A stretch of DNA of 48,407 bases from contig NZ_VLJP01000001.1 in assembly GCF_007829525.1 (NCBI RefSeq), forward strand, positions 211,873-260,279, written 5' to 3'. Below, in pieces: positions 1 to 48,407 of this stretch; position 1 is the stretch's first letter, and each line of letters starts with the position of its first letter. The notes below the pieces were generated by a model. That model did not search any database and was not told where the DNA came from. It worked only from the letters and a program-made list of their open reading frames with translations. Source of the stretch: Mesorhizobium sp. J18 (GTDB lineage Bacteria; Pseudomonadota; Alphaproteobacteria; Rhizobiales; Rhizobiaceae). The translations under genes were made by a program, and so were the position numbers.

Positions 1-64
1 CATTATTCGCCGCGCAATACATCAGGATGCGGATTGCGTAATTGGTTTGTCGCGTGAGACGCAT
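1..64 (-). CDS. Rrf2-family transcriptional regulator, N-terminal fragment
   Basis: Only the first 21 codons lie in the window; the rest runs off the left edge. The reading starts at an ATG (complement of 62-64) with a GAGGAA Shine-Dalgarno about 8 nt upstream. It begins MRLTRQTNYAIRILMYCAAN, which matches the very conserved start of Rrf2/BadM regulators (NsrR, RirA and IscR group: MRLT...Y/TDYALRxLMYLA), the first helix of a winged helix-turn-helix. Members of this family sense Fe-S clusters, NO or iron. Which subtype this is cannot be decided without the cysteine region. A partial palindrome lies 44 bp upstream. Family assignment is strong despite the short length; function is unassigned. 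Confidence 0.75.
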   Translation of the reverse strand, partial: MRLTRQTNYAIRILMYCAANN

Positions 65-107
65 CAGGCGTTCCTCATTTATCTTGTCACTTCAATATGG
101 ACGACAG

Positions 108-124
108 TTTAGAATAATTCCAGA
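108..124. promoter_or_regulatory. Candidate Rrf2-type operator
   Basis: TTTAGAAT-A-ATTCCAGA is an imperfect inverted repeat (6 of 8 arm positions pair) centred on an AT-rich core. It sits 44 bp upstream of the Rrf2 start codon, in a 255-bp gap that otherwise holds a weak stem (AGCCCC at 191-196 with GGGGCT at 214-219). AT-rich dyads of this shape are typical of operators of iron and NO-responsive Rrf2 proteins, so autoregulation is plausible. This is inference from position and symmetry only. Confidence 0.35.
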
Positions 125-319
125 GAAGAATCCTAAAACCTGATTTATATTATCATCTTTTTTCGGGAGCGACAATTTTTCCCGCCGAAAAGCCCCTGAC
201 ATGCGCCCAGTGCGGGGCTGTTATGAGCTTCCGGCGCTTGAATTTTATGTTGCAGTGCACAATATCGGTGTCGTGGCGAGTCGAACGGCTCGGGGAGGAA
301 CCCGCGAGAAGTACGACCG

Positions 320-886
320 ATGAGCAAACCGATCAAAATCCATCCCACCCTTAAAGGAACCGTGCGGCATCTCAGACCCTCGGAGCTGCCGCTTTTCCGC
401 GACCACCTGCTGCGGCTCGACCGGGACAGCCGCGCCGACCGTTTCAACGGCGCGACCAATGACGAATTCCTCGTTCGCTATGCCGAGAGCTGCTTTCAAA
501 AGGGTACGACGGTTGTCGGCTATGTCGAGGACGGACGAGTGCTTGGTGCGGCCGAACTGCATGAGCGTCCGGAACTCGAGCCACCAACGGGTGAGATCGC
601 CTTCAGCGTCGAGAAGGAGCTTCAGCATCGCGGCCTTGGCAGTCGGCTGTTCGAGCGGCTGATCGCACATGCCTATGCTCTCGGCTATACGAGGCTCCAC
701 GTGACGACCCATGCCCAGAACAGCGCCATGAAGGCATTGGCCAGGAAATTCGATGCCAGGCTGACATTCAAGGATGGCGAGACGATCGGTGTCATCGAGC
801 TTGGCGAGCCTCCGGCGGCGATGTTTCCCGCAGGCATCTTTCCCTTCCTGAACACGAGCCGCGAAGCAGGTGCGGCCAGACGCTGA
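320..886 (+). CDS. GNAT-family N-acetyltransferase
   Basis: A 188-residue protein with the GNAT fold. The acetyl-CoA binding motif A is visible around residues 97-105 as QHRGLGSRLF (R/Q-x-x-G-x-G/A), preceded by the beta-4 strand GEIAFSVEKELQ. The next helix (RLIAHAYALGYTRLHV) and the NSAMKALARKFDA segment fit motif B. The acceptor substrate cannot be told from the sequence. The gene stands alone between the divergent Rrf2 gene and the MaoC gene, about 255 bp and 166 bp away, so it is probably monocistronic. The ATG at 320 follows a GAAGTACGACCG stretch with only a weak ribosome site; no better start is seen. Confidence 0.8.
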   Translation: MSKPIKIHPTLKGTVRHLRPSELPLFRDHLLRLDRDSRADRFNGATNDEFLVRYAESCFQKGTTVVGYVEDGRVLGAAELHERPELEPPTGEIAFSVEKELQHRGLGSRLFERLIAHAYALGYTRLHVTTHAQNSAMKALARKFDARLTFKDGETIGVIELGEPPAAMFPAGIFPFLNTSREAGAARR

Positions 887-996
887 ACCCATTCTGTCCC
901 AAAAGCCCGGATTGATAGCATTACCATCATCGCCTAAGTTCTGCCGCCGCGACACCGGTGGCGCGTTCGAAGATGTCGGCAGATCGTCGACCGCAG

Positions 997-1020
997 GCGC
1001 CTGTCAGATCGCCCAGGCGC
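997..1020. other. Stem-loop upstream of the MaoC gene
   Basis: GCGCCTG (997-1003) pairs perfectly with CAGGCGC (1014-1020) across a 10-nt loop, 32 nt before the MaoC start. There is no T-run after it, so it is not a clear intrinsic terminator. It may end the GNAT transcript with Rho or lie in the MaoC leader. Confidence 0.3.
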
Positions 1021-1052
1021 AGATTTCCAAATCAAGAAGAGAATAATCAATA

Positions 1053-1538
1053 ATGGCTGCAAGAAAAGTAACGTTCGACCAGTTCAGGAAACTCGTGGGC
1101 GCGGAGCTCGGCGTTTCAGACTGGATTGCGGTGGATCAGACCGTCATCGACCAGTTCGCCGATTCCACGCGTGACCATCAGTGGATCCATGTCGATGTGG
1201 AACGGGCAACGCGCGAAAGCCCGTTCGGTGCGCCGATCGCGCACGGTTTCCTGACTCTGTCGCTCATCTCAGGCTTTTCCTACGAGATCGGCCCGGAACC
1301 CGAAGGGCTTGAAGTAACCATCAATTACGGGCTCGACAAGGTTCGTTTCCTGGCGCCCGTGCGCGCGGGCGACCGGCTCCGGCTGCGCAAGTCTCTGCTG
1401 TCGCTGGAGGAAAAGGATCCCGGTCGCTGGCTGATGAAGTCCAAATGCGTCATGGAGATCGAAGGCCAGGAAAAACCGGCCCTGATCGCCGAGACGCTTA
1501 CTCTCTTCGTGACCGAGAGTGCGACTGCAGATGCCTGA
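1053..1538 (+). CDS. MaoC/NodN-type (R)-enoyl-CoA hydratase
   Basis: A 161-residue single hot-dog domain of the MaoC/NodN family. The hydratase signature is present: DHQWIHVD at 41-48 (Asp41 and His46 as the catalytic pair) followed by PFGAPIAHGFLTLSL at 57-71, the segment that completes the active site. Family members hydrate trans-2-enoyl-CoA to (R)-3-hydroxyacyl-CoA in polyester, fatty-acid or aromatic-acid metabolism; the chain length accepted here is unknown. The gene stops 4 bp from the convergent end of the isomerase gene, so it is not in that operon. Translation starts at an ATG after a weak AAGAGA site. Family is certain; physiological role is open. Confidence 0.88.
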   Translation: MAARKVTFDQFRKLVGAELGVSDWIAVDQTVIDQFADSTRDHQWIHVDVERATRESPFGAPIAHGFLTLSLISGFSYEIGPEPEGLEVTINYGLDKVRFLAPVRAGDRLRLRKSLLSLEEKDPGRWLMKSKCVMEIEGQEKPALIAETLTLFVTESATADA

Positions 1539-1542
1539 GTAC

Positions 1543-2193
1543 CTATTCGGCATCCGGCTGATGCTGCGGCGCGGCTTCCACGAAAGCCGGGATTTCCATG
1601 CAGGCGTTGCGGATACGCGAAATGACCGGATAAGGCGCCATATCGACGTTGAAGCGCGCATTGTTGGCGATCTGCGCAACGAGGCAAAGATCGGCCATCG
1701 TGGGTTGGTCGCCATGGCAGAACTTTCCCGTCTGCGGCGATAAGGAAAGAATCTTTTCAAGCGGCTGGAAGGTTTCGTTCACCCAATGCCTGAACCAGTC
1801 GGCGCTCTCCGCGTCGTCCGCCCCGTAGCGCGAGCGCAGCGCGCTAAGGATGCGCAGATTGTTCACCGGGTGGATGTCGCAGGCAATCATCTGGGAAAGC
1901 ATGCGCACCCGCGCCCGGCCATGCGGATCGGCTGGCAGGAGTGGCGGCTGCGGAGCCATCTCGTCCAGGAATTCGATGATCGCCAATGATTGCGCTATCA
2001 TCGTGCCGTCGGTCCAGATGAGAGCTGGCACGAGGCCCTGCGGATTGACCGCCAGATAGCCCTCGCCACGATGTTCGCCATGTCTCAGGTGATGGGCGAC
2101 ATAGTCGTATTTCAGCCCCTTCATCGCCAGGGCAATGCGCACGCGATAGGAAGTGGAGGAGCGGAAATAATTGTGCAGGATGATCTCGCTCAC
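1543..2193 (-). CDS. Zeta-class GST: maleylpyruvate/maleylacetoacetate isomerase
   Basis: A 216-residue zeta-class glutathione transferase. The N-terminal thioredoxin domain has the active-site loop RSSTSYRVRIAL (11-22; SSxSxRVRIAL is the zeta signature), then NPQGLVPAL at 50-58 and the glutathione contact QSLAIIEFLDE. The all-helical C-terminal domain begins near residue 90. Zeta GSTs isomerise maleylacetoacetate (tyrosine route) or maleylpyruvate (gentisate route). The GTG start overlaps the stop of the upstream fumarylpyruvate-hydrolase-type gene (GTGA), so the two are translationally coupled. That partner favours the gentisate route (NagL-like) over MaiA. No ring-cleaving dioxygenase is in the window. 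Confidence 0.85.
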   Translation of the reverse strand: MSEIILHNYFRSSTSYRVRIALAMKGLKYDYVAHHLRHGEHRGEGYLAVNPQGLVPALIWTDGTMIAQSLAIIEFLDEMAPQPPLLPADPHGRARVRMLSQMIACDIHPVNNLRILSALRSRYGADDAESADWFRHWVNETFQPLEKILSLSPQTGKFCHGDQPTMADLCLVAQIANNARFNVDMAPYPVISRIRNACMEIPAFVEAAPQHQPDAE

Positions 2194-2894
2194 CGCTTTC
2201 CCTCTGATGCGATTTCGAAGGTGATGGCTCCCAGGCCGTCCACGCCGCCCTCGACCCTGTCACCTGGCTGCAACGCCCCGACGCCGGCAGGCGTACCGGT
2301 ATAGATGAGGTCGCCCGGCTGGAGCCGCACTGAGCGGCTGCAGATGGATATCACGTCGGCGACGGGCCAGATAAGCTCGGAAAGATCAGCATCCTGGCGC
2401 ATTTCCTCATTGACGGACAGCCAGATGCGGCCGCTTGAGGGATGGCCGATTTCGGATACCGGCATCAGCGGGCCGCAAAGGGCTGAATTGTCGAATGCCT
2501 TGCTCCAGTCCCAGGGGCGACTCATCCGTTTTGCCTCGTCCTGCAGGTCGCGGCGGGTCAGGTCGATTCCGACGCCATAGCCCCACACAAGGTCGAGCGC
2601 ATCCTCAACCGGGATATCGGAACCGGCTTTACCGATAGCTACGACCAGTTCGATCTCATGATGCAGGTTCCTGGTCAGCGGCGGGTAGGGGATCGCCGTT
2701 CCGCTGTCCACCACCGCATCGGCAGGTTTGGTGAAGAAGAAGGGCGGTTCGCGGTCCGGGTCCTTGCCCATCTCGCGCGCATGGGCGGCATAATTGCGTC
2801 CGACGCAGAATATGCGCCTGACTGGAAAGCGCGCGTCACTGCCGGCGACTGCGACGGTTGGCGCAGGTGGAACGGGCAGAACCGTCTTTGGCAT
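2190..2894 (-). CDS. Fumarylacetoacetate hydrolase family protein, probably fumarylpyruvate hydrolase
   Basis: A 234-residue FAH-fold hydrolase that cleaves a C-C bond in a 2,4-dioxo acid. The motifs are CVGRNYAAHAREMG (30-43), PPFFFTKPADAV (49-60), the metal ligands in HHEIELVVAIG and GYGVGIDLTRRDLQ, and the closing PGDLIYTGTPAGVG. The short, N-domain-free form and the KPADAV motif match fumarylpyruvate hydrolase (NagK) rather than the roughly 420-residue FAH of tyrosine breakdown. It is the first gene of a two-gene operon with the isomerase. The ATG chosen lies 7 nt after GGAGG; an out-of-frame ATGATG just upstream was rejected. The subfamily call is moderately sure. Confidence 0.82.
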   Translation of the reverse strand: MPKTVLPVPPAPTVAVAGSDARFPVRRIFCVGRNYAAHAREMGKDPDREPPFFFTKPADAVVDSGTAIPYPPLTRNLHHEIELVVAIGKAGSDIPVEDALDLVWGYGVGIDLTRRDLQDEAKRMSRPWDWSKAFDNSALCGPLMPVSEIGHPSSGRIWLSVNEEMRQDADLSELIWPVADVISICSRSVRLQPGDLIYTGTPAGVGALQPGDRVEGGVDGLGAITFEIASEGKR

Positions 2895-3055
2895 TCATCA
2901 TCCTCCAAATCGCCGCTGGCGGCAGGCATTCAAGTCTGCCGCATGATTAGCGACGGAGGACCGGCGAAGGCAACCGATATCGTCTTAGGCGACGCGGTCG
3001 CCTGGCTTCCTCTCGATGACGGAAGTGCGCTGGCGGTAAAGCCGGCGCAACATCC

Positions 3056-4426
3056 TTATCCGAATACGCCCTTCACCGCCTTCACCGTCGCGGCAACCAC
3101 CTTGTCGGCTTCCTCGCGGGTCAAGCAGAGGGGCGGGGCGAAGCCGAGGATGTCCCCTTGCGGCATGGCACGGCCGATCACGCCTTCCTTGAGAAGGGCG
3201 GCGGCCATCTGCGGCCCGATCTTCGCTGCCGGATCGAAGAAGCGGCGCTCGGCCTTGTCTTCCACGAATTCCACCGCGCAAAGCATGCCTTCGCCGCGCA
3301 CTTCGGCGACATTGGCGTGGTCGGAAAGCGCCTCTTTCATCGTCTTGACGAAATAGGCGCCGGTCTCTCCGGCATTCTTGACCAAACCAAGGCTGTCAAC
3401 CAGCTTCAGATTGGCGATGCCGGCGGCGGCGCCGATCGGATGAGCGGAATAGGTCCAGCCATGGCCGATCGGGCCGTTCTCGTCGGTGCCGCGCTCCAGC
3501 ACGTCCCAGACCTTCTTCGAGACGATGGAGCCGGAAAGCGGTGCATAGGCCGAGGTCAGTCCCTTGGCGATGGTGATGATGTCAGGCTCGATGCCGTAGT
3601 GGTCGGAGCCGAACATCGTCCCGAGACGGCCGAAGCCGGTCACCACTTCGTCGGCGATCAGCAGGATGTCGTGCTTTTTCAGCACCTTCTGGATCGCGTC
3701 CCAGTAACCGGCCGGCGGCGGCACGATACCGCCCGTGCCGAGCACCGGCTCGCCGATGAAGGCGGCGATGGTGTCGGCGCCCTCGCGTTCGATCAGCGCC
3801 TCCAGTTCCGCCACGCAATGGGCGGTGAAGTCCGCCTCGCTCATGCCGAGATCAGGCCGGCGATAATAGTAGGGCGCTTCGGTATGGATGACCTTGTCGA
3901 ACGGCAGGTCGAATTTGTTGTGGAAGGTCTCCAGCCCGGTCAGCGAGCCGGTCATGAGGCCGGAGCCGTGATAGCCGCGCCAGCGCGAGATGATCTTCTT
4001 CTTCTCCGGCCGACCGAGCATGTTGTTATAGTACCAGACGAGCTTGATGTTGGTCTCGTTGGCGTCCGACCCGCCGAGGCCAAAATAGACCTTCGACATG
4101 TTCTTCGGTGCCCGCTCGATGATCATCTTGGCGAGTGTGATCGAGGCTTCCGTGCCGTGACCGACATAGGCGTGGTAATAGGCAAGTTCCTTGGCCTGCT
4201 CTGCAATTGCCTCGGCGATTTCCGTGCGGCCATAGCCGACATTCACGCAATAAAGGCCGGCAAAGGCATCAAGCAGACGATTGCCGTCGCGATCCTCGAT
4301 ATAGACGCCCGAGCCGCCGGTGACGATACGGTTCGGCGTCTCGCCGCGCGCATGCTGGGCGAGATGTGTCGAGGGATGGAAGAAATTCTCGCGGTCCCAC
4401 TGATCCAGCATATCGTTCTTGAGCAT
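3056..4426 (-). CDS. Class III PLP aminotransferase (DoeD/Atf-like, diaminobutyrate transaminase)
   Basis: A 456-residue fold-type I aminotransferase of class III. Visible features are GGSDANETNIK (118-128), the PLP-pyridine Asp in LLIADEVVTGFGR (Asp259) and the Schiff-base lysine in ITIAKGLTSAYAPL (Lys288). In ectoine catabolism the equivalent enzyme (DoeD, Atf) removes the gamma-amino group of L-2,4-diaminobutyrate to give aspartate semialdehyde. Class III enzymes of this branch also act on beta-alanine, putrescine or taurine, so the substrate rests on context: it is last in a block with the aldehyde dehydrogenase and an EutD-like hydrolase. The start was set to the ATG 4 nt after AGGAGAAG; a longer in-frame extension upstream has no ribosome site. 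Confidence 0.85.
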   Translation of the reverse strand: MLKNDMLDQWDRENFFHPSTHLAQHARGETPNRIVTGGSGVYIEDRDGNRLLDAFAGLYCVNVGYGRTEIAEAIAEQAKELAYYHAYVGHGTEASITLAKMIIERAPKNMSKVYFGLGGSDANETNIKLVWYYNNMLGRPEKKKIISRWRGYHGSGLMTGSLTGLETFHNKFDLPFDKVIHTEAPYYYRRPDLGMSEADFTAHCVAELEALIEREGADTIAAFIGEPVLGTGGIVPPPAGYWDAIQKVLKKHDILLIADEVVTGFGRLGTMFGSDHYGIEPDIITIAKGLTSAYAPLSGSIVSKKVWDVLERGTDENGPIGHGWTYSAHPIGAAAGIANLKLVDSLGLVKNAGETGAYFVKTMKEALSDHANVAEVRGEGMLCAVEFVEDKAERRFFDPAAKIGPQMAAALLKEGVIGRAMPQGDILGFAPPLCLTREEADKVVAATVKAVKGVFG

Positions 4427-4437
4427 TGTTCTTCTCC

Positions 4438-5652
4438 TTATTTGATGGTGGGACCGACAGGGGTCCGGGAAAGTACTTCCGCGCCGCTGGCTGTCAGCAG
4501 CACGGGATTGGATACGAAATAGTCGCCTTTGCCGGTGCCCATCAGCCAGGAAAGGATATGGAAGCTCATGCCCTCGCGGATCTCCATATCCGAATCGTGG
4601 CGCAGGCCGGTGACGCGGTTGCCGCCCGTCCAGGAGGGGGGAAAGCCGATGCCGACGCAATAGCCGCAGTGATGCCGGCGATAATGCGAGAGGCCGGCAT
4701 CGTCCACCTCCTGCTGCCAGGCGGCGTAAACGTCGCGGGCGCTGGCGCCGGGCTTCAAGGCGCCGAGTACGGCCTTGAAAGCGGCGATAGCCGTTTCGGC
4801 CATCTGTTCGTCCCCCTCGCGGATGCTCGCCACATGAACGAGACGGCCGAGCGGAGCGTGATAACGGCTGACGCAGCCCGAAAGCTCCAGGAAGACCGGT
4901 TCATGCGCCTGATAAGTGCCATTGCCCCAGGTCGCGTGCTCTTCGCCGAGCCTCGCGCCGGGACGGATGAAGGGGCCGAAGCCAGGGGCGTCACCGCCGG
5001 CGCGGATCATGGCGGCGTGGCATTCCGCGACCACATCCCGCTCGGCCGCGCCGTCGTGGATCGCCGCGATCGCCGCTTCGGCTGCCGCATCAGAAACCGC
5101 GGCCGCCCTGCGCATCAGCTCCTGTTCGGCAGGTGATTTCACGAGCCGCAGATCGTCCACAAGTCCGGTGACATCCACCCACTGCACATCGCCAAGGCTT
5201 TCGCGCAGCGCATGGCCGAAGCCGTAGGAATGACCGGAGGACCAGGTTTCGACGCCGATCGTCGGCGCATGACCGGTGCGTTCGCCGACTTCCTCAACCA
5301 CGGTCTTGAGAACCTGACGGGAACGCTCCTTGGCCGCGAAGGAATCCCGCAGCACGCGCACGGCGAGATCGGCCGCCGTCTCGCTGTCGGTGTGCCCCTG
5401 GAAAAGTGCGTTGCGCACCTGTTTTTCGATCGAGACGCGTTCCATCTGGCGTGTGACCAGCACCATCTCGCCTTCCGCCGGAACGATCAGCAGATGCGGT
5501 GCGAAATAGCCCCAGTGGTCGAGACCGGTCAGATAGAAGATGTTTTCCGGCGTCGAAAGCAGAACCAACTCGATGCCGCGCGCCTGCATGATCCTGCGCA
5601 AGGCAGTGAGCCGGCCGTGCAGTTCCTCATCGGAGAATGGGTTGTCGAACAT
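4438..5652 (-). CDS. M24-family hydrolase, second EutD-like paralogue
   Basis: A 404-residue pita-bread protein of the M24 family: creatinase-like N-domain (about 1-150, with STPENIFYLTGLDHWGYF at 34-51) and a C-terminal M24 domain. It shares with the EutD of this window the segments LELSGCVSRYHAPLGR and CGYCVGIGFPPSW. The Asp pair that binds metal in aminopeptidases P and methionine aminopeptidases is missing from the first of these, as it is in EutD. It is therefore probably an amidohydrolase acting on ectoine, hydroxyectoine or a related small ring or amide, not a peptidase. It lies 18 bp from doeC and 11 bp before the aminotransferase, clearly in one operon. Start: ATG preceded by AAGGTG. 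Confidence 0.75.
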   Translation of the reverse strand: MFDNPFSDEELHGRLTALRRIMQARGIELVLLSTPENIFYLTGLDHWGYFAPHLLIVPAEGEMVLVTRQMERVSIEKQVRNALFQGHTDSETAADLAVRVLRDSFAAKERSRQVLKTVVEEVGERTGHAPTIGVETWSSGHSYGFGHALRESLGDVQWVDVTGLVDDLRLVKSPAEQELMRRAAAVSDAAAEAAIAAIHDGAAERDVVAECHAAMIRAGGDAPGFGPFIRPGARLGEEHATWGNGTYQAHEPVFLELSGCVSRYHAPLGRLVHVASIREGDEQMAETAIAAFKAVLGALKPGASARDVYAAWQQEVDDAGLSHYRRHHCGYCVGIGFPPSWTGGNRVTGLRHDSDMEIREGMSFHILSWLMGTGKGDYFVSNPVLLTASGAEVLSRTPVGPTIK

Positions 5653-5670
5653 CAATGCACCTTCGCGGGA

Positions 5671-7155
5671 TCAGCGGATGTCCCGGCAGACATACTTCAC
5701 GTTGGTGTAGTCCTCCATACCCATGCAGGAGCCTTCGCGGCCCAGACCGGCCTGCTTGATGCCGCCGAAGGGAATGGGAGCGCCGGTGATCTTGGTGCGG
5801 TTGACCGCCACCATGCCGAATTCCAGACGGCGCGAGAAGCGTGCGATGCGTCCGGGATCACGCGTATGCAGATAAGCGACGAGCCCGGTTTCCGTGTCGT
5901 TGGCGCGGGCCAAAACCTCTTCTTCGCTGTCGAATGGCGCAAAACCGGCTACAGGCCCAAAGGTCTCTTCTCGGAAGAGGAGGGCGGTTTCGGCGACATC
6001 GGCCAACACTGTCGGCCGATAGAAAAGCGGGCCTGCCGAGTGAAACCCGCCGCCCGTGACAAGTCTGGCACCTTTTTCGAGAGCATCCATCACATGGCCC
6101 TGCTGCTTGGCGACGGCGCTTTCGTTCATCAGAGGGCCGATATCCGGATCGGTCGAGCCCGGCCCAACGCGCATGACTTCTACCCTGGCCGCGAATGCTT
6201 CGACGAAGCGTTCGTAGATACGTCTTTCGATATAGAAGCGATTGGCGGCCAGGCAGTCCTGGCCGGAGGTCGCGAATTTCGCCGCTACGGCCATATCGAC
6301 GGCATGGCCGAAATCACAATCGGCAAAGGCGATAAAGGGCGCATGCCCACCGAGTTCCATAACCAGTTTTTTCACGGTGGGTGCACTCTGCTGGTAAAGT
6401 AGGCGCCCGATCTCCGTCGAGCCGGTGAAGGAGACAACCCGCACTTTCCGCGATGCCGTCATGGCCCCCACGACCTCGGGGGCATGGCCGGTCAGCACGT
6501 TGAAGACGCCAGCGGGAAAGCCCGCACGTTCTGCGAGTTCGGCCAGCGCAAGTGCCGAGAACGGCGTCTCGGAGGAGGGGTGGGCGACAACCGTGCAGCC
6601 GGCGGCGAGTGCCGCGGCTGCCTTGCGGGTGAGCATGGCGGACGGGAAGTTCCACGGCGTGATGAGGGCAGCGACGCCGGCGGGCTCACGAGAGATGAGC
6701 ATCTCGGCATCCGGCAGATGCGAGGTCACGCTCTCGACGTTCAGCCGTTTAGCCTCTTCTGCATAGAATTCGACGAAGGAGGCGGCATAGTCGATTTCGC
6801 CACGCGCCTCCGAGATCGGCTTGCCCTGTTCCTGAACCATCAACTGCGCCAGATCCTCGCGCGCGTCCATTATGAGGCTGTGCCAGGCCTTCAGGATATC
6901 CGATCGCTCTTGCGGAAGGCGTGCCGCCCAGGCAGGAAAGGCCGCATGGGCGGCGTCGATTGCCTCTTCGACCTGCGCGGCCTGAAGCGCCGGTACGCAG
7001 CCGACCCGGCTGCCGTCGGCGGGATTGGTCACATCGACGCTGTCACCGTTGCTTGCGGCGATCCAATGGCCGGCGGAATAGGAATATTCGCGGAAGAGCC
7101 GCGGGTCCTTGAGATGAGAAAGCGAGGCTTTCTGCAGCATTGCGACGGCGGACAT
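5671..7155 (-). CDS. doeC: Aldehyde dehydrogenase, succinate/aspartate-semialdehyde type (DoeC/Ssd)
   Basis: A 494-residue NAD(P)-dependent aldehyde dehydrogenase. The catalytic glutamate is in VMELGGHAPF (Glu267), the nucleophile in SGQDCLAANRF (Cys301), and the oxyanion Asn in ITPWNFPSAM (around 165-174). In ectoine breakdown DoeC oxidises L-aspartate 4-semialdehyde to aspartate; in the Ruegeria cluster the equivalent gene is ssd. One oddity: the cofactor-site lysine usually seen in VxKPSE is replaced by His in VVAHPSSETP. It heads a three-gene operon (doeC, second M24, aminotransferase). The start is the ATG 5 nt after GGAGG; an ATG four codons earlier is less well placed. The gene name rests on cluster context. 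Confidence 0.83.
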   Translation of the reverse strand: MSAVAMLQKASLSHLKDPRLFREYSYSAGHWIAASNGDSVDVTNPADGSRVGCVPALQAAQVEEAIDAAHAAFPAWAARLPQERSDILKAWHSLIMDAREDLAQLMVQEQGKPISEARGEIDYAASFVEFYAEEAKRLNVESVTSHLPDAEMLISREPAGVAALITPWNFPSAMLTRKAAAALAAGCTVVAHPSSETPFSALALAELAERAGFPAGVFNVLTGHAPEVVGAMTASRKVRVVSFTGSTEIGRLLYQQSAPTVKKLVMELGGHAPFIAFADCDFGHAVDMAVAAKFATSGQDCLAANRFYIERRIYERFVEAFAARVEVMRVGPGSTDPDIGPLMNESAVAKQQGHVMDALEKGARLVTGGGFHSAGPLFYRPTVLADVAETALLFREETFGPVAGFAPFDSEEEVLARANDTETGLVAYLHTRDPGRIARFSRRLEFGMVAVNRTKITGAPIPFGGIKQAGLGREGSCMGMEDYTNVKYVCRDIR

Positions 7156-7257
7156 GAGGACCTCCATTGCACAATCCGAACATGGCGGCGGTTACGAGTG
7201 CGAACACGGAGACGTGTTGCTCGATTCGTCTGTGATGTTTGATCATGCGCTCTCGAA

Positions 7258-7273
7258 CGAAGAAGTTTCTTCG
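7258..7273. promoter_or_regulatory. Perfect palindrome in the doeC promoter gap
   Basis: CGAAGAA-GT-TTCTTCG is a 7+2+7 perfect inverted repeat about 100 bp upstream of the doeC start. It lies in the 170-bp gap that separates doeC from the regulator gene asnC/doeX. Dyads of about 15 bp with 7-nt arms are typical of Lrp/AsnC boxes, so this is a candidate DoeX site for the doeC block. The assignment is from position and symmetry. Confidence 0.4.
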
Positions 7274-7325
7274 GTAAGGAGCAGTCCGCGCCAACGGTTC
7301 TTCTGAAGATTTGCCCTCGGGCCGA

Positions 7326-7823
7326 TCAGTCCTTCGGGTCGCCTTCACCGGAAAGCAGGAGGCTCAAAGGCAGGTGCTTCGACTGTTTGACGGGCTTGGT
7401 CACCACATAGGTGAAATAGCGGGCCAGGCCGACCTTGGAGTCCAGCAGATGATCGATCAGCCGCTGGTATGAATCGATGTCCCTCGTGATGATCTGGAGA
7501 ATGTAGTCGAAACCCCCGCCAACGGCCCAGCAGCCGACAATCTCCTCGTATTTTTCGATCGCGCGCTCGAAAGTCTGAAAGTTTTCCGTACGGTGGCCTT
7601 CCAGCTCCGCCGCCATGAAGACCACGATATGCGGCGCGATCTTCCTCAGCGCCACCTCGGCATGATAGCCGGTTATGATACCAGCCTTCTCCAGCCGCTT
7701 GAGCCGTTCCCAGCAGGGGGCCGCCGTGAGGTTCACGCGCTCGGCAAGCGCTGCCTTGGAGATGCGGCCCTCCTGCCGCAGAATGGCGAGTATCTTCAGG
7801 TCACGGTCGTCGAGCCGGATCAT
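7326..7823 (-). CDS. Lrp/AsnC-family regulator of ectoine catabolism (DoeX/AsnC-like)
   Basis: A 165-residue feast/famine regulator. The N-terminal winged helix-turn-helix (about 1-60) reads LDDRDLKILAILRQEGRISK...LTAAPCWERLKRLEKAGIITGY. The C-terminal RAM (ligand-sensing) domain follows from about residue 68, with the loop GCWAVGGGFDYILQI. Ectoine clusters commonly carry such a gene (doeX in Halomonas, asnC in Ruegeria), and DoeX-type proteins bind the promoter of their catabolic operon. Here it follows eutC by 7 bp and so is made with the uptake operon, while the doeC block lies 170 bp downstream. Effector is not visible; N-acetyl-diaminobutyrate or diaminobutyrate would fit what is known of the pathway. 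Confidence 0.85.
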   Translation of the reverse strand: MIRLDDRDLKILAILRQEGRISKAALAERVNLTAAPCWERLKRLEKAGIITGYHAEVALRKIAPHIVVFMAAELEGHRTENFQTFERAIEKYEEIVGCWAVGGGFDYILQIITRDIDSYQRLIDHLLDSKVGLARYFTYVVTKPVKQSKHLPLSLLLSGEGDPKD

Positions 7824-7829
7824 TTCGCG

Positions 7830-8822
7830 CTAGGTCGAAATTATCGACCCGGCGCCGGCGGCCCGAGCCCTCTTCAACGCGAAGGTGGCGATGGCTGTGT
7901 CTTGCGCGCCGGTGCCGGTCAGGTCGCAGATGGTGATCTGCCGCTCATTCTCCCGGCCCGGTTTGGTCTTGGCGATGATTTCACCAAGCTCGGGCGGAGT
8001 TCCACCTTTCCATAGTCCTGCTTCGATTGCCGCGCGCAATTCGCCCAGCTTCTCGCATTGGCTGACCCGGTCGGCGACATAGAGCCCTGCCTTGACGATC
8101 GCCTGCGGGTCGATCTCGTTCTTGCCGGACTGATCGGAGCCCATGGCCGTGATATGGAGGCCGGAATGCAGCCATTCGGCCTTGACAATAGGCTCTTCCG
8201 CTGGCGTCGTCGTGACAACCAACTGGCTTTCGGCGACCAGCCTGGCCGGATCGGCTTCCGCCCGTGCCTCGATGCCGAGCAGGTCGGCCAGTTCCCCGGC
8301 GCAGCGCTCGGCCTTGGCGCCATCGCGGCCCCAGACCAGTGCGCGCTCGAAGGGGCGGACCAGATGAGCGGCCTGCATCTGCAGCCGCGCCTGCACGCCG
8401 GTGCCTATAACCCCGGCGGTCTTGACGTTTACCGGCGCCAGATGACGAGCGGCGACGGCACCCGCCGCCGCCGTGCGGATATCGGTGAGATAGCCGTTGT
8501 CGAGCAACAGGGCTTCGACCAGCCCCGTTTTGGCGGAAAACAGGATCATGAGACCATTGAGGCTAGGCAGACCGAGCTTCGGGTTGTCGAAGAAACCGGG
8601 ACTAACCTTGATGGCAAAACCATCGAAACCGGGGATGAAGGCGGTCTTCACATCCACCTCGCCATTGGCCTCGGGAATGGCCATGGACAGGATCGGCGGC
8701 ATGATCACCTTGCCGGAGGCGAGCGCAGTGAAGGCATTCTCGACCACGCCGACCGCTTCGAGATTGAGGTGAACGGCACGGCGCAGGTCGGCCTCGGTGA
8801 GGATGGTTATGTCATGCGCCAT
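7830..8822 (-). CDS. eutC: Ornithine cyclodeaminase family protein EutC
   Basis: A 330-residue member of the ornithine cyclodeaminase/mu-crystallin family. The substrate-side segment KVSPGFFDNPKLGLPSLNG and the Rossmann motif GVIGTGVQARLQMQ are clear, followed by LVVTTTPAEEPIV and GSDQSGKNEID. In ectoine clusters the gene after eutB is eutC, which with EutA and EutB takes hydroxyectoine-derived intermediates back into the ectoine route. The start is the ATG at 8822, which overlaps eutB by 11 nt; a longer in-frame form would run deep into eutB. No eutA is found beside it, so its exact role here is less certain than its family. Confidence 0.85.
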   Translation of the reverse strand: MAHDITILTEADLRRAVHLNLEAVGVVENAFTALASGKVIMPPILSMAIPEANGEVDVKTAFIPGFDGFAIKVSPGFFDNPKLGLPSLNGLMILFSAKTGLVEALLLDNGYLTDIRTAAAGAVAARHLAPVNVKTAGVIGTGVQARLQMQAAHLVRPFERALVWGRDGAKAERCAGELADLLGIEARAEADPARLVAESQLVVTTTPAEEPIVKAEWLHSGLHITAMGSDQSGKNEIDPQAIVKAGLYVADRVSQCEKLGELRAAIEAGLWKGGTPPELGEIIAKTKPGRENERQITICDLTGTGAQDTAIATFALKRARAAGAGSIIST

Positions 8823-9819
8823 AAGGCATTCCCTTGATCGTGATGTCTCCCAGCCGGACATCTCGGCCGCTGATAATGTCAGTAAAGACGCCCATATCTA
8901 GATTGCGGCCGGTGACAATGCTGGCAATCGGCCCCGGCACCTTGCCGAGTTTGCCGGCCAACAACGCTGCCGCGCCGACCGCGCTTGCGCCCTCGCAGAC
9001 GATCCTGTCCTCGAAATAGTGGACCTGCATGGCGCGGTAAATCTCCTCCTCGGTTACGAGCACGATATCGTCGAGATAGTCACGGCAAAGCGCGAAGGAA
9101 TGCTGGTTGTGGAGACCGATCCCGCCGCCGAGCGAATCCGCAAGACTTTCGACCTCCCGGACCTCCACCGGCCTGCCGGCCCGGATGGATTCGTACATGG
9201 CCGCGCCGCGATCCATGGTGATGCCGACGACGCGGATATCCGGCTTGATGCGCTTGGTGGCGAATGCAATGCCGCCGGCCAGCCCGCCGCCGGAAAGCGG
9301 GATAAGGACGGTGCCGAGATCAGGCCGCTGTTCGAGAAGTTCCAGCCCGATCGTACCCTGGCCGGCAATCACAAGGGGATCGTCAAAGGGTGAAATCTCG
9401 GCAAAGCCTTCTTCCTTCGCAAGCCGGCGGCTTTCGGCCTGGGCTTCATCCTGGCTTTCCCCGACGATACGGACTTCTGCGCCGAGCGCACGAATACCGT
9501 CGACCTTGGCCTGTGGCACGAGCCGCGACATGCATACGACGGCCTGCAGACCGCGCGCTCTCGCTGCATAGGCGATGCCGCGGCCATGATTTCCGGTCGA
9601 GCAGCAGGTGACCCCTTTCACGTCCCGTCCAAGAGCGAAAACGGCGTTTGCAGCCCCGCGCAGCTTGAAGGCTCCGATCGGCTGTACAATCTCAAGCTTG
9701 AGCAGGAATTCCGTCTCTGCTGTCTTTTCGAGGAAAGGGGAGGGAACCAGCGGCGTTTTGGCCGCAACACCGGAAATCCTTCGGCGGGCGGCCAGAATGT
9801 CGGCGAGCGATAGGCTCAA
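8812..9819 (-). CDS. eutB: PLP-dependent threonine dehydratase-like protein EutB
   Basis: A 335-residue fold-type II PLP enzyme. The Schiff-base lysine is in QPIGAFKLRGAANAV (Lys52), the substrate loop is STGNHGRG and the phosphate-binding loop is SGGGLAGG. EutB is the threonine dehydratase-like member of the hydroxyectoine side path. It lies directly after ehuA and before eutC, as in known ehu/eut clusters. The only start that keeps the N-terminal SLADILAARRRI helix is a TTG whose bases overlap the ehuA stop (TTGA), a sign of tight translational coupling. Biosynthetic IlvA is unlikely: there is no C-terminal regulatory domain. Confidence 0.87.
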   Translation of the reverse strand: MSLSLADILAARRRISGVAAKTPLVPSPFLEKTAETEFLLKLEIVQPIGAFKLRGAANAVFALGRDVKGVTCCSTGNHGRGIAYAARARGLQAVVCMSRLVPQAKVDGIRALGAEVRIVGESQDEAQAESRRLAKEEGFAEISPFDDPLVIAGQGTIGLELLEQRPDLGTVLIPLSGGGLAGGIAFATKRIKPDIRVVGITMDRGAAMYESIRAGRPVEVREVESLADSLGGGIGLHNQHSFALCRDYLDDIVLVTEEEIYRAMQVHYFEDRIVCEGASAVGAAALLAGKLGKVPGPIASIVTGRNLDMGVFTDIISGRDVRLGDITIKGMPYGA

Positions 9820-10637
9820 GTCGCCTCCTTCACCGCACTCAGGAATTGTTGTGTGCGCTCCTTCTGCGGATTGCCAAACAGCTCATCAGGCGTGCCCTGT
9901 TCCTCGATGCGGCCGCCGTAAAAGAAGCAGACGCGGTCGGAGATGTCCTTGGCGAAGCCCATCTGATGGGTGACCATGAGCATGGTCAGATTGTGCTCGG
10001 TCACGAGCCGTCTGATGACATTGGTCACTTCGCCGATCACCTCGGGGTCGAGCGCCGACGTGACCTCGTCGAACAGCATCACCTTGGGCCGCATGGCCAG
10101 CGCGCGGGCGATGGCAACCCGCTGCTGCTGGCCGCCGGACAGGCGGGAGGGATGCTGGTTGCGCTTGTCGGCCATGCCGACCATCTCGAGCAGCTCCTCC
10201 GAACGTTCGCGCGCCTCCTTCTTCGAAAGGCCCAGCACGTGAACCGGACCTTCCATGCAGTTTTCCAGCGCCGTCATGTGCGGGAAAAGATTGAAGTGCT
10301 GGAAGCACATGCCGATATTGGAGCGCATCTGTCGCAGATGACGGTTGCTGGCAGGCACCAGACGATCACCCTGAGGCATGTGGGTGAGCGGTTTACCATC
10401 GACATAGATTACGCCGTCATTGATTGTTTCCAGTGTCATCAGCATCCTGAGCACGGTGGTTTTGCCCGAGCCCGAGGGGCCGATGATGGTGACCATTTCG
10501 CCCTCGGCAACGTCGAGATCGAGCGAATCTAGCACGACCAGATCGCCGTAGCGCTTGGTGACCTTCCTGAAGCTCACCATCGGCATGTTGTCGCCTTCGA
10601 GAGCGAGGGGGAAATCCGAGAGGGATTCGTTCGTCAT
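9816..10637 (-). CDS. ehuA: Ectoine/hydroxyectoine ABC transporter ATP-binding protein
   Basis: A 273-residue cytoplasmic ATPase of the polar amino acid (HisP/GlnQ) type. Walker A is GPSGSGKT (53-60), the ABC signature LSGGQQQR (166-173), Walker B VMLFDE (186-191) and the switch His in MVTHQMG (near 224). It powers EhuC and EhuD. The ATG overlaps the ehuD stop (ATGA); a much longer in-frame extension lies inside ehuD and was rejected. It is the only ATPase of this class in the window, although a second polar amino acid importer at 39,591-42,029 has no ATPase gene of its own. Confidence 0.92.
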   Translation of the reverse strand: MTNESLSDFPLALEGDNMPMVSFRKVTKRYGDLVVLDSLDLDVAEGEMVTIIGPSGSGKTTVLRMLMTLETINDGVIYVDGKPLTHMPQGDRLVPASNRHLRQMRSNIGMCFQHFNLFPHMTALENCMEGPVHVLGLSKKEARERSEELLEMVGMADKRNQHPSRLSGGQQQRVAIARALAMRPKVMLFDEVTSALDPEVIGEVTNVIRRLVTEHNLTMLMVTHQMGFAKDISDRVCFFYGGRIEEQGTPDELFGNPQKERTQQFLSAVKEAT

Positions 10638-11305
10638 CAGCTCATTCCCAGTTTCCTGCGCACCCAGGCCTCGAAGATGCGAATGCCGGCGGCCGTGGGC
10701 AGCGAGATGGCCAGAAAGATGATTCCGACCAGCGTGTAGGGCTCGAGATAGCGATAAGTCTCGGAGCCGATGGCTGTGGCGGTGTGCATCAATTCGGCCA
10801 CGCCGATAACCGACAGCATGGGTGTGTCCTTGAAGATGCCGACCAGATAATTGCCCATGCCGGCCAGTGAGGGCGGCAGGGCCTGCGGAATGATGACCCG
10901 GAAGTAGGTCCGTGCCGTCGAGAGGTTCAGCGAGGTCGCCGCTTCCCACTGACCTTTGGGCACGCTTTCCAGACCGCCGCGATAGACCTCCGACAGATAA
11001 GAGGCGTAGTGCAGGCCGATGGCGATCATGCCAGCCGTCCATGGCGACAGCCTGAGGCCGAATTGCGGCCCGACATAGAATACGAAGAAAATCTGGAGAA
11101 CCAGCGGCGTCGAGCGTATGAATTCGACCGTCTCGCGAACTGCCAGAGTCAACGCGCGGTAGGGCGTGCGCTGGGCGAGCGCGAAGACAAGTCCCAGCAC
11201 GACGGCGAGGGCATAACCGAACCCCGCCGCCATGAGCGTGTTGCCCGTGGCCGCGACGAGACGAGGCAGGATCTCCCAGGTGAAGTCCCAGCGCCAGTCG
11301 AACAT
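10637..11305 (-). CDS. ehuD: Ectoine/hydroxyectoine ABC transporter permease EhuD
   Basis: A 222-residue inner-membrane permease of the HisM/HisQ family with about five predicted transmembrane helices. The EAA loop that docks on the ATPase reads WEAATSLNLSTARTYFRVIIPQALP. It forms the channel with EhuC. It starts 3 bp after the ehuC stop and its own stop overlaps ehuA. The name EhuD, not EhuC, follows the published Sinorhizobium gene order and is a positional call; the two permeases are close relatives. Confidence 0.88.
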   Translation of the reverse strand: MFDWRWDFTWEILPRLVAATGNTLMAAGFGYALAVVLGLVFALAQRTPYRALTLAVRETVEFIRSTPLVLQIFFVFYVGPQFGLRLSPWTAGMIAIGLHYASYLSEVYRGGLESVPKGQWEAATSLNLSTARTYFRVIIPQALPPSLAGMGNYLVGIFKDTPMLSVIGVAELMHTATAIGSETYRYLEPYTLVGIIFLAISLPTAAGIRIFEAWVRRKLGMS

Positions 11306-11308
11306 GGC

Positions 11309-11974
11309 TCAGGCCCTTCCCAGCTTGCGGGTCATGAAACGCTCCAGCCAACGCATGAAGGGCGTAATCATGAAACGGGCAAGGATGTAATACACAATCA
11401 GCGCGGTCCCGAAGGTCTGGGCCGACAAGAAGGTGCTGCCGTTGATCTGCTTGGCCTGGAACATGAGGTCGGCGACGGCGATCAGCGCGACCAGGGCAGT
11501 CCCCTTCAGCAGCTCGATCATGAGATTGCCCCAAGGCGGCAGCATGATGAGAAGCGCTTGCGGCAGGATCACGCGCAGCATGCGCTTGGCCGGAGACATG
11601 TTGAGCGCCAGTGCCGCCTCCCATTGGCCTCTTGGGACGGACAGGATCGCGCCGCGCACCAGTTCGGCCCCGTAAGCGCCAAGATTCATTCCGACGGCGA
11701 CGAAGCCGGCGGTGAACTTCTCAAGCGTGATGCCAAAGAGCGGCAGCACAAAGAAGATCCAGTAGAGCTGGACGAGCAGAGACGTCCCGCGGAAGATTTC
11801 GATATAAACGGTTGCGATGCCGCGTATCAGAGCATTAGGCGCCAGTCGCATCAGACCCATGGCCAGCGCGATCGCGATCGCCAGCAGTGCCGAAAGCACC
11901 GTCAGCAGCATGGTGATCAGCGTGCCGCTGGCGAGCCGGTCGCCATACTGGCTGAGGAATTCGAAATAGGACAT
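11309..11974 (-). CDS. ehuC: Ectoine/hydroxyectoine ABC transporter permease EhuC
   Basis: A 221-residue permease of the HisM/HisQ family, with the ATPase-docking EAA loop WEAALALNMSPAKRMLRVILPQAL and the segment EIFRGTSLLVQLYWIFFVLP near the first periplasmic turn. It pairs with EhuD. The ATG used has GAGGGGA about 7 nt upstream; an in-frame TTG 15 nt earlier would place that ribosome site inside the gene. About 100 bp with two stem-loops separate it from ehuB, so it is likely expressed less than the binding protein. Confidence 0.88.
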   Translation of the reverse strand: MSYFEFLSQYGDRLASGTLITMLLTVLSALLAIAIALAMGLMRLAPNALIRGIATVYIEIFRGTSLLVQLYWIFFVLPLFGITLEKFTAGFVAVGMNLGAYGAELVRGAILSVPRGQWEAALALNMSPAKRMLRVILPQALLIMLPPWGNLMIELLKGTALVALIAVADLMFQAKQINGSTFLSAQTFGTALIVYYILARFMITPFMRWLERFMTRKLGRA

Positions 11975-12011
11975 GCCGCTTCCCCTCAAGGCGACGAAAG
12001 GCGGAAGTCAC

Positions 12012-12064
12012 GCATCCCGGCGGGATGCTCGCGTTAGGCGGCGGACCGGGCAAGCCAGTCCGCC
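12012..12064 (-). other. Two stem-loops between ehuB and ehuC
   Basis: GCATCCC (12012-12018) pairs with GGGATGC (12022-12028) across a 3-nt loop, and GGCGGAC (12040-12046) pairs with GTCCGCC (12058-12064). Neither has a T-run. Hairpins in this place often protect the mRNA of the highly expressed binding-protein gene and lower read-through into the permease genes. Confidence 0.45.
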
Positions 12065-12075
12065 ATGCCGTCAGG

Positions 12076-12930
12076 CTAGCGGTTGGCGCAGACCCATTCG
12101 GTGGTCTTGTCACCAGGCAACGAGCCTTCGTCGTAGCCATATTCGGCGACTGCGGCGAGCATCTCTTCGGAGCCGACATAATCTTTCAATGCGGCATTGA
12201 ACTTGTCGAGGAAGTCTTGGTCATTCTTGCGGAAACCGATGCCGGCCCAATTGAACGATTCCTCGGGCATGGCGCCAGGATCGGTCACTTCGACAGCTCC
12301 GTCCGAGCTGTCGGCAAGCTGCTTCATGGTGAAATAGGTGCCCGCTCCGGCATCGGCCCGGCCTGCCCTGACTGCGGCGAGAATCTCGGTCGGACCAGGG
12401 ACCTGCATGATGCTGTCCTCGGCCAGCCCGGCGGCCTTCGCTGCCTCGATGTTCGAATAGCCTGCGCCGGTCACCATGATCGCCTCATTGTCGACAAGGC
12501 TCTTGTAGTCGCCGATCCCCTTGGGATTTCCGGGCGCCACGATGAAAGCGTCACCGACCGTGGCAATCGGTTCGGAAAAGGCGATATTCTCGCAGCGGCT
12601 CGCCAGGATGTTCATGCCGCCCGTGATGATGTCGAAGCGGTTCGCATTCAAGCCGGGAATAAGGCCGCCCCACTCCGTCTGCACCGGCTCGATGTTTTCG
12701 TAACCCATGCTCTTCAGGATGCCTATGGTGATGACGTTGACAAAGCCCTTGGGGCTGCCGTCATCGCCAGGATATGCGAACGGTATCTCGTTGGCGAAAC
12801 CGATACGGATCGGCTCACCGCCTTCAACCTTCTCCAGCAGCGATTGTGCGCTGGCCGAGCCCATCATCGAGCCCGCAGCAAGCGCCGCGATGCCGAGCGC
12901 GGCCATGCCCTTTAGGAAGACTCTTCTCAT
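12076..12930 (-). CDS. ehuB: Ectoine/hydroxyectoine-binding periplasmic protein
   Basis: A 284-residue family 3 solute-binding protein. It begins with a Sec signal peptide (MRRVFLKGMAALGIAALAAG, cleavage likely after ASA near residue 28), followed by the mature start of the class (EPIRIGFANEIPFAYP), the hinge-side segment WGGLIPGLNANRFDIITGGM and the closing domain around ESFNWAGIGFRKND. EhuB captures ectoine and hydroxyectoine with high affinity for EhuCDA. It is the first gene of the minus-strand arm, 209 bp from the divergent eutD. The start is the ATG before MRRVFLK; a 46-codon longer reading lacks a signal peptide at its front and crosses the promoter palindrome, so it was rejected. Confidence 0.9.
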   Translation of the reverse strand: MRRVFLKGMAALGIAALAAGSMMGSASAQSLLEKVEGGEPIRIGFANEIPFAYPGDDGSPKGFVNVITIGILKSMGYENIEPVQTEWGGLIPGLNANRFDIITGGMNILASRCENIAFSEPIATVGDAFIVAPGNPKGIGDYKSLVDNEAIMVTGAGYSNIEAAKAAGLAEDSIMQVPGPTEILAAVRAGRADAGAGTYFTMKQLADSSDGAVEVTDPGAMPEESFNWAGIGFRKNDQDFLDKFNAALKDYVGSEEMLAAVAEYGYDEGSLPGDKTTEWVCANR

Positions 12931-12976
12931 CGTAATTCCCCTGTTTCTGTTGAATGATTTTCGATGCTGGATAGAA

Positions 12977-12995
12977 GTGATGTACACAACATCAC
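12977..12995. promoter_or_regulatory. Palindrome in the ehuB-eutD divergent promoter region
   Basis: GTGATGT-ACACA-ACATCAC is a perfect 7+5+7 inverted repeat 47 bp upstream of the ehuB start. Its core TGTACA-like sequence resembles operators of GntR/FCD regulators, one of which is encoded 2.5 kb away in the same cluster. It is the strongest operator candidate for the uptake operon. Confidence 0.5.
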
Positions 12996-13072
12996 GCACC
13001 CGGAAGCTGTCAACGAATTTTTCCGCAAGGGAAAGCAACGTTCCCATTCCAGTCCGCGAAATTTTCAAATAG

Positions 13073-13082
13073 ATGTATACAT
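13073..13082. promoter_or_regulatory. TGTATACA palindrome upstream of eutD
   Basis: ATGTATACAT is a perfect 10-bp palindrome 58 bp before the eutD start. TGTATACA-type cores are typical of GntR/FCD operators. With the 12977-12995 site it could give the cluster regulator control over both arms. Confidence 0.4.
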
Positions 13083-13105
13083 GCCGGAAGACCCGGCGGC
13101 TCTAC

Positions 13106-13124
13106 AGGCGCCCGCGAGGCGCCT
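13106..13124 (+). terminator. Terminator-like hairpin in the eutD leader
   Basis: AGGCGCC (13106-13112) and GGCGCCT (13118-13124) form a perfect GC-rich 7-bp stem with a 5-nt loop, followed at once by TTCTTC. The ribosome site GGAGGG of eutD begins 6 nt later. Because it lies between the candidate operator and the gene it could act as an attenuator or as an mRNA 5' stabiliser. The pyrimidine tract is short, so termination would be weak. Confidence 0.45.
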
Positions 13125-13139
13125 TTCTTCGGAGGGTAT

Positions 13140-14324
13140 ATGCCAGGCTCACAGCTGCCTTTCAGCGCGCAGGAATATGCTGCACGCCTCACCAGGGTTC
13201 GTCAGTCGATGGAAGACAAGGGGATCGACGTTCTCTTCGTCGAGGACCCTTCCAATATGGCCTGGCTGACGGGCTATGATGGCTGGTCGTTCTACGTCCA
13301 TCAGGGCGTCATCGTCTTTCCCGATGAGGATCCGATCTGGTGGGGCCGTTCGCAGGATGCCAACGGCGCCATCCGTACATGCTGGATGGATGACGATCGC
13401 GCCGTTTCCTATGCCGATCATTTCGTGCAATCGCCCGATTGCCACCCGATGGAGGACCTTGCCGCGTTCCTTGCCAGCAAGGGCTATGGGAACAAGCGTA
13501 TCGGTCTCGAACTCGACAATTATTACTTCTCGGCCAAGGCGTTTCTCACGCTCCAGAAGGAATTGCCCAATGCGACCCTGGTGGATGCTACCGCGTTGGT
13601 CAATTGGCAGCGGGGCGTGAAGTCCGATGAGGAGATCGCATTCATGCGGCGCGCGGCGCGCATCTCCGACAAGATCATCGACGGCATTCTTCAGCGCGTT
13701 GAGCCGGGCGTCAGGAAGAACGAGCTGGTCGCCGAGATCTACGCCGACGCGGTGCGCGGAGTCGACGACAATTGGGGTGACTATCCGGCTATCGTCCCGC
13801 TTCTGCCGAGCGGATCGGACGCGGCGGCGCCGCATCTGACGTGGAACTGGACGACCTTCGAGAAGGGCGAAGCAACCTTCTTTGAAATCTCCGGCTGCTA
13901 TCGGCGTTATCACGCACCGCTCTGCCGGACGGTCTTCCTCGGCAAGCCGCCGCAATATTTGCTCGATGCCGAACAAGCCTTGATCGCCGGCCTCGAAGCC
14001 GGCCTCGAGGCCGCCCGACCGGGAAATCGCGCCGGCGACGTGTCACGGGCGCTGCATGCGGAGCTGAAGAAGTGGGGCATCGAGCGCTCGGCGCGTTGCG
14101 GCTATCCGATCGGACTTTCCTATCCACCCGACTGGGGTGAGCGCACGATCTCCTTCCGCGACAATGACGACACCATCCTGCAGGCGGGCATGACATTCCA
14201 CTTCATGCCGGGTTTGTGGATGAAGGACTGGGGCATGGAAATCACCGAAAGCATCCTGATCCGCGAGGACGGGCCTGCCGAATGCCTGTGCAGCCAGCCG
14301 CGCAAGATGTTCGTGAAGGATTGA
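13140..14324 (+). CDS. eutD: Ectoine hydrolase
   Basis: A 394-residue cytoplasmic M24-fold hydrolase (EutD, called DoeA in Halomonas) that opens the ectoine ring to N-acetyl-2,4-diaminobutyrate. Recognisable segments are PSNMAWLTGYDGWSFYVHQG (residues 38-57), WWGRSQDANGAIRTCW, EISGCYRRYHAPLCR and GYPIGLSYPPDW. These are characteristic of this branch; the metal-binding Asp pair of true aminopeptidases is absent. It leads the plus-strand arm, with GGAGGG 3 nt before the ATG, and its stop abuts the deacetylase start. Its leader carries the palindrome and hairpin listed separately. A second, more distant relative lies at 4,438-5,652; this one is the better match to characterised EutD/DoeA. Confidence 0.92.
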   Translation: MPGSQLPFSAQEYAARLTRVRQSMEDKGIDVLFVEDPSNMAWLTGYDGWSFYVHQGVIVFPDEDPIWWGRSQDANGAIRTCWMDDDRAVSYADHFVQSPDCHPMEDLAAFLASKGYGNKRIGLELDNYYFSAKAFLTLQKELPNATLVDATALVNWQRGVKSDEEIAFMRRAARISDKIIDGILQRVEPGVRKNELVAEIYADAVRGVDDNWGDYPAIVPLLPSGSDAAAPHLTWNWTTFEKGEATFFEISGCYRRYHAPLCRTVFLGKPPQYLLDAEQALIAGLEAGLEAARPGNRAGDVSRALHAELKKWGIERSARCGYPIGLSYPPDWGERTISFRDNDDTILQAGMTFHFMPGLWMKDWGMEITESILIREDGPAECLCSQPRKMFVKD

Positions 14325-15503
14325 TTGAAAGTGCCGGGTACATCCGAACTTCTTGGGCGGACTCGGGAAATCCTTGCCGATCTCGTCGCCTTTCCGACCG
14401 TTTCGACCCAAAGCAATCTCGAGCTGATCGCTTATGCGGGCGACATATTGAGCGGAGCAGGAGCCCAGCTTTCGATGTCGCTCGATCCATCCGACAGCAA
14501 GGCCAACCTCTTCGCCACGCTCGGCGGGGAGGGCGATGGCGGCATAGTGCTTTCCGGGCATAGCGACGTCGTGCCAGTCGAGGGGCAGGATTGGTCGAGC
14601 GATCCCTTCGTGCTCGACGAGCGGGACGGCCGGCTCTATGGCCGTGGCACCTGCGACATGAAGGGCTTCATTGCCTGCACCCTGGCGATGGCACCGTATT
14701 TTGCCGAGGCGAAGCTCAGCCGGCCGGTGCATTTTGCCTTTACCTATGACGAGGAGATCGGCTGCTTCGGCGCGCGTGCCCTTATGGGCGAGATCGCCAA
14801 TGCAGGCGTTCGCCCCTCCGTTGCCATCATCGGCGAGCCGACCTCGATGCGCATCATCGAGGCGCACAAGGGCTGTTACGAATACACTGCGGAATTCCGT
14901 GGGCTCGAAGGGCACGGCTCGGTGCCCGATCGCGGTGTCAATGCAGTGGAGTATGCGGTGCGCTACGTCTCGCGGCTGATGGCCCTGGCAGAAGATCTGA
15001 AGGCCCGGGCTCCGGCCAATAGCCGTTTCCAGCCGCCCTGGTCGACGCTGCAGATAGGCCGCATAGCTGGCGGCGTTGCCCATAATGTAATTGCCGGCCA
15101 ATGCACCGTGGACTGGGAGATGCGACCGGTGCAGGCGAGCGATGCGGACTATGTGAAATCCGATATCTTCGCCTATGTCGAGAACGAGTTGAAGCCGGCG
15201 ATGAAGGCTGTCCATGCCGATGCCGACATCGTCACTCATGTGATCGGCGAGGTGGTCGGGCTGGAGCCAGTCACGGAATCGGAAGCACGCCGCATCGTGT
15301 CGGAACTCACTGGATCTGATGACGCGGAAGCCGTTGCCTTCGGCACGGAGGCGGGACTCTTCCAGCAGGCCGGTATTTCCTCTGTAGTCTGCGGTCCGGG
15401 CTCGATCGATCAGGCCCACAAGGCTGATGAATTCGTGTCGATCGACCAATTGCGTTCCTGTCTCGAAATGCTTGAGCGACTGCGGGCAAAGCTGGCCTGC
15501 TGA
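14325..15503 (+). CDS. ArgE-type M20 deacetylase, probable N-acetyl-diaminobutyrate deacetylase
   Basis: A 392-residue M20 zinc hydrolase of the acetylornithine deacetylase (ArgE) group. Metal and catalytic motifs are GHSDVVPVEGQDW, GRGTCDMKGF, the catalytic pair in TYDEEIGCFGA and IGEPTS, the dimer-lid EGHGSVPDRGVNAV, and the last metal His in GPGSIDQAHKADEF. In known clusters the N-acetyl-diaminobutyrate deacetylase is EutE/DoeB of the succinylglutamate desuccinylase family, which is absent here. Acetylornithine and N-acetyl-diaminobutyrate differ by one methylene, so replacement is chemically reasonable. The TTG directly after the eutD stop or the GTG at 14331 could be the start; AAGGA lies at 14316-14320. 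A true arginine-biosynthesis ArgE is the alternative, but the location argues against it. Confidence 0.82.
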   Translation: MKVPGTSELLGRTREILADLVAFPTVSTQSNLELIAYAGDILSGAGAQLSMSLDPSDSKANLFATLGGEGDGGIVLSGHSDVVPVEGQDWSSDPFVLDERDGRLYGRGTCDMKGFIACTLAMAPYFAEAKLSRPVHFAFTYDEEIGCFGARALMGEIANAGVRPSVAIIGEPTSMRIIEAHKGCYEYTAEFRGLEGHGSVPDRGVNAVEYAVRYVSRLMALAEDLKARAPANSRFQPPWSTLQIGRIAGGVAHNVIAGQCTVDWEMRPVQASDADYVKSDIFAYVENELKPAMKAVHADADIVTHVIGEVVGLEPVTESEARRIVSELTGSDDAEAVAFGTEAGLFQQAGISSVVCGPGSIDQAHKADEFVSIDQLRSCLEMLERLRAKLAC

Positions 15504-15507
15504 TATC

Positions 15508-16245
15508 ATGGCGAGCGAAGCAGGCGGAAAAAGCACACGCGGACCGGCCGGAAGGCAGGAGGATTCGCGCCAGCGCTTCGACCGCATCTATGGCGCGCTG
15601 CGCATGCGTATCTGTCTGCTTGACTATCCGCCCGGCATGCGGCTGCGCGAGGAGGATCTGGCGGAGGAGTTCGAAACCAGCCGCACGCCCATCCGCCGTG
15701 TGCTTGCGCGGCTGGAGGATGAAGGCTTGCTGCGCTCCGTCCATGGCGTCGGCACCATCGTCACCGATATCGATATCGACGAGTTGAAGCAGGTCTACCA
15801 GCTTCGCGTGGAGCTTGCCGAACTTATCGGCAAGCTCTGTCCGCTACCGCCGGACGCGGAGAAGCTCGCTGCGTTCCGGTCGATACTGGCGCGCTGCGAC
15901 AAGCTCGTCGCTCAGCCGGACGCAAAAGAATTCGCCCGCATCAATATGGAATTCTTCCATCTCCTTTCGTCTCTCTCCGGCAACGAACCGCTGCGCGACA
16001 TCAGCGAACGGCTCTACTACCAGACGACGCGCATCTGGCTGAAGACGGCCTCGCGTCTCAGCCAATACAAGGAGATGCTGCATGAGGAGATTGTGATCTT
16101 CCACCGCGAAGTGGCGGATATCGTTGCTGCGGTCGAACTTGGCGACCTCGAATCCGTCGGCCATATTCGCCGCTCGCACATTGCCATGAGCTTTGCGCGC
16201 CTGCTTGCGCAGGCGCATTCCGGGGATCCATCGCGAGGCTCTTGA
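15508..16245 (+). CDS. GntR-family regulator, FCD subfamily
   Basis: A 245-residue regulator. The N-terminal winged helix (about 25-95) has the GntR signature LDYPPGMRLREEDLAEEF...TSRTPIRRVLARLEDEGLL. The C-terminal all-helical FCD domain (about 100-235) contains the metal/ligand-site pattern in FARINMEFFHLL and a late His in IRRSHIAMSF. It is third in the eutD arm, 4 nt after the deacetylase gene, so it likely controls the cluster and itself. Most ectoine clusters use EnuR, a MocR-type GntR protein with an aminotransferase-like domain; this one has none. The ATG at 15508 was preferred over an in-frame ATG 27 codons upstream inside the deacetylase gene. Confidence 0.87.
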   Translation: MASEAGGKSTRGPAGRQEDSRQRFDRIYGALRMRICLLDYPPGMRLREEDLAEEFETSRTPIRRVLARLEDEGLLRSVHGVGTIVTDIDIDELKQVYQLRVELAELIGKLCPLPPDAEKLAAFRSILARCDKLVAQPDAKEFARINMEFFHLLSSLSGNEPLRDISERLYYQTTRIWLKTASRLSQYKEMLHEEIVIFHREVADIVAAVELGDLESVGHIRRSHIAMSFARLLAQAHSGDPSRGS

Positions 16246-16317
16246 AGCGGCAACACAAGTCAGGCTCGGGAGCGCCATTTCCACATTGGATGGCACAAAT
16301 GAAGTTTTCTCCGGCGC

Positions 16318-16348
16318 TTGACCTTCCAGTGACTGGAAGCCCTATCTG
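16318..16348 (+). promoter_or_regulatory. CueR-type MerR-family copper promoter
   Basis: The -35 box TTGACC (16318-16323) and -10 box TATCTG (16343-16348) are separated by 19 bp, the over-long spacer typical of MerR-family promoters. The spacer is filled by the perfect dyad CTTCCAG-TGA-CTGGAAG (16323-16339), close to the CueR operator of E. coli copA. Transcription would start about 30 nt before the ATPase start codon. No merR/cueR gene is nearby, so the regulator must be encoded elsewhere. Confidence 0.85.
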
Positions 16349-16384
16349 CGGCAAAACGAGCAATCTGCAGACCGGAGTCGATCG

Positions 16385-18886
16385 ATGGAAAAGGCTCGCC
16401 AAGAACATGGGCATGACCAAAATTGCTGCCGCCACGAGCATGGCGGCACCGCCGATCCTGTGATTCGGGATCCGGTATGCGGCATGACCGTTGACCCTGA
16501 AGCTGGCAAGCCTACCGTTGAGCATGATGGCCACACCTACCATTTTTGCAGCGAATCCTGCCGCGGCAAATTCATGAAGGAGCCGGAAAAGTATTTGACG
16601 GCCACCGATCCTGTCTGCGGCATGAGCGTGGATCGCGTGACGGCAAAACACTTCACCCGCCATGAAGGGCAAGGCTTCTATTTCTGTTCAGCCGGTTGCC
16701 GACAGAAGTTCGAGGCAAATCCGAAAAAATATCTGGCCGGACAGCCTGCGCCTGAGCCCATGCCAAAGGGCACCCAATATACCTGCCCGATGCATCCGGA
16801 GATCATCCGTGACAGGCCCGGTTCCTGCCCGATCTGCGGCATGGCGCTGGAGCCGATGGGCGTGCCGACGGGCGAGGAGGGGCCTAACCCTGAACTCATC
16901 GACTTCACCAGGCGGCTATGGGTCAGTGCGTTTCTGGCGGCCCCGCTTTTCGTCATTGCCATGGCGCCCATGATCGGCCTGCCGTTTCGCGACTGGATCG
17001 GCGAAGGGCTGGCCGTATGGGTTGAGCTCGCGCTTGCCACGCCGGTCGTCCTGTGGGCTGCGCTTCCCTTTTTCCATCGCGGCTATGAATCCATCGTAAA
17101 TCGCAGCCCCAATATGTGGACGCTGATCTCGCTCGGCGTTGGCGCGGCCTATCTTTACAGTGTGGTTGCGACATTCTTTCCGTATATCTTTCCGCATTCG
17201 TTCCGGGGACATGGCAGCGCGGTGCCGGTCTATTTCGAGGCCGCAGCGGTCATCGTCGCGCTCGTCTTTCTCGGGCAGGTGCTGGAATTGCGCGCCCGCG
17301 AGCGTACGGGGTCTGCTATCCGCGCGCTGCTCGACCTGGCGCCGAAGATCGCGCGGCGCATAGCCGAGGACGGCACGGAATGCGATGTTCCGCTGGAAGA
17401 AGTGAAAGCCGGCGACCATCTGCGCGTACGTCCCGGCGATGCGGTGCCGGTGGACGGCGTGGTGGTGGAAGGCCGCTCCTCGGTAGACGAATCCATGATC
17501 ACCGGCGAGCCGGTTCCTGTAGAAAAGACTAAGGGCGATGCGCTCACAGGCGGCACGCTCAACAAGAATGGCTCGCTGGTCATGCGCGCCGAGAAGGTCG
17601 GCGCCGAGACGGTGCTGTCGCAGATCGTGGAAATGGTCGCCAAGGCCCAGCGCTCGCGTGCGCCGATCCAGGGATTGGCAGACCGCGTCTCTTTCTATTT
17701 CGTGCCAACCGTCGTGCTGGTCGCGATCGTCGCCTTCGTCGTCTGGGTGCTCTTTGGGCCGTCTCCGAGCATGACCTTCGCCATCGTGTCGGCCGTCTCG
17801 GTGCTGATCATCGCATGTCCCTGTGCGCTGGGACTGGCGACGCCCATGTCCATCATGACGGCGACCGGCCGCGGTGCGCAGGCGGGCGTGCTGATCAAGG
17901 ATGCAGAGGCGCTGGAGCGCTTCGCCAAGGTGGATACTCTCATTGTCGACAAGACCGGTACGCTGACCGAAGGCCGTCCGAAGCTGATGGATGTCATCGT
18001 CAAGGGCGACATTTCCGAAAACGAGCTGCTTTCGCTGGCGGCCAGCCTTGAGCAGGGTTCGGAGCATCCGCTGGCCGAAGCGATCGTGGAAGGTGCGCGA
18101 GAGCGTGGTGTCAAGGTGGAGAAATCCGAGGATTTCGACGCCGTTACCGGCAAGGGCGTGACAGGCAAAGTGTTCGGCCGCGACGTCGCGCTCGGCAATG
18201 CCGCCATGATGGAGGAACTCGGGCTCGATCTCGGGCAGTTGAACAGCGATGCAGACCGGGTGCGCGAGGAGGGCAAGACCGCGATGTTCGTCGCCGTGGA
18301 CGGCAGGCTTGCCGGCATAGTCGCCGTTGCCGATCCGATTAAACAGACAAGTGCTCAGGCGATCCGTTCATTGCGCGAATCCGGCCTCAAGATCATCATG
18401 GCAACCGGCGACAGCGAGCGCACCGCGAGGGCAGTCGCCGCCAAGCTCGGCATTGATGAAGTGCGCGCCGACGTGCTGCCGGAGGATAAAAAGAACCTTG
18501 TCGACGCGTTGCGGGCGAAGGGCGCGAAGATCGCCATGGCGGGCGATGGCGTCAACGATGCGCCGGCTCTTGCCGCCGCCGATGTCGGCATTGCCATGGG
18601 CACAGGCGCCGACGTTGCCGTCGAAAGCGCCGGCATCACCCTGGTCAAGGGCGATCTGACGGGGATCGTGCGGGCGCGGGTGTTGGCGCAGGCTACCATC
18701 CGGAACATCAAGCAGAACCTGTTCTTCGCCTTCGTCTACAATGCGCTTGGCGTACCGGTGGCCGCAGGCGTGCTCTATCCGGTCTTAGGGATGCTGCTTT
18801 CGCCGATGCTTGCAGCGGCGGCGATGAGCCTGTCTTCCGTTTCGGTTATCGGCAACGCGCTGAGGCTGCGGACGCTGAAATTGTGA
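16385..18886 (+). CDS. copA: Copper-exporting P1B-type ATPase with two YHS domains
   Basis: An 833-residue inner-membrane P-type ATPase. The N-terminus is His/Cys-rich ([14 protein letters not shown]), followed by two YHS metal-binding domains (about 29-70 and 76-116, each opening with D-PVCGM) and a heavy-metal-binding domain (YTCPMHPEI...[10 protein letters not shown], 132-157). No HMA (GMTCxxC) domain is present. The ATPase core has the actuator loop [11 protein letters not shown], the ion site [10 protein letters not shown] (near 476-485), the phosphorylation motif DKTGTLTEG (near 522) and [10 protein letters not shown]. The CPC motif and last-helix [16 protein letters not shown] indicate Cu(I) export. 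GGAG lies 7 nt before the ATG and a CueR-type promoter just upstream. Silver as co-substrate is possible. Confidence 0.93.
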
Positions 18887-18888
18887 GG

Positions 18889-18912
18889 CGAGGGCGGCTT
18901 TTGCTGCCCTCG
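18889..18912 (+). terminator. Stem-loop after the copper ATPase gene
   Basis: Beginning 2 nt after the stop codon, CGAGGGCGGC (18889-18898) pairs with GCTGCCCTCG (18903-18912), with one G-T pair and a TTTT loop. It is a strong 10-bp stem but no T-run follows, so it is a probable rather than certain terminator. The next gene is on the other strand, 145 bp further on. Confidence 0.55.
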
Positions 18913-19057
18913 GAACGGCCCCAAAATGTGCGCTATGCCGGAAGCCGGGCGCCACAAGGTGGCGGACGGCTATCCAGTATTCCGTGACCGAGGTGAATAT
19001 TCGCTGATCCCGGCTCTATGCGGCGGTGCCGCCTGGCGGGGATGACGGGCAGTGGCC

Positions 19058-20446
19058 TCAGATATGGATCGCGTGGCCGAGCGCCTTCAGCGCGGCTTCC
19101 TGGATGGCCTCGCCCTGCGTCGGATGGGCATGGATTGTGCCGGCGATGTCCTCCAGCCGCGCGCCCATCTCCAGGGTCAGCGAGAAGGCCGAGGCCATTT
19201 CGGAAATGCCTTGGCCGACTGCCTGAATGCCGAGCACGAGATTGTTGTCGGCACGTGCGACAACCCGCACGAAACCGTCCTCGCCGGCAATGGTCATGGC
19301 ACGGCCGTTCGCCTTGAAGGGGAAGATGCCTATGCGCAACTCACGGCCCGTCTTCTTCGCCTCTTCCGGCGACAGGCCGACGGTGACAATCTCGGGATCG
19401 GTGAAGCAGATGGCCGGGATCGCCATTTTGTCGAAGACACGATCGTGGCCGGCGACGATCTCGGCGACCATTTCGCCTTGCGCCATGGCGCGATGGGCAA
19501 GCATCGGCTCGCCGGTCACGTCTCCGATGGCATAGACGCCTCGCATTGAGGTGCGGCACTTCTCATCTATGCGGATGAAGCGGCCGTCCATATCGAGATC
19601 GATTTCGTCAAGGCCCCAGCCGGAGGTCAAAGGACGGCGGCCGACGGTCAACAGCACTTTTTCCGCATTTAGCTGCTGTTCGGCGCCGTTGGCTTCCACG
19701 AGCACCGTTCCGCTCTTCAGACCCTTGACCTTCGTCTCCGTCATTACCGTGACGCCAAGCGCTTCCAGCCGCGCGGCGACGGGTTTCGTCAGCTCGGCGT
19801 CATATTGCGGCAAGATGCGCGGCGCGACATCGACCACCGTCACCTGTGAGCCGAGCTTGGCGAAGGCGGTGCCGAGCTCGAGCCCGATATAGCCGCCGCC
19901 GACGATTGCGAGCGTTTCCGGCACTTTGGTCAGCGACAGAGCTTCGGTTGAGGAAATGACATCGCCGCCGAAAGGCAGGTCGGGCAGTTCGACCGGTACC
20001 GAACCCGTGGCAATGACGACATTTTCGGCACGGATGACCTGCGGGCCGGTTTCCGTGTCGACTTCGACCGTCCTGCCGTCGCGAAAGCGGGCTGTGCCCT
20101 GAACGGATTTCACCTGCGCCTTTTTCAACAAGCCCGAGACACCGAGATTGAGCCGTCCAACGATCTGGTTCTTCCAGGCGACGGTTTTGGCAAGGTCGAT
20201 TTCCGGCTTTGAGACGGAAATGCCTACGGGCGAGTGGCCGGCTGCCATTTCCGCCGCCATGGCGAATTCGTCGGCGGCATGGATCAGCGCCTTGGAGGGT
20301 ATGCAGCCGATATTCAGGCAGGTGCCGCCCGGCTTGTTAGCCTCCACGATCACCGTGTCGATGCCGAGTTGGCCGGCGCGGATGGCGCAGACATAGCCGC
20401 CGGGACCAGCACCGATGACGAGCAGCTTGCAGGAGATTTCTTTCAT
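19058..20446 (-). CDS. lpdA: Dihydrolipoyl dehydrogenase (E3) of the branched-chain complex
   Basis: A 462-residue FAD disulfide oxidoreductase that reoxidises the lipoyl arm of E2 with NAD+. The FAD Rossmann motif is VIGAGPGGYVCAIRAGQLG (9-27), the redox disulfide is GGTCLNIGCIPSK (Cys43 and Cys48), the NAD motif is IVGGGYIGLELG, and the C-terminal His-Glu pair is HAHPTQGE. It is the last gene of the bkd operon, about 100 bp after the E2 gene, with a strong hairpin in that gap. It could also serve other 2-oxoacid dehydrogenases if their own E3 is missing elsewhere. Confidence 0.92.
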   Translation of the reverse strand: MKEISCKLLVIGAGPGGYVCAIRAGQLGIDTVIVEANKPGGTCLNIGCIPSKALIHAADEFAMAAEMAAGHSPVGISVSKPEIDLAKTVAWKNQIVGRLNLGVSGLLKKAQVKSVQGTARFRDGRTVEVDTETGPQVIRAENVVIATGSVPVELPDLPFGGDVISSTEALSLTKVPETLAIVGGGYIGLELGTAFAKLGSQVTVVDVAPRILPQYDAELTKPVAARLEALGVTVMTETKVKGLKSGTVLVEANGAEQQLNAEKVLLTVGRRPLTSGWGLDEIDLDMDGRFIRIDEKCRTSMRGVYAIGDVTGEPMLAHRAMAQGEMVAEIVAGHDRVFDKMAIPAICFTDPEIVTVGLSPEEAKKTGRELRIGIFPFKANGRAMTIAGEDGFVRVVARADNNLVLGIQAVGQGISEMASAFSLTLEMGARLEDIAGTIHAHPTQGEAIQEAALKALGHAIHI

Positions 20447-20504
20447 TCTATTCAGTACTCCCGATGCATCCTGCCCTTCGCTATGGCTCCGGGCGTTCGT
20501 CGTT

Positions 20505-20530
20505 TAAGAAGCCAAATCGCTGGCTTCTTA
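20505..20530. other. Perfect 10-bp stem-loop between E2 and E3 genes
   Basis: TAAGAAGCCA (20505-20514) pairs perfectly with TGGCTTCTTA (20521-20530) across a 6-nt loop. It lies inside the otherwise tightly packed bkd operon. The flanking segment (about 20,465-20,545) has the look of an inserted intergenic repeat rather than plain spacer. It may set the E3 level by partial termination or processing. Confidence 0.5.
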
Positions 20531-20550
20531 TCCGCTTCGCAAACCACTCC

Positions 20551-21909
20551 TCACCCCTCCATAAAGATTGTCGCCGGCGTCTCGATCAGCGCCTTGATGC
20601 GCTGGACGAAGACGGCAGCATCCCAGCCGTCGATCACGCGGTGATCGAAGCTGGAGGAAAGGTTCATCATCTTGCGCGGGACGAAAGTGCCGCCGTCCCA
20701 GACGGGCCGCGTCATGATCTTGTTGACGCCTACGATCGCCACTTCCGGATAATTGATGATCGGTGTCGTCACCACGCCACCCAGTGCGCCCAGCGAGGTG
20801 ATTGTGATGGTCGAGCCGGTGAGTTCGTCGCGCGAGGCGGTGCCGGCGCGCGCGGCTTCGGCCAATCTGTTCACCTCGGCGGCGCAATCCCAGAGATCGC
20901 GTGCCTCGGCATGCCGCACGACCGGCACGACGAGGCCGGAGGCGGTCTGCGCGGCCATGCCGACATGGACGCCGCCATGCTGGCGGATGATGCCGGCTTC
21001 GTCATCGAAATGGGCGTTGAGGTGCGGCTGGTCGGCGATGGCGCGCACGAGAGCCAGCATCAGGAACGGCAGCATGGTCAGCCGCGGCTGATCGGCGCGC
21101 TTGCCGGTATTGAGCTTGGCGCGCAATTCTTCCAGCGCCGTGACATCTACCTCCTCGACATAGGTGATGTGCGGGATGCGGTTGGCCGTGGTCATACGCT
21201 CGGAGATCCGGCGACGCAGTCCAACGACGCGGATCTCCTGCACGGAGGTATCCGCCACCCGGCCCTTTCCTGCGGCCGGGCGGTCGCCCTCTCTCAGGAA
21301 AGCGTCAATATCCTCATGGGTGATGCGCCCGGCCGGACCGGATCCCGGCACCCGACGAAGGTCGATTCCGGCTTCCCGCGCCCGTAGCCGGACGGCGGGC
21401 GAAGCCAGCGGCTTCTCGCCTTCCGGACGTGGTACGCCGCTTGAAAAGCGGCGGGCCGGGGCGGTGCCCGGCGTCGGTCTGGCGGCCGGAACGGCCGGTG
21501 CGGAACTGGTAGGAGCTTGCCGGTTCGGCTCCTGGCGTGCCGGTTCCTCCTTCTGAGGCTTCCCGGCAGCCTCGCCTTCGGCGGCAGCTTCGGCTTTCCC
21601 TGCGGCCTCATCGCTTTCCGCTTTCCTAGGCTCTGGAGTGACGGCGGAGCCTGTCACATTGCCTTCGCCCTGGACATCGACCTTCACGATAGTCGTGCCG
21701 ACGGCAACGGTTTCGCCCACTTCGGCGCCGAGCCATGCAATGGTGCCTTCGACGGGCGAGGGGATTTCCACGGTGGCCTTGTCCGTCATGACGGCGGCGA
21801 GCACATCATCCTCGCGCACCACATCGCCTACCTTGACGTTCCATTCTACAAGCTCGGCCTCGGCGACACCTTCGCCGACATCGGGCAGCTTGATCGCATA
21901 TTCGCCCAT
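20551..21909 (-). CDS. bkdB: Branched-chain 2-oxoacid dehydrogenase E2 (dihydrolipoyl acyltransferase)
   Basis: A 452-residue lipoate acyltransferase, the core of the complex. It has one lipoyl domain (about 3-78, lipoylated Lys44 in MTDKATVE), a long Ala/Pro/Glu-rich linker (about 82-145), a peripheral subunit-binding domain (about 148-186, ending GRITHEDIDAFL) and the catalytic domain with FDHRVIDGWDAA (His423, Asp427). It transfers the branched acyl group to CoA. The order E1alpha-E1beta-E2-E3 and the sequence around the single lipoyl domain fit a branched-chain (BCKDH) rather than pyruvate complex. The ATG lies 1 bp after the E1beta stop. Confidence 0.91.
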   Translation of the reverse strand: MGEYAIKLPDVGEGVAEAELVEWNVKVGDVVREDDVLAAVMTDKATVEIPSPVEGTIAWLGAEVGETVAVGTTIVKVDVQGEGNVTGSAVTPEPRKAESDEAAGKAEAAAEGEAAGKPQKEEPARQEPNRQAPTSSAPAVPAARPTPGTAPARRFSSGVPRPEGEKPLASPAVRLRAREAGIDLRRVPGSGPAGRITHEDIDAFLREGDRPAAGKGRVADTSVQEIRVVGLRRRISERMTTANRIPHITYVEEVDVTALEELRAKLNTGKRADQPRLTMLPFLMLALVRAIADQPHLNAHFDDEAGIIRQHGGVHVGMAAQTASGLVVPVVRHAEARDLWDCAAEVNRLAEAARAGTASRDELTGSTITITSLGALGGVVTTPIINYPEVAIVGVNKIMTRPVWDGGTFVPRKMMNLSSSFDHRVIDGWDAAVFVQRIKALIETPATIFMEG

Positions 21910-21910
21910 G

Positions 21911-22924
21911 TCAGGCCTCCATCACTTCGCGGATCGCCCGGCCGACGCGGCCAGGCCCTGGGAAATAGTCCCATTCCTGCGCGTGAGGATATGGTGTGTC
22001 CCATCCCGTCACACGTGCGATCGGGGCTTCCAGATGATAGAAGCAATGCTCCTGCACCAGCGCCGCAAGCTCGGCGCCGAAGCCGCTCGTAAGGGTCGCT
22101 TCGTGCACGATGACGCAGCGGCCGGTCTTGTTCACCGATGCCGTGATTGTCTCTAGGTCATAGGGGATGAGGGTTCTCAGATCGATCACCTCGGCTTCCA
22201 CGCCGACCTCGTCCGCAGCAGCTTCGGCAACATGCACCATGGTTCCATAGGCAAGCACGGTGACGTCGCTGCCCTCGCGGCGGACGGCGGCCTTGCCAAG
22301 CGGCACCGTATAATGTCCGGCCGGTACTTCTCCCAGCGGATGCTTGGACCATGCGGTGACTGGCCGTTCGTGATGGCCGTCGAACGGGCCGTTATAGAGT
22401 CGCTTGGGCTCGAGAAAGATCACCGGGTCAGGGTCTTCGATGGAGGCGATCAGCAACCCTTTCGCATCGACCGGATTGGACGGAACCACCGTTTTCAGCC
22501 CGGAAACATGGGTGAACAGGGCTTCTGGGCTCTGGCTGTGCGTCTGCCCGCCGAAAATGCCGCCGCCCGTCGGCATGCGGATGACGATCGGGCAGGTGAA
22601 GCCACCATTGGAACGGTAGCGCAGGCGCGCCGCCTCGGAGACGATCTGGTCATAGGCGGGATAGACATAGTCGGCGAACTGCACCTCGACGCAGGGGCGC
22701 AGGCCATAGGCGGCCATGCCGATCGCGGTGCCGACGATGCCGAGCTCGCTGATCGGCGTGTCGAAGGCACGTTCCTTGCCGTATTTCTGCTGCAGGCCCT
22801 GCGTGCAGCGGAAGACGCCGCCGAAATAGCCGACATCCTCGCCGAAGATAACGACATTGTCGTCGCGGCCCATGGAGACGTCGAGCGCGTCGCGAATGGC
22901 CTCGATCATGCTCATGCGCGGCAT
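21911..22924 (-). CDS. bkdA2: Branched-chain 2-oxoacid dehydrogenase E1 beta subunit
   Basis: A 337-residue transketolase-like subunit that, with E1alpha, binds thiamine diphosphate and decarboxylates the 2-oxo acids of Val, Leu and Ile. Segments typical of E1beta are VVIFGEDVGYFGGVFRCT (carrying the Glu that activates the cofactor), FDTPISELGIVGTAIGMA, VEVQFADYVYPAYDQI and the closing VTGWDTPYPHAQE. The start is the ATG of MPRMSMIEAI, 2 bp after the E1alpha stop; a longer open frame upstream runs inside E1alpha in another frame. Confidence 0.91.
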   Translation of the reverse strand: MPRMSMIEAIRDALDVSMGRDDNVVIFGEDVGYFGGVFRCTQGLQQKYGKERAFDTPISELGIVGTAIGMAAYGLRPCVEVQFADYVYPAYDQIVSEAARLRYRSNGGFTCPIVIRMPTGGGIFGGQTHSQSPEALFTHVSGLKTVVPSNPVDAKGLLIASIEDPDPVIFLEPKRLYNGPFDGHHERPVTAWSKHPLGEVPAGHYTVPLGKAAVRREGSDVTVLAYGTMVHVAEAAADEVGVEAEVIDLRTLIPYDLETITASVNKTGRCVIVHEATLTSGFGAELAALVQEHCFYHLEAPIARVTGWDTPYPHAQEWDYFPGPGRVGRAIREVMEA

Positions 22925-22926
22925 GG

Positions 22927-24294
<1,368 letters not shown>

Positions 24295-24424
24295 TTATGG
24301 AAAGAAAAACCGCATCTTTTGAGCGTTTTTTCAAGGCTTGCGGAGAGAGCCTGAATTGCCCCCCGAATCGTGCCTCACAAGGCAGCGCATCGCCGCCCGC
24401 GACATGAGACGCGAAGATACGGTC

Positions 24425-27400
24425 TCACGTCGTCTGCGTTTGCCCTTCCACCTCATCGGGCAGCACGCCCCTGTGCACGATCTCCTTGCGCGAGATGAAG
24501 GTATAGAACATCGGCACGACAAAGAGCGTGAACATGGTTCCGATCAGGATGCCGGTGAAGATGACCAGGCCCATGGAGTAGCGCGCGGCCGCGCCGGCGC
24601 CAGTGGCGATGATCAGCGGCACGACGCCAAGCGACATGGCGGCGGTTGTCATCAGGATCGGCCGCAGACGGACCTTGGCCGAAGCCACGATGGCCTCGCG
24701 GCGCGAAAGCCCGCGCTCCTCGCGTTGCTGATTGGCGAATTCGACCAGAAGGATTCCGTGCTTCGTAATGAGGCCGACAAGGGTTATCAGACCGACCTGC
24801 GTGTATATGTTCAGCGTGCCAAGGCCGATATTGAGCGGCACGACGGCGCCGAAGATCGACAGGGGAACCGTCATCATGATGATGAGTGGATCGCGGAAGC
24901 TTTCGAACTGCGCCGCAAGCACGAGGTAGATCACGACCACGGCGAGCATGAAGGCAATCAGGATCGTGTTGCCTTCGGTCACCTCCAGGCGCGACTGGCC
25001 GGAATAGTCGATGAAGAAACCCTGGGGGAGGGCTTCCTGTGCGATATCGACGATGAGCTGCCGGCCTTGACCGGTGGTCACGCCAGGCACGGGCAAAGCA
25101 GAGATCGTCGCCGAATTCAACTGATTGAACTGCTCGATGGAGGCAGCGGAGGCATTTGTCGAGATCGACACCACCGCCGACAGCGGCACCATATCCTCCG
25201 TCGCGCTGCGAACGAAGAAATCTCCCAGTCGTTCCGGATTGTTCCGATACTCCTCCGGAACCTGCATGATGATGTCATAACTGTTCGAGTCGCGGTCGAA
25301 CTGCGCGATCGAGCCGCCGCCGACCAGGAGGCTGAGCGTTGCACCGATATCCTGGATGGGAATGTTCAGCGCGGCTGCGCGGTCGCGGTCGATGGTGACG
25401 CGGACCTGGGGCGCGTCGAAGGCAAGCGAATTCTGCACGACGATGAAGCGGCCGGATTCCTCGGCTTTCTTTTTGATCTCTTCGGCAACCTCATAGACCT
25501 GGCTCGCCTCGCCGGTGGAGCGGACAATGATCGAGATGGGCAGACCGCCGCCAGCGCCGGGGAGGGAAGGTGGCGCGAAAACCAGCGCCTCGACTCCTGC
25601 GACATTCGACAGCCGCCCCTGGATGTCCTGCTGGATCTCTTTCTGGGAACGTTCGCGCTCGGCCCAATCCTTGAAGGCCCAGACGGAAAAGCCGCTGTTG
25701 GTCTGCTGCTCCATGCCGACAATCGAGAAATTGGCCCGCAGCTCTGGAAGGTCTTCCGTCAGTTCGCGCATCTGGTCGGCATAGGTGCTGGTATATTCGC
25801 TGGTCGCATAGCGCGGAGCCGTGATCAGCGCGAAAAGCGCGCCTACGTCCTCTTCGGGCGCGAGTTCGCTCGAAGTCTTCATGAACAGGAAGCCCGTCAG
25901 CGACACCAGCGCCACGACGATCATCAGCGTCACCGGGCGGTATTTCAGTGAACCTTGCACGAGCCGCTCGTAGCGGTCCGCGACATTGTCGAAGGTCCGG
26001 TCGACGAAGCTCTGGAAGCGGCTATGTATATCGGCCTTGAGGATGCGGGCCGACATCATCGGCGTTATCGTCAGTGCGACGATACCAGAAATGACGACCG
26101 CGCCGGCAAGGGTGAGCGCAAATTCGCGGAACAGCGAACCGGTAAGGCCGCCGGTGAAGGCCAGGGGAGCGAAGACGGCCGCAAGCGTGACGGTCATCGC
26201 GACAACCGCAGACGCGATCTCCGACATGCCCGTCAGCGCCGCCTGGGCCGGTGTCAGGCCCTCTTCGATATGCCGGTGGATGTTTTCCACGACCACGATG
26301 GCATCATCGACCACGAGACCGATCGCCAGCACCATGGCGAGCAGCGACAACAGGTTGATCGAATAGCCCATCGTATAAAGAAAGAAGCAGACGCCGATCA
26401 GCGACAGCGGGATGGTGATGATAGGCATCAGCACCGAGCGGAAGGATCCCAGGAAGAGCAGGATGACCAGCACGACGATAGCCACCGCTTCGCCGATGGT
26501 TTTGAAAACTTCTTCAATCGATGCGCTGATGGCCTCGGTGGCGTCGTAAACGCTGGTGATCGTCATGCCTTCCGGCAGGGTGGTGCGGATCTGGGGCAGT
26601 TCCTCGATGACGGCTGCTGCCGTATCGAGCGGGTTGGCCGAAGGTGTGGGGAAGATGCCGATGAAGGTTCCGGGTTCACCGTTGAACTTGACGATCGTAT
26701 CCGTGCTTTCGGCCGCGAGTTCCACGCGTGCCACGTCGCGCAGGCGCACGACTTCGTCTCCGTCCGCCTTTAGCGGCAGCGCTCCGAAGGCTTCCGGTGA
26801 CTGGAGCGTCGATTCGACCGTTATCGGATAGGTGACGAGCTTGTTCTTCGTCTTGCCGGGCGCGGAAAGGACATTCGACGCATTGATGGCGGCGAGCACT
26901 TCAGATGCCGTGATGCCGCGTGCGGCAAGCCGGATCGGATCGACCCATACCCGCATTGAGAAGGTCTGGGCGCCCATGATCTGGACTTCGGCGACGCCCT
27001 CGATGGTGGACATGCGCGGCTGGATGACACGTTCGATATATTCGGTCAGTTCCTCCGCGCTCATATTCGGGTTCTGCAGCGCCAGATACATGATCGCGAA
27101 CTGCTGGCCCGTACCCTTTACGATGGTCGGATCCTCGGAATCATCGGGCAGCTGGCTGCGTACCTGCTGCACCTTGGACATGACCTCCGTCAGCGCCACG
27201 TCCGGATCGGAGCCGAGACGCATCTGAACCGTGACGATGCTCACCGACGGACGGCTTTGCGAGGTGACGTAGTCAACGTTTTCCGTCGTTGAAACCGCCG
27301 CTGCTATGGGAGAGGTGATAAAGCCCTGGATCAGTTCAGGGCTTGCACCGGGATAGGTAGTGGTGACCGTAATCACGGTCTCCTCGACCTCGGGATATTC

Positions 27401-27502
27401 CCGGACGGCGAGATTGAAGAGCCCCTGGAAGCCGAGGAGCAGGATGAGCAGACCGAGGACCGTCGAAAGAACCGGCCGGCGGACAAAGAGGCCAAAGTTC
27501 AT
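24425..27502 (-). CDS. RND efflux pump inner-membrane subunit
   Basis: A 1,025-residue proton-driven transporter of the hydrophobe/amphiphile efflux (AcrB/MexB-like) family. The first transmembrane helix is preceded by the typical MNFGLFVRRPVLSTVLG start. Pore and porter segments (VTTTYPGASPELIQ, QVRSQLPDDSEDPTIVK) are present, and the proton-relay aspartates are in TM4 (AIGLVVDDAIVVVENI). The C-terminal half repeats the 6-TM bundle (DPLIIMMTVPLSIFGA). It works with the adaptor just upstream and an outer-membrane TolC-type channel that is not encoded here. The ATG overlaps the adaptor stop by 4 nt. Substrates cannot be predicted. Confidence 0.92.
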   Translation of the reverse strand: MNFGLFVRRPVLSTVLGLLILLLGFQGLFNLAVREYPEVEETVITVTTTYPGASPELIQGFITSPIAAAVSTTENVDYVTSQSRPSVSIVTVQMRLGSDPDVALTEVMSKVQQVRSQLPDDSEDPTIVKGTGQQFAIMYLALQNPNMSAEELTEYIERVIQPRMSTIEGVAEVQIMGAQTFSMRVWVDPIRLAARGITASEVLAAINASNVLSAPGKTKNKLVTYPITVESTLQSPEAFGALPLKADGDEVVRLRDVARVELAAESTDTIVKFNGEPGTFIGIFPTPSANPLDTAAAVIEELPQIRTTLPEGMTITSVYDATEAISASIEEVFKTIGEAVAIVVLVILLFLGSFRSVLMPIITIPLSLIGVCFFLYTMGYSINLLSLLAMVLAIGLVVDDAIVVVENIHRHIEEGLTPAQAALTGMSEIASAVVAMTVTLAAVFAPLAFTGGLTGSLFREFALTLAGAVVISGIVALTITPMMSARILKADIHSRFQSFVDRTFDNVADRYERLVQGSLKYRPVTLMIVVALVSLTGFLFMKTSSELAPEEDVGALFALITAPRYATSEYTSTYADQMRELTEDLPELRANFSIVGMEQQTNSGFSVWAFKDWAERERSQKEIQQDIQGRLSNVAGVEALVFAPPSLPGAGGGLPISIIVRSTGEASQVYEVAEEIKKKAEESGRFIVVQNSLAFDAPQVRVTIDRDRAAALNIPIQDIGATLSLLVGGGSIAQFDRDSNSYDIIMQVPEEYRNNPERLGDFFVRSATEDMVPLSAVVSISTNASAASIEQFNQLNSATISALPVPGVTTGQGRQLIVDIAQEALPQGFFIDYSGQSRLEVTEGNTILIAFMLAVVVIYLVLAAQFESFRDPLIIMMTVPLSIFGAVVPLNIGLGTLNIYTQVGLITLVGLITKHGILLVEFANQQREERGLSRREAIVASAKVRLRPILMTTAAMSLGVVPLIIATGAGAAARYSMGLVIFTGILIGTMFTLFVVPMFYTFISRKEIVHRGVLPDEVEGQTQTT

Positions 27503-28713
27503 TGCTCTGCCGCTCCTTCCTGTACGAGCCGGGTCGGGTCGATAGAGTTGTCGATCTTGACTGAGGTTCCGCTGGTCAGGCGATTCTGTCCGGCCGTTAC
27601 GACCATGTCGCCGGCCGAAAGCCCTTTCACGATTTCTACCATTCCGTCGAGACGGCGGCCGGATTCGACAAAGACCTGCTTGACCACATATTGCGGCTGC
27701 TGCTCGCCGGATTGTTCCGCAGGCTGCTCCTGGGCTGCGCCCTCCGGATTTTCCTGGCTGGTTTGTGCTTCCTGTCCGGCGTCGTCTGACTCTCCGTCAT
27801 TCTCGGCCTCGCGCACGACATAGACATAGTCGCCATAGAGGCTCGTGATGAGCGCGGTCTGCGGCAGGCTGAGAACATCATCCTCTGCCGGCAGTTGGAC
27901 GCGAATCTGAGCGAACTGGCCGGGGCTCAGGCGTTCGTCGGGATTGGTGATACGCGCGCGAACGAAGATCAGCCGCGTTGTCGGGTCGATCTTGGGATCG
28001 ATGCCGACGATCTCGCCTTCATAGGGCATATCTTCGGAGCTGAGCCCCATTCTGACTGGCTGACCGATTTTCAATTCGCCGAGATGCTGCTCCGGGATCG
28101 TGAAATCGACGCGCATGGTCTCCAGATCCTGCAGCGTGGCCACGATCGTGCCGGGGGAAAGATACTGGCCTACATCGACGCGAGACAGGCCGATCACGCC
28201 GTCAAACGGAGCCTTCAACTGCTTCTGGTCGAGGACGGCTTCGAGCTTTGCGACCTGCGCCTTGGATGCCGTCGCAGCCGCCGCTGCGCTTTCGAGCGAT
28301 GCGTTGGAGCCTACGCCGCGGGATTGCAGTTCAAGAGCGCGGTCCAGATTGGTCTGGTCCAGCTTGGCCTGCGCCCGGGCCGCTTCAAGATCGGCCCGTT
28401 CCACTGCGTCATCCATCTGGATAAGAATCTGTCCCTGCCCGACATGCTCGTTGGCGTCGAAGTTGATCTCCTTGACGATACCGGTCGTCTCGACGGTCAG
28501 ATCGACGCCGCTGGCTGCCTTGACCGTGCCAATCGCCTCTATGACGGGACTCCATTCGCCCGATTTCACCTCCGTGGTTGAGACCGTAACCGCCGGTGTC
28601 GGCATGTCTGCGAAGAACTGCTCGATCGCCCGGTCTCGGAAAATATTGAAGCCGACCAGTCCGCCGACGACAATCACAAGAAGGATGAAAGCGATGATGA
28701 AGCGCTTGATCAT
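27499..28713 (-). CDS. RND efflux periplasmic adaptor (membrane fusion protein)
   Basis: A 404-residue adaptor with an N-terminal membrane anchor (about 4-22), a split lipoyl/barrel-sandwich domain (65-100 and 165-195), an alpha-helical hairpin (about 104-163, DLEAARAQAKLDQTNLDRAL), a beta-barrel (200-285) and a membrane-proximal domain. It joins the RND pump to its outer-membrane channel. The unusual feature is a stretch of about 40 residues (302-341) inside the membrane-proximal part made almost only of Glu, Gln, Asp, Ala, Ser and Gly. Normal family members have a short loop there. First gene of the pump operon; 160 bp from the divergent tetR. Confidence 0.9.
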   Translation of the reverse strand: MIKRFIIAFILLVIVVGGLVGFNIFRDRAIEQFFADMPTPAVTVSTTEVKSGEWSPVIEAIGTVKAASGVDLTVETTGIVKEINFDANEHVGQGQILIQMDDAVERADLEAARAQAKLDQTNLDRALELQSRGVGSNASLESAAAAATASKAQVAKLEAVLDQKQLKAPFDGVIGLSRVDVGQYLSPGTIVATLQDLETMRVDFTIPEQHLGELKIGQPVRMGLSSEDMPYEGEIVGIDPKIDPTTRLIFVRARITNPDERLSPGQFAQIRVQLPAEDDVLSLPQTALITSLYGDYVYVVREAENDGESDDAGQEAQTSQENPEGAAQEQPAEQSGEQQPQYVVKQVFVESGRRLDGMVEIVKGLSAGDMVVTAGQNRLTSGTSVKIDNSIDPTRLVQEGAAEQ

Positions 28714-28824
28714 GAGAGTGGCGATCCAGTGGCTTGCGAGGTGAAAAAATCGGTGCGATCCGCGATCAGCGCCGCTGTAGCTGGGTTTTCCACGTGCACC
28801 TTGCCATACGGGGCTCGTTTACTG

Positions 28825-28840
28825 TACCGTCTGGACGGTA
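28825..28840. promoter_or_regulatory. TetR-type operator between pump operon and regulator
   Basis: TACCGTC-TG-GACGGTA is a perfect 7+2+7 palindrome in the divergent gap, 112 bp from the adaptor start and 33 bp from the tetR start. Shape and place match operators of efflux-linked TetR repressors. ACTG and ATTGT flank it, which may be part of the tetR promoter. Confidence 0.7.
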
Positions 28841-28873
28841 TTGTCAAGACCTCACTCAAGGAGTTTCCCTCAA

Positions 28874-29419
28874 TTGGCAGACGGAAGATCGGGCGCACGA
28901 GATAAAATCCTGTCTGCAGCAGACCATTTGGCGCGGGAGGTCGGACCAGGGCATATTTCGCTCGATGCCGTTGCCCAGCGCGCCGGTGTGTCGAAGGGCG
29001 GTCTTTTATACCATTTCCCGACCAAAGCGAAGCTGTTGGAAGCTCTGGTGGAATATCATCTCCACGCGTTCGATGAGGGGATGAAGAAGAGGGAAAGGCT
29101 GAACGAAGGCGCCCCCAACAATGTGGTCAATGCTTATGTCGACCTTTTCACGCGCGAGCACAAACGCAAGCAGCCGCCGCCTTCGGGCCTGATGGTGGCG
29201 CTGGCGGAAAATCCGAACCTGCTCGATCCGGTGCGCCGCTTCAACCGTATCCTGCTCGATCGCATGAAGAACAATTCCGTGGATCCTACCATGGCGATGA
29301 TCGTCTTTCTCGCCATCGAGGGAATCCGCAGCATGGAGCTTTTTAATACCAGGGCGCTGGGGGAAGAAGAGTTCGATGCGGTCATTGCCAGACTCAAGGA
29401 ACTGGTAAAGCCGGCCTGA
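28874..29419 (+). CDS. TetR-family repressor of the RND pump
   Basis: A 181-residue TetR protein. The DNA-binding domain (about 7-55) reads ARDKILSAADHLAREVG...SLDAVAQRAGVSKGGLLYHF, with the recognition helix GVSKGGLLYHFPTKAKLL. The C-terminal part is a helical ligand domain (TetR_C type 37-like by feel, not verified). Divergence from the RND operon with a perfect palindrome between them makes it the probable local repressor. The start was set to TTG at 28874 because AAGGAG lies 10 nt before it; an in-frame TTG at 28841 would begin immediately next to the operator and lacks a ribosome site. Confidence 0.86.
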   Translation: MADGRSGARDKILSAADHLAREVGPGHISLDAVAQRAGVSKGGLLYHFPTKAKLLEALVEYHLHAFDEGMKKRERLNEGAPNNVVNAYVDLFTREHKRKQPPPSGLMVALAENPNLLDPVRRFNRILLDRMKNNSVDPTMAMIVFLAIEGIRSMELFNTRALGEEEFDAVIARLKELVKPA

Positions 29420-29425
29420 GCCGCA

Positions 29426-29794
29426 TCAGGTGGAAGGCCGCAGCAAGGCCGACAGGGCGATTGCAAGCCATCCCGCGATCAGGAGAAGTCCGCCCGCGGG
29501 AGCAGCCATCGGGAGCAGTCGTCCGCCGAGATAGTGGCGGGAGAGAAGATCGCCGGCAAAAAGCGCAAGGCCAAGCAGTATCGAATAGGCGCCCGCCATT
29601 GTTCCGCGCGAGAAGGGCAGAGACGCCAGCGCCAGGAAGGCAGGCCCATGCACGAGCAGGAAAGAGGCGGCGGTGCCGATGTTTCCGCCGCCAATGTGAG
29701 CCGCGACGGCGGAGAGCGCTACGCCCGCCGCCCCGCAAAGGCCTCCGGCAACAAGAAGGAGGCGGGCGCTTGCCGTGTTCGGACTGGACGCCAT
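29426..29794 (-). CDS. DUF423 family small membrane protein
   Basis: A 122-residue inner-membrane protein with four predicted transmembrane helices (about 12-33, 42-60, 68-83 and 95-117). It matches DUF423 (YgdD-like) in GGLCGAAGVALSAVAAH and the closing PAGGLLLIAGWLAIALSAL. The molecular role of this family is unknown. It starts 7 bp after the end of the nitronate monooxygenase gene on the same strand, so they are probably co-transcribed, and converges on tetR with 6 bp between the stops. Confidence 0.8.
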   Translation of the reverse strand: MASSPNTASARLLLVAGGLCGAAGVALSAVAAHIGGGNIGTAASFLLVHGPAFLALASLPFSRGTMAGAYSILLGLALFAGDLLSRHYLGGRLLPMAAPAGGLLLIAGWLAIALSALLRPST

Positions 29795-29801
29795 GATCGG
29801 G

Positions 29802-30773
29802 TCAGGCCATCAGCCGCATGGAGCGGGCCGACAGATCCTGGAACGGGTCTTCCGCCGCTTCCTCCATGGCCTTGCGATATTCCGAAATCAGGTCCTTGCA
29901 AAGTTCGGCGACGGGAGGAACCGCGCTGATCGAGCCGACGCCCTGGCCCGCCGACCAGACATTTTTCCAGGCACGAGACTCGTTGCTCATGTCCATTTTT
30001 CCGTGATCCGGCAGGTTGTCCGGGTCGAGTCCCGCGGCCGCGATGCTGGGGCGCAGGAAATTGGCGTTCACGCCGCTGATAGCCGGCGTATAGACGACAT
30101 CGGCCGCAGAGGATGCGATGATCATTTCCTTGTAGGCGTCGGCCGCCATGGATTCGCGGGTCGCGATGAAGCGCGTGCCGAGATAGGCGAAATCGGCGCC
30201 CATCATACGTGCGGCCGCGATCTGCCGGCCTGTGCTGATCGCGCCGGAGAGCACGATCGTGCCGGAAAAGAAGGAGGCGATTTCCGGAATCAGGGCAAAT
30301 GGACTCATGGTGCCCGCATGACCGCCCGCACCTGCACAGACCGCTATGATGCCGTCCACGCCTGCCTCGGCTGCTTTTTCCGCATGCCGACGGTTGATGA
30401 CATCGTGGAATACGAGTCCGCCATAGGAATGAACCGCGTCAACCACGTCGCGGACGGCGCCGAGCGACGTGATGACGAGCGGGACCTTGTGGTCGACCGT
30501 CACCTTCAAGTCCGCCTCGACGCGCGGATTGGATTTGTGAACGATCAGGTTCACGCCGTAGGGAGCGGCGTCAGGCAACGTGTCCAGGCGCTCCTCAATC
30601 TGTTCCAGCCATTCGCCATAGCCTTTGCTCGTCCGCTGGTTCAGACTCGGAAAAGTGCCTATCAGCCCCGCGCGGCAGGTCTCGACCACCAGATCGGGCC
30701 CGGATGTGAGGAACATGGGAGCGGCAATCGCCGGCAGGCGCAGCCTGTTTCGGAATTTCTCTGGAATTGCCAT
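29802..30773 (-). CDS. Nitronate monooxygenase (2-nitropropane dioxygenase family)
   Basis: A 323-residue FMN-dependent TIM-barrel protein. It starts with RLPAIAAPMFLTSGPDLV, the FMN-side start of this family, and shows the segments GVNLIVHKSNPR, AVCAGAGGHAGTMSPFALIPE (with the catalytic-region His), VLSGAISTGRQIAAARMMGADFAYLGTRF and a C-terminal SAGQGVGSI. Such enzymes oxidise toxic nitronates such as propionate-3-nitronate. AAGGAG precedes the ATG by 7 nt. It is the first gene of a pair with the DUF423 gene. Confidence 0.88.
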   Translation of the reverse strand: MAIPEKFRNRLRLPAIAAPMFLTSGPDLVVETCRAGLIGTFPSLNQRTSKGYGEWLEQIEERLDTLPDAAPYGVNLIVHKSNPRVEADLKVTVDHKVPLVITSLGAVRDVVDAVHSYGGLVFHDVINRRHAEKAAEAGVDGIIAVCAGAGGHAGTMSPFALIPEIASFFSGTIVLSGAISTGRQIAAARMMGADFAYLGTRFIATRESMAADAYKEMIIASSAADVVYTPAISGVNANFLRPSIAAAGLDPDNLPDHGKMDMSNESRAWKNVWSAGQGVGSISAVPPVAELCKDLISEYRKAMEEAAEDPFQDLSARSMRLMA

Positions 30774-31499
30774 CTAGCCACTCCTTTGTCGTTGCTCGGC
30801 ACCGGACGATCATCCACCGGATATGTTCATAAACCGAACCCGGCCCAGTCGCGAGAGGCGAGATGACGCGCGGCAGGTAGCGGTAGTAGTGGTGGTATGC
30901 GGTTCGCGATGTGCTCTATTGCGGGTTCCGTGCACGGGAACCTTGTGGGCTGGTACCAAATTTTGGGGGTGAATTTTCGGAGACTTTCGTTCATCTGAAA
31001 TATGGTGCCACGTGGGCTGGATCGGCAATGAGGGTCCGGTCAGCCATGCCAAGGATCGATGACGATGACGCCGGTACCCTCGAAGTCCCGGACATTGCGC
31101 GTCACCACGGTCAAGCTGCGGACCAGCGCAGTGGCGGCGATCAAGGCGTCGGCCTCGTTGCGCCGATCGGGGATATGCAGATGCGCGCAGCGCGTCGCGA
31201 TCTCGTCGTCGACGGCAGGATGCGCCCGGAGAACCCGGGCCGGATATGATTGTCGAGCCAGCCGCGCAGACGTGCACCTTGCGTGGCGTCGCGGCTGGTG
31301 CACTTCTATGTAGGTATGTGCCTACCTATGGTAGCGGATGCAAAGCGCAATGGCGGGCAGTGGAATTTGATCCCATAACCTCTTAACTAGCTTTCTGCCA
31401 TCAGGCGGGAAAGTATCGATGTACAAGTGTGCGAGTGGGATGGCGACCTATGAGTTATGCGATGCCGGTGCACAGTCCAGATTTAGAGATGTCAATTAA
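30774..31499. other. Gene-poor region with scar-like content upstream of dusA
   Basis: About 725 bp hold no intact gene. Contents seen: the inverted repeat GGTTCC-N7-GGAACC (30924-30942); a GTGGGCTGG direct repeat (30945-30953 and 31012-31020) framing TGGTACCAAATTTTGGGGGT; the broken vapC gene (listed separately); a hairpin TAGGTA-N6-TACCTA near 31,310-31,328; and no clear promoter for dusA. The mix of a toxin relic and low coding content directly before dusA fits an old insertion and deletion site. No duplicate of the dusA 5' end was found here, so the attachment-site idea is unproven. Confidence 0.5.
31040..31300 (-). pseudogene. vapC (PIN-domain toxin) relic, truncated and frameshifted
   Basis: The C-terminal half of a type II toxin of the VapC/PIN family survives. 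Reading on the minus strand, one frame gives RGWLDNHIRPGFSGRILP, then one base is missing near 31,213-31,214 (CTGCC-GTC where CTGCCGGTC is expected). The next frame continues VDDEIATRCAHLHIPDRRNE and ADALIAATALVRSLTVVTRN to a normal ending ...VIVIDPWHG-stop. The third PIN acidic residue (in EADALIAATA) is kept, but the N-terminal MYLLDTNV segment with the first catalytic Asp is absent and no vapB antitoxin is seen. A dead toxin; a sequencing error could explain the frameshift but not the missing N-terminus. Confidence 0.75.
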
Positions 31500-32492
31500 G
31501 TGACTGAAAGTCATAATAAATTTTCCGTCGCGCCGATGATGGATTGGACGGACAGGCATTGCCGATATTTTCATCGGCAATTGACCGGCCGTGCGCTGCT
31601 TTATACCGAGATGGTGGTGGCGGATGCTGTCATCCATGGCGATCGGTCGCGCCTCATCGGCTTCGATCCGGTGGAGCAACCGGTGGCGCTGCAATTGGGC
31701 GGCTCCGAACCCGCCAAGCTTGCCGAGGCTGCGCGTATCGGCGAGTCATTCGGCTATGACGAGATCAATCTGAATGTCGGCTGCCCTTCGGATCGGGTTC
31801 AGTCGGGCACCTTCGGCGCGTGCCTGATGAAAAGGCCGGAGGTGGTTACTGCATGCGTGGCGGCGATGAAGGAGGCGGTCTCGATTCCCGTTACGGTCAA
31901 ATGCCGTATCGGGGTGGACGATCAGGATCCCGAGCTCGCCTTGGACACGCTTGCGGAAGGCGTGTTTTCTGCCGGTGCCGATGCACTCTGGGTGCATGCG
32001 CGCAAGGCCTGGCTGGAAGGGCTGAGCCCGAAGGAGAACCGCGATATCCCGCCGCTTGACTATGACCGGGTCTACCGATTGAAGGATAAATATCCGGATC
32101 GATTCATTGGGATAAACGGCGGAATTCAGGATCTTGGGGAAGCGCAGCGGCATCTGGAACGTGTCGACGGCGCCATGCTGGGGCGTGCCGCCTATCACAG
32201 CCCCTCGGTCCTGGCCGATGTCGATCGGGTGATTTACGGGGCAAAGTCAGTGCCGCGCGATCTGACGGTCGTTGTCGAGGCGATGGTGGAATATGCCGAT
32301 AGGCACATTGCTTCAGGAGGCCGTCTCGTACATGTGACGCGGCACATGACCGGACTGTTCCATGGCTTCCCGGGGGCAAGACGCTATCGTCAGATGCTTT
32401 CGACGGAAGCCACGCGGCACGGTGCGGGAGCGGAGGTGTTGCTGCGCGCCGCCGCCGAAGTCGATCTGAGCGCCAGCCGACGCGCTGCTTAG
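31500..32492 (+). CDS. dusA: tRNA-dihydrouridine synthase A
   Basis: A 330-residue FMN enzyme that reduces U20/U20a in the D-loop of tRNAs. The N-terminal FMN motif is FSVAPMMDWTDRHCR (8-22), the catalytic cysteine is in LNVGCPSDRVQSG (Cys95), and VKCRIGVDD and GINGGIQDL are typical of DusA. The only possible start is the GTG at 31500, because an in-frame TAA lies directly before it; no good ribosome site is seen. The 5' end of dusA is a known integration hotspot for prophages and islands, which may explain the odd upstream sequence. It converges on the protease gene with 6 bp between stops. Confidence 0.93.
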   Translation: MTESHNKFSVAPMMDWTDRHCRYFHRQLTGRALLYTEMVVADAVIHGDRSRLIGFDPVEQPVALQLGGSEPAKLAEAARIGESFGYDEINLNVGCPSDRVQSGTFGACLMKRPEVVTACVAAMKEAVSIPVTVKCRIGVDDQDPELALDTLAEGVFSAGADALWVHARKAWLEGLSPKENRDIPPLDYDRVYRLKDKYPDRFIGINGGIQDLGEAQRHLERVDGAMLGRAAYHSPSVLADVDRVIYGAKSVPRDLTVVVEAMVEYADRHIASGGRLVHVTRHMTGLFHGFPGARRYRQMLSTEATRHGAGAEVLLRAAAEVDLSASRRAA

Positions 32493-32498
32493 GCCGCG

Positions 32499-33203
32499 TC
32501 AATCGCGCAGGATCATGCGGTCTCCACGCACGTCGAAGCCCGAAAGCGAGCCTATGAAGTTCATGCCGAGCAGGCTTTGGCCGAGCCGTCCCTGCTCGGC
32601 CACGAGAACCGGCATGTTCGTCCGGGATATCGAACCGATGCGGATCTCCTCCATCGTCACGCGAGCGGCGCGCGCGGTGCCGTTCGCGGTGAAAACAGGC
32701 ACATTGTAGGTGAGGTTCGCCGGGTCGAAGCCTATTCGGGAGGCATCCTCAGACGAAAGAACGGTGCTTGTCGCTCCGGTATCGACCAATGTTCGGATCG
32801 TGTGGCCGTTGAATTCAGCCCGCACCTCGAAATGGCCGCCCGCGCCCTTTTCCAGCATGACGAGGTTGCCATCCTCTTCGGTAATGGACAAGGGACTGCC
32901 TGGAACGAGGCCGGCCGTAACGCGGCTGGCGATGTCCTGCAATTCATAACGGTATTGATAGCCGGCCATGAGCACCAGGATCACGAACAGCCAGATGGCG
33001 AGGCTTCTTGCTATGTGGCCTAGCCGCATTCCCGAACCGAGAATGGCGGCCGCAAGGACCAGGCCCCACACACCGAGATATAGGGTCCGGGCGAAAGCAT
33101 CATTGCCGATGCCGAAGGTCTGGCCGGAATCATTGTTGGCGATCAGCAGGATCAGGCCGCCGCCTATAACGGCGAGAATGATCCACAGGAAGCGTTCCGA
33201 CAT
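32499..33203 (-). CDS. Membrane-anchored retropepsin-like aspartic protease (TIGR02281 type)
   Basis: A 234-residue protein with three predicted transmembrane helices (about 6-22, 43-60, 67-82) and a C-terminal single-domain aspartic protease fold exposed to the periplasm. The active-site motif is LVDTGATSTVLS (Asp141), followed by the flap-side segment VFTANGTARAARVTMEEI and LLGMNFIGSL. It belongs to the clan AA family seen in many Alphaproteobacteria; one active-site motif means it would work as a dimer. Its substrate is unknown. The start chosen (MSERFLW) sits 1 bp after the DUF1289 stop; an in-frame longer form would overlap DUF1289 in another frame. Confidence 0.83.
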   Translation of the reverse strand: MSERFLWIILAVIGGGLILLIANNDSGQTFGIGNDAFARTLYLGVWGLVLAAAILGSGMRLGHIARSLAIWLFVILVLMAGYQYRYELQDIASRVTAGLVPGSPLSITEEDGNLVMLEKGAGGHFEVRAEFNGHTIRTLVDTGATSTVLSSEDASRIGFDPANLTYNVPVFTANGTARAARVTMEEIRIGSISRTNMPVLVAEQGRLGQSLLGMNFIGSLSGFDVRGDRMILRD

Positions 33204-33204
33204 C

Positions 33205-33438
33205 TCACGAAGTTCCGCTGCGTTCACGGGCCATGCGGGCGCGCCTCGTCTCGCGTCGCGGGCGGCGTTCGACCGTGGCAAGCCGGGCGGGGAGCGCCTC
33301 CATGACCTCGCGGCGCTTCTCGGCGCTCATGGTCAGCCAATCGGTGATTTCCTCGCGCGTGCGGCCGCATCCGAAGCAGTAGCCGGTCTTCATGTCTATC
33401 GAGCAGACGAGGATGCAGGGGGATTCGATCGCTGACAT
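33205..33438 (-). CDS. DUF1289 domain protein, small Cys-rich
   Basis: A 77-residue protein with the DUF1289 pattern SPCILVCSIDMKTGYCFGCG (two CxxxC/CxxC pairs, Cys8, Cys12, Cys21 and Cys24), followed by TREEITDWLTMSAEKRREVM and an Arg-rich tail. The cysteines probably bind zinc or an Fe-S cluster. In many Rhizobiales this gene lies between cobT (cobU) and the TIGR02281 protease, exactly as here. An ATG five codons upstream (33453) is an equally possible start. Molecular role unknown. Confidence 0.8.
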   Translation of the reverse strand: MSAIESPCILVCSIDMKTGYCFGCGRTREEITDWLTMSAEKRREVMEALPARLATVERRPRRETRRARMARERSGTS

Positions 33439-33586
33439 CAGACCCGTTTCCATTCCACACGGGCGATTGCCCTTAATCCACATGGTGTAATCGAGGAGGA
33501 AGCACAAGGGCCTTGGCGGCAGGCCGCCATTGTCTTTGGCCTTTGGCGTCGGTATGCCGTCCTCATGCAAGACAGAGAGTGTCCCC

Positions 33587-34573
33587 ATGACTGCTTCCGG
33601 GCTTCCCTTCGATGATTTCCGCAACCTGCTGAGACAGCTTCCCGGCCCGGACGAGGCCGCTGCCACTTTCGTGCACCGCGCCTTCGAACTCGGCGGCAGG
33701 GAGGCGGGAGCCTTGGGCCGGCTCGAGGAAATCGCTCTCTGGCTCGCTGCCTGGACGGGCCGTCCGGCGGCTCTGCCCGGAAGGCCGCTCATGGCGGTGT
33801 TCGCCGGCACTCATGGCGTTTCGGCGGCACTGGGAACGCCGGACCCGATTGCCGAAACACAGCATCGCGTCGAGCGGCTTGCGGCGGGCGCGGCCGCACT
33901 CAACAGGCTTTGTTCCGTCAACGATCTGAGCCTGAAGGTCTTTGATCTCGCTCTCGATCTGCCGGTCGAAGACATCAGCCGTGCGGCCGCCTTGGATGAA
34001 CGCGGATGCGCTGCCACCATGGCTTTCGGCATGGAGGCCGTTGCCGGCGGTACCGATCTCATCTGCATCGGTGATCTCGGCACAGACAACGATATTCCCG
34101 CGACGGCGATCTTTGCCGCACTTTTCGGAGGCGGCGCGAAAGACTGGACGGATAAAGGAGCCGAGCGCGTGAAGTTGATTGACGCCGCAATCAATCTCCA
34201 CCGTCATGCCGATCCGCTGGAGATCCTGCGGCGGCTCGGGGGCCGTGAGGTTGCGGCAATCGCCGGCGCCATCCTCGCCGCGCGGATAGAAAAGGTGCCG
34301 GTCATACTCGACGGGCTTGCCACCACGGCCGCTGCCGCAGTCCTGCATGCCGCGAATCCGGCGGCGATCGATCATTGCATCCTCGCCGGCAGCATCAGTG
34401 AGCCGCACAAAAGGGTGGCGGATCGCCTCGGCCTTGGTCCGCTCCTCGACTTCCATGTGAGGGAAGGCGAGGGTACCGGCGCCGCCCTTGCCGCCGGGAT
34501 CATCAAGGCAGCCGCCCAGATAGCGGCGGGTTTCGCGGAAGTGCGAATGCGCAGCCACTCCGCTTCGGCCTGA
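33587..34573 (+). CDS. cobT: Nicotinate-nucleotide-dimethylbenzimidazole phosphoribosyltransferase
   Basis: A 328-residue enzyme (CobT, CobU in Paracoccus/Pseudomonas naming) that makes alpha-ribazole phosphate for the lower ligand of cobalamin. Segments of the family are VFAGTHGVSAALGTP (NaMN/base side), GIGDLGTDN-like ICIGDLGTDNDIPATA, VPVILDGLATTAAAA and the C-terminal catalytic loop LDFHVREGEGTGAALAAG. The ATG at 33587 was chosen over an in-frame start 19 codons earlier because the family begins at SGLPFDDFRNLL. Other cob genes, including the usual divergent cobS, are not in the window. No B12 riboswitch was recognised upstream. Confidence 0.92.
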   Translation: MTASGLPFDDFRNLLRQLPGPDEAAATFVHRAFELGGREAGALGRLEEIALWLAAWTGRPAALPGRPLMAVFAGTHGVSAALGTPDPIAETQHRVERLAAGAAALNRLCSVNDLSLKVFDLALDLPVEDISRAAALDERGCAATMAFGMEAVAGGTDLICIGDLGTDNDIPATAIFAALFGGGAKDWTDKGAERVKLIDAAINLHRHADPLEILRRLGGREVAAIAGAILAARIEKVPVILDGLATTAAAAVLHAANPAAIDHCILAGSISEPHKRVADRLGLGPLLDFHVREGEGTGAALAAGIIKAAAQIAAGFAEVRMRSHSASA

Positions 34574-34576
34574 TTC

Positions 34577-34604
34577 CATAGGCGTACCGGCCGGTACGCC
34601 TATG
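34577..34604. terminator. Perfect 28-bp palindrome just after cobT
   Basis: The half-site CATAGGCGTACCGG is followed directly by its exact reverse complement, giving a loopless 28-bp dyad that starts 3 nt after the cobT stop. There is no T-run. It could act as a Rho-assisted terminator hairpin, a protein-binding dyad or a repeat unit. Its inner part is echoed 55 bp downstream. Confidence 0.5.
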
Positions 34605-34645
34605 ATGGAACGAGCCGATTTGTGCCGGAATTCCCGGTGGCCAGC

Positions 34646-34661
34646 CGTACCGGCGGGTACG
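34646..34661. repeat. Second copy of the CGTACC/GGTACG dyad
   Basis: CGTACC (34646-34651) and GGTACG (34656-34661) separated by GGCG repeat the core of the 28-bp palindrome at 34577-34604. Two related dyads about 63 bp apart centre to centre suggest a protein-binding pair or a small intergenic repeat family. Confidence 0.4.
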
Positions 34662-34931
34662 CTTCACCTCTGGCGCGATCCTCAACCAGTCCGGCGGCCA
34701 TCCTCAGCGGCTGCTCGCCGGGCTGTGCCGCAGGGCTTCTGTCATCCTGCCTGCGGGAAAGGCGACGATCGCCTCCGTGTCGATGTGAAAGCGCCATATG
34801 GCTGTTGCGATGCGGTTTCCAGGGGTCCACAATGAACTTGTCCCGACATATGCGGGCCTTCAAACGCCATGGGCTACTATCCGACTGAATTGTGCAAGCT
34901 GCAGCTGAATGAGTAAGGGTTCTCTTCGCCC

Positions 34932-35546
34932 ATGAGCGTCCGCCGCTTTGCACGACCTCGCAGGAGCCGCCGTAGCCCGGCGCGCTTCTTCCTGGATGTT
35001 GCGCTTGCCTTGGGCATTCTGGGATTGGGTTTCATCGTTACCGCAAGGCTGGAGCAGGTCGCCGAACGAACTGTATCGGGGAGGGTCGTCGTCAATGACG
35101 GCGATACGCTGACGCTGAACGACCAGCGCATCCGCCTGCGCGGCATCGATGCTCCCGAATTCGATCAGCTCTGCACTCGCAACGGCGCGGAATATGCCTG
35201 TGGGAAGGAGGCGATCAGGGAATTACGGCGGCTGACGGCGGGCAGTGGCGTCACATGCAAGGGATGGGAGCGCGATCGTTATGACCGGCTTCTTGCCAGA
35301 TGCGAGGCCAGCGGCAAGGATCTGGGCGAGGCACTGGTGAGGTCCGGCTGGGCAGTTGCCTATGGCGATTACCACGCCACGGAGGCCGAGGCGCGGCAAT
35401 CGGGGGCGGGACTTTGGGCCGGCAGTTTCGAACGTCCGCACGATTGGCGGGTCCGCCACGGGACGGCGGCGGGCATGCCGCATGATGCTTTCGGGCGGTT
35501 GATGAATTGGCTGCGCCAGATAGTCGGCTTTTCCGGTGCCGGCTGA
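34932..35546 (+). CDS. Membrane-anchored thermonuclease-family (SNase-like) protein
   Basis: A 204-residue protein with an Arg-rich start (RRFARPRRSRRSPAR), one membrane helix (about 19-38) and a staphylococcal-nuclease OB fold (about 47-170). The calcium/active-site region reads VNDGDTLTLNDQRIRLRGIDAPEFDQ, with the catalytic-type Arg in RLRGID and a later EWxRYxR-like stretch WERDRYDRLLARC, then RSGWAVAY. It probably acts outside the cytoplasm as a non-specific nuclease or as a nucleic-acid binder. It stands 31 bp before the GST gene on the same strand. Confidence 0.84.
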   Translation: MSVRRFARPRRSRRSPARFFLDVALALGILGLGFIVTARLEQVAERTVSGRVVVNDGDTLTLNDQRIRLRGIDAPEFDQLCTRNGAEYACGKEAIRELRRLTAGSGVTCKGWERDRYDRLLARCEASGKDLGEALVRSGWAVAYGDYHATEAEARQSGAGLWAGSFERPHDWRVRHGTAAGMPHDAFGRLMNWLRQIVGFSGAG

Positions 35547-35577
35547 GCAGTCTTGAGACAAGGATGGAGGTAGGATC

Positions 35578-36189
35578 ATGAAGCTTTATGACGGAGGCCG
35601 TGCGCCCAATCCCCGCCGCGTGCGGGTATTCCTGGCGGAAAAGGGCATCGCAATTCCTATGGTGCCTGTCGATATGGGCGCTATGGGCCACAAATCCGAA
35701 GAGCTGACCAGGCGCAACCCTTTGCAGCGGCTGCCGATCCTGGAGCTCGATGACGGCACCATCATCACCGAATCGATCGCGATCTGCCGCTATTTCGAGG
35801 AGCTTCGTCCCGAGCCTGTCCTTTTCGGCAAGGGCGCTCTCGGCAAGGCGCTGGTCGAGATGTGGCAGCGGCGAGTGGAACTGAATTTCTATGCGGCAGT
35901 AGCGGCCGCCTTCCGCCATATCCATCCGGCGATGAAGGAATGGGAAGTGCCTCAGGTCCCGGAATGGGGTGAGGCGAACAAGCCCAAGGCGGTCGAATTC
36001 ATGCGGCTGCTCGACAAGGAACTGGCCGACAGGGAGTTCATTGCGGGTGACGAATATTCCATTGCCGACATCACGGCCTTGATCACCGTCGATTTCATGA
36101 AGCCGGCGCGCATTGAAATGCCTTCTGACCTTGCCCATCTGAGGCGCTGGTACGAGACCGTTGCGGCGCGTCCGAGTGCCAAGGCTTAG
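35578..36189 (+). CDS. Glutathione S-transferase family protein
   Basis: A 203-residue soluble GST. The thioredoxin-like N-domain (1-80) has the start MKLYDGGRAPNPRRVRVFLAEKG and the glutathione contact LDDGTIITESIAICRYFEE. The helical C-domain runs from about 90 and contains the conserved N-capping box in AGDEYSIADITALITVDF (S-x-A-D). The active-site Ser or Cys is not obvious: the usual position carries Pro-Asn. Role may be detoxification or a lyase reaction; substrate unknown. GGAGG lies 8-9 nt before the ATG. Confidence 0.87.
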   Translation: MKLYDGGRAPNPRRVRVFLAEKGIAIPMVPVDMGAMGHKSEELTRRNPLQRLPILELDDGTIITESIAICRYFEELRPEPVLFGKGALGKALVEMWQRRVELNFYAAVAAAFRHIHPAMKEWEVPQVPEWGEANKPKAVEFMRLLDKELADREFIAGDEYSIADITALITVDFMKPARIEMPSDLAHLRRWYETVAARPSAKA

Positions 36190-36217
36190 ACCTGCCGCCA
36201 AACAACCATCTGGAGTC

Positions 36218-36841
36218 ATGACCGAAACTCTTGAACGGCTGCTCGCCGACATCCGGGCTTGCCGGATTTGTGTCGAACGGCCGGACGGCCGGCCCTTGCC
36301 GCATGAACCAAGGCCGGTCGTGGTCGGCTCGCGCACGGCCAGGGTTCTCATTGCCGGTCAGGCTCCAGGCCTTCGTGTTCACGAATCCGGTCTTCCTTTC
36401 AACGACCGCTCGGGAGACCGCCTGCGCGACTGGATGGGTGTTACGCGCGAGGAATTCTACGATGCTTCGCGGTTTGCGATCGTCCCGATGGGGTTCTGTT
36501 TCCCGGGATACGATGACAAGGGCGGAGATATGCCGCCGCGCCGCGAATGTGCCGCTCGCTGGCACGGGAGGCTCATGGCGGCCATGCCGCAGATCGAACT
36601 GGTGCTCGCCATCGGCCAATATGCACATCGATGGCATCTCGGCGCTCGCAGGCGGAAATCGTTGACCGAGACGGTGATGGACTGGCGTGAGATATTCTTT
36701 TCTTCCTATAGGCCCAAAATCCTGCCTCTGCCGCATCCGTCGTGGCGCAATACCGGCTGGCTGAAGCGGAATGCGTGGTTTGAAACAGATTTGCTCCCTT
36801 TGCTGAAAGGGGAAATCCGTAGTCGCCTCCAACCAAAATGA
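36218..36841 (+). CDS. Uracil-DNA glycosylase superfamily protein
   Basis: A 207-residue protein of the UDG superfamily (COG1573-type). Motif 1 is IAGQAPGLRVHESGLPFNDRSGDRLRDW in effect (GQAPG near 49-53 and PFNDRSGDRL near 62-71). The C-terminal motif is PLPHPSWRNTGWL (HPSxRN). Two N-terminal cysteines (CRIC, 15-18) resemble half of the Fe-S site of family 4 enzymes, but the other cysteines are not evident. It probably removes uracil or another deaminated base, or is a related hydrolase. The start is the ATG 5 nt after GGAG, 28 bp past the GST stop; the longer frame overlaps the GST gene. Confidence 0.82.
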   Translation: MTETLERLLADIRACRICVERPDGRPLPHEPRPVVVGSRTARVLIAGQAPGLRVHESGLPFNDRSGDRLRDWMGVTREEFYDASRFAIVPMGFCFPGYDDKGGDMPPRRECAARWHGRLMAAMPQIELVLAIGQYAHRWHLGARRRKSLTETVMDWREIFFSSYRPKILPLPHPSWRNTGWLKRNAWFETDLLPLLKGEIRSRLQPK

Positions 36842-36873
36842 GGCACGTGCTGCCTTCACTTTCGCAGGCCATG

Positions 36874-36930
36874 AGAAAAATTTTCTTGTAGATCTGCCTA
36901 TCAAAGGCGAAAATAGGGAAAAATTCTACT
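36874..36930. promoter_or_regulatory. Two related A/T-rich dyads before the Lrp gene
   Basis: AGAAAA-A-TTTTCT (36874-36886) is a perfect inverted repeat, and a similar GGGAAAAATTC lies at 36916-36926. Their centres are about 41 bp apart, near four helical turns. Lrp proteins bind such A/T-centred dyads in phased arrays, so autoregulation is likely. A weak AGGCA/TGCCT stem at 36841-36855 may end the upstream transcript. Confidence 0.4.
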
Positions 36931-36942
36931 GGAGCTTCCCAT

Positions 36943-37431
36943 ATGGATCGCCTCGACCGTAAGATTCTGCGTCTGCTGCAAGAAGATTCCACCCTTGCCG
37001 TGGCCGATATAGCAAAGAAGGTTGGCCTTTCGACCACGCCATGCTGGCGGCGCATCCAGAAGCTCGAGGAGGAGGGCGTCATCAAGCGCCGCGTGGCGAT
37101 CCTCGATCCTGCGAAGATCAATGCGCGGGTTACGGTCTTCGTCGCCATTCGCACCAATTCGCATAGCCATGAGTGGCTGCGTCGCTTTTCCGAGGTGATT
37201 CAGGAATTCCCGGAGGTGATCGAGTTCTATCGCATGAGCGGCGATGTCGACTATCTGCTGCGCGTGGTGGTGCCTGACATCGCGGCCTATGACGTCTTCT
37301 ACAAGAAGCTGATCAGCAAGATCGAGATCCGCGACGTGTCGTCGTCCTTCGCCATGGAGCAGATCAAATACACGACCGAATTGCCGCTGGACTATCTGGT
37401 GCTCGACAAAGAGGCAAGCAACGCAGCTTAG
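36943..37431 (+). CDS. Lrp/AsnC-family transcriptional regulator
   Basis: A 162-residue feast/famine regulator: winged helix-turn-helix (about 1-58, LDRKILRLLQEDSTLAVADIAKKVGLSTTPCWRRIQKLEEEGVI) and RAM ligand domain (about 65-150, with RMSGDVDYLLRVVVPD). It is not closely like the DoeX-type protein of the ectoine locus. The target is unknown; it lies alone, converging on a GNAT gene with a 4-nt overlap of the two ends. It is a conceivable regulator of the bkd operon, which has no linked bkdR, but nothing in the sequence links them. Confidence 0.9.
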   Translation: MDRLDRKILRLLQEDSTLAVADIAKKVGLSTTPCWRRIQKLEEEGVIKRRVAILDPAKINARVTVFVAIRTNSHSHEWLRRFSEVIQEFPEVIEFYRMSGDVDYLLRVVVPDIAAYDVFYKKLISKIEIRDVSSSFAMEQIKYTTELPLDYLVLDKEASNAA

Positions 37432-37973
37432 AGCTCCTCGAGGAGCATTACATAGCGCCGTGAACCGGCTTTTCCTGTCTGGCGGAAGCCGTGGGCGGCG
37501 AACATCGCCTTGAATCCCATGAATCGGTAGCTTGGTGACTCCGGATCCACCGGATAGGCTTCCACCGCCTTGGCACCTTGCCCCAATGCATGGTTCACGG
37601 CCGCATCGAGCAGGGCGGAGCTGAGCCCTGTCCCCCGATGCTCTCGCCGAACGAAGAAGCAGGTGATCGACCAGATGCCTTCCTGTTCGTCGTTCTGTTG
37701 GGGGGAGAGCTTACGGAACGTTTCTCGCGGCGCGACGGAACACCAGCCCACAGCCTTTCCTGCGCCATCATAGGCAAGGATGCCGATCGGCTTCCCTGTT
37801 TCGACCAGCGCCGAAATGGCCGCTTTTCTGTCGGCATTGGAAGCCGTCTGACGATCCGACATGGGGCGCCATGCCATGCACCAGCAATAGCTTGGTCCCC
37901 CTTTGGCTTCGAACAGGGAGTTGAAATCATTCCAGTTTGCCGAAGTGACCGGTGCGAACCGCCAGTTTGACAT
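37428..37973 (-). CDS. GNAT-family N-acetyltransferase
   Basis: A 181-residue GNAT enzyme. The acetyl-CoA motif is FVRREHRGTGLSSALLDAAV (RRxHRGxG), preceded by IWSITCF, and the C-terminal strand pair ends GSRRYVMLLEEL. The N-terminal CWCMAWRP segment with two cysteines is typical of a subgroup of unknown function. It starts 4 bp after the stop of the AlkD-like gene on the same strand and is probably the last gene of that operon. Substrate unknown. Confidence 0.83.
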   Translation of the reverse strand: MSNWRFAPVTSANWNDFNSLFEAKGGPSYCWCMAWRPMSDRQTASNADRKAAISALVETGKPIGILAYDGAGKAVGWCSVAPRETFRKLSPQQNDEQEGIWSITCFFVRREHRGTGLSSALLDAAVNHALGQGAKAVEAYPVDPESPSYRFMGFKAMFAAHGFRQTGKAGSRRYVMLLEEL

Positions 37974-37977
37974 GGCT

Positions 37978-38697
37978 TCATTTGCTTTTGGCTGCGAGCC
38001 GACGCTGCGTTGCTGCGGAGTTGAGGTCGCGGATTGCGTCCTTGCCGATCCAGCGCGCCGTCTTGTGGTCCGAGGCGGCCAGCCGCTCGGCAATCCTCAA
38101 GGCCGCTGCGCGAAGAGATGATGAGCGCTTGCCGATGGAGCGCAAGGCCCAGCTCACCGCCTTCCTGACGAAATTCCGTCGGTCGGTCGAGTGCCGCTCG
38201 ATGATCGGCAGGAAGGTGAGAAAGGTCTCTTCCGGTTCCCGCTTTCGGTGTACGGACGACCAGGCCATCATCGCAAAGGCGGCTCTGCGGACGAATTCGC
38301 GCTCATCCTCGGCGAATTCCTCGATCAGCGAGCGCCAGTGATCCGTATCCACGAAGAGGTCGGATACGCCGTCAACAATGTCCCAGGAGTCGAACTCTGC
38401 CGCCCAACGTCTTGCATCTTCTACGGTAAATAGCTCCGGGTCGGCAGTGAGCGCGGCGATGAACTGCGCTTCGGTGATGCCGGTTTCCCAAAGTTCGAAC
38501 GCGCGCTCGTGATTGTGCTTGATCTTCCTGGCGATGTCCCGTTGGACGCCACGCGGAACGCCGAGGGCACGGTCTATCCTGATGCCGTAGCGCAACATGC
38601 CCTGACGGTTATCCTGCGAGCCGAGAGTCCTGAGATGGGCGACGATCTCCTCGGCGGTGGATGCCGGCGTCAGCGCGGCCTTGGCCTCATTTTTCAA
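37978..38697 (-). CDS. AlkD-like DNA alkylation repair (HEAT-repeat) protein
   Basis: A 239-residue all-helical protein of the DNA alkylation repair family (COG4912). HEAT-like pairs are visible, with the characteristic DSWDIVDGVSDLFVD (the D-x-W-D-x-x-D motif that lies at the DNA-binding groove of AlkD), FVRRAAFAMMAWSSV and FVRKAVSWALRSIGKR. Such proteins excise bulky or positively charged alkylated purines without base flipping. The frame is open far upstream into the dehydrogenase gene; the best start is a TTG at 38697 (LKNEAKAAL), which overlaps that gene by 11 nt. Confidence 0.82.
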   Translation of the reverse strand: MKNEAKAALTPASTAEEIVAHLRTLGSQDNRQGMLRYGIRIDRALGVPRGVQRDIARKIKHNHERAFELWETGITEAQFIAALTADPELFTVEDARRWAAEFDSWDIVDGVSDLFVDTDHWRSLIEEFAEDEREFVRRAAFAMMAWSSVHRKREPEETFLTFLPIIERHSTDRRNFVRKAVSWALRSIGKRSSSLRAAALRIAERLAASDHKTARWIGKDAIRDLNSAATQRRLAAKSK

Positions 38698-39556
38698 GCC
38701 GCGCCAGAAGCGATGAGGTGTCCCAGCGGTTGCCTCCCATCGCCTGGACTTCCTTGTAGAATTGATCCACCAGGGCCGTGACGGGCAGTTTGGCGCCGTT
38801 GCGGTTTGCCTCCTCGAGGCAGATGCCCAGATCCTTGCGCATCCAGTCGACCGCAAAGCCGAAATCGTACTTGCCTTCGTTCATGGTCTTGTAGCGGTTC
38901 TCCATTTGCCAGGAGCCGGCGGCGCCCTTGGAGATGACTTCGACCACCTTCTCTATGTCGAGACCGGCTTTCTTGCCGAAATGGATGCCTTCGGCGAGAC
39001 CTTGTACGAGGCCCGCGATGCAGATCTGGTTGATCATCTTGGTAAGCTGCCCTGCGCCGACAGGGCCCATCAGCCCAACCATGCGCGCATAGGCGTCGAT
39101 GACAGGCTTGGCGCGATCGAAGACTTCCTGCTCGCCGCCGCACATGACGGTCAGAACGCCATTCTCGGCTCCGGCCTGACCACCCGATACGGGAGCGTCG
39201 AGAAAGGAAAAACCGCGCTTTTCCGCTTCGGCCGCCAGTTCGCGGGCCACTTCCGCCGAGGCGGTCGTATTGTCGATGAAGATCGCGCCCTTCTTCATCG
39301 CGGCGAAGGCGCCGTTTTCCCCCAGCGTGATGGAGCGCAGGTCGTCGTCATTGCCGACGCAGGCGAAGACGAAATCCTTGTCGCGGGCAGCTTCCGCCGG
39401 AGTAGGGGCATGGTCGCCGCCATATTCGGTTGCCCATTTCTCGGCCTTTGCGGTGGTGCGGTTATAGACGGTGACCTCGTGGCCGCCCTTGTTCTTCAGG
39501 TGGCCGGCCATCGGATAGCCCATAACGCCCATGCCGAGAAATGCTACTCTTGCCAT
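38687..39556 (-). CDS. Beta-hydroxyacid dehydrogenase (3-hydroxyisobutyrate dehydrogenase family)
   Basis: A 289-residue NAD(P)-dependent dehydrogenase. The Rossmann motif is VAFLGMGVMGYPMAGHL (3-19), the substrate signature is FLDAPVSGGQAGAENG, and the catalytic lysine is in GQLTKMINQI (K in the G-x-x-x-K-x-x-N box). Possible substrates are 3-hydroxyisobutyrate, tartronate semialdehyde or succinate semialdehyde. It follows the ABC permease gene by 34 bp and may act on something brought in by that importer. MmsB (valine breakdown) is one option but is not proven. Confidence 0.87.
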   Translation of the reverse strand: MARVAFLGMGVMGYPMAGHLKNKGGHEVTVYNRTTAKAEKWATEYGGDHAPTPAEAARDKDFVFACVGNDDDLRSITLGENGAFAAMKKGAIFIDNTTASAEVARELAAEAEKRGFSFLDAPVSGGQAGAENGVLTVMCGGEQEVFDRAKPVIDAYARMVGLMGPVGAGQLTKMINQICIAGLVQGLAEGIHFGKKAGLDIEKVVEVISKGAAGSWQMENRYKTMNEGKYDFGFAVDWMRKDLGICLEEANRNGAKLPVTALVDQFYKEVQAMGGNRWDTSSLLARLEK

Positions 39557-39590
39557 TTTCTGCTCCCATGTCTGCTGATTGTGCCAGCGG

Positions 39591-40424
39591 CTATCGCTGC
39601 AGGTGACGCGTTATGCGCCGCTCGATCCAGTCAACGATATTACGCAATGCTTCGACAATGGCGAGATAGATGATCGCCGCCCAGATATAGGTCTGGAAAT
39701 CGAAAGTACGCGAATAGGCGCGGCGTGTTTCGCCCATAAGGTCGTAGACGGTGATGATGGCGACGATGGCCGAGCCCTTGATCATCAATATGATCTCGTT
39801 GCCATAGGGCCGCAGAGCCACGATGAGGGCCTGCGGCAGGATGATCTTGCGGAGGGCCTGGATGCGCGAGAGGCCGAGCGCCTTTGCGGCCTCCCATTGC
39901 CCCTTGCCGACGCTCTCGATCGCGCCTCTAAGGATTTCAGCCTGATAGGCGGCTGTGTTGAGAGAAAAGGCGAAGAGCGCGCAATACCAAGCGTCGCGGA
40001 AGAAGGTCCAGAGGCCGATGGCATCGAGCTGATGCCGGAACGAGCCGAGGCCGTAATAGACAAGGAAGGTTTGCGCCAGTAGCGGCGTACCGCGAAAGAA
40101 ATAGACATAGCCATAGGCGAGGCCGGACCAGATCCGGTTCTTCGACATGCGGCCACAGGCAATCGGAATCGACAGCAGCGCGCCGATGATGATCGAGATT
40201 ACAACGAGCTGGATCGTGACCCACAATCCGGACAGGTAATTGGGCGCGTATCTGTGTAAGAGATCGGGGTTCCAGGAGCGAACGAGAAAATAGATTAATC
40301 CAAGGCCAGCTGCGGCCCACAGGCAAAGCAGCGTGGTTCCAAGAATGCGCGCCTGCGTCCAGCGGGCCGGCAGCGGCGGTGGACGATCGACATGGGGGAC
40401 GGTGGTCAGGTTTTCGGCCGTCAT
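39591..40424 (-). CDS. Polar amino acid/opine ABC transporter permease (HisM/OccM type)
   Basis: A 277-residue membrane protein with an unusually long N-terminal part (about 60 residues with one extra helix, 27-47) before the MetI-like permease domain. The family segment VYFFRGTPLLAQTFLVYYGL and the ATPase-docking loop WEAAKALGLSRIQALRKIILPQAL are clear. It partners with the permease encoded just upstream (ATGA overlap) and the binding protein at 41,265. No ATPase gene follows. Confidence 0.88.
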   Translation of the reverse strand: MTAENLTTVPHVDRPPPLPARWTQARILGTTLLCLWAAAGLGLIYFLVRSWNPDLLHRYAPNYLSGLWVTIQLVVISIIIGALLSIPIACGRMSKNRIWSGLAYGYVYFFRGTPLLAQTFLVYYGLGSFRHQLDAIGLWTFFRDAWYCALFAFSLNTAAYQAEILRGAIESVGKGQWEAAKALGLSRIQALRKIILPQALIVALRPYGNEIILMIKGSAIVAIITVYDLMGETRRAYSRTFDFQTYIWAAIIYLAIVEALRNIVDWIERRITRHLQR

Positions 40425-41134
40425 CGCTGGACTCCACCCTTGCCGCTCCAGCGCTCGATCGCCCCGAAGGCGATGGAGGAAAGAATCGCCAGTGCCAGAT
40501 AGATCAGGCAGGCCAGGCCGAAGAAGAGGAACGCCTCCCTGGTGACGCGCGCGGCGATGCCCGTCTGGCGCAGGATATCGGCAAGACCAATGACGGAGAC
40601 CAGCGCGGTGTCCTTCAGGAGGATCAGCCACAGATTGCCGAGACCAGGCAGGGCGATGCGGATCAGTTGCGGCAGGATGACGAGCCGCATGGTCTGCAGT
40701 TTCGAAAGCCCGATGGCATAGCCGCCTTCATATTGCCCATTGGGAATGGCGCGGAAAGCGGATTGGAAGACCTCGCTGGCATAGGCGGAGAAGACCGCGC
40801 CAAGCGCCACCATGCCGGCTACGAAGGAATTGATTTCTACCGTCGCTTTCGCATCGAAGAGCCGCACGAACTGCTGGATTCCGATCTGCGCCCCGTAAAA
40901 GACCAGGAACAGCGTCAGGAGTTCGGGAAGGCCGCGAAAGACGGTGGTGTAGATATTTCCGGCAAGACGCAGCGTCTTTTCGCCCGATTGCTTGGCCAGC
41001 GCGACCAGGAAGCCGATAGCGAGGCCGAAGGGAAGCGTTGCGAGAGCCAGCGCCACCGTGACCAGAACGCCTGCCGCTATGTCGTCGCCCCAGCCTTCCG
41101 GCCCGAAACTCAGAAGTGTCCGGTAGTCGGTCAT
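40421..41134 (-). CDS. Polar amino acid/opine ABC transporter permease (HisQ/OccQ type)
   Basis: A 237-residue inner-membrane permease with about five helices. The N-terminal segment GWGDDIAAGVLVTVALALATLPFG, the HisQ/OccQ motif VFRGLPELLTLFLVFYG and the EAA-type docking loop GGYAIGLSKLQTMRLVILPQLI are present. It forms a heterodimeric channel with the next permease. A 130-bp gap with a long stem-loop separates it from the binding-protein gene. Confidence 0.88.
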   Translation of the reverse strand: MTDYRTLLSFGPEGWGDDIAAGVLVTVALALATLPFGLAIGFLVALAKQSGEKTLRLAGNIYTTVFRGLPELLTLFLVFYGAQIGIQQFVRLFDAKATVEINSFVAGMVALGAVFSAYASEVFQSAFRAIPNGQYEGGYAIGLSKLQTMRLVILPQLIRIALPGLGNLWLILLKDTALVSVIGLADILRQTGIAARVTREAFLFFGLACLIYLALAILSSIAFGAIERWSGKGGVQR

Positions 41135-41208
41135 CAGGCCGTCCTGCGATCGATCGCGCCGGAGACGTCCAATTCAGTTCGGACCTTCAATGGCACGATA
41201 GAAGAGGG

Positions 41209-41250
41209 CGCCGGATCATATCCGAATATGCGGATACGTAGCTTCCGGCG
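41209..41250 (-). other. Stem-loop between binding-protein and permease genes
   Basis: CGCCGGA (41209-41215) pairs with TCCGGCG (41244-41250), enclosing a smaller dyad (ATCCG...CGGAT). It lies in the 130-bp gap after the binding-protein stop. As at the ehuB-ehuC gap, it probably stabilises the binding-protein mRNA and reduces permease expression. Confidence 0.5.
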
Positions 41251-41264
41251 TCCCCGTCAATCGA

Positions 41265-42029
41265 TTATTCGCCGAAGATGTCGAAGGGGAAATATTTCTT
41301 GTTTATCTCGGCATATTTCCCGTTCTCACGAATGGCGGCTATGGCGGTGTTGAACTTCTCCGCCAGTTCGGTCTCTCCCTTGCGCACGGCAATGGCGATG
41401 CGGTCATTGCTGTCGACGGGATCTCCCTTGAATTCGCAGCATTGTCCGTCGTCGCTCTGGACCCACCCATATTGCACACCGAAGTCCGCGAGCACGGCGT
41501 CGACGCGGCCATTCGAAAGGTCGGCCCATGCTTCGAGCTGCGACGGATAGGCGTTCAGATCCGCATTCGGATAATTTTCCTCCACGAAGGCTGCTGCGAT
41601 GGTTCCCTGCTGCACGCCGATCACCTTGCCGTCAGCGGCCGACGGATCGAAATCGGATTCCTTGGGCGCGATGAATGTGAGCGAATTGGTGTAGTAGGGA
41701 TCCGTGAAATCCACTTGCTGCGCACGTTCCTCCGTTATCGACATCGAAGCGATAATCGCGTCGAACTTGCCCGCCTGCAACGCGGGGATGATGCCGTCCC
41801 ACTCCTGGGTCACAAACTCGCATTCGGCATTCATCTCCTCGCAAAGGGCCTTCGCGATGTCGATGTCGAAGCCTTCCAGCTCGCCGCTGGCATTCAGATT
41901 GTTGAAGGGAGGGTAGGCGCCTTCCGTGCCGATCTTGAGCTTCGTCGCGTCCTGAGCGCTCGCAGCCCCCATCGACATAGCCAGTGCTGTCGCCGACAAT
42001 GCGAGAACGATCCGCCGTGAGATACCCAT
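41265..42029 (-). CDS. Polar amino acid ABC transporter substrate-binding protein
   Basis: A 254-residue periplasmic family 3 binding protein. It has a Sec signal peptide (MGISRRIVLALSATALAMSM, cleavage likely after ASA near 25). The mature protein has KIGTEGAYPPFNNLNASGEL, the family signature GFDIDIAKALCEEMN, WDGIIPALQAGKFDAIIASM and DFTDPYYTNS, all typical of lysine/arginine/ornithine/histidine or opine binders. A cysteine pair in DDGQCCEFKG is uncommon. AGAGAGGAA precedes the ATG. First gene of the operon that continues with two permeases, the dehydrogenase and perhaps the repair gene. Confidence 0.9.
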   Translation of the reverse strand: MGISRRIVLALSATALAMSMGAASAQDATKLKIGTEGAYPPFNNLNASGELEGFDIDIAKALCEEMNAECEFVTQEWDGIIPALQAGKFDAIIASMSITEERAQQVDFTDPYYTNSLTFIAPKESDFDPSAADGKVIGVQQGTIAAAFVEENYPNADLNAYPSQLEAWADLSNGRVDAVLADFGVQYGWVQSDDGQCCEFKGDPVDSNDRIAIAVRKGETELAEKFNTAIAAIRENGKYAEINKKYFPFDIFGE

Positions 42030-42130
42030 TTGTGTTCCTCTCTGTTCTTGTGTTGCCTGCCAATCACGCAGGGCAGCAGTAACGAATACTCCCACCCTTT
42101 GAAATGAAAAAGCAACCGGAAAAGCTTTTA

Positions 42131-42640
42131 TCAACTACGTGGAGACAGCCCCGTCCGTCTTTGGATGAAATCGGCTATTGTAGGCACGTCGTCGAGCGCG
42201 AATACGGGCCGCGCTTCGTTCTTCAAGGGGTGATCCGAGGCAATGGCAACGATGGACGGTGCCGAAAGAGGCGAATGGTCCCGGGCATCTGCACGCCTGC
42301 ATTCGATTTTCTCGTGACGGTCCTTCTTGAAGCCTTCCACGAGGACCAGGTCGCAAGGCGAAAGGCAGGCGAGGATTTCCTTCAGGGCGGGCTCCTTCTC
42401 ACCTCTCATCTCATGCATGAGCGCCCAGCGATTTGACGAGACGATGGCCACTTCCGAAGCACCGGCAGTGCGATGACGGAAGGAATCGGTGCCTTCCTTG
42501 TCTATGTCGAAACTGTCATGGGCATGCTTGACGGTTGAAACCTTCAGGCCACGCCTGGAAAATTCCGCGACAAGCTTCTCGGTCAGGGTTGTCTTGCCTG
42601 AGTTCTTCCAGCCGGTGATGCCGAAAACGCGTTGGGTCAT
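42131..42640 (-). CDS. mobB: Molybdopterin-guanine dinucleotide biosynthesis protein B
   Basis: A 169-residue P-loop GTPase that assists MobA in adding GMP to molybdopterin. Walker A is GWKNSGKTTL (10-19), followed by VSTVKHAHDSFDIDKEGTDSFRH and LVEGFKKDRHEKIE, both typical of MobB. It is last in a minus-strand run moaA - EamA - MFS - mobB, 25 bp after the MFS gene, and its usual partner mobA is not in the window. The start is the ATG of MTQRVFGITG; an in-frame extension overlaps the MFS gene. Confidence 0.92.
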   Translation of the reverse strand: MTQRVFGITGWKNSGKTTLTEKLVAEFSRRGLKVSTVKHAHDSFDIDKEGTDSFRHRTAGASEVAIVSSNRWALMHEMRGEKEPALKEILACLSPCDLVLVEGFKKDRHEKIECRRADARDHSPLSAPSIVAIASDHPLKNEARPVFALDDVPTIADFIQRRTGLSPRS

Positions 42641-42665
42641 GCCGCTCTGCTTGCCATGGATGGTC

Positions 42666-43871
42666 CTAAAGATCGCCTGCTTCCCGCGCCACATGCATCA
42701 CATAGAAGGTAGCGGCGACTGCCGCGAGTGAGGAGACCAACATCACCCAGAGCAGGGGGGAAGGGCCACTCTCCTGCGACAGGAGCGCGCCTGCGGCGAC
42801 GGAAAGAGCTGCGCCGCCACCGATCTGCAGCGCGCCGCCGAGACCCGAGGCGGAACCTGCGAGATGCGGGCGCACGCTGACGATCCCGGCATTCGCATTG
42901 GGCATGGTCACTCCGTTGCCTACGCCGACGAAGAAGATCGGGCCGAAAAGAGCCAGAGCATGGAAATAGCCCGCAGCGAACAGCGACATGGATAGAAGCA
43001 CGCCGACCGTCGAGATGACATTGCCCAACAGCATCATCCGGTTGATGCCGACAGTGCGGGAATGGCGAGCGGAAGCATAGTTGCCGAGCATATAGCCGAC
43101 CGACAGAAGCACGAAATAGAGTCCATAGCCCGATGGCGAGAGATGCAGGATCTCTGTCGCCACATAGGGCCCGCCGCCAAGGAAGGCGAAAAAGCTTCCC
43201 GAGGTGAATGCGGCGGTTGCCGTGTAACCCCAGAAACGGCGCGAGCCGAAAAGCTGCGGATAGTTCCCCATCTGCTCGGCAATGCTGGATGAGGCTGCCA
43301 TGTTGGTTTCACCGAGATCGAAGAAGACTACGGCAAAGGCAATCAGCCCGAAGGCCAGCATGAGCATGAAGGTCGCCTGCCAGCCGTACAGTTCATCGAG
43401 AACACCGCCGATCACCGGCCCGATCATGGGCGCCAGCGCCATGCCCATGGTGATATAGCCAATGCGGCTGGCTGCCTCGTCCGGTCCCACCGTATCGCGG
43501 ACGATCGCACGGGAGAGCACCATGCCCGAGGCCGCGAAAGCCTGCAGGATACGGCAACCGAGAAGGAATTCGATCGTTGGCGCGGCTACGGCTGCCGCCG
43601 TGCTCAGGATGAAGATCGCAAAACTCACAAGCATGACAGGCCGGCGGCCAAAGCGGTCGGAGGCCGGGCCGATACCCAGTTGCAGGACAGCCATGGCGGC
43701 CAGATAGAGTGAGACGGCGAGTTGAACGACGCCGTAGTCGGCCTCGAAATGGCGCGCCATGCCGGGCAGCGAAGGGAGGAAGACATTCATGGCGACCGCA
43801 CCCGTCGCCGTTGCCGTAACAAGCGTCAGGATATGCGGCGGTGTCGTGCGGTCTGGGCGGCGGACAGTCAT
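42666..43871 (-). CDS. MFS drug-resistance transporter, Bcr/CflA type
   Basis: A 401-residue major facilitator with 12 predicted helices. Motif A in the TM2-TM3 loop is GPASDRFGRRPVML, and the TM4-TM5 region FAASGMVLSRAIVRDTVGPDEAASRIGY is typical of Bcr/CflA exporters. TM5 motif C is seen as GMALAPMIGPVIGGVL. It probably exports drugs or small metabolites. It lies between moaA/EamA and mobB on the same strand with 25-bp gaps. The ATG of MTVRRPD was chosen; the longer frame runs into the EamA gene. Confidence 0.9.
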   Translation of the reverse strand: MTVRRPDRTTPPHILTLVTATATGAVAMNVFLPSLPGMARHFEADYGVVQLAVSLYLAAMAVLQLGIGPASDRFGRRPVMLVSFAIFILSTAAAVAAPTIEFLLGCRILQAFAASGMVLSRAIVRDTVGPDEAASRIGYITMGMALAPMIGPVIGGVLDELYGWQATFMLMLAFGLIAFAVVFFDLGETNMAASSSIAEQMGNYPQLFGSRRFWGYTATAAFTSGSFFAFLGGGPYVATEILHLSPSGYGLYFVLLSVGYMLGNYASARHSRTVGINRMMLLGNVISTVGVLLSMSLFAAGYFHALALFGPIFFVGVGNGVTMPNANAGIVSVRPHLAGSASGLGGALQIGGGAALSVAAGALLSQESGPSPLLWVMLVSSLAAVAATFYVMHVAREAGDL

Positions 43872-43896
43872 TGTGCGGGAGCAGCTTTCGACTTCA

Positions 43897-44817
43897 TCAG
43901 GTGCCGTCGGGGGCCATGGCTGGACTGGTGCTCTCGGCGATCGGCGTCTTCCGCCCAACGACCTGTTCGCGATACAGCGAATAGAGACCGGACAGCACGA
44001 CCATTCCCGCCCCGATCATCATGGCGATATCGGGCATGTCTCCGAAAGCCAGGAAGCCAAGGAAGATCGACCATAACAGCGCGGTATAGCGGAAGGGGGC
44101 GATGAAGGATATCTCACCTTCTCGCAAGGACATGATGATGAACTGATAGCCGAACAGGAGGAGAACGGCGGCCGCGAAGAGCAGACTGGTTTCGGTCGGG
44201 CTCGGAGGAGACCAACCGCCGAGGGGAACTATGAGGATCGCTCCGCAAATCGTGACCGAAGCGGCTGTCACCGTGGACAGGAAAAGCGTTGGGATCTTCG
44301 CCGGCGCCTGTCTCGTCGCAAGATCGCGCACCGCGCAGAACATCACACAGATCAGCGCAAAGAGCGAATAGGTGTTGAAGCCCTCGAAGCCGGGACGAAC
44401 GATCACCATGACGCCGAGGAACCCGACGCTAATGGCGCACCATCTGCGCCACCCGACCGGCTCGGCCAGAAACAGGGCAGCGCCCATCGTCACCGCCAGC
44501 GGCAGGGCCTGCAGAATGGCCGATGCATTGGCGAGAGGCATATGGGCAAGAGCGGTCAGAAAGGTGACCGTGCCGCCGACTTCGCCCAGGATGCGCAGGC
44601 CGACCATCGGATGAAGGATCACGCCAGGCGCCCGCAAGGCACCGAGTCGCCAGGCCAGCAGTCCGATAAGGCAAGTGGCGAAAAGGCCGCGAACCAGCAT
44701 GACCTGGCCGGCATTCATTGATCCGATCACTGCTTTGGTGAGAGCATCGTTCATGGTGAATCCCGCCATCGAGATCGACATGAACAACGCCCCGCGAAGA
44801 TTGGGGGAGAGGGGCAC
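43897..44817 (-). CDS. EamA/DMT-family transporter
   Basis: A 306-residue drug/metabolite transporter with ten predicted helices in two EamA repeats (about 8-140 and 150-285). Typical are SISMAGFTMNDALTKAV at the start, the Pro-Leu-Ala-Asn-Ala helix MPLANASAILQALPLAVTM and the second-repeat YRYTALLWSIFLGFLAFGD-like segment. Related proteins export amino acids or nucleosides; substrate unknown. The GTG at 44817 is the start used; an ATG 12 codons later (MSISM) is possible. It lies 87 bp downstream of moaA. Confidence 0.87.
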   Translation of the reverse strand: MPLSPNLRGALFMSISMAGFTMNDALTKAVIGSMNAGQVMLVRGLFATCLIGLLAWRLGALRAPGVILHPMVGLRILGEVGGTVTFLTALAHMPLANASAILQALPLAVTMGAALFLAEPVGWRRWCAISVGFLGVMVIVRPGFEGFNTYSLFALICVMFCAVRDLATRQAPAKIPTLFLSTVTAASVTICGAILIVPLGGWSPPSPTETSLLFAAAVLLLFGYQFIIMSLREGEISFIAPFRYTALLWSIFLGFLAFGDMPDIAMMIGAGMVVLSGLYSLYREQVVGRKTPIAESTSPAMAPDGT

Positions 44818-44904
44818 GACTGTCCTGCAGACTGCTATCGGAGAAGCAGAGCCTTACGGTGGTGCTGCGCGAAAGGCAATCGGGCCAGAAGACCGAACTT
44901 GTTG

Positions 44905-45918
44905 TCAGCCGCCGGTCACGCTCATGTGGCGTGAGACGGCGGGTCGCCTTGTCTGGCGGTCTATGACGAAATCGTGGCCCTTGGGTTTCCTGCCGATTGC
45001 TTCGTCAATCGCTTGCGAAAGCAGTTCGTTGCCCTCCGAGGCGCGCAGAGGCGCACGAAGGTCTGCGGCATCCTCCTGTCCAAGGCACATATAGAGCGTT
45101 CCGGTACAGGTGATTCGGACGCGGTTGCAGCCTTCGCAGAAATTGTGGGTGAGGGGTGTGATGAAACCGAGCCGGCCCCCTGTCTCCGAGATCTCCACAT
45201 AGCGCGCCGGACCGCCGGTCTTGAAGGGGATGTCGGTCAGGGTGAACTGACGTTCCAGTTCGGCCCGCATATGCGATAGCGGGAGGTACTGGTCCGTCCG
45301 GTCGGCATCGATCTCGCCGAGCGGCATGGTTTCGATGAGCGTGAGGTCCATGCCGCGACCGTGCGCCCAGCGGATCATGTCGGGAATCTCGAACTCGTTG
45401 AAACCCTTAAGGGCGACGGCGTTAAGCTTGATCTTCAGCCCGGCACGCTCGGCTGCCTCTATGCCGCGCATCACCTTGTCGAGATCGCCCCAACGGGTGA
45501 TCGAGCGGAATTTCTGCGAATCGAGCGTATCGAGCGAGATGTTGATGCGGCGCACGCCGCAATCGGCAAGCTCGTCGGCGAAGCGTGCAAGCTGCGATCC
45601 GTTGGTGGTGAGCGTCAGTTCCTCCAGCGCACCGGATTTCAAATGGCGCGAGAGCTCGCGCACCAGATGCATGATGTTTTTGCGCACCAGCGGCTCGCCG
45701 CCGGTCAGCCGCAGTTTCCTGACGCCCTTTTCGATGAAGAGGGTGCAGAGTCGATCCAGTTCCTCAAGACTCAACAGGTCCTTCTTGGGCAGGAAATGCA
45801 TGTCCTCCGCCATGCAATAGACACAGCGGAAATCGCAGCGATCGGTGACGGAAACGCGCAGATAGGTGATGGCGCGTCCAAACGGATCGATCATGCTGCT
45901 ACCGTTGAATTCCGTCAT
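44905..45918 (-). CDS. moaA: GTP 3',8-cyclase
   Basis: A 337-residue radical SAM enzyme that, with MoaC, turns GTP into cyclic pyranopterin monophosphate, the first step of molybdenum cofactor synthesis. The SAM cluster motif is CDFRCVYC (Cys28, Cys32, Cys35). The second, GTP-binding cluster is in [18 protein letters not shown], and the essential C-terminal Gly-Gly (VTGG) is intact. An ATG start with AAGGA almost touching it is used; MIDPFGR eight codons in is another option. moaC is not in the window. First gene of the minus-strand run ending in mobB. Confidence 0.94.
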
Positions 45919-46099
45919 TTCCTTACCGTTCTCAGCCGAAAAGGCTGTTCTTGGTCAAAATCGTGTGCCCGGCGGCATCTTCAAGGCTGCGAGACCGGCG
46001 CACGCTATCATCGATGGCTCCGCATCTGCAACGATGCCTTGATACGGCTTCCCTGTTCAAGGAATCCGGCGTAGGGAAGCCTTGGAGGGATTTTGCTAC

Positions 46100-46450
46100 A
46101 TGAAGCCGCCGAAGGAATTACGCGTCTCGAAGGACCGCAAGCTTCTGACCGTCACATTTGATGGCGAGACCCCGATTGAACTGCCGGCAGAGATGCTGAG
46201 GGTGCTTTCGCCATCGGCGGAAGTGCAAGGACATTCGCCGGAGCAGCGGGTGACCGTTCCTGGCAAGAGGAATGTCATGATCGCCAATATCGAGCCGGTT
46301 GGAAATTATGCCGTACGGATCATATTCGATGACGGGCATGACACCGGCATCTTCACCTGGATCTATCTCCACAGGCTCGGTGAGGAAAAGGCCGAGCGCT
46401 GGCAGGCCTATCTCGACGAACTCTCCGAAAAAGGATTGTCGCGCGACTGA
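46100..46450 (+). CDS. DUF971 family protein
   Basis: A 116-residue protein matching DUF971 (gamma-butyrobetaine hydroxylase N-terminal-like domain): ELRVSKDRKLLTVTFDGETP, IEPVGNYAVRIIFDDGHDTGIFTWIYLHRLG are the characteristic segments. DUF971 domains occur at the N-terminus of some Fe-dependent oxygenases and next to Fe-S or Moco genes, and are suspected to have a role in metal or cluster handling; this is not settled. It is divergent from moaA (181-bp gap). The ATG 10 nt after GGAGGG is preferred over a TTG six codons upstream. Confidence 0.85.
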   Translation: MKPPKELRVSKDRKLLTVTFDGETPIELPAEMLRVLSPSAEVQGHSPEQRVTVPGKRNVMIANIEPVGNYAVRIIFDDGHDTGIFTWIYLHRLGEEKAERWQAYLDELSEKGLSRD

Positions 46451-46509
46451 GTGCACTGTCATGCGACCTTTATCAAAGCCGTGCAAATGACCGCTGAAAG
46501 CGAGGCAGA

Positions 46510-47121
46510 ATGAGCATCATCAAATCCGTCGAGGAACTGGAAGCCCTTTACGGGGAACCGGGAGAGGCATCGCTGGTCAAGGAAGTCGACCACATCATCC
46601 CGGAATATGCGGCTTTCATCGAGGCGTCACCCTTCGTTGCCCTTGCCACAGCCGGCCCGGAAGGGCTCGATTGCTCGCCGCGCGGCGATCTCGCCGGCTT
46701 TGTCCGCATCCATGACGAGCGCACCCTGATGATGCCGGACCGGCACGGCAACAATCGCGCGGATTCGCTGAAGAACATCATCCGCGACGGGCGCGTGGGC
46801 CTGCTTTTCCTTGTGCCCGGCTCCGGCACTACGTTGCGGGTGAATGGCAAGGCCAAGATCAGCATCGATCCCACCCTCTGCGAAAGCTTCACCATGGACA
46901 GGAAGGCGGCGCGATCGGTGATCATTGTCGAGGTCGAGCGGGTCTACTTCCAATGCGCTCGGGCTATCATCAGGTCGCAGTTATGGAATCCGGATCGCCA
47001 CGTCGATCCCAAAAGCCTTCCGACGCCGGGGCAGATTCTCGAGCGGACGAGCGCCGCCCGCATCAACGCGAAAACCTATGACAAAGAGTGGCCCGAACGC
47101 GCCACCAAATCCATATGGTAA
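46510..47121 (+). CDS. Pyridoxamine 5'-phosphate oxidase-like FMN-binding protein
   Basis: A 203-residue split-barrel flavoprotein of the PPOX class (DR_2398/MSMEG_1061-like subfamily). Typical stretches are FVALATAGPEGLDCSPRGD (strand pair near residues 42-60), MMPDRHGNNRADSLKNI, VGLLFLVPGSGTTLRVNG and the C-terminal VYFQCARAIIRSQLW. It probably binds FMN or F420-like flavin and reduces an unknown substrate. GAGGCAGA precedes the ATG. Its stop codon directly abuts the stop of the convergent ynfA gene with no base between. Confidence 0.85.
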   Translation: MSIIKSVEELEALYGEPGEASLVKEVDHIIPEYAAFIEASPFVALATAGPEGLDCSPRGDLAGFVRIHDERTLMMPDRHGNNRADSLKNIIRDGRVGLLFLVPGSGTTLRVNGKAKISIDPTLCESFTMDRKAARSVIIVEVERVYFQCARAIIRSQLWNPDRHVDPKSLPTPGQILERTSAARINAKTYDKEWPERATKSIW

Positions 47122-47445
47122 CTATCGTGGACCTGCAATGATTACGGCGGCGCCGGCAAGGCAGATCATGGCTCCGGTGATGTCCCAGCGGTCGGGCCTG
47201 ACGCCTTCCACAATCCACAGCCAAGCCAGCGATGCTGCGATATACACGCCGCCATAGGCCGCGAATGTGCGGCCGGCGGCACCGCTTTCTACAAGCGTCA
47301 GAAGATAGGCGAATACAATGAGCGAGGCGGTGCCTGGGAGTAGCCAGATGGCGGATTTGCCCAGCCTCAGCCAGGCCCAGAAGGCGAAGCAGCCCGCGAT
47401 TTCCGCGAGCGCCGCGCCGATATAGGCCGCGAGACTCGCTGGCAT
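47122..47445 (-). CDS. YnfA family (UPF0060) membrane protein
   Basis: A 107-residue protein with four membrane helices (about 5-24, 31-49, 60-77, 87-104). Family marks are [38 protein letters not shown] and [14 protein letters not shown]. YnfA proteins are related to small multidrug resistance exporters; efflux has been reported for some members. It starts 30 bp after the marR stop on the same strand, so it may be under MarR control. Transport function is inferred from the family. Confidence 0.9.
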
Positions 47446-47475
47446 CAGGCTTCCATCCCGAAAGATCGTCTTCGG

Positions 47476-47928
47476 CTAATCATCCTTCAACACCTCGACG
47501 ATGCGGCGCATCTGCTCGCCCATGGCGTCGCATTGGGCGGGAGTCGATTGCGCCATCACCTTGTCGATCAGCCCCTGATAAATCTCCAGCGCCCGCATCA
47601 GGAGAGCTTCGCCCTTTTCGGTCAGGCGGAGCCGCATGATGCGCTTGTCCTTCGGATCGCTCTCGCGTTCCAGCAACCCCTGCGCTTCAAGCTGTGGCAG
47701 GAGCATGGTGATGTTGGAACGTCCCACGAGCAGCCGGCGGGCGAGATCGTGCTGCGACATGCCAGGATGGCGGTAGAGGTTCATCAGGACATCAAGCTGG
47801 CCGATCTTCAGGTCTAGCGGAGCCAGCGCGCGCGTCAGGGCGCGAACAACGGCCTTTTCGGCGCGAACGACGGCGATCCAGTTGCGAAAACGCGGATTGT
47901 CCCAAGGCAGATGTTGTCTTTTGTTCAT
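47476..47928 (-). CDS. MarR-family transcriptional regulator
   Basis: A 150-residue winged-helix repressor. The DNA-binding core reads LKIGQLDVLMNLYRHPGMSQHDLARRLLVGRSNITMLLPQLEAQGLLERESDPKDKRIMRLRLTEKG in order (about 40-108), with the wing DPKDKRIMRLRLT. The flanking helices form the dimer. Two 14-bp palindromes 20 bp apart overlap its own start codon and fill the 47-bp gap to the divergent hydrolase gene, strongly suggesting autorepression and joint control. Ligand unknown. Confidence 0.9.
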   Translation of the reverse strand: MNKRQHLPWDNPRFRNWIAVVRAEKAVVRALTRALAPLDLKIGQLDVLMNLYRHPGMSQHDLARRLLVGRSNITMLLPQLEAQGLLERESDPKDKRIMRLRLTEKGEALLMRALEIYQGLIDKVMAQSTPAQCDAMGEQMRRIVEVLKDD

Positions 47929-47956
47929 GGTTGAACTAATATGTTCAGCATTGAAC
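47923..47956. promoter_or_regulatory. Twin MarR operators
   Basis: GTTCA-TGGT-TGAAC (47923-47936) and GTTCA-GCAT-TGAAC (47943-47956) are two copies of the same dyad, GTTCA-N4-TGAAC, with centres exactly 20 bp apart. The first covers the marR start codon. Two sites on nearly the same DNA face in a very short divergent gap fit cooperative binding by two MarR dimers. Confidence 0.75.
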
Positions 47957-47975
47957 CAATTCTCGAGTCACCACT

Positions 47976-48407
47976 ATGGCATCCTTCGGCTATCTGGTCA
48001 TCCGTGGTCTATTTGGCATGGCGGAGCACCTCGCGCCAAGACTTGGTGGACGTGCCGCGTTCGAACTCTTTTGCCGCACTCCGAACCCGGTGCGCCTCTC
48101 TCCCAAGGAGAAGCGGATCGTACAATCGGCTCAATCCTTCATGATCGATGCGCGGCGGCATTGCCTGACGGCGAAATTCGGCAATGTGACGGTCCATGAA
48201 TTCCGACAGGGAAGCGGCCGGCCGCGCCGGCCAACCGCTCTCGTGATCCATGGTTGGAAATCGCGCACGGAGCATATGCGCGGCGTGATAGAGACCTTGC
48301 GCGGGGAGGGGTTTCGCGTCCTCTCCATTGATCTGCCAGGGCACGGCCAGTCTCCGGGCCGGCGTCTCCATATGGCGGCCCATGAAACGGCGAAATGGTT
48401 CGGTCCC
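47976..48407 (+). CDS. Alpha/beta hydrolase, N-terminal part (cut by window end)
   Basis: The first 144 codons of an alpha/beta hydrolase run off the right edge. After a leading region (MASFGYLVIRGLFGMAEHLA) come the typical strand and oxyanion segment TALVIHGWKSRTEHMRG (His-Gly near residue 91) and VLSIDLPGHGQSPGRR. The nucleophile elbow (GxSxG) lies beyond the window. It diverges from marR across twin operators, so the enzyme is probably induced by the same ligand, perhaps an ester or aromatic compound. Start: first ATG, weak ribosome site. Confidence 0.85.
   Translation, partial: MASFGYLVIRGLFGMAEHLAPRLGGRAAFELFCRTPNPVRLSPKEKRIVQSAQSFMIDARRHCLTAKFGNVTVHEFRQGSGRPRRPTALVIHGWKSRTEHMRGVIETLRGEGFRVLSIDLPGHGQSPGRRLHMAAHETAKWFGP

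Follow-up and report, generated by a model that had tools for sequence, protein, structure and literature searches.

Known partners of EutD

Ectoine serves widely as an osmolyte and a nutrient. Mais et al. reportedly described the EutD-EutE bimodule of Ruegeria pomeroyi in 2020. The EutD-M20 pair of the window resembles this bimodule in having a deacetylase, here putative, next to EutD, but the two second enzymes belong to different families. The name DoeB2 has been used for a second deacetylase. Neither this name nor any description of an EutD-linked M20 deacetylase was found in the open-licence papers searched.

Genome surveys have judged ectoine consumers by the joint presence of eutD and eutE. 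According to the available text of PMC8739950, which describes the R. pomeroyi bimodule, its set of 363 genomes required direct juxtaposition of the two genes, and the accessible part of PMC13188858 focuses on genomes that also have EutE and EutB. Because both surveys, so far as these texts present them, selected through EutE, M20-type clusters would largely have been left out. The same portion of PMC13188858 reports Bacillota eutD-eutC-atf clusters that carry abgB, called a putative amidohydrolase, and no eutE. As described there, these clusters are of the ectoine type without eutE, like the one analyzed here, but they belong to a different phylum and differ in gene order, and abgB is likened to the present gene by description only. 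A doeA-argE pair on a plasmid of Mesorhizobium sp. 131-2-5 (locus L141) shows the same EutD-M20 adjacency, and its M20 protein is 61% identical to the one in our window.

The ectoine cluster of Mesorhizobium sp. J18

The window, i.e., the whole analyzed stretch of 48,407 nucleotides, holds a cluster that is truly of the ectoine kind, with EutB, EutC, EhuA, EhuB, EhuC, and EhuD all above curated cut-offs. The genes are as follows, with model scores given against the cut-off:

3056-4426, minus strand: class III aminotransferase, DoeD/Atf-like (NF005684, 847 vs 687; start approximate)
4438-5655, minus strand: second M24 protein, not EutD (TIGR02993, 165 vs 613 bits; NF038259, 202 vs 575)
5671-7167, minus strand: SSADH-type aldehyde dehydrogenase, DoeC-like, for the aspartate-semialdehyde step (subfamily matches under cut-off)
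7326-7823, minus strand: AsnC/Lrp regulator, DoeX-like (Lrp-family match under cut-off; relatives in EutE-type clusters)
7830-8861, minus strand: eutC (TIGR02992, 481 vs 471.65)
8812-9819, minus strand: eutB (TIGR02991, 432 vs 413.35)
9816-10535, minus strand: ehuA, ATPase (TIGR03005, 390.6 vs 345.4; upstream limit approximate)
10637-11305, minus strand: ehuD, permease (TIGR03003, 269.4 vs 205.2)
11309-11989, minus strand: ehuC, permease (TIGR03004, 238 vs 196.95)
12076-12930, minus strand: ehuB, ectoine-binding protein (TIGR02995, 210.4 vs 190.9, translated from 12079-12933; start approximate)
13140-14324, plus strand: eutD/doeA, ectoine hydrolase (M24) of 394 aa (TIGR02993, 624 vs 613 bits)
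14325-15503, plus strand: ArgE-type M20 deacetylase gene in the eutE position (TIGR01892, 398.5 vs 297.7; Glu186 present)
15508-16245, plus strand: GntR/FCD-family regulator (Pfam GntR 65 bits, FCD 52 bits; start at ATG 15508 inferred)

The eutD product matches R. pomeroyi EutD (solved structure 6twk) with 526 bits and clears the TIGR02993 (EutD/DoeA) cut-off by only 11 bits. Directly after the eutD stop codon (TGA, 14322-14324), the M20 gene starts with TTG at 14325 and encodes 392 aa; GTG at 14331 is a second possible start. EutE-type clusters hold genes 60-83% identical to the aminotransferase and 52-65% identical to the SSADH gene. Among the 15 gene products of the window that were scanned, none matched EutA. 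Two genes went unmentioned in the initial annotation, namely that of the second M24 protein (4438-5655) and the GntR gene of FCD type that follows the M20 gene. The former was ruled out as a DoeA by its failure at both DoeA cut-offs (TIGR02993 and NF038259).

An ArgE-like M20 protein in the position of EutE

The gene after eutD had been read as an M20 zinc hydrolase with full ArgE motifs, and model searches bear this out. Its product exceeds the cut-offs of the acetylornithine deacetylase model TIGR01892 (AcOrn-deacetyl) and of NF005710 (497.6 vs 412 bits), carries the Pfam domains Peptidase_M20 and M20_dimer, and stays under the DapE cut-off (TIGR01246, 117.9 vs 361.8 bits). The best solved relative by sequence is E. 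coli ArgE (7rsf, 188 bits), and the predicted model superimposes on E. coli ArgE 8uw6 with a Z score of 38.0. Residues H79, D111, E144, E171, and H365 align with H80, D112, E145, E169, and H355, named in the available text of PMC11270798 as the full set of five zinc ligands in the E. coli enzyme. Fold, zinc ligands, and alpha-carboxylate residues are those of ArgE, whereas the genomic setting is an ectoine cluster and the pocket differs from that of E. coli, with Cys184 and Glu186 in the positions of His182 and Ser184. Because of these two pocket residues, the protein may be called ArgE by sequence family, and a strict functional ArgE is not claimed.

With EutE/DoeB (TIGR02994, succinylglutamate desuccinylase/aspartoacylase type), the protein shares the position after eutD, the neighboring pathway genes, and the predicted reaction, but it belongs to an unrelated family. 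The initial annotation had noted that the window lacks EutE/DoeB, and this extends to the host genome (assembly 99.04% complete, 94 contigs). A whole-genome search with TIGR02994 returned no match at E<=1, the M20 gene included, and PF04952, which covers the AstE/AspA fold family, returned none either. A eutE/doeB gene elsewhere, one half of what had been named as evidence against a replacement, was therefore not found, and the search for argJ proposed at the same time identified an ArgJ above its cut-off. The nearest M20 paralogue in the genome is only 30% identical.

The pass at TIGR01892 and the closeness to E. coli ArgE among solved structures would also fit an ordinary ArgE that serves arginine synthesis and lies beside eutD by chance. 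However, with ArgJ present, arginine synthesis should not need the M20 gene. The constant association of the clade with EutD and a pocket residue unlike that of E. coli ArgE in every row (both below) also argue against an ordinary ArgE, which we regard as exceedingly improbable.

Distribution of the two partners

To place the locus among its relatives, 199 genomes of the host's bacterial family, host included, were surveyed (thresholds: EutD, E<=1e-140; EutE, E<=1e-100; M20 clade, E<=1e-128). EutD occurred in 124 genomes, EutE in 75, and the M20 clade in 38, and at these thresholds no genome held both EutE and the M20 clade. EutE lay directly downstream of eutD in 75/75 cases and the M20 clade in 36 of 39 copies (38 genomes), with median gaps between match ends of 24 and 14 bases, respectively. 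All genomes with the M20 clade also carried EutD (38/38). Among the 124 EutD genomes, the mutual exclusion gives a one-sided Fisher value of 2.5e-22 with kinship ignored; independent events are few, since the correlation is drawn from related genomes and M20-partnered EutDs largely form one clade. The 11 remaining EutD genomes include four with an adjacent M20 protein at 46-48% identity, one with a truncated M20, and one with a truncated EutE. The M20 type hence accounts for about one third of EutD-bearing genomes (38/124, or 43/124 with adjacent distant and truncated cases). The apparent replacement of EutE is no local oddity, being shared by the host and dozens of relatives.

Aminotransferase, SSADH, and DoeX genes are common to M20 and EutE clusters, and 13 of the 36 M20-adjacent EutDs of the survey score under the TIGR02993 cut-off. 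The M20 gene does not adjoin eutD in genomes G222, G117, G380, G470, and G484. In a class sample, where scoring of M20 matches covered no more than four candidates per genome, two M20-partnered genomes held a distant EutE-family gene elsewhere (G154, 240.5 bits; G213, 217.5 bits), far under the cut-off of 402.7 bits. Some EutDs of the M20-type clade had neither partner close by (8 loci in a set of 49), as judged from the neighborhood only.

Several Rhodobacteraceae EutD-M20 pairs have no EutBC or EhuABCD nearby, so the substrate there may differ. In members of this family such as L021, and also in L083, other ABC transporters adjoin the pair, and neither Ehu nor EutBC genes were seen near it. 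Along with EutD scores around the cut-off, this could indicate that EutD and M20 of the clade act on a different amidine or on some N-acylated amino acid, with ectoine not the main substrate. Such a reading is very unlikely, given that EhuABCD and EutBC are present in the window and in most Rhizobiaceae-type relatives compared, and that the aminotransferase is the same as in EutE clusters.

EutD lineages and origin of the M20 groups

In a quick tree, 39 of 50 M20-partnered EutD rows fell into one clade without EutE partners. This topology suggests that the main lineage is mostly an alternative EutD-M20 module, in which an ArgE-like clade and an EutD lineage particular to it have for the most part been passed on as a unit. 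The non-orthologous replacement put forward in the initial annotation is supported: no EutE, AstE, or AspA relative was found in the genome, ArgJ is present, EutE and the M20 clade are complementary (75 and 38 genomes), and Glu186 is shared. It needs one correction, in that the main lineage mostly does not represent an exchange within a single cluster. Swap-like cases form another set (L071, L150, L154, L157, and L159), with M20 behind a canonical-type EutD. Full EutD rows for the trees were lacking from L050, L056, L057, and L058; a second EutD tree omitted 15 partnerless rows from 13 far loci and contained repeated rows (L149=L020, L161=L013, L163=L053).

Two EutD residues, W212 and F168, separate main-lineage M20-type from EutE-type EutDs (39/41 each). 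A loop difference suspected from the alignment with 6twk was discarded, the stretch being 17 residues long in 38/41 M20-type, 5/5 second-group, and 21/23 EutE-type sequences.

In a tree rooted on E. coli ArgE, the three M20 groups that adjoin EutD were separated by background ArgE-like proteins, which had pointed to separate recruitments. The tree holding these groups as one clade was 8.3 log units better (26 rows vs 40), and the single-clade constraint was not rejected (p-AU 0.705). For this reason, repeated recruitment is not claimed. If the three groups were independent recruitments, Glu186 would be convergent.

Substrate pocket and proposed function

Glu186 is present in 58/58 EutD-linked M20 rows, 56 of them distinct because L161 and L163 repeat others; L222 and L223, repeats of earlier loci, were dropped from the count. 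By group, it occurs in 46/46 main rows, in 5/5 and 3/3 rows of two further EutD-adjacent groups, and in 4/4 outlying rows kept apart (L082, L099, L100, and L113). The gene adjoins eutD in 51 rows, and the other 7 come from genomes having an EutD. Glu186 was found in 0 of 77 background ArgE-like proteins, which are the best-scoring rows among the matches listed rather than a random sample, and none of which adjoins a surveyed EutD. This set includes the protein of a Klebsiella plasmid argE, about 46% identical among the rows listed, for which the one record inspected shows no EutD beside the gene.

The residue aligns with Thr183 of HiDapE, given as amino-acid binding in Table 2 of the accessible part of PMC13058870. 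Two residues ahead lies the position of DapE Ser181 and ArgE His182, a pocket residue according to the available text of PMC11270798, where the M20 protein has Cys184 in the alignment. Glu186 offers a single-residue prediction of substrate choice.

From its sequence and setting, the M20 protein is highly likely to be a dedicated N-alpha-acetyl-L-2,4-diaminobutyrate deacetylase standing in for EutE/DoeB. In this pathway, EutD would open ectoine to N-alpha-acetyl-diaminobutyrate, as others have shown for EutD/DoeA relatives, and the di-zinc M20 enzyme would take off the acetyl group. The shared genes suggest that diaminobutyrate then passes to aspartate via the DoeD-like aminotransferase and the DoeC-like dehydrogenase. 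His197, Asn254, and Arg267, 100% conserved in the alignment of the main M20 group, would bind the amide and alpha-carboxylate groups in the manner of ArgE and DapE, while Glu186, located in the part of the pocket that takes the side chain, may bind the 4-ammonium group. Because the alpha-carboxylate residues are kept, the alpha isomer is predicted over the gamma isomer.

Alternatively, the pair may act on ectoine with an M20 enzyme that prefers N-gamma-acetyl-diaminobutyrate, or the hydroxylated alpha-acetyl-diaminobutyrate derived from 5-hydroxyectoine, over the plain alpha isomer. The cluster has EutB and EutC, which are tied to 5-hydroxyectoine, and Halomonas elongata DoeA produced both isomers in E. 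coli, as stated in the available text of PMC3187862 and PMC5924519. Regiochemistry could also differ in the M20-type EutDs marked by W212 and F168. Retention of the residues for alpha-carboxylate and amide, together with a number of loci where EutBC was not seen near the pair, nevertheless renders this preference unlikely. Under the favored assignment as an N-alpha-acetyl-diaminobutyrate deacetylase, the two unrelated EutD partners in nature allow a comparison of whether product release calls for a specific partner or for any enzyme that removes N-alpha-acetyl-diaminobutyrate.

Regulators and promoter region

A broader scenario is conceivable, though we consider it doubtful. An ArgE-like ancestor may have given rise, through a single change in the pocket (Glu186), to another N-alpha-acetyl-diaminobutyrate deacetylase family, unrelated to EutE. 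This family would have evolved in step with an EutD lineage of its own and taken over the help of EutE in releasing the EutD product; in part of its range, control would have shifted to a GntR/FCD regulator that recognizes TGTRYACA operators. Unlike the window, the Mesorhizobium sp. 131-2-5 pair has a MocR-type regulator upstream (GntR plus aminotransferase domains). No relative of the GntR/FCD protein was seen in the L141 stretch, and outside L141 no relative of its MocR protein exceeded 38% identity in the loci compared. Sigma-70 promoter patterns were not found at 12900-16500. Two operator-like palindromes precede eutD:

12981-12988: TGTACACA, in the ehuB-eutD intergenic region, matching TGTRYACA
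13074-13081: TGTATACA, 66 bases before eutD, matching TGTRYACA

These are the only two TGTRYACA matches in the whole window, where 0.63 would be expected by chance for a motif picked after inspection of the window and its relatives.

Genomic context of the M20 hydrolase

The ectoine cluster of Mesorhizobium sp. J18 places an ArgE-type M20 zinc hydrolase gene directly behind eutD. The features concerned are:

4438-5655, minus strand: second M24 protein, far under the DoeA cut-offs
12981-12988 and 13074-13081: TGTRYACA sites in the ehuB-eutD intergenic stretch
13140-14324, plus strand: eutD, 624 bits against the ectoine hydrolase model TIGR02993 (cut-off 613)
14325-15503, plus strand: M20 hydrolase gene, above the cut-offs of the acetylornithine deacetylase models TIGR01892 and NF005710
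15508-16245: GntR/FCD regulator gene, behind the M20 gene

The M20 gene starts with TTG at 14325, the base right after the eutD stop codon, with GTG at 14331 as an alternative. Its product comprises Peptidase_M20 and M20_dimer domains and has an aligned counterpart for each of the five zinc ligands that a passage of PMC11270798 names for E. coli ArgE. The divergent stretch encodes ehuB, ehuC, ehuD, ehuA, eutB, and eutC, each above its own cut-off in profile scores, followed beyond eutC by a DoeX-like regulator, a DoeC-like dehydrogenase, the second M24 protein, and a DoeD-like aminotransferase. Gene order, model scores, and zinc ligands all agree with the initial annotation of an ArgE-type gene coupled to eutD in an ectoine cluster. 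The second M24 protein, with 58-79% identical relatives in three of the loci compared (L011, L018, and L089), might be a second ring-opening hydrolase.

The lack of eutE/doeB, first noted for the window, extends to the assembled genome. Across the assembly (4.26 Mb, 94 contigs, 99.04% complete), there was no match to TIGR02994 (EutE) at E<=1 and none to PF04952 (AstE/AspA). ArgJ occurs with a score above its cut-off, and the closest other M20 paralogue is 30% identical to the eutD-linked protein. ArgJ recycles acetyl groups, which allows arginine synthesis to run without ArgE; arginine synthesis in this strain should therefore have no need of ArgE.

Complementary occurrence of EutE and the M20 clade

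Among 199 genomes of the family, J18 included, EutD (E<=1e-140) occurred in 124, EutE (E<=1e-100, all above the cut-off) in 75, and the M20 clade of the window's protein (E<=1e-128) in 38. At these thresholds no genome held both EutE and the M20 clade, and the clade was never found without EutD. The exclusion gave a one-sided Fisher value of 2.5e-22 among EutD genomes, a value that ignores relatedness. All 75 EutE copies and 36 of the 39 M20 copies adjoin eutD; the match ends lie a median of 24 and 14 bases apart, respectively. The three non-adjacent M20 copies comprise a second copy in G531, which abuts an EutD fragment, and those of genomes G470 and G484, where the EutD is of the canonical type, the M20 gene lies on another contig, and no EutE was detected at E<=1e-100.

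Eleven EutD genomes showed neither partner at the family thresholds. When their loci were read one by one, an ArgE-like M20 gene (46-48% identity) adjoined eutD in four, an M20 gene was cut by a contig end in one and EutE likewise in another, and five had no EutE or M20 nearby. Moreover, 13 of the 36 M20-adjacent EutDs score under the TIGR02993 cut-off of 613 bits. This cut-off splits the M20-type EutDs, and automatic annotation based on the model would hence overlook some of them.

Both module types occur within a single genus in two genera (G450 with G534; G539 with G457). The EutDs differ there as well as the deacetylases, and whole EutD-deacetylase modules, not single genes, therefore seem to have been exchanged. 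Of the 50 M20-partnered EutDs in a second EutD tree, built from 110 rows by a quick method, 39 fall in one clade of 50 rows (SH-aLRT 100; three rows are repeats); its other 11 rows are paired with neither M20 nor EutE, so that no row of the clade is EutE-partnered. Main-type EutD-linked M20 proteins likewise form a clade separate from background ArgE-like proteins (support 99/95, and 98 in a second tree). Rooted with E. coli ArgE, itself on a very long branch, two smaller groups branch elsewhere: L102-L104, which accompany distant EutDs, and L071, L150, L154, L157, and L159, which accompany EutDs of the canonical type. Constraining the three EutD-linked groups to a single clade was not rejected (p-AU 0.705), so the data fit one origin or several.

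A signature glutamate in the predicted pocket

The EutD-linked M20 set held 58 rows (56 distinct), of which 51 adjoin eutD and seven lie apart from it in genomes that do carry an EutD. Glutamate occupies position 186 (window protein numbering) in 46/46, 5/5, and 3/3 members of its three groups and in 4/4 outlying rows, compared with 0/77 background ArgE-like proteins (18 and 58 drawn in two batches, plus one Klebsiella plasmid protein). The equivalent in E. coli ArgE is Ser184. In H. influenzae DapE it is Thr183, listed together with tryptophan counterparts as amino-acid binding (PMC13058870, Table 2). Two residues before Glu186, on the same strand of the predicted model (184-192), lies the DapE Ser181/ArgE His182 position. 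A passage of PMC11270798 assigns it to the pocket side at which the longer substrate of DapE terminates, and states that ArgE's bulkier residue would clash with that substrate. The amide and alpha-carboxylate residues His197, Asn254, and Arg267 are invariant in the main M20 group. We infer that the substrate would be the alpha isomer, N-alpha-acetyl-diaminobutyrate, whose side-chain ammonium Glu186 would meet. The model (mean pLDDT 83.7) best matches E. coli ArgE 8uw6 among the chains compared (Z 38.0, rmsd 3.6, 369 residues), followed by DapE 5vo3 (Z 36.7); a fold common with ArgE is no proof of function.

Relation to the known ectoine pathway

In R. pomeroyi, EutD is described as yielding the alpha-acetyl isomer, which EutE deacetylates (PMC8739950), and an H. 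elongata doeB deletion is reported to abolish growth on ectoine with accumulation of that isomer (PMC3187862). The M20 protein would perform this deacetylation in J18, possibly in contact with EutD. As far as their passages describe, a 363-genome set was picked by juxtaposed eutD and eutE (PMC8739950), and another search focused on genomes also having EutE and EutB (PMC13188858); such choices would have largely left out EutD-M20 clusters. The latter source also reports eutE-less clusters in Bacillota, where they carry abgB, and Thermodesulfobacteriota, so the absence of eutE alone is no novelty. The open-licence papers searched include none that pairs 'ectoine hydrolase' with 'acetylornithine deacetylase'. 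PMC5320631 contains 'ectoine degradation' and 'acetylornithine deacetylase', its relevant passages naming ArgE only for GABA regulons. Comparison gives good support to the EutD-M20 cluster as a new variant of the known pathway. Public annotation of a Mesorhizobium sp. 131-2-5 plasmid (L141) already gives a doeA-argE pair, on which no remark was found in the literature.

Distribution and regulation

A EutD query returned 49 loci. A window-type M20 homologue lies directly downstream in 34 (in one, the adjoining eutD is cut by a contig end), with Chelativorans, Aminobacter, Pseudaminobacter, Martelella, Loktanella, Maritimibacter, and Acuticoccus among the genera. EutE is next door in two, both Salinivibrio, and neither adjoins in 13 (one cut by a contig end, two only distant M24 relatives). 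Within a class sample of 385 genomes, EutD (E<=1e-100) occurred in 52 and EutE above its cut-off in 17. Among 57 EutD regions examined, a part of the EutD places in that sample, M20 adjoins EutD in eight genomes besides that of J18 (G107, G154, G213, G257, G303, G331, G354, and G381). Two of these eight, G154 and G213, each also carry, away from the EutD locus, a remote member of the EutE family, which scores 240.5 and 217.5 bits, respectively, against a cut-off of 402.7.

The two TGTRYACA sites between ehuB and eutD are the only ones in 48.4 kb. Of 18 distinct loci with both an M20 gene and this type of GntR gene, 17 have the palindrome TGTATACA or TGTGCACA in the 300 bases ahead of eutD, compared with none of 76 other EutD loci; these counts involve related loci and a motif picked after looking. 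The palindrome is probably the operator of a regulator serving in EnuR's stead.

Further EutD and M20 loci

At three loci (L075, L076, and L077, in G082, G197, and G290), EutD scores 672-675 bits, well above the cut-off, with neither EutE nor M20 adjoining; these EutDs may have a partner of some third kind. The very small genomes (1.2-1.3 Mb) G297 (L099) and G207 (L100) encode a distant EutD and a Glu186-bearing M20 protein about 11 kb apart. No EutD was found in the stretch examined of one Klebsiella plasmid record (L142, NZ_CP055068.1), where an M20 gene sits amid RidA, DUF1028, and polyamine-type transporter genes; ArgE-like M20 genes occur in plasmid records, many from Klebsiella and some from E. 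coli, with products about 46% identical to that of J18 among the matches listed. Finally, EutD-type genes at L021, L034, L075, and L083 lie near other ABC transporters, without EhuBCD or EutBC nearby. The ATPase there is about 40% identical to EhuA, the L034 binding protein looks to be of polyamine type by eye, and the substrate of these EutD-type proteins may be other than ectoine.
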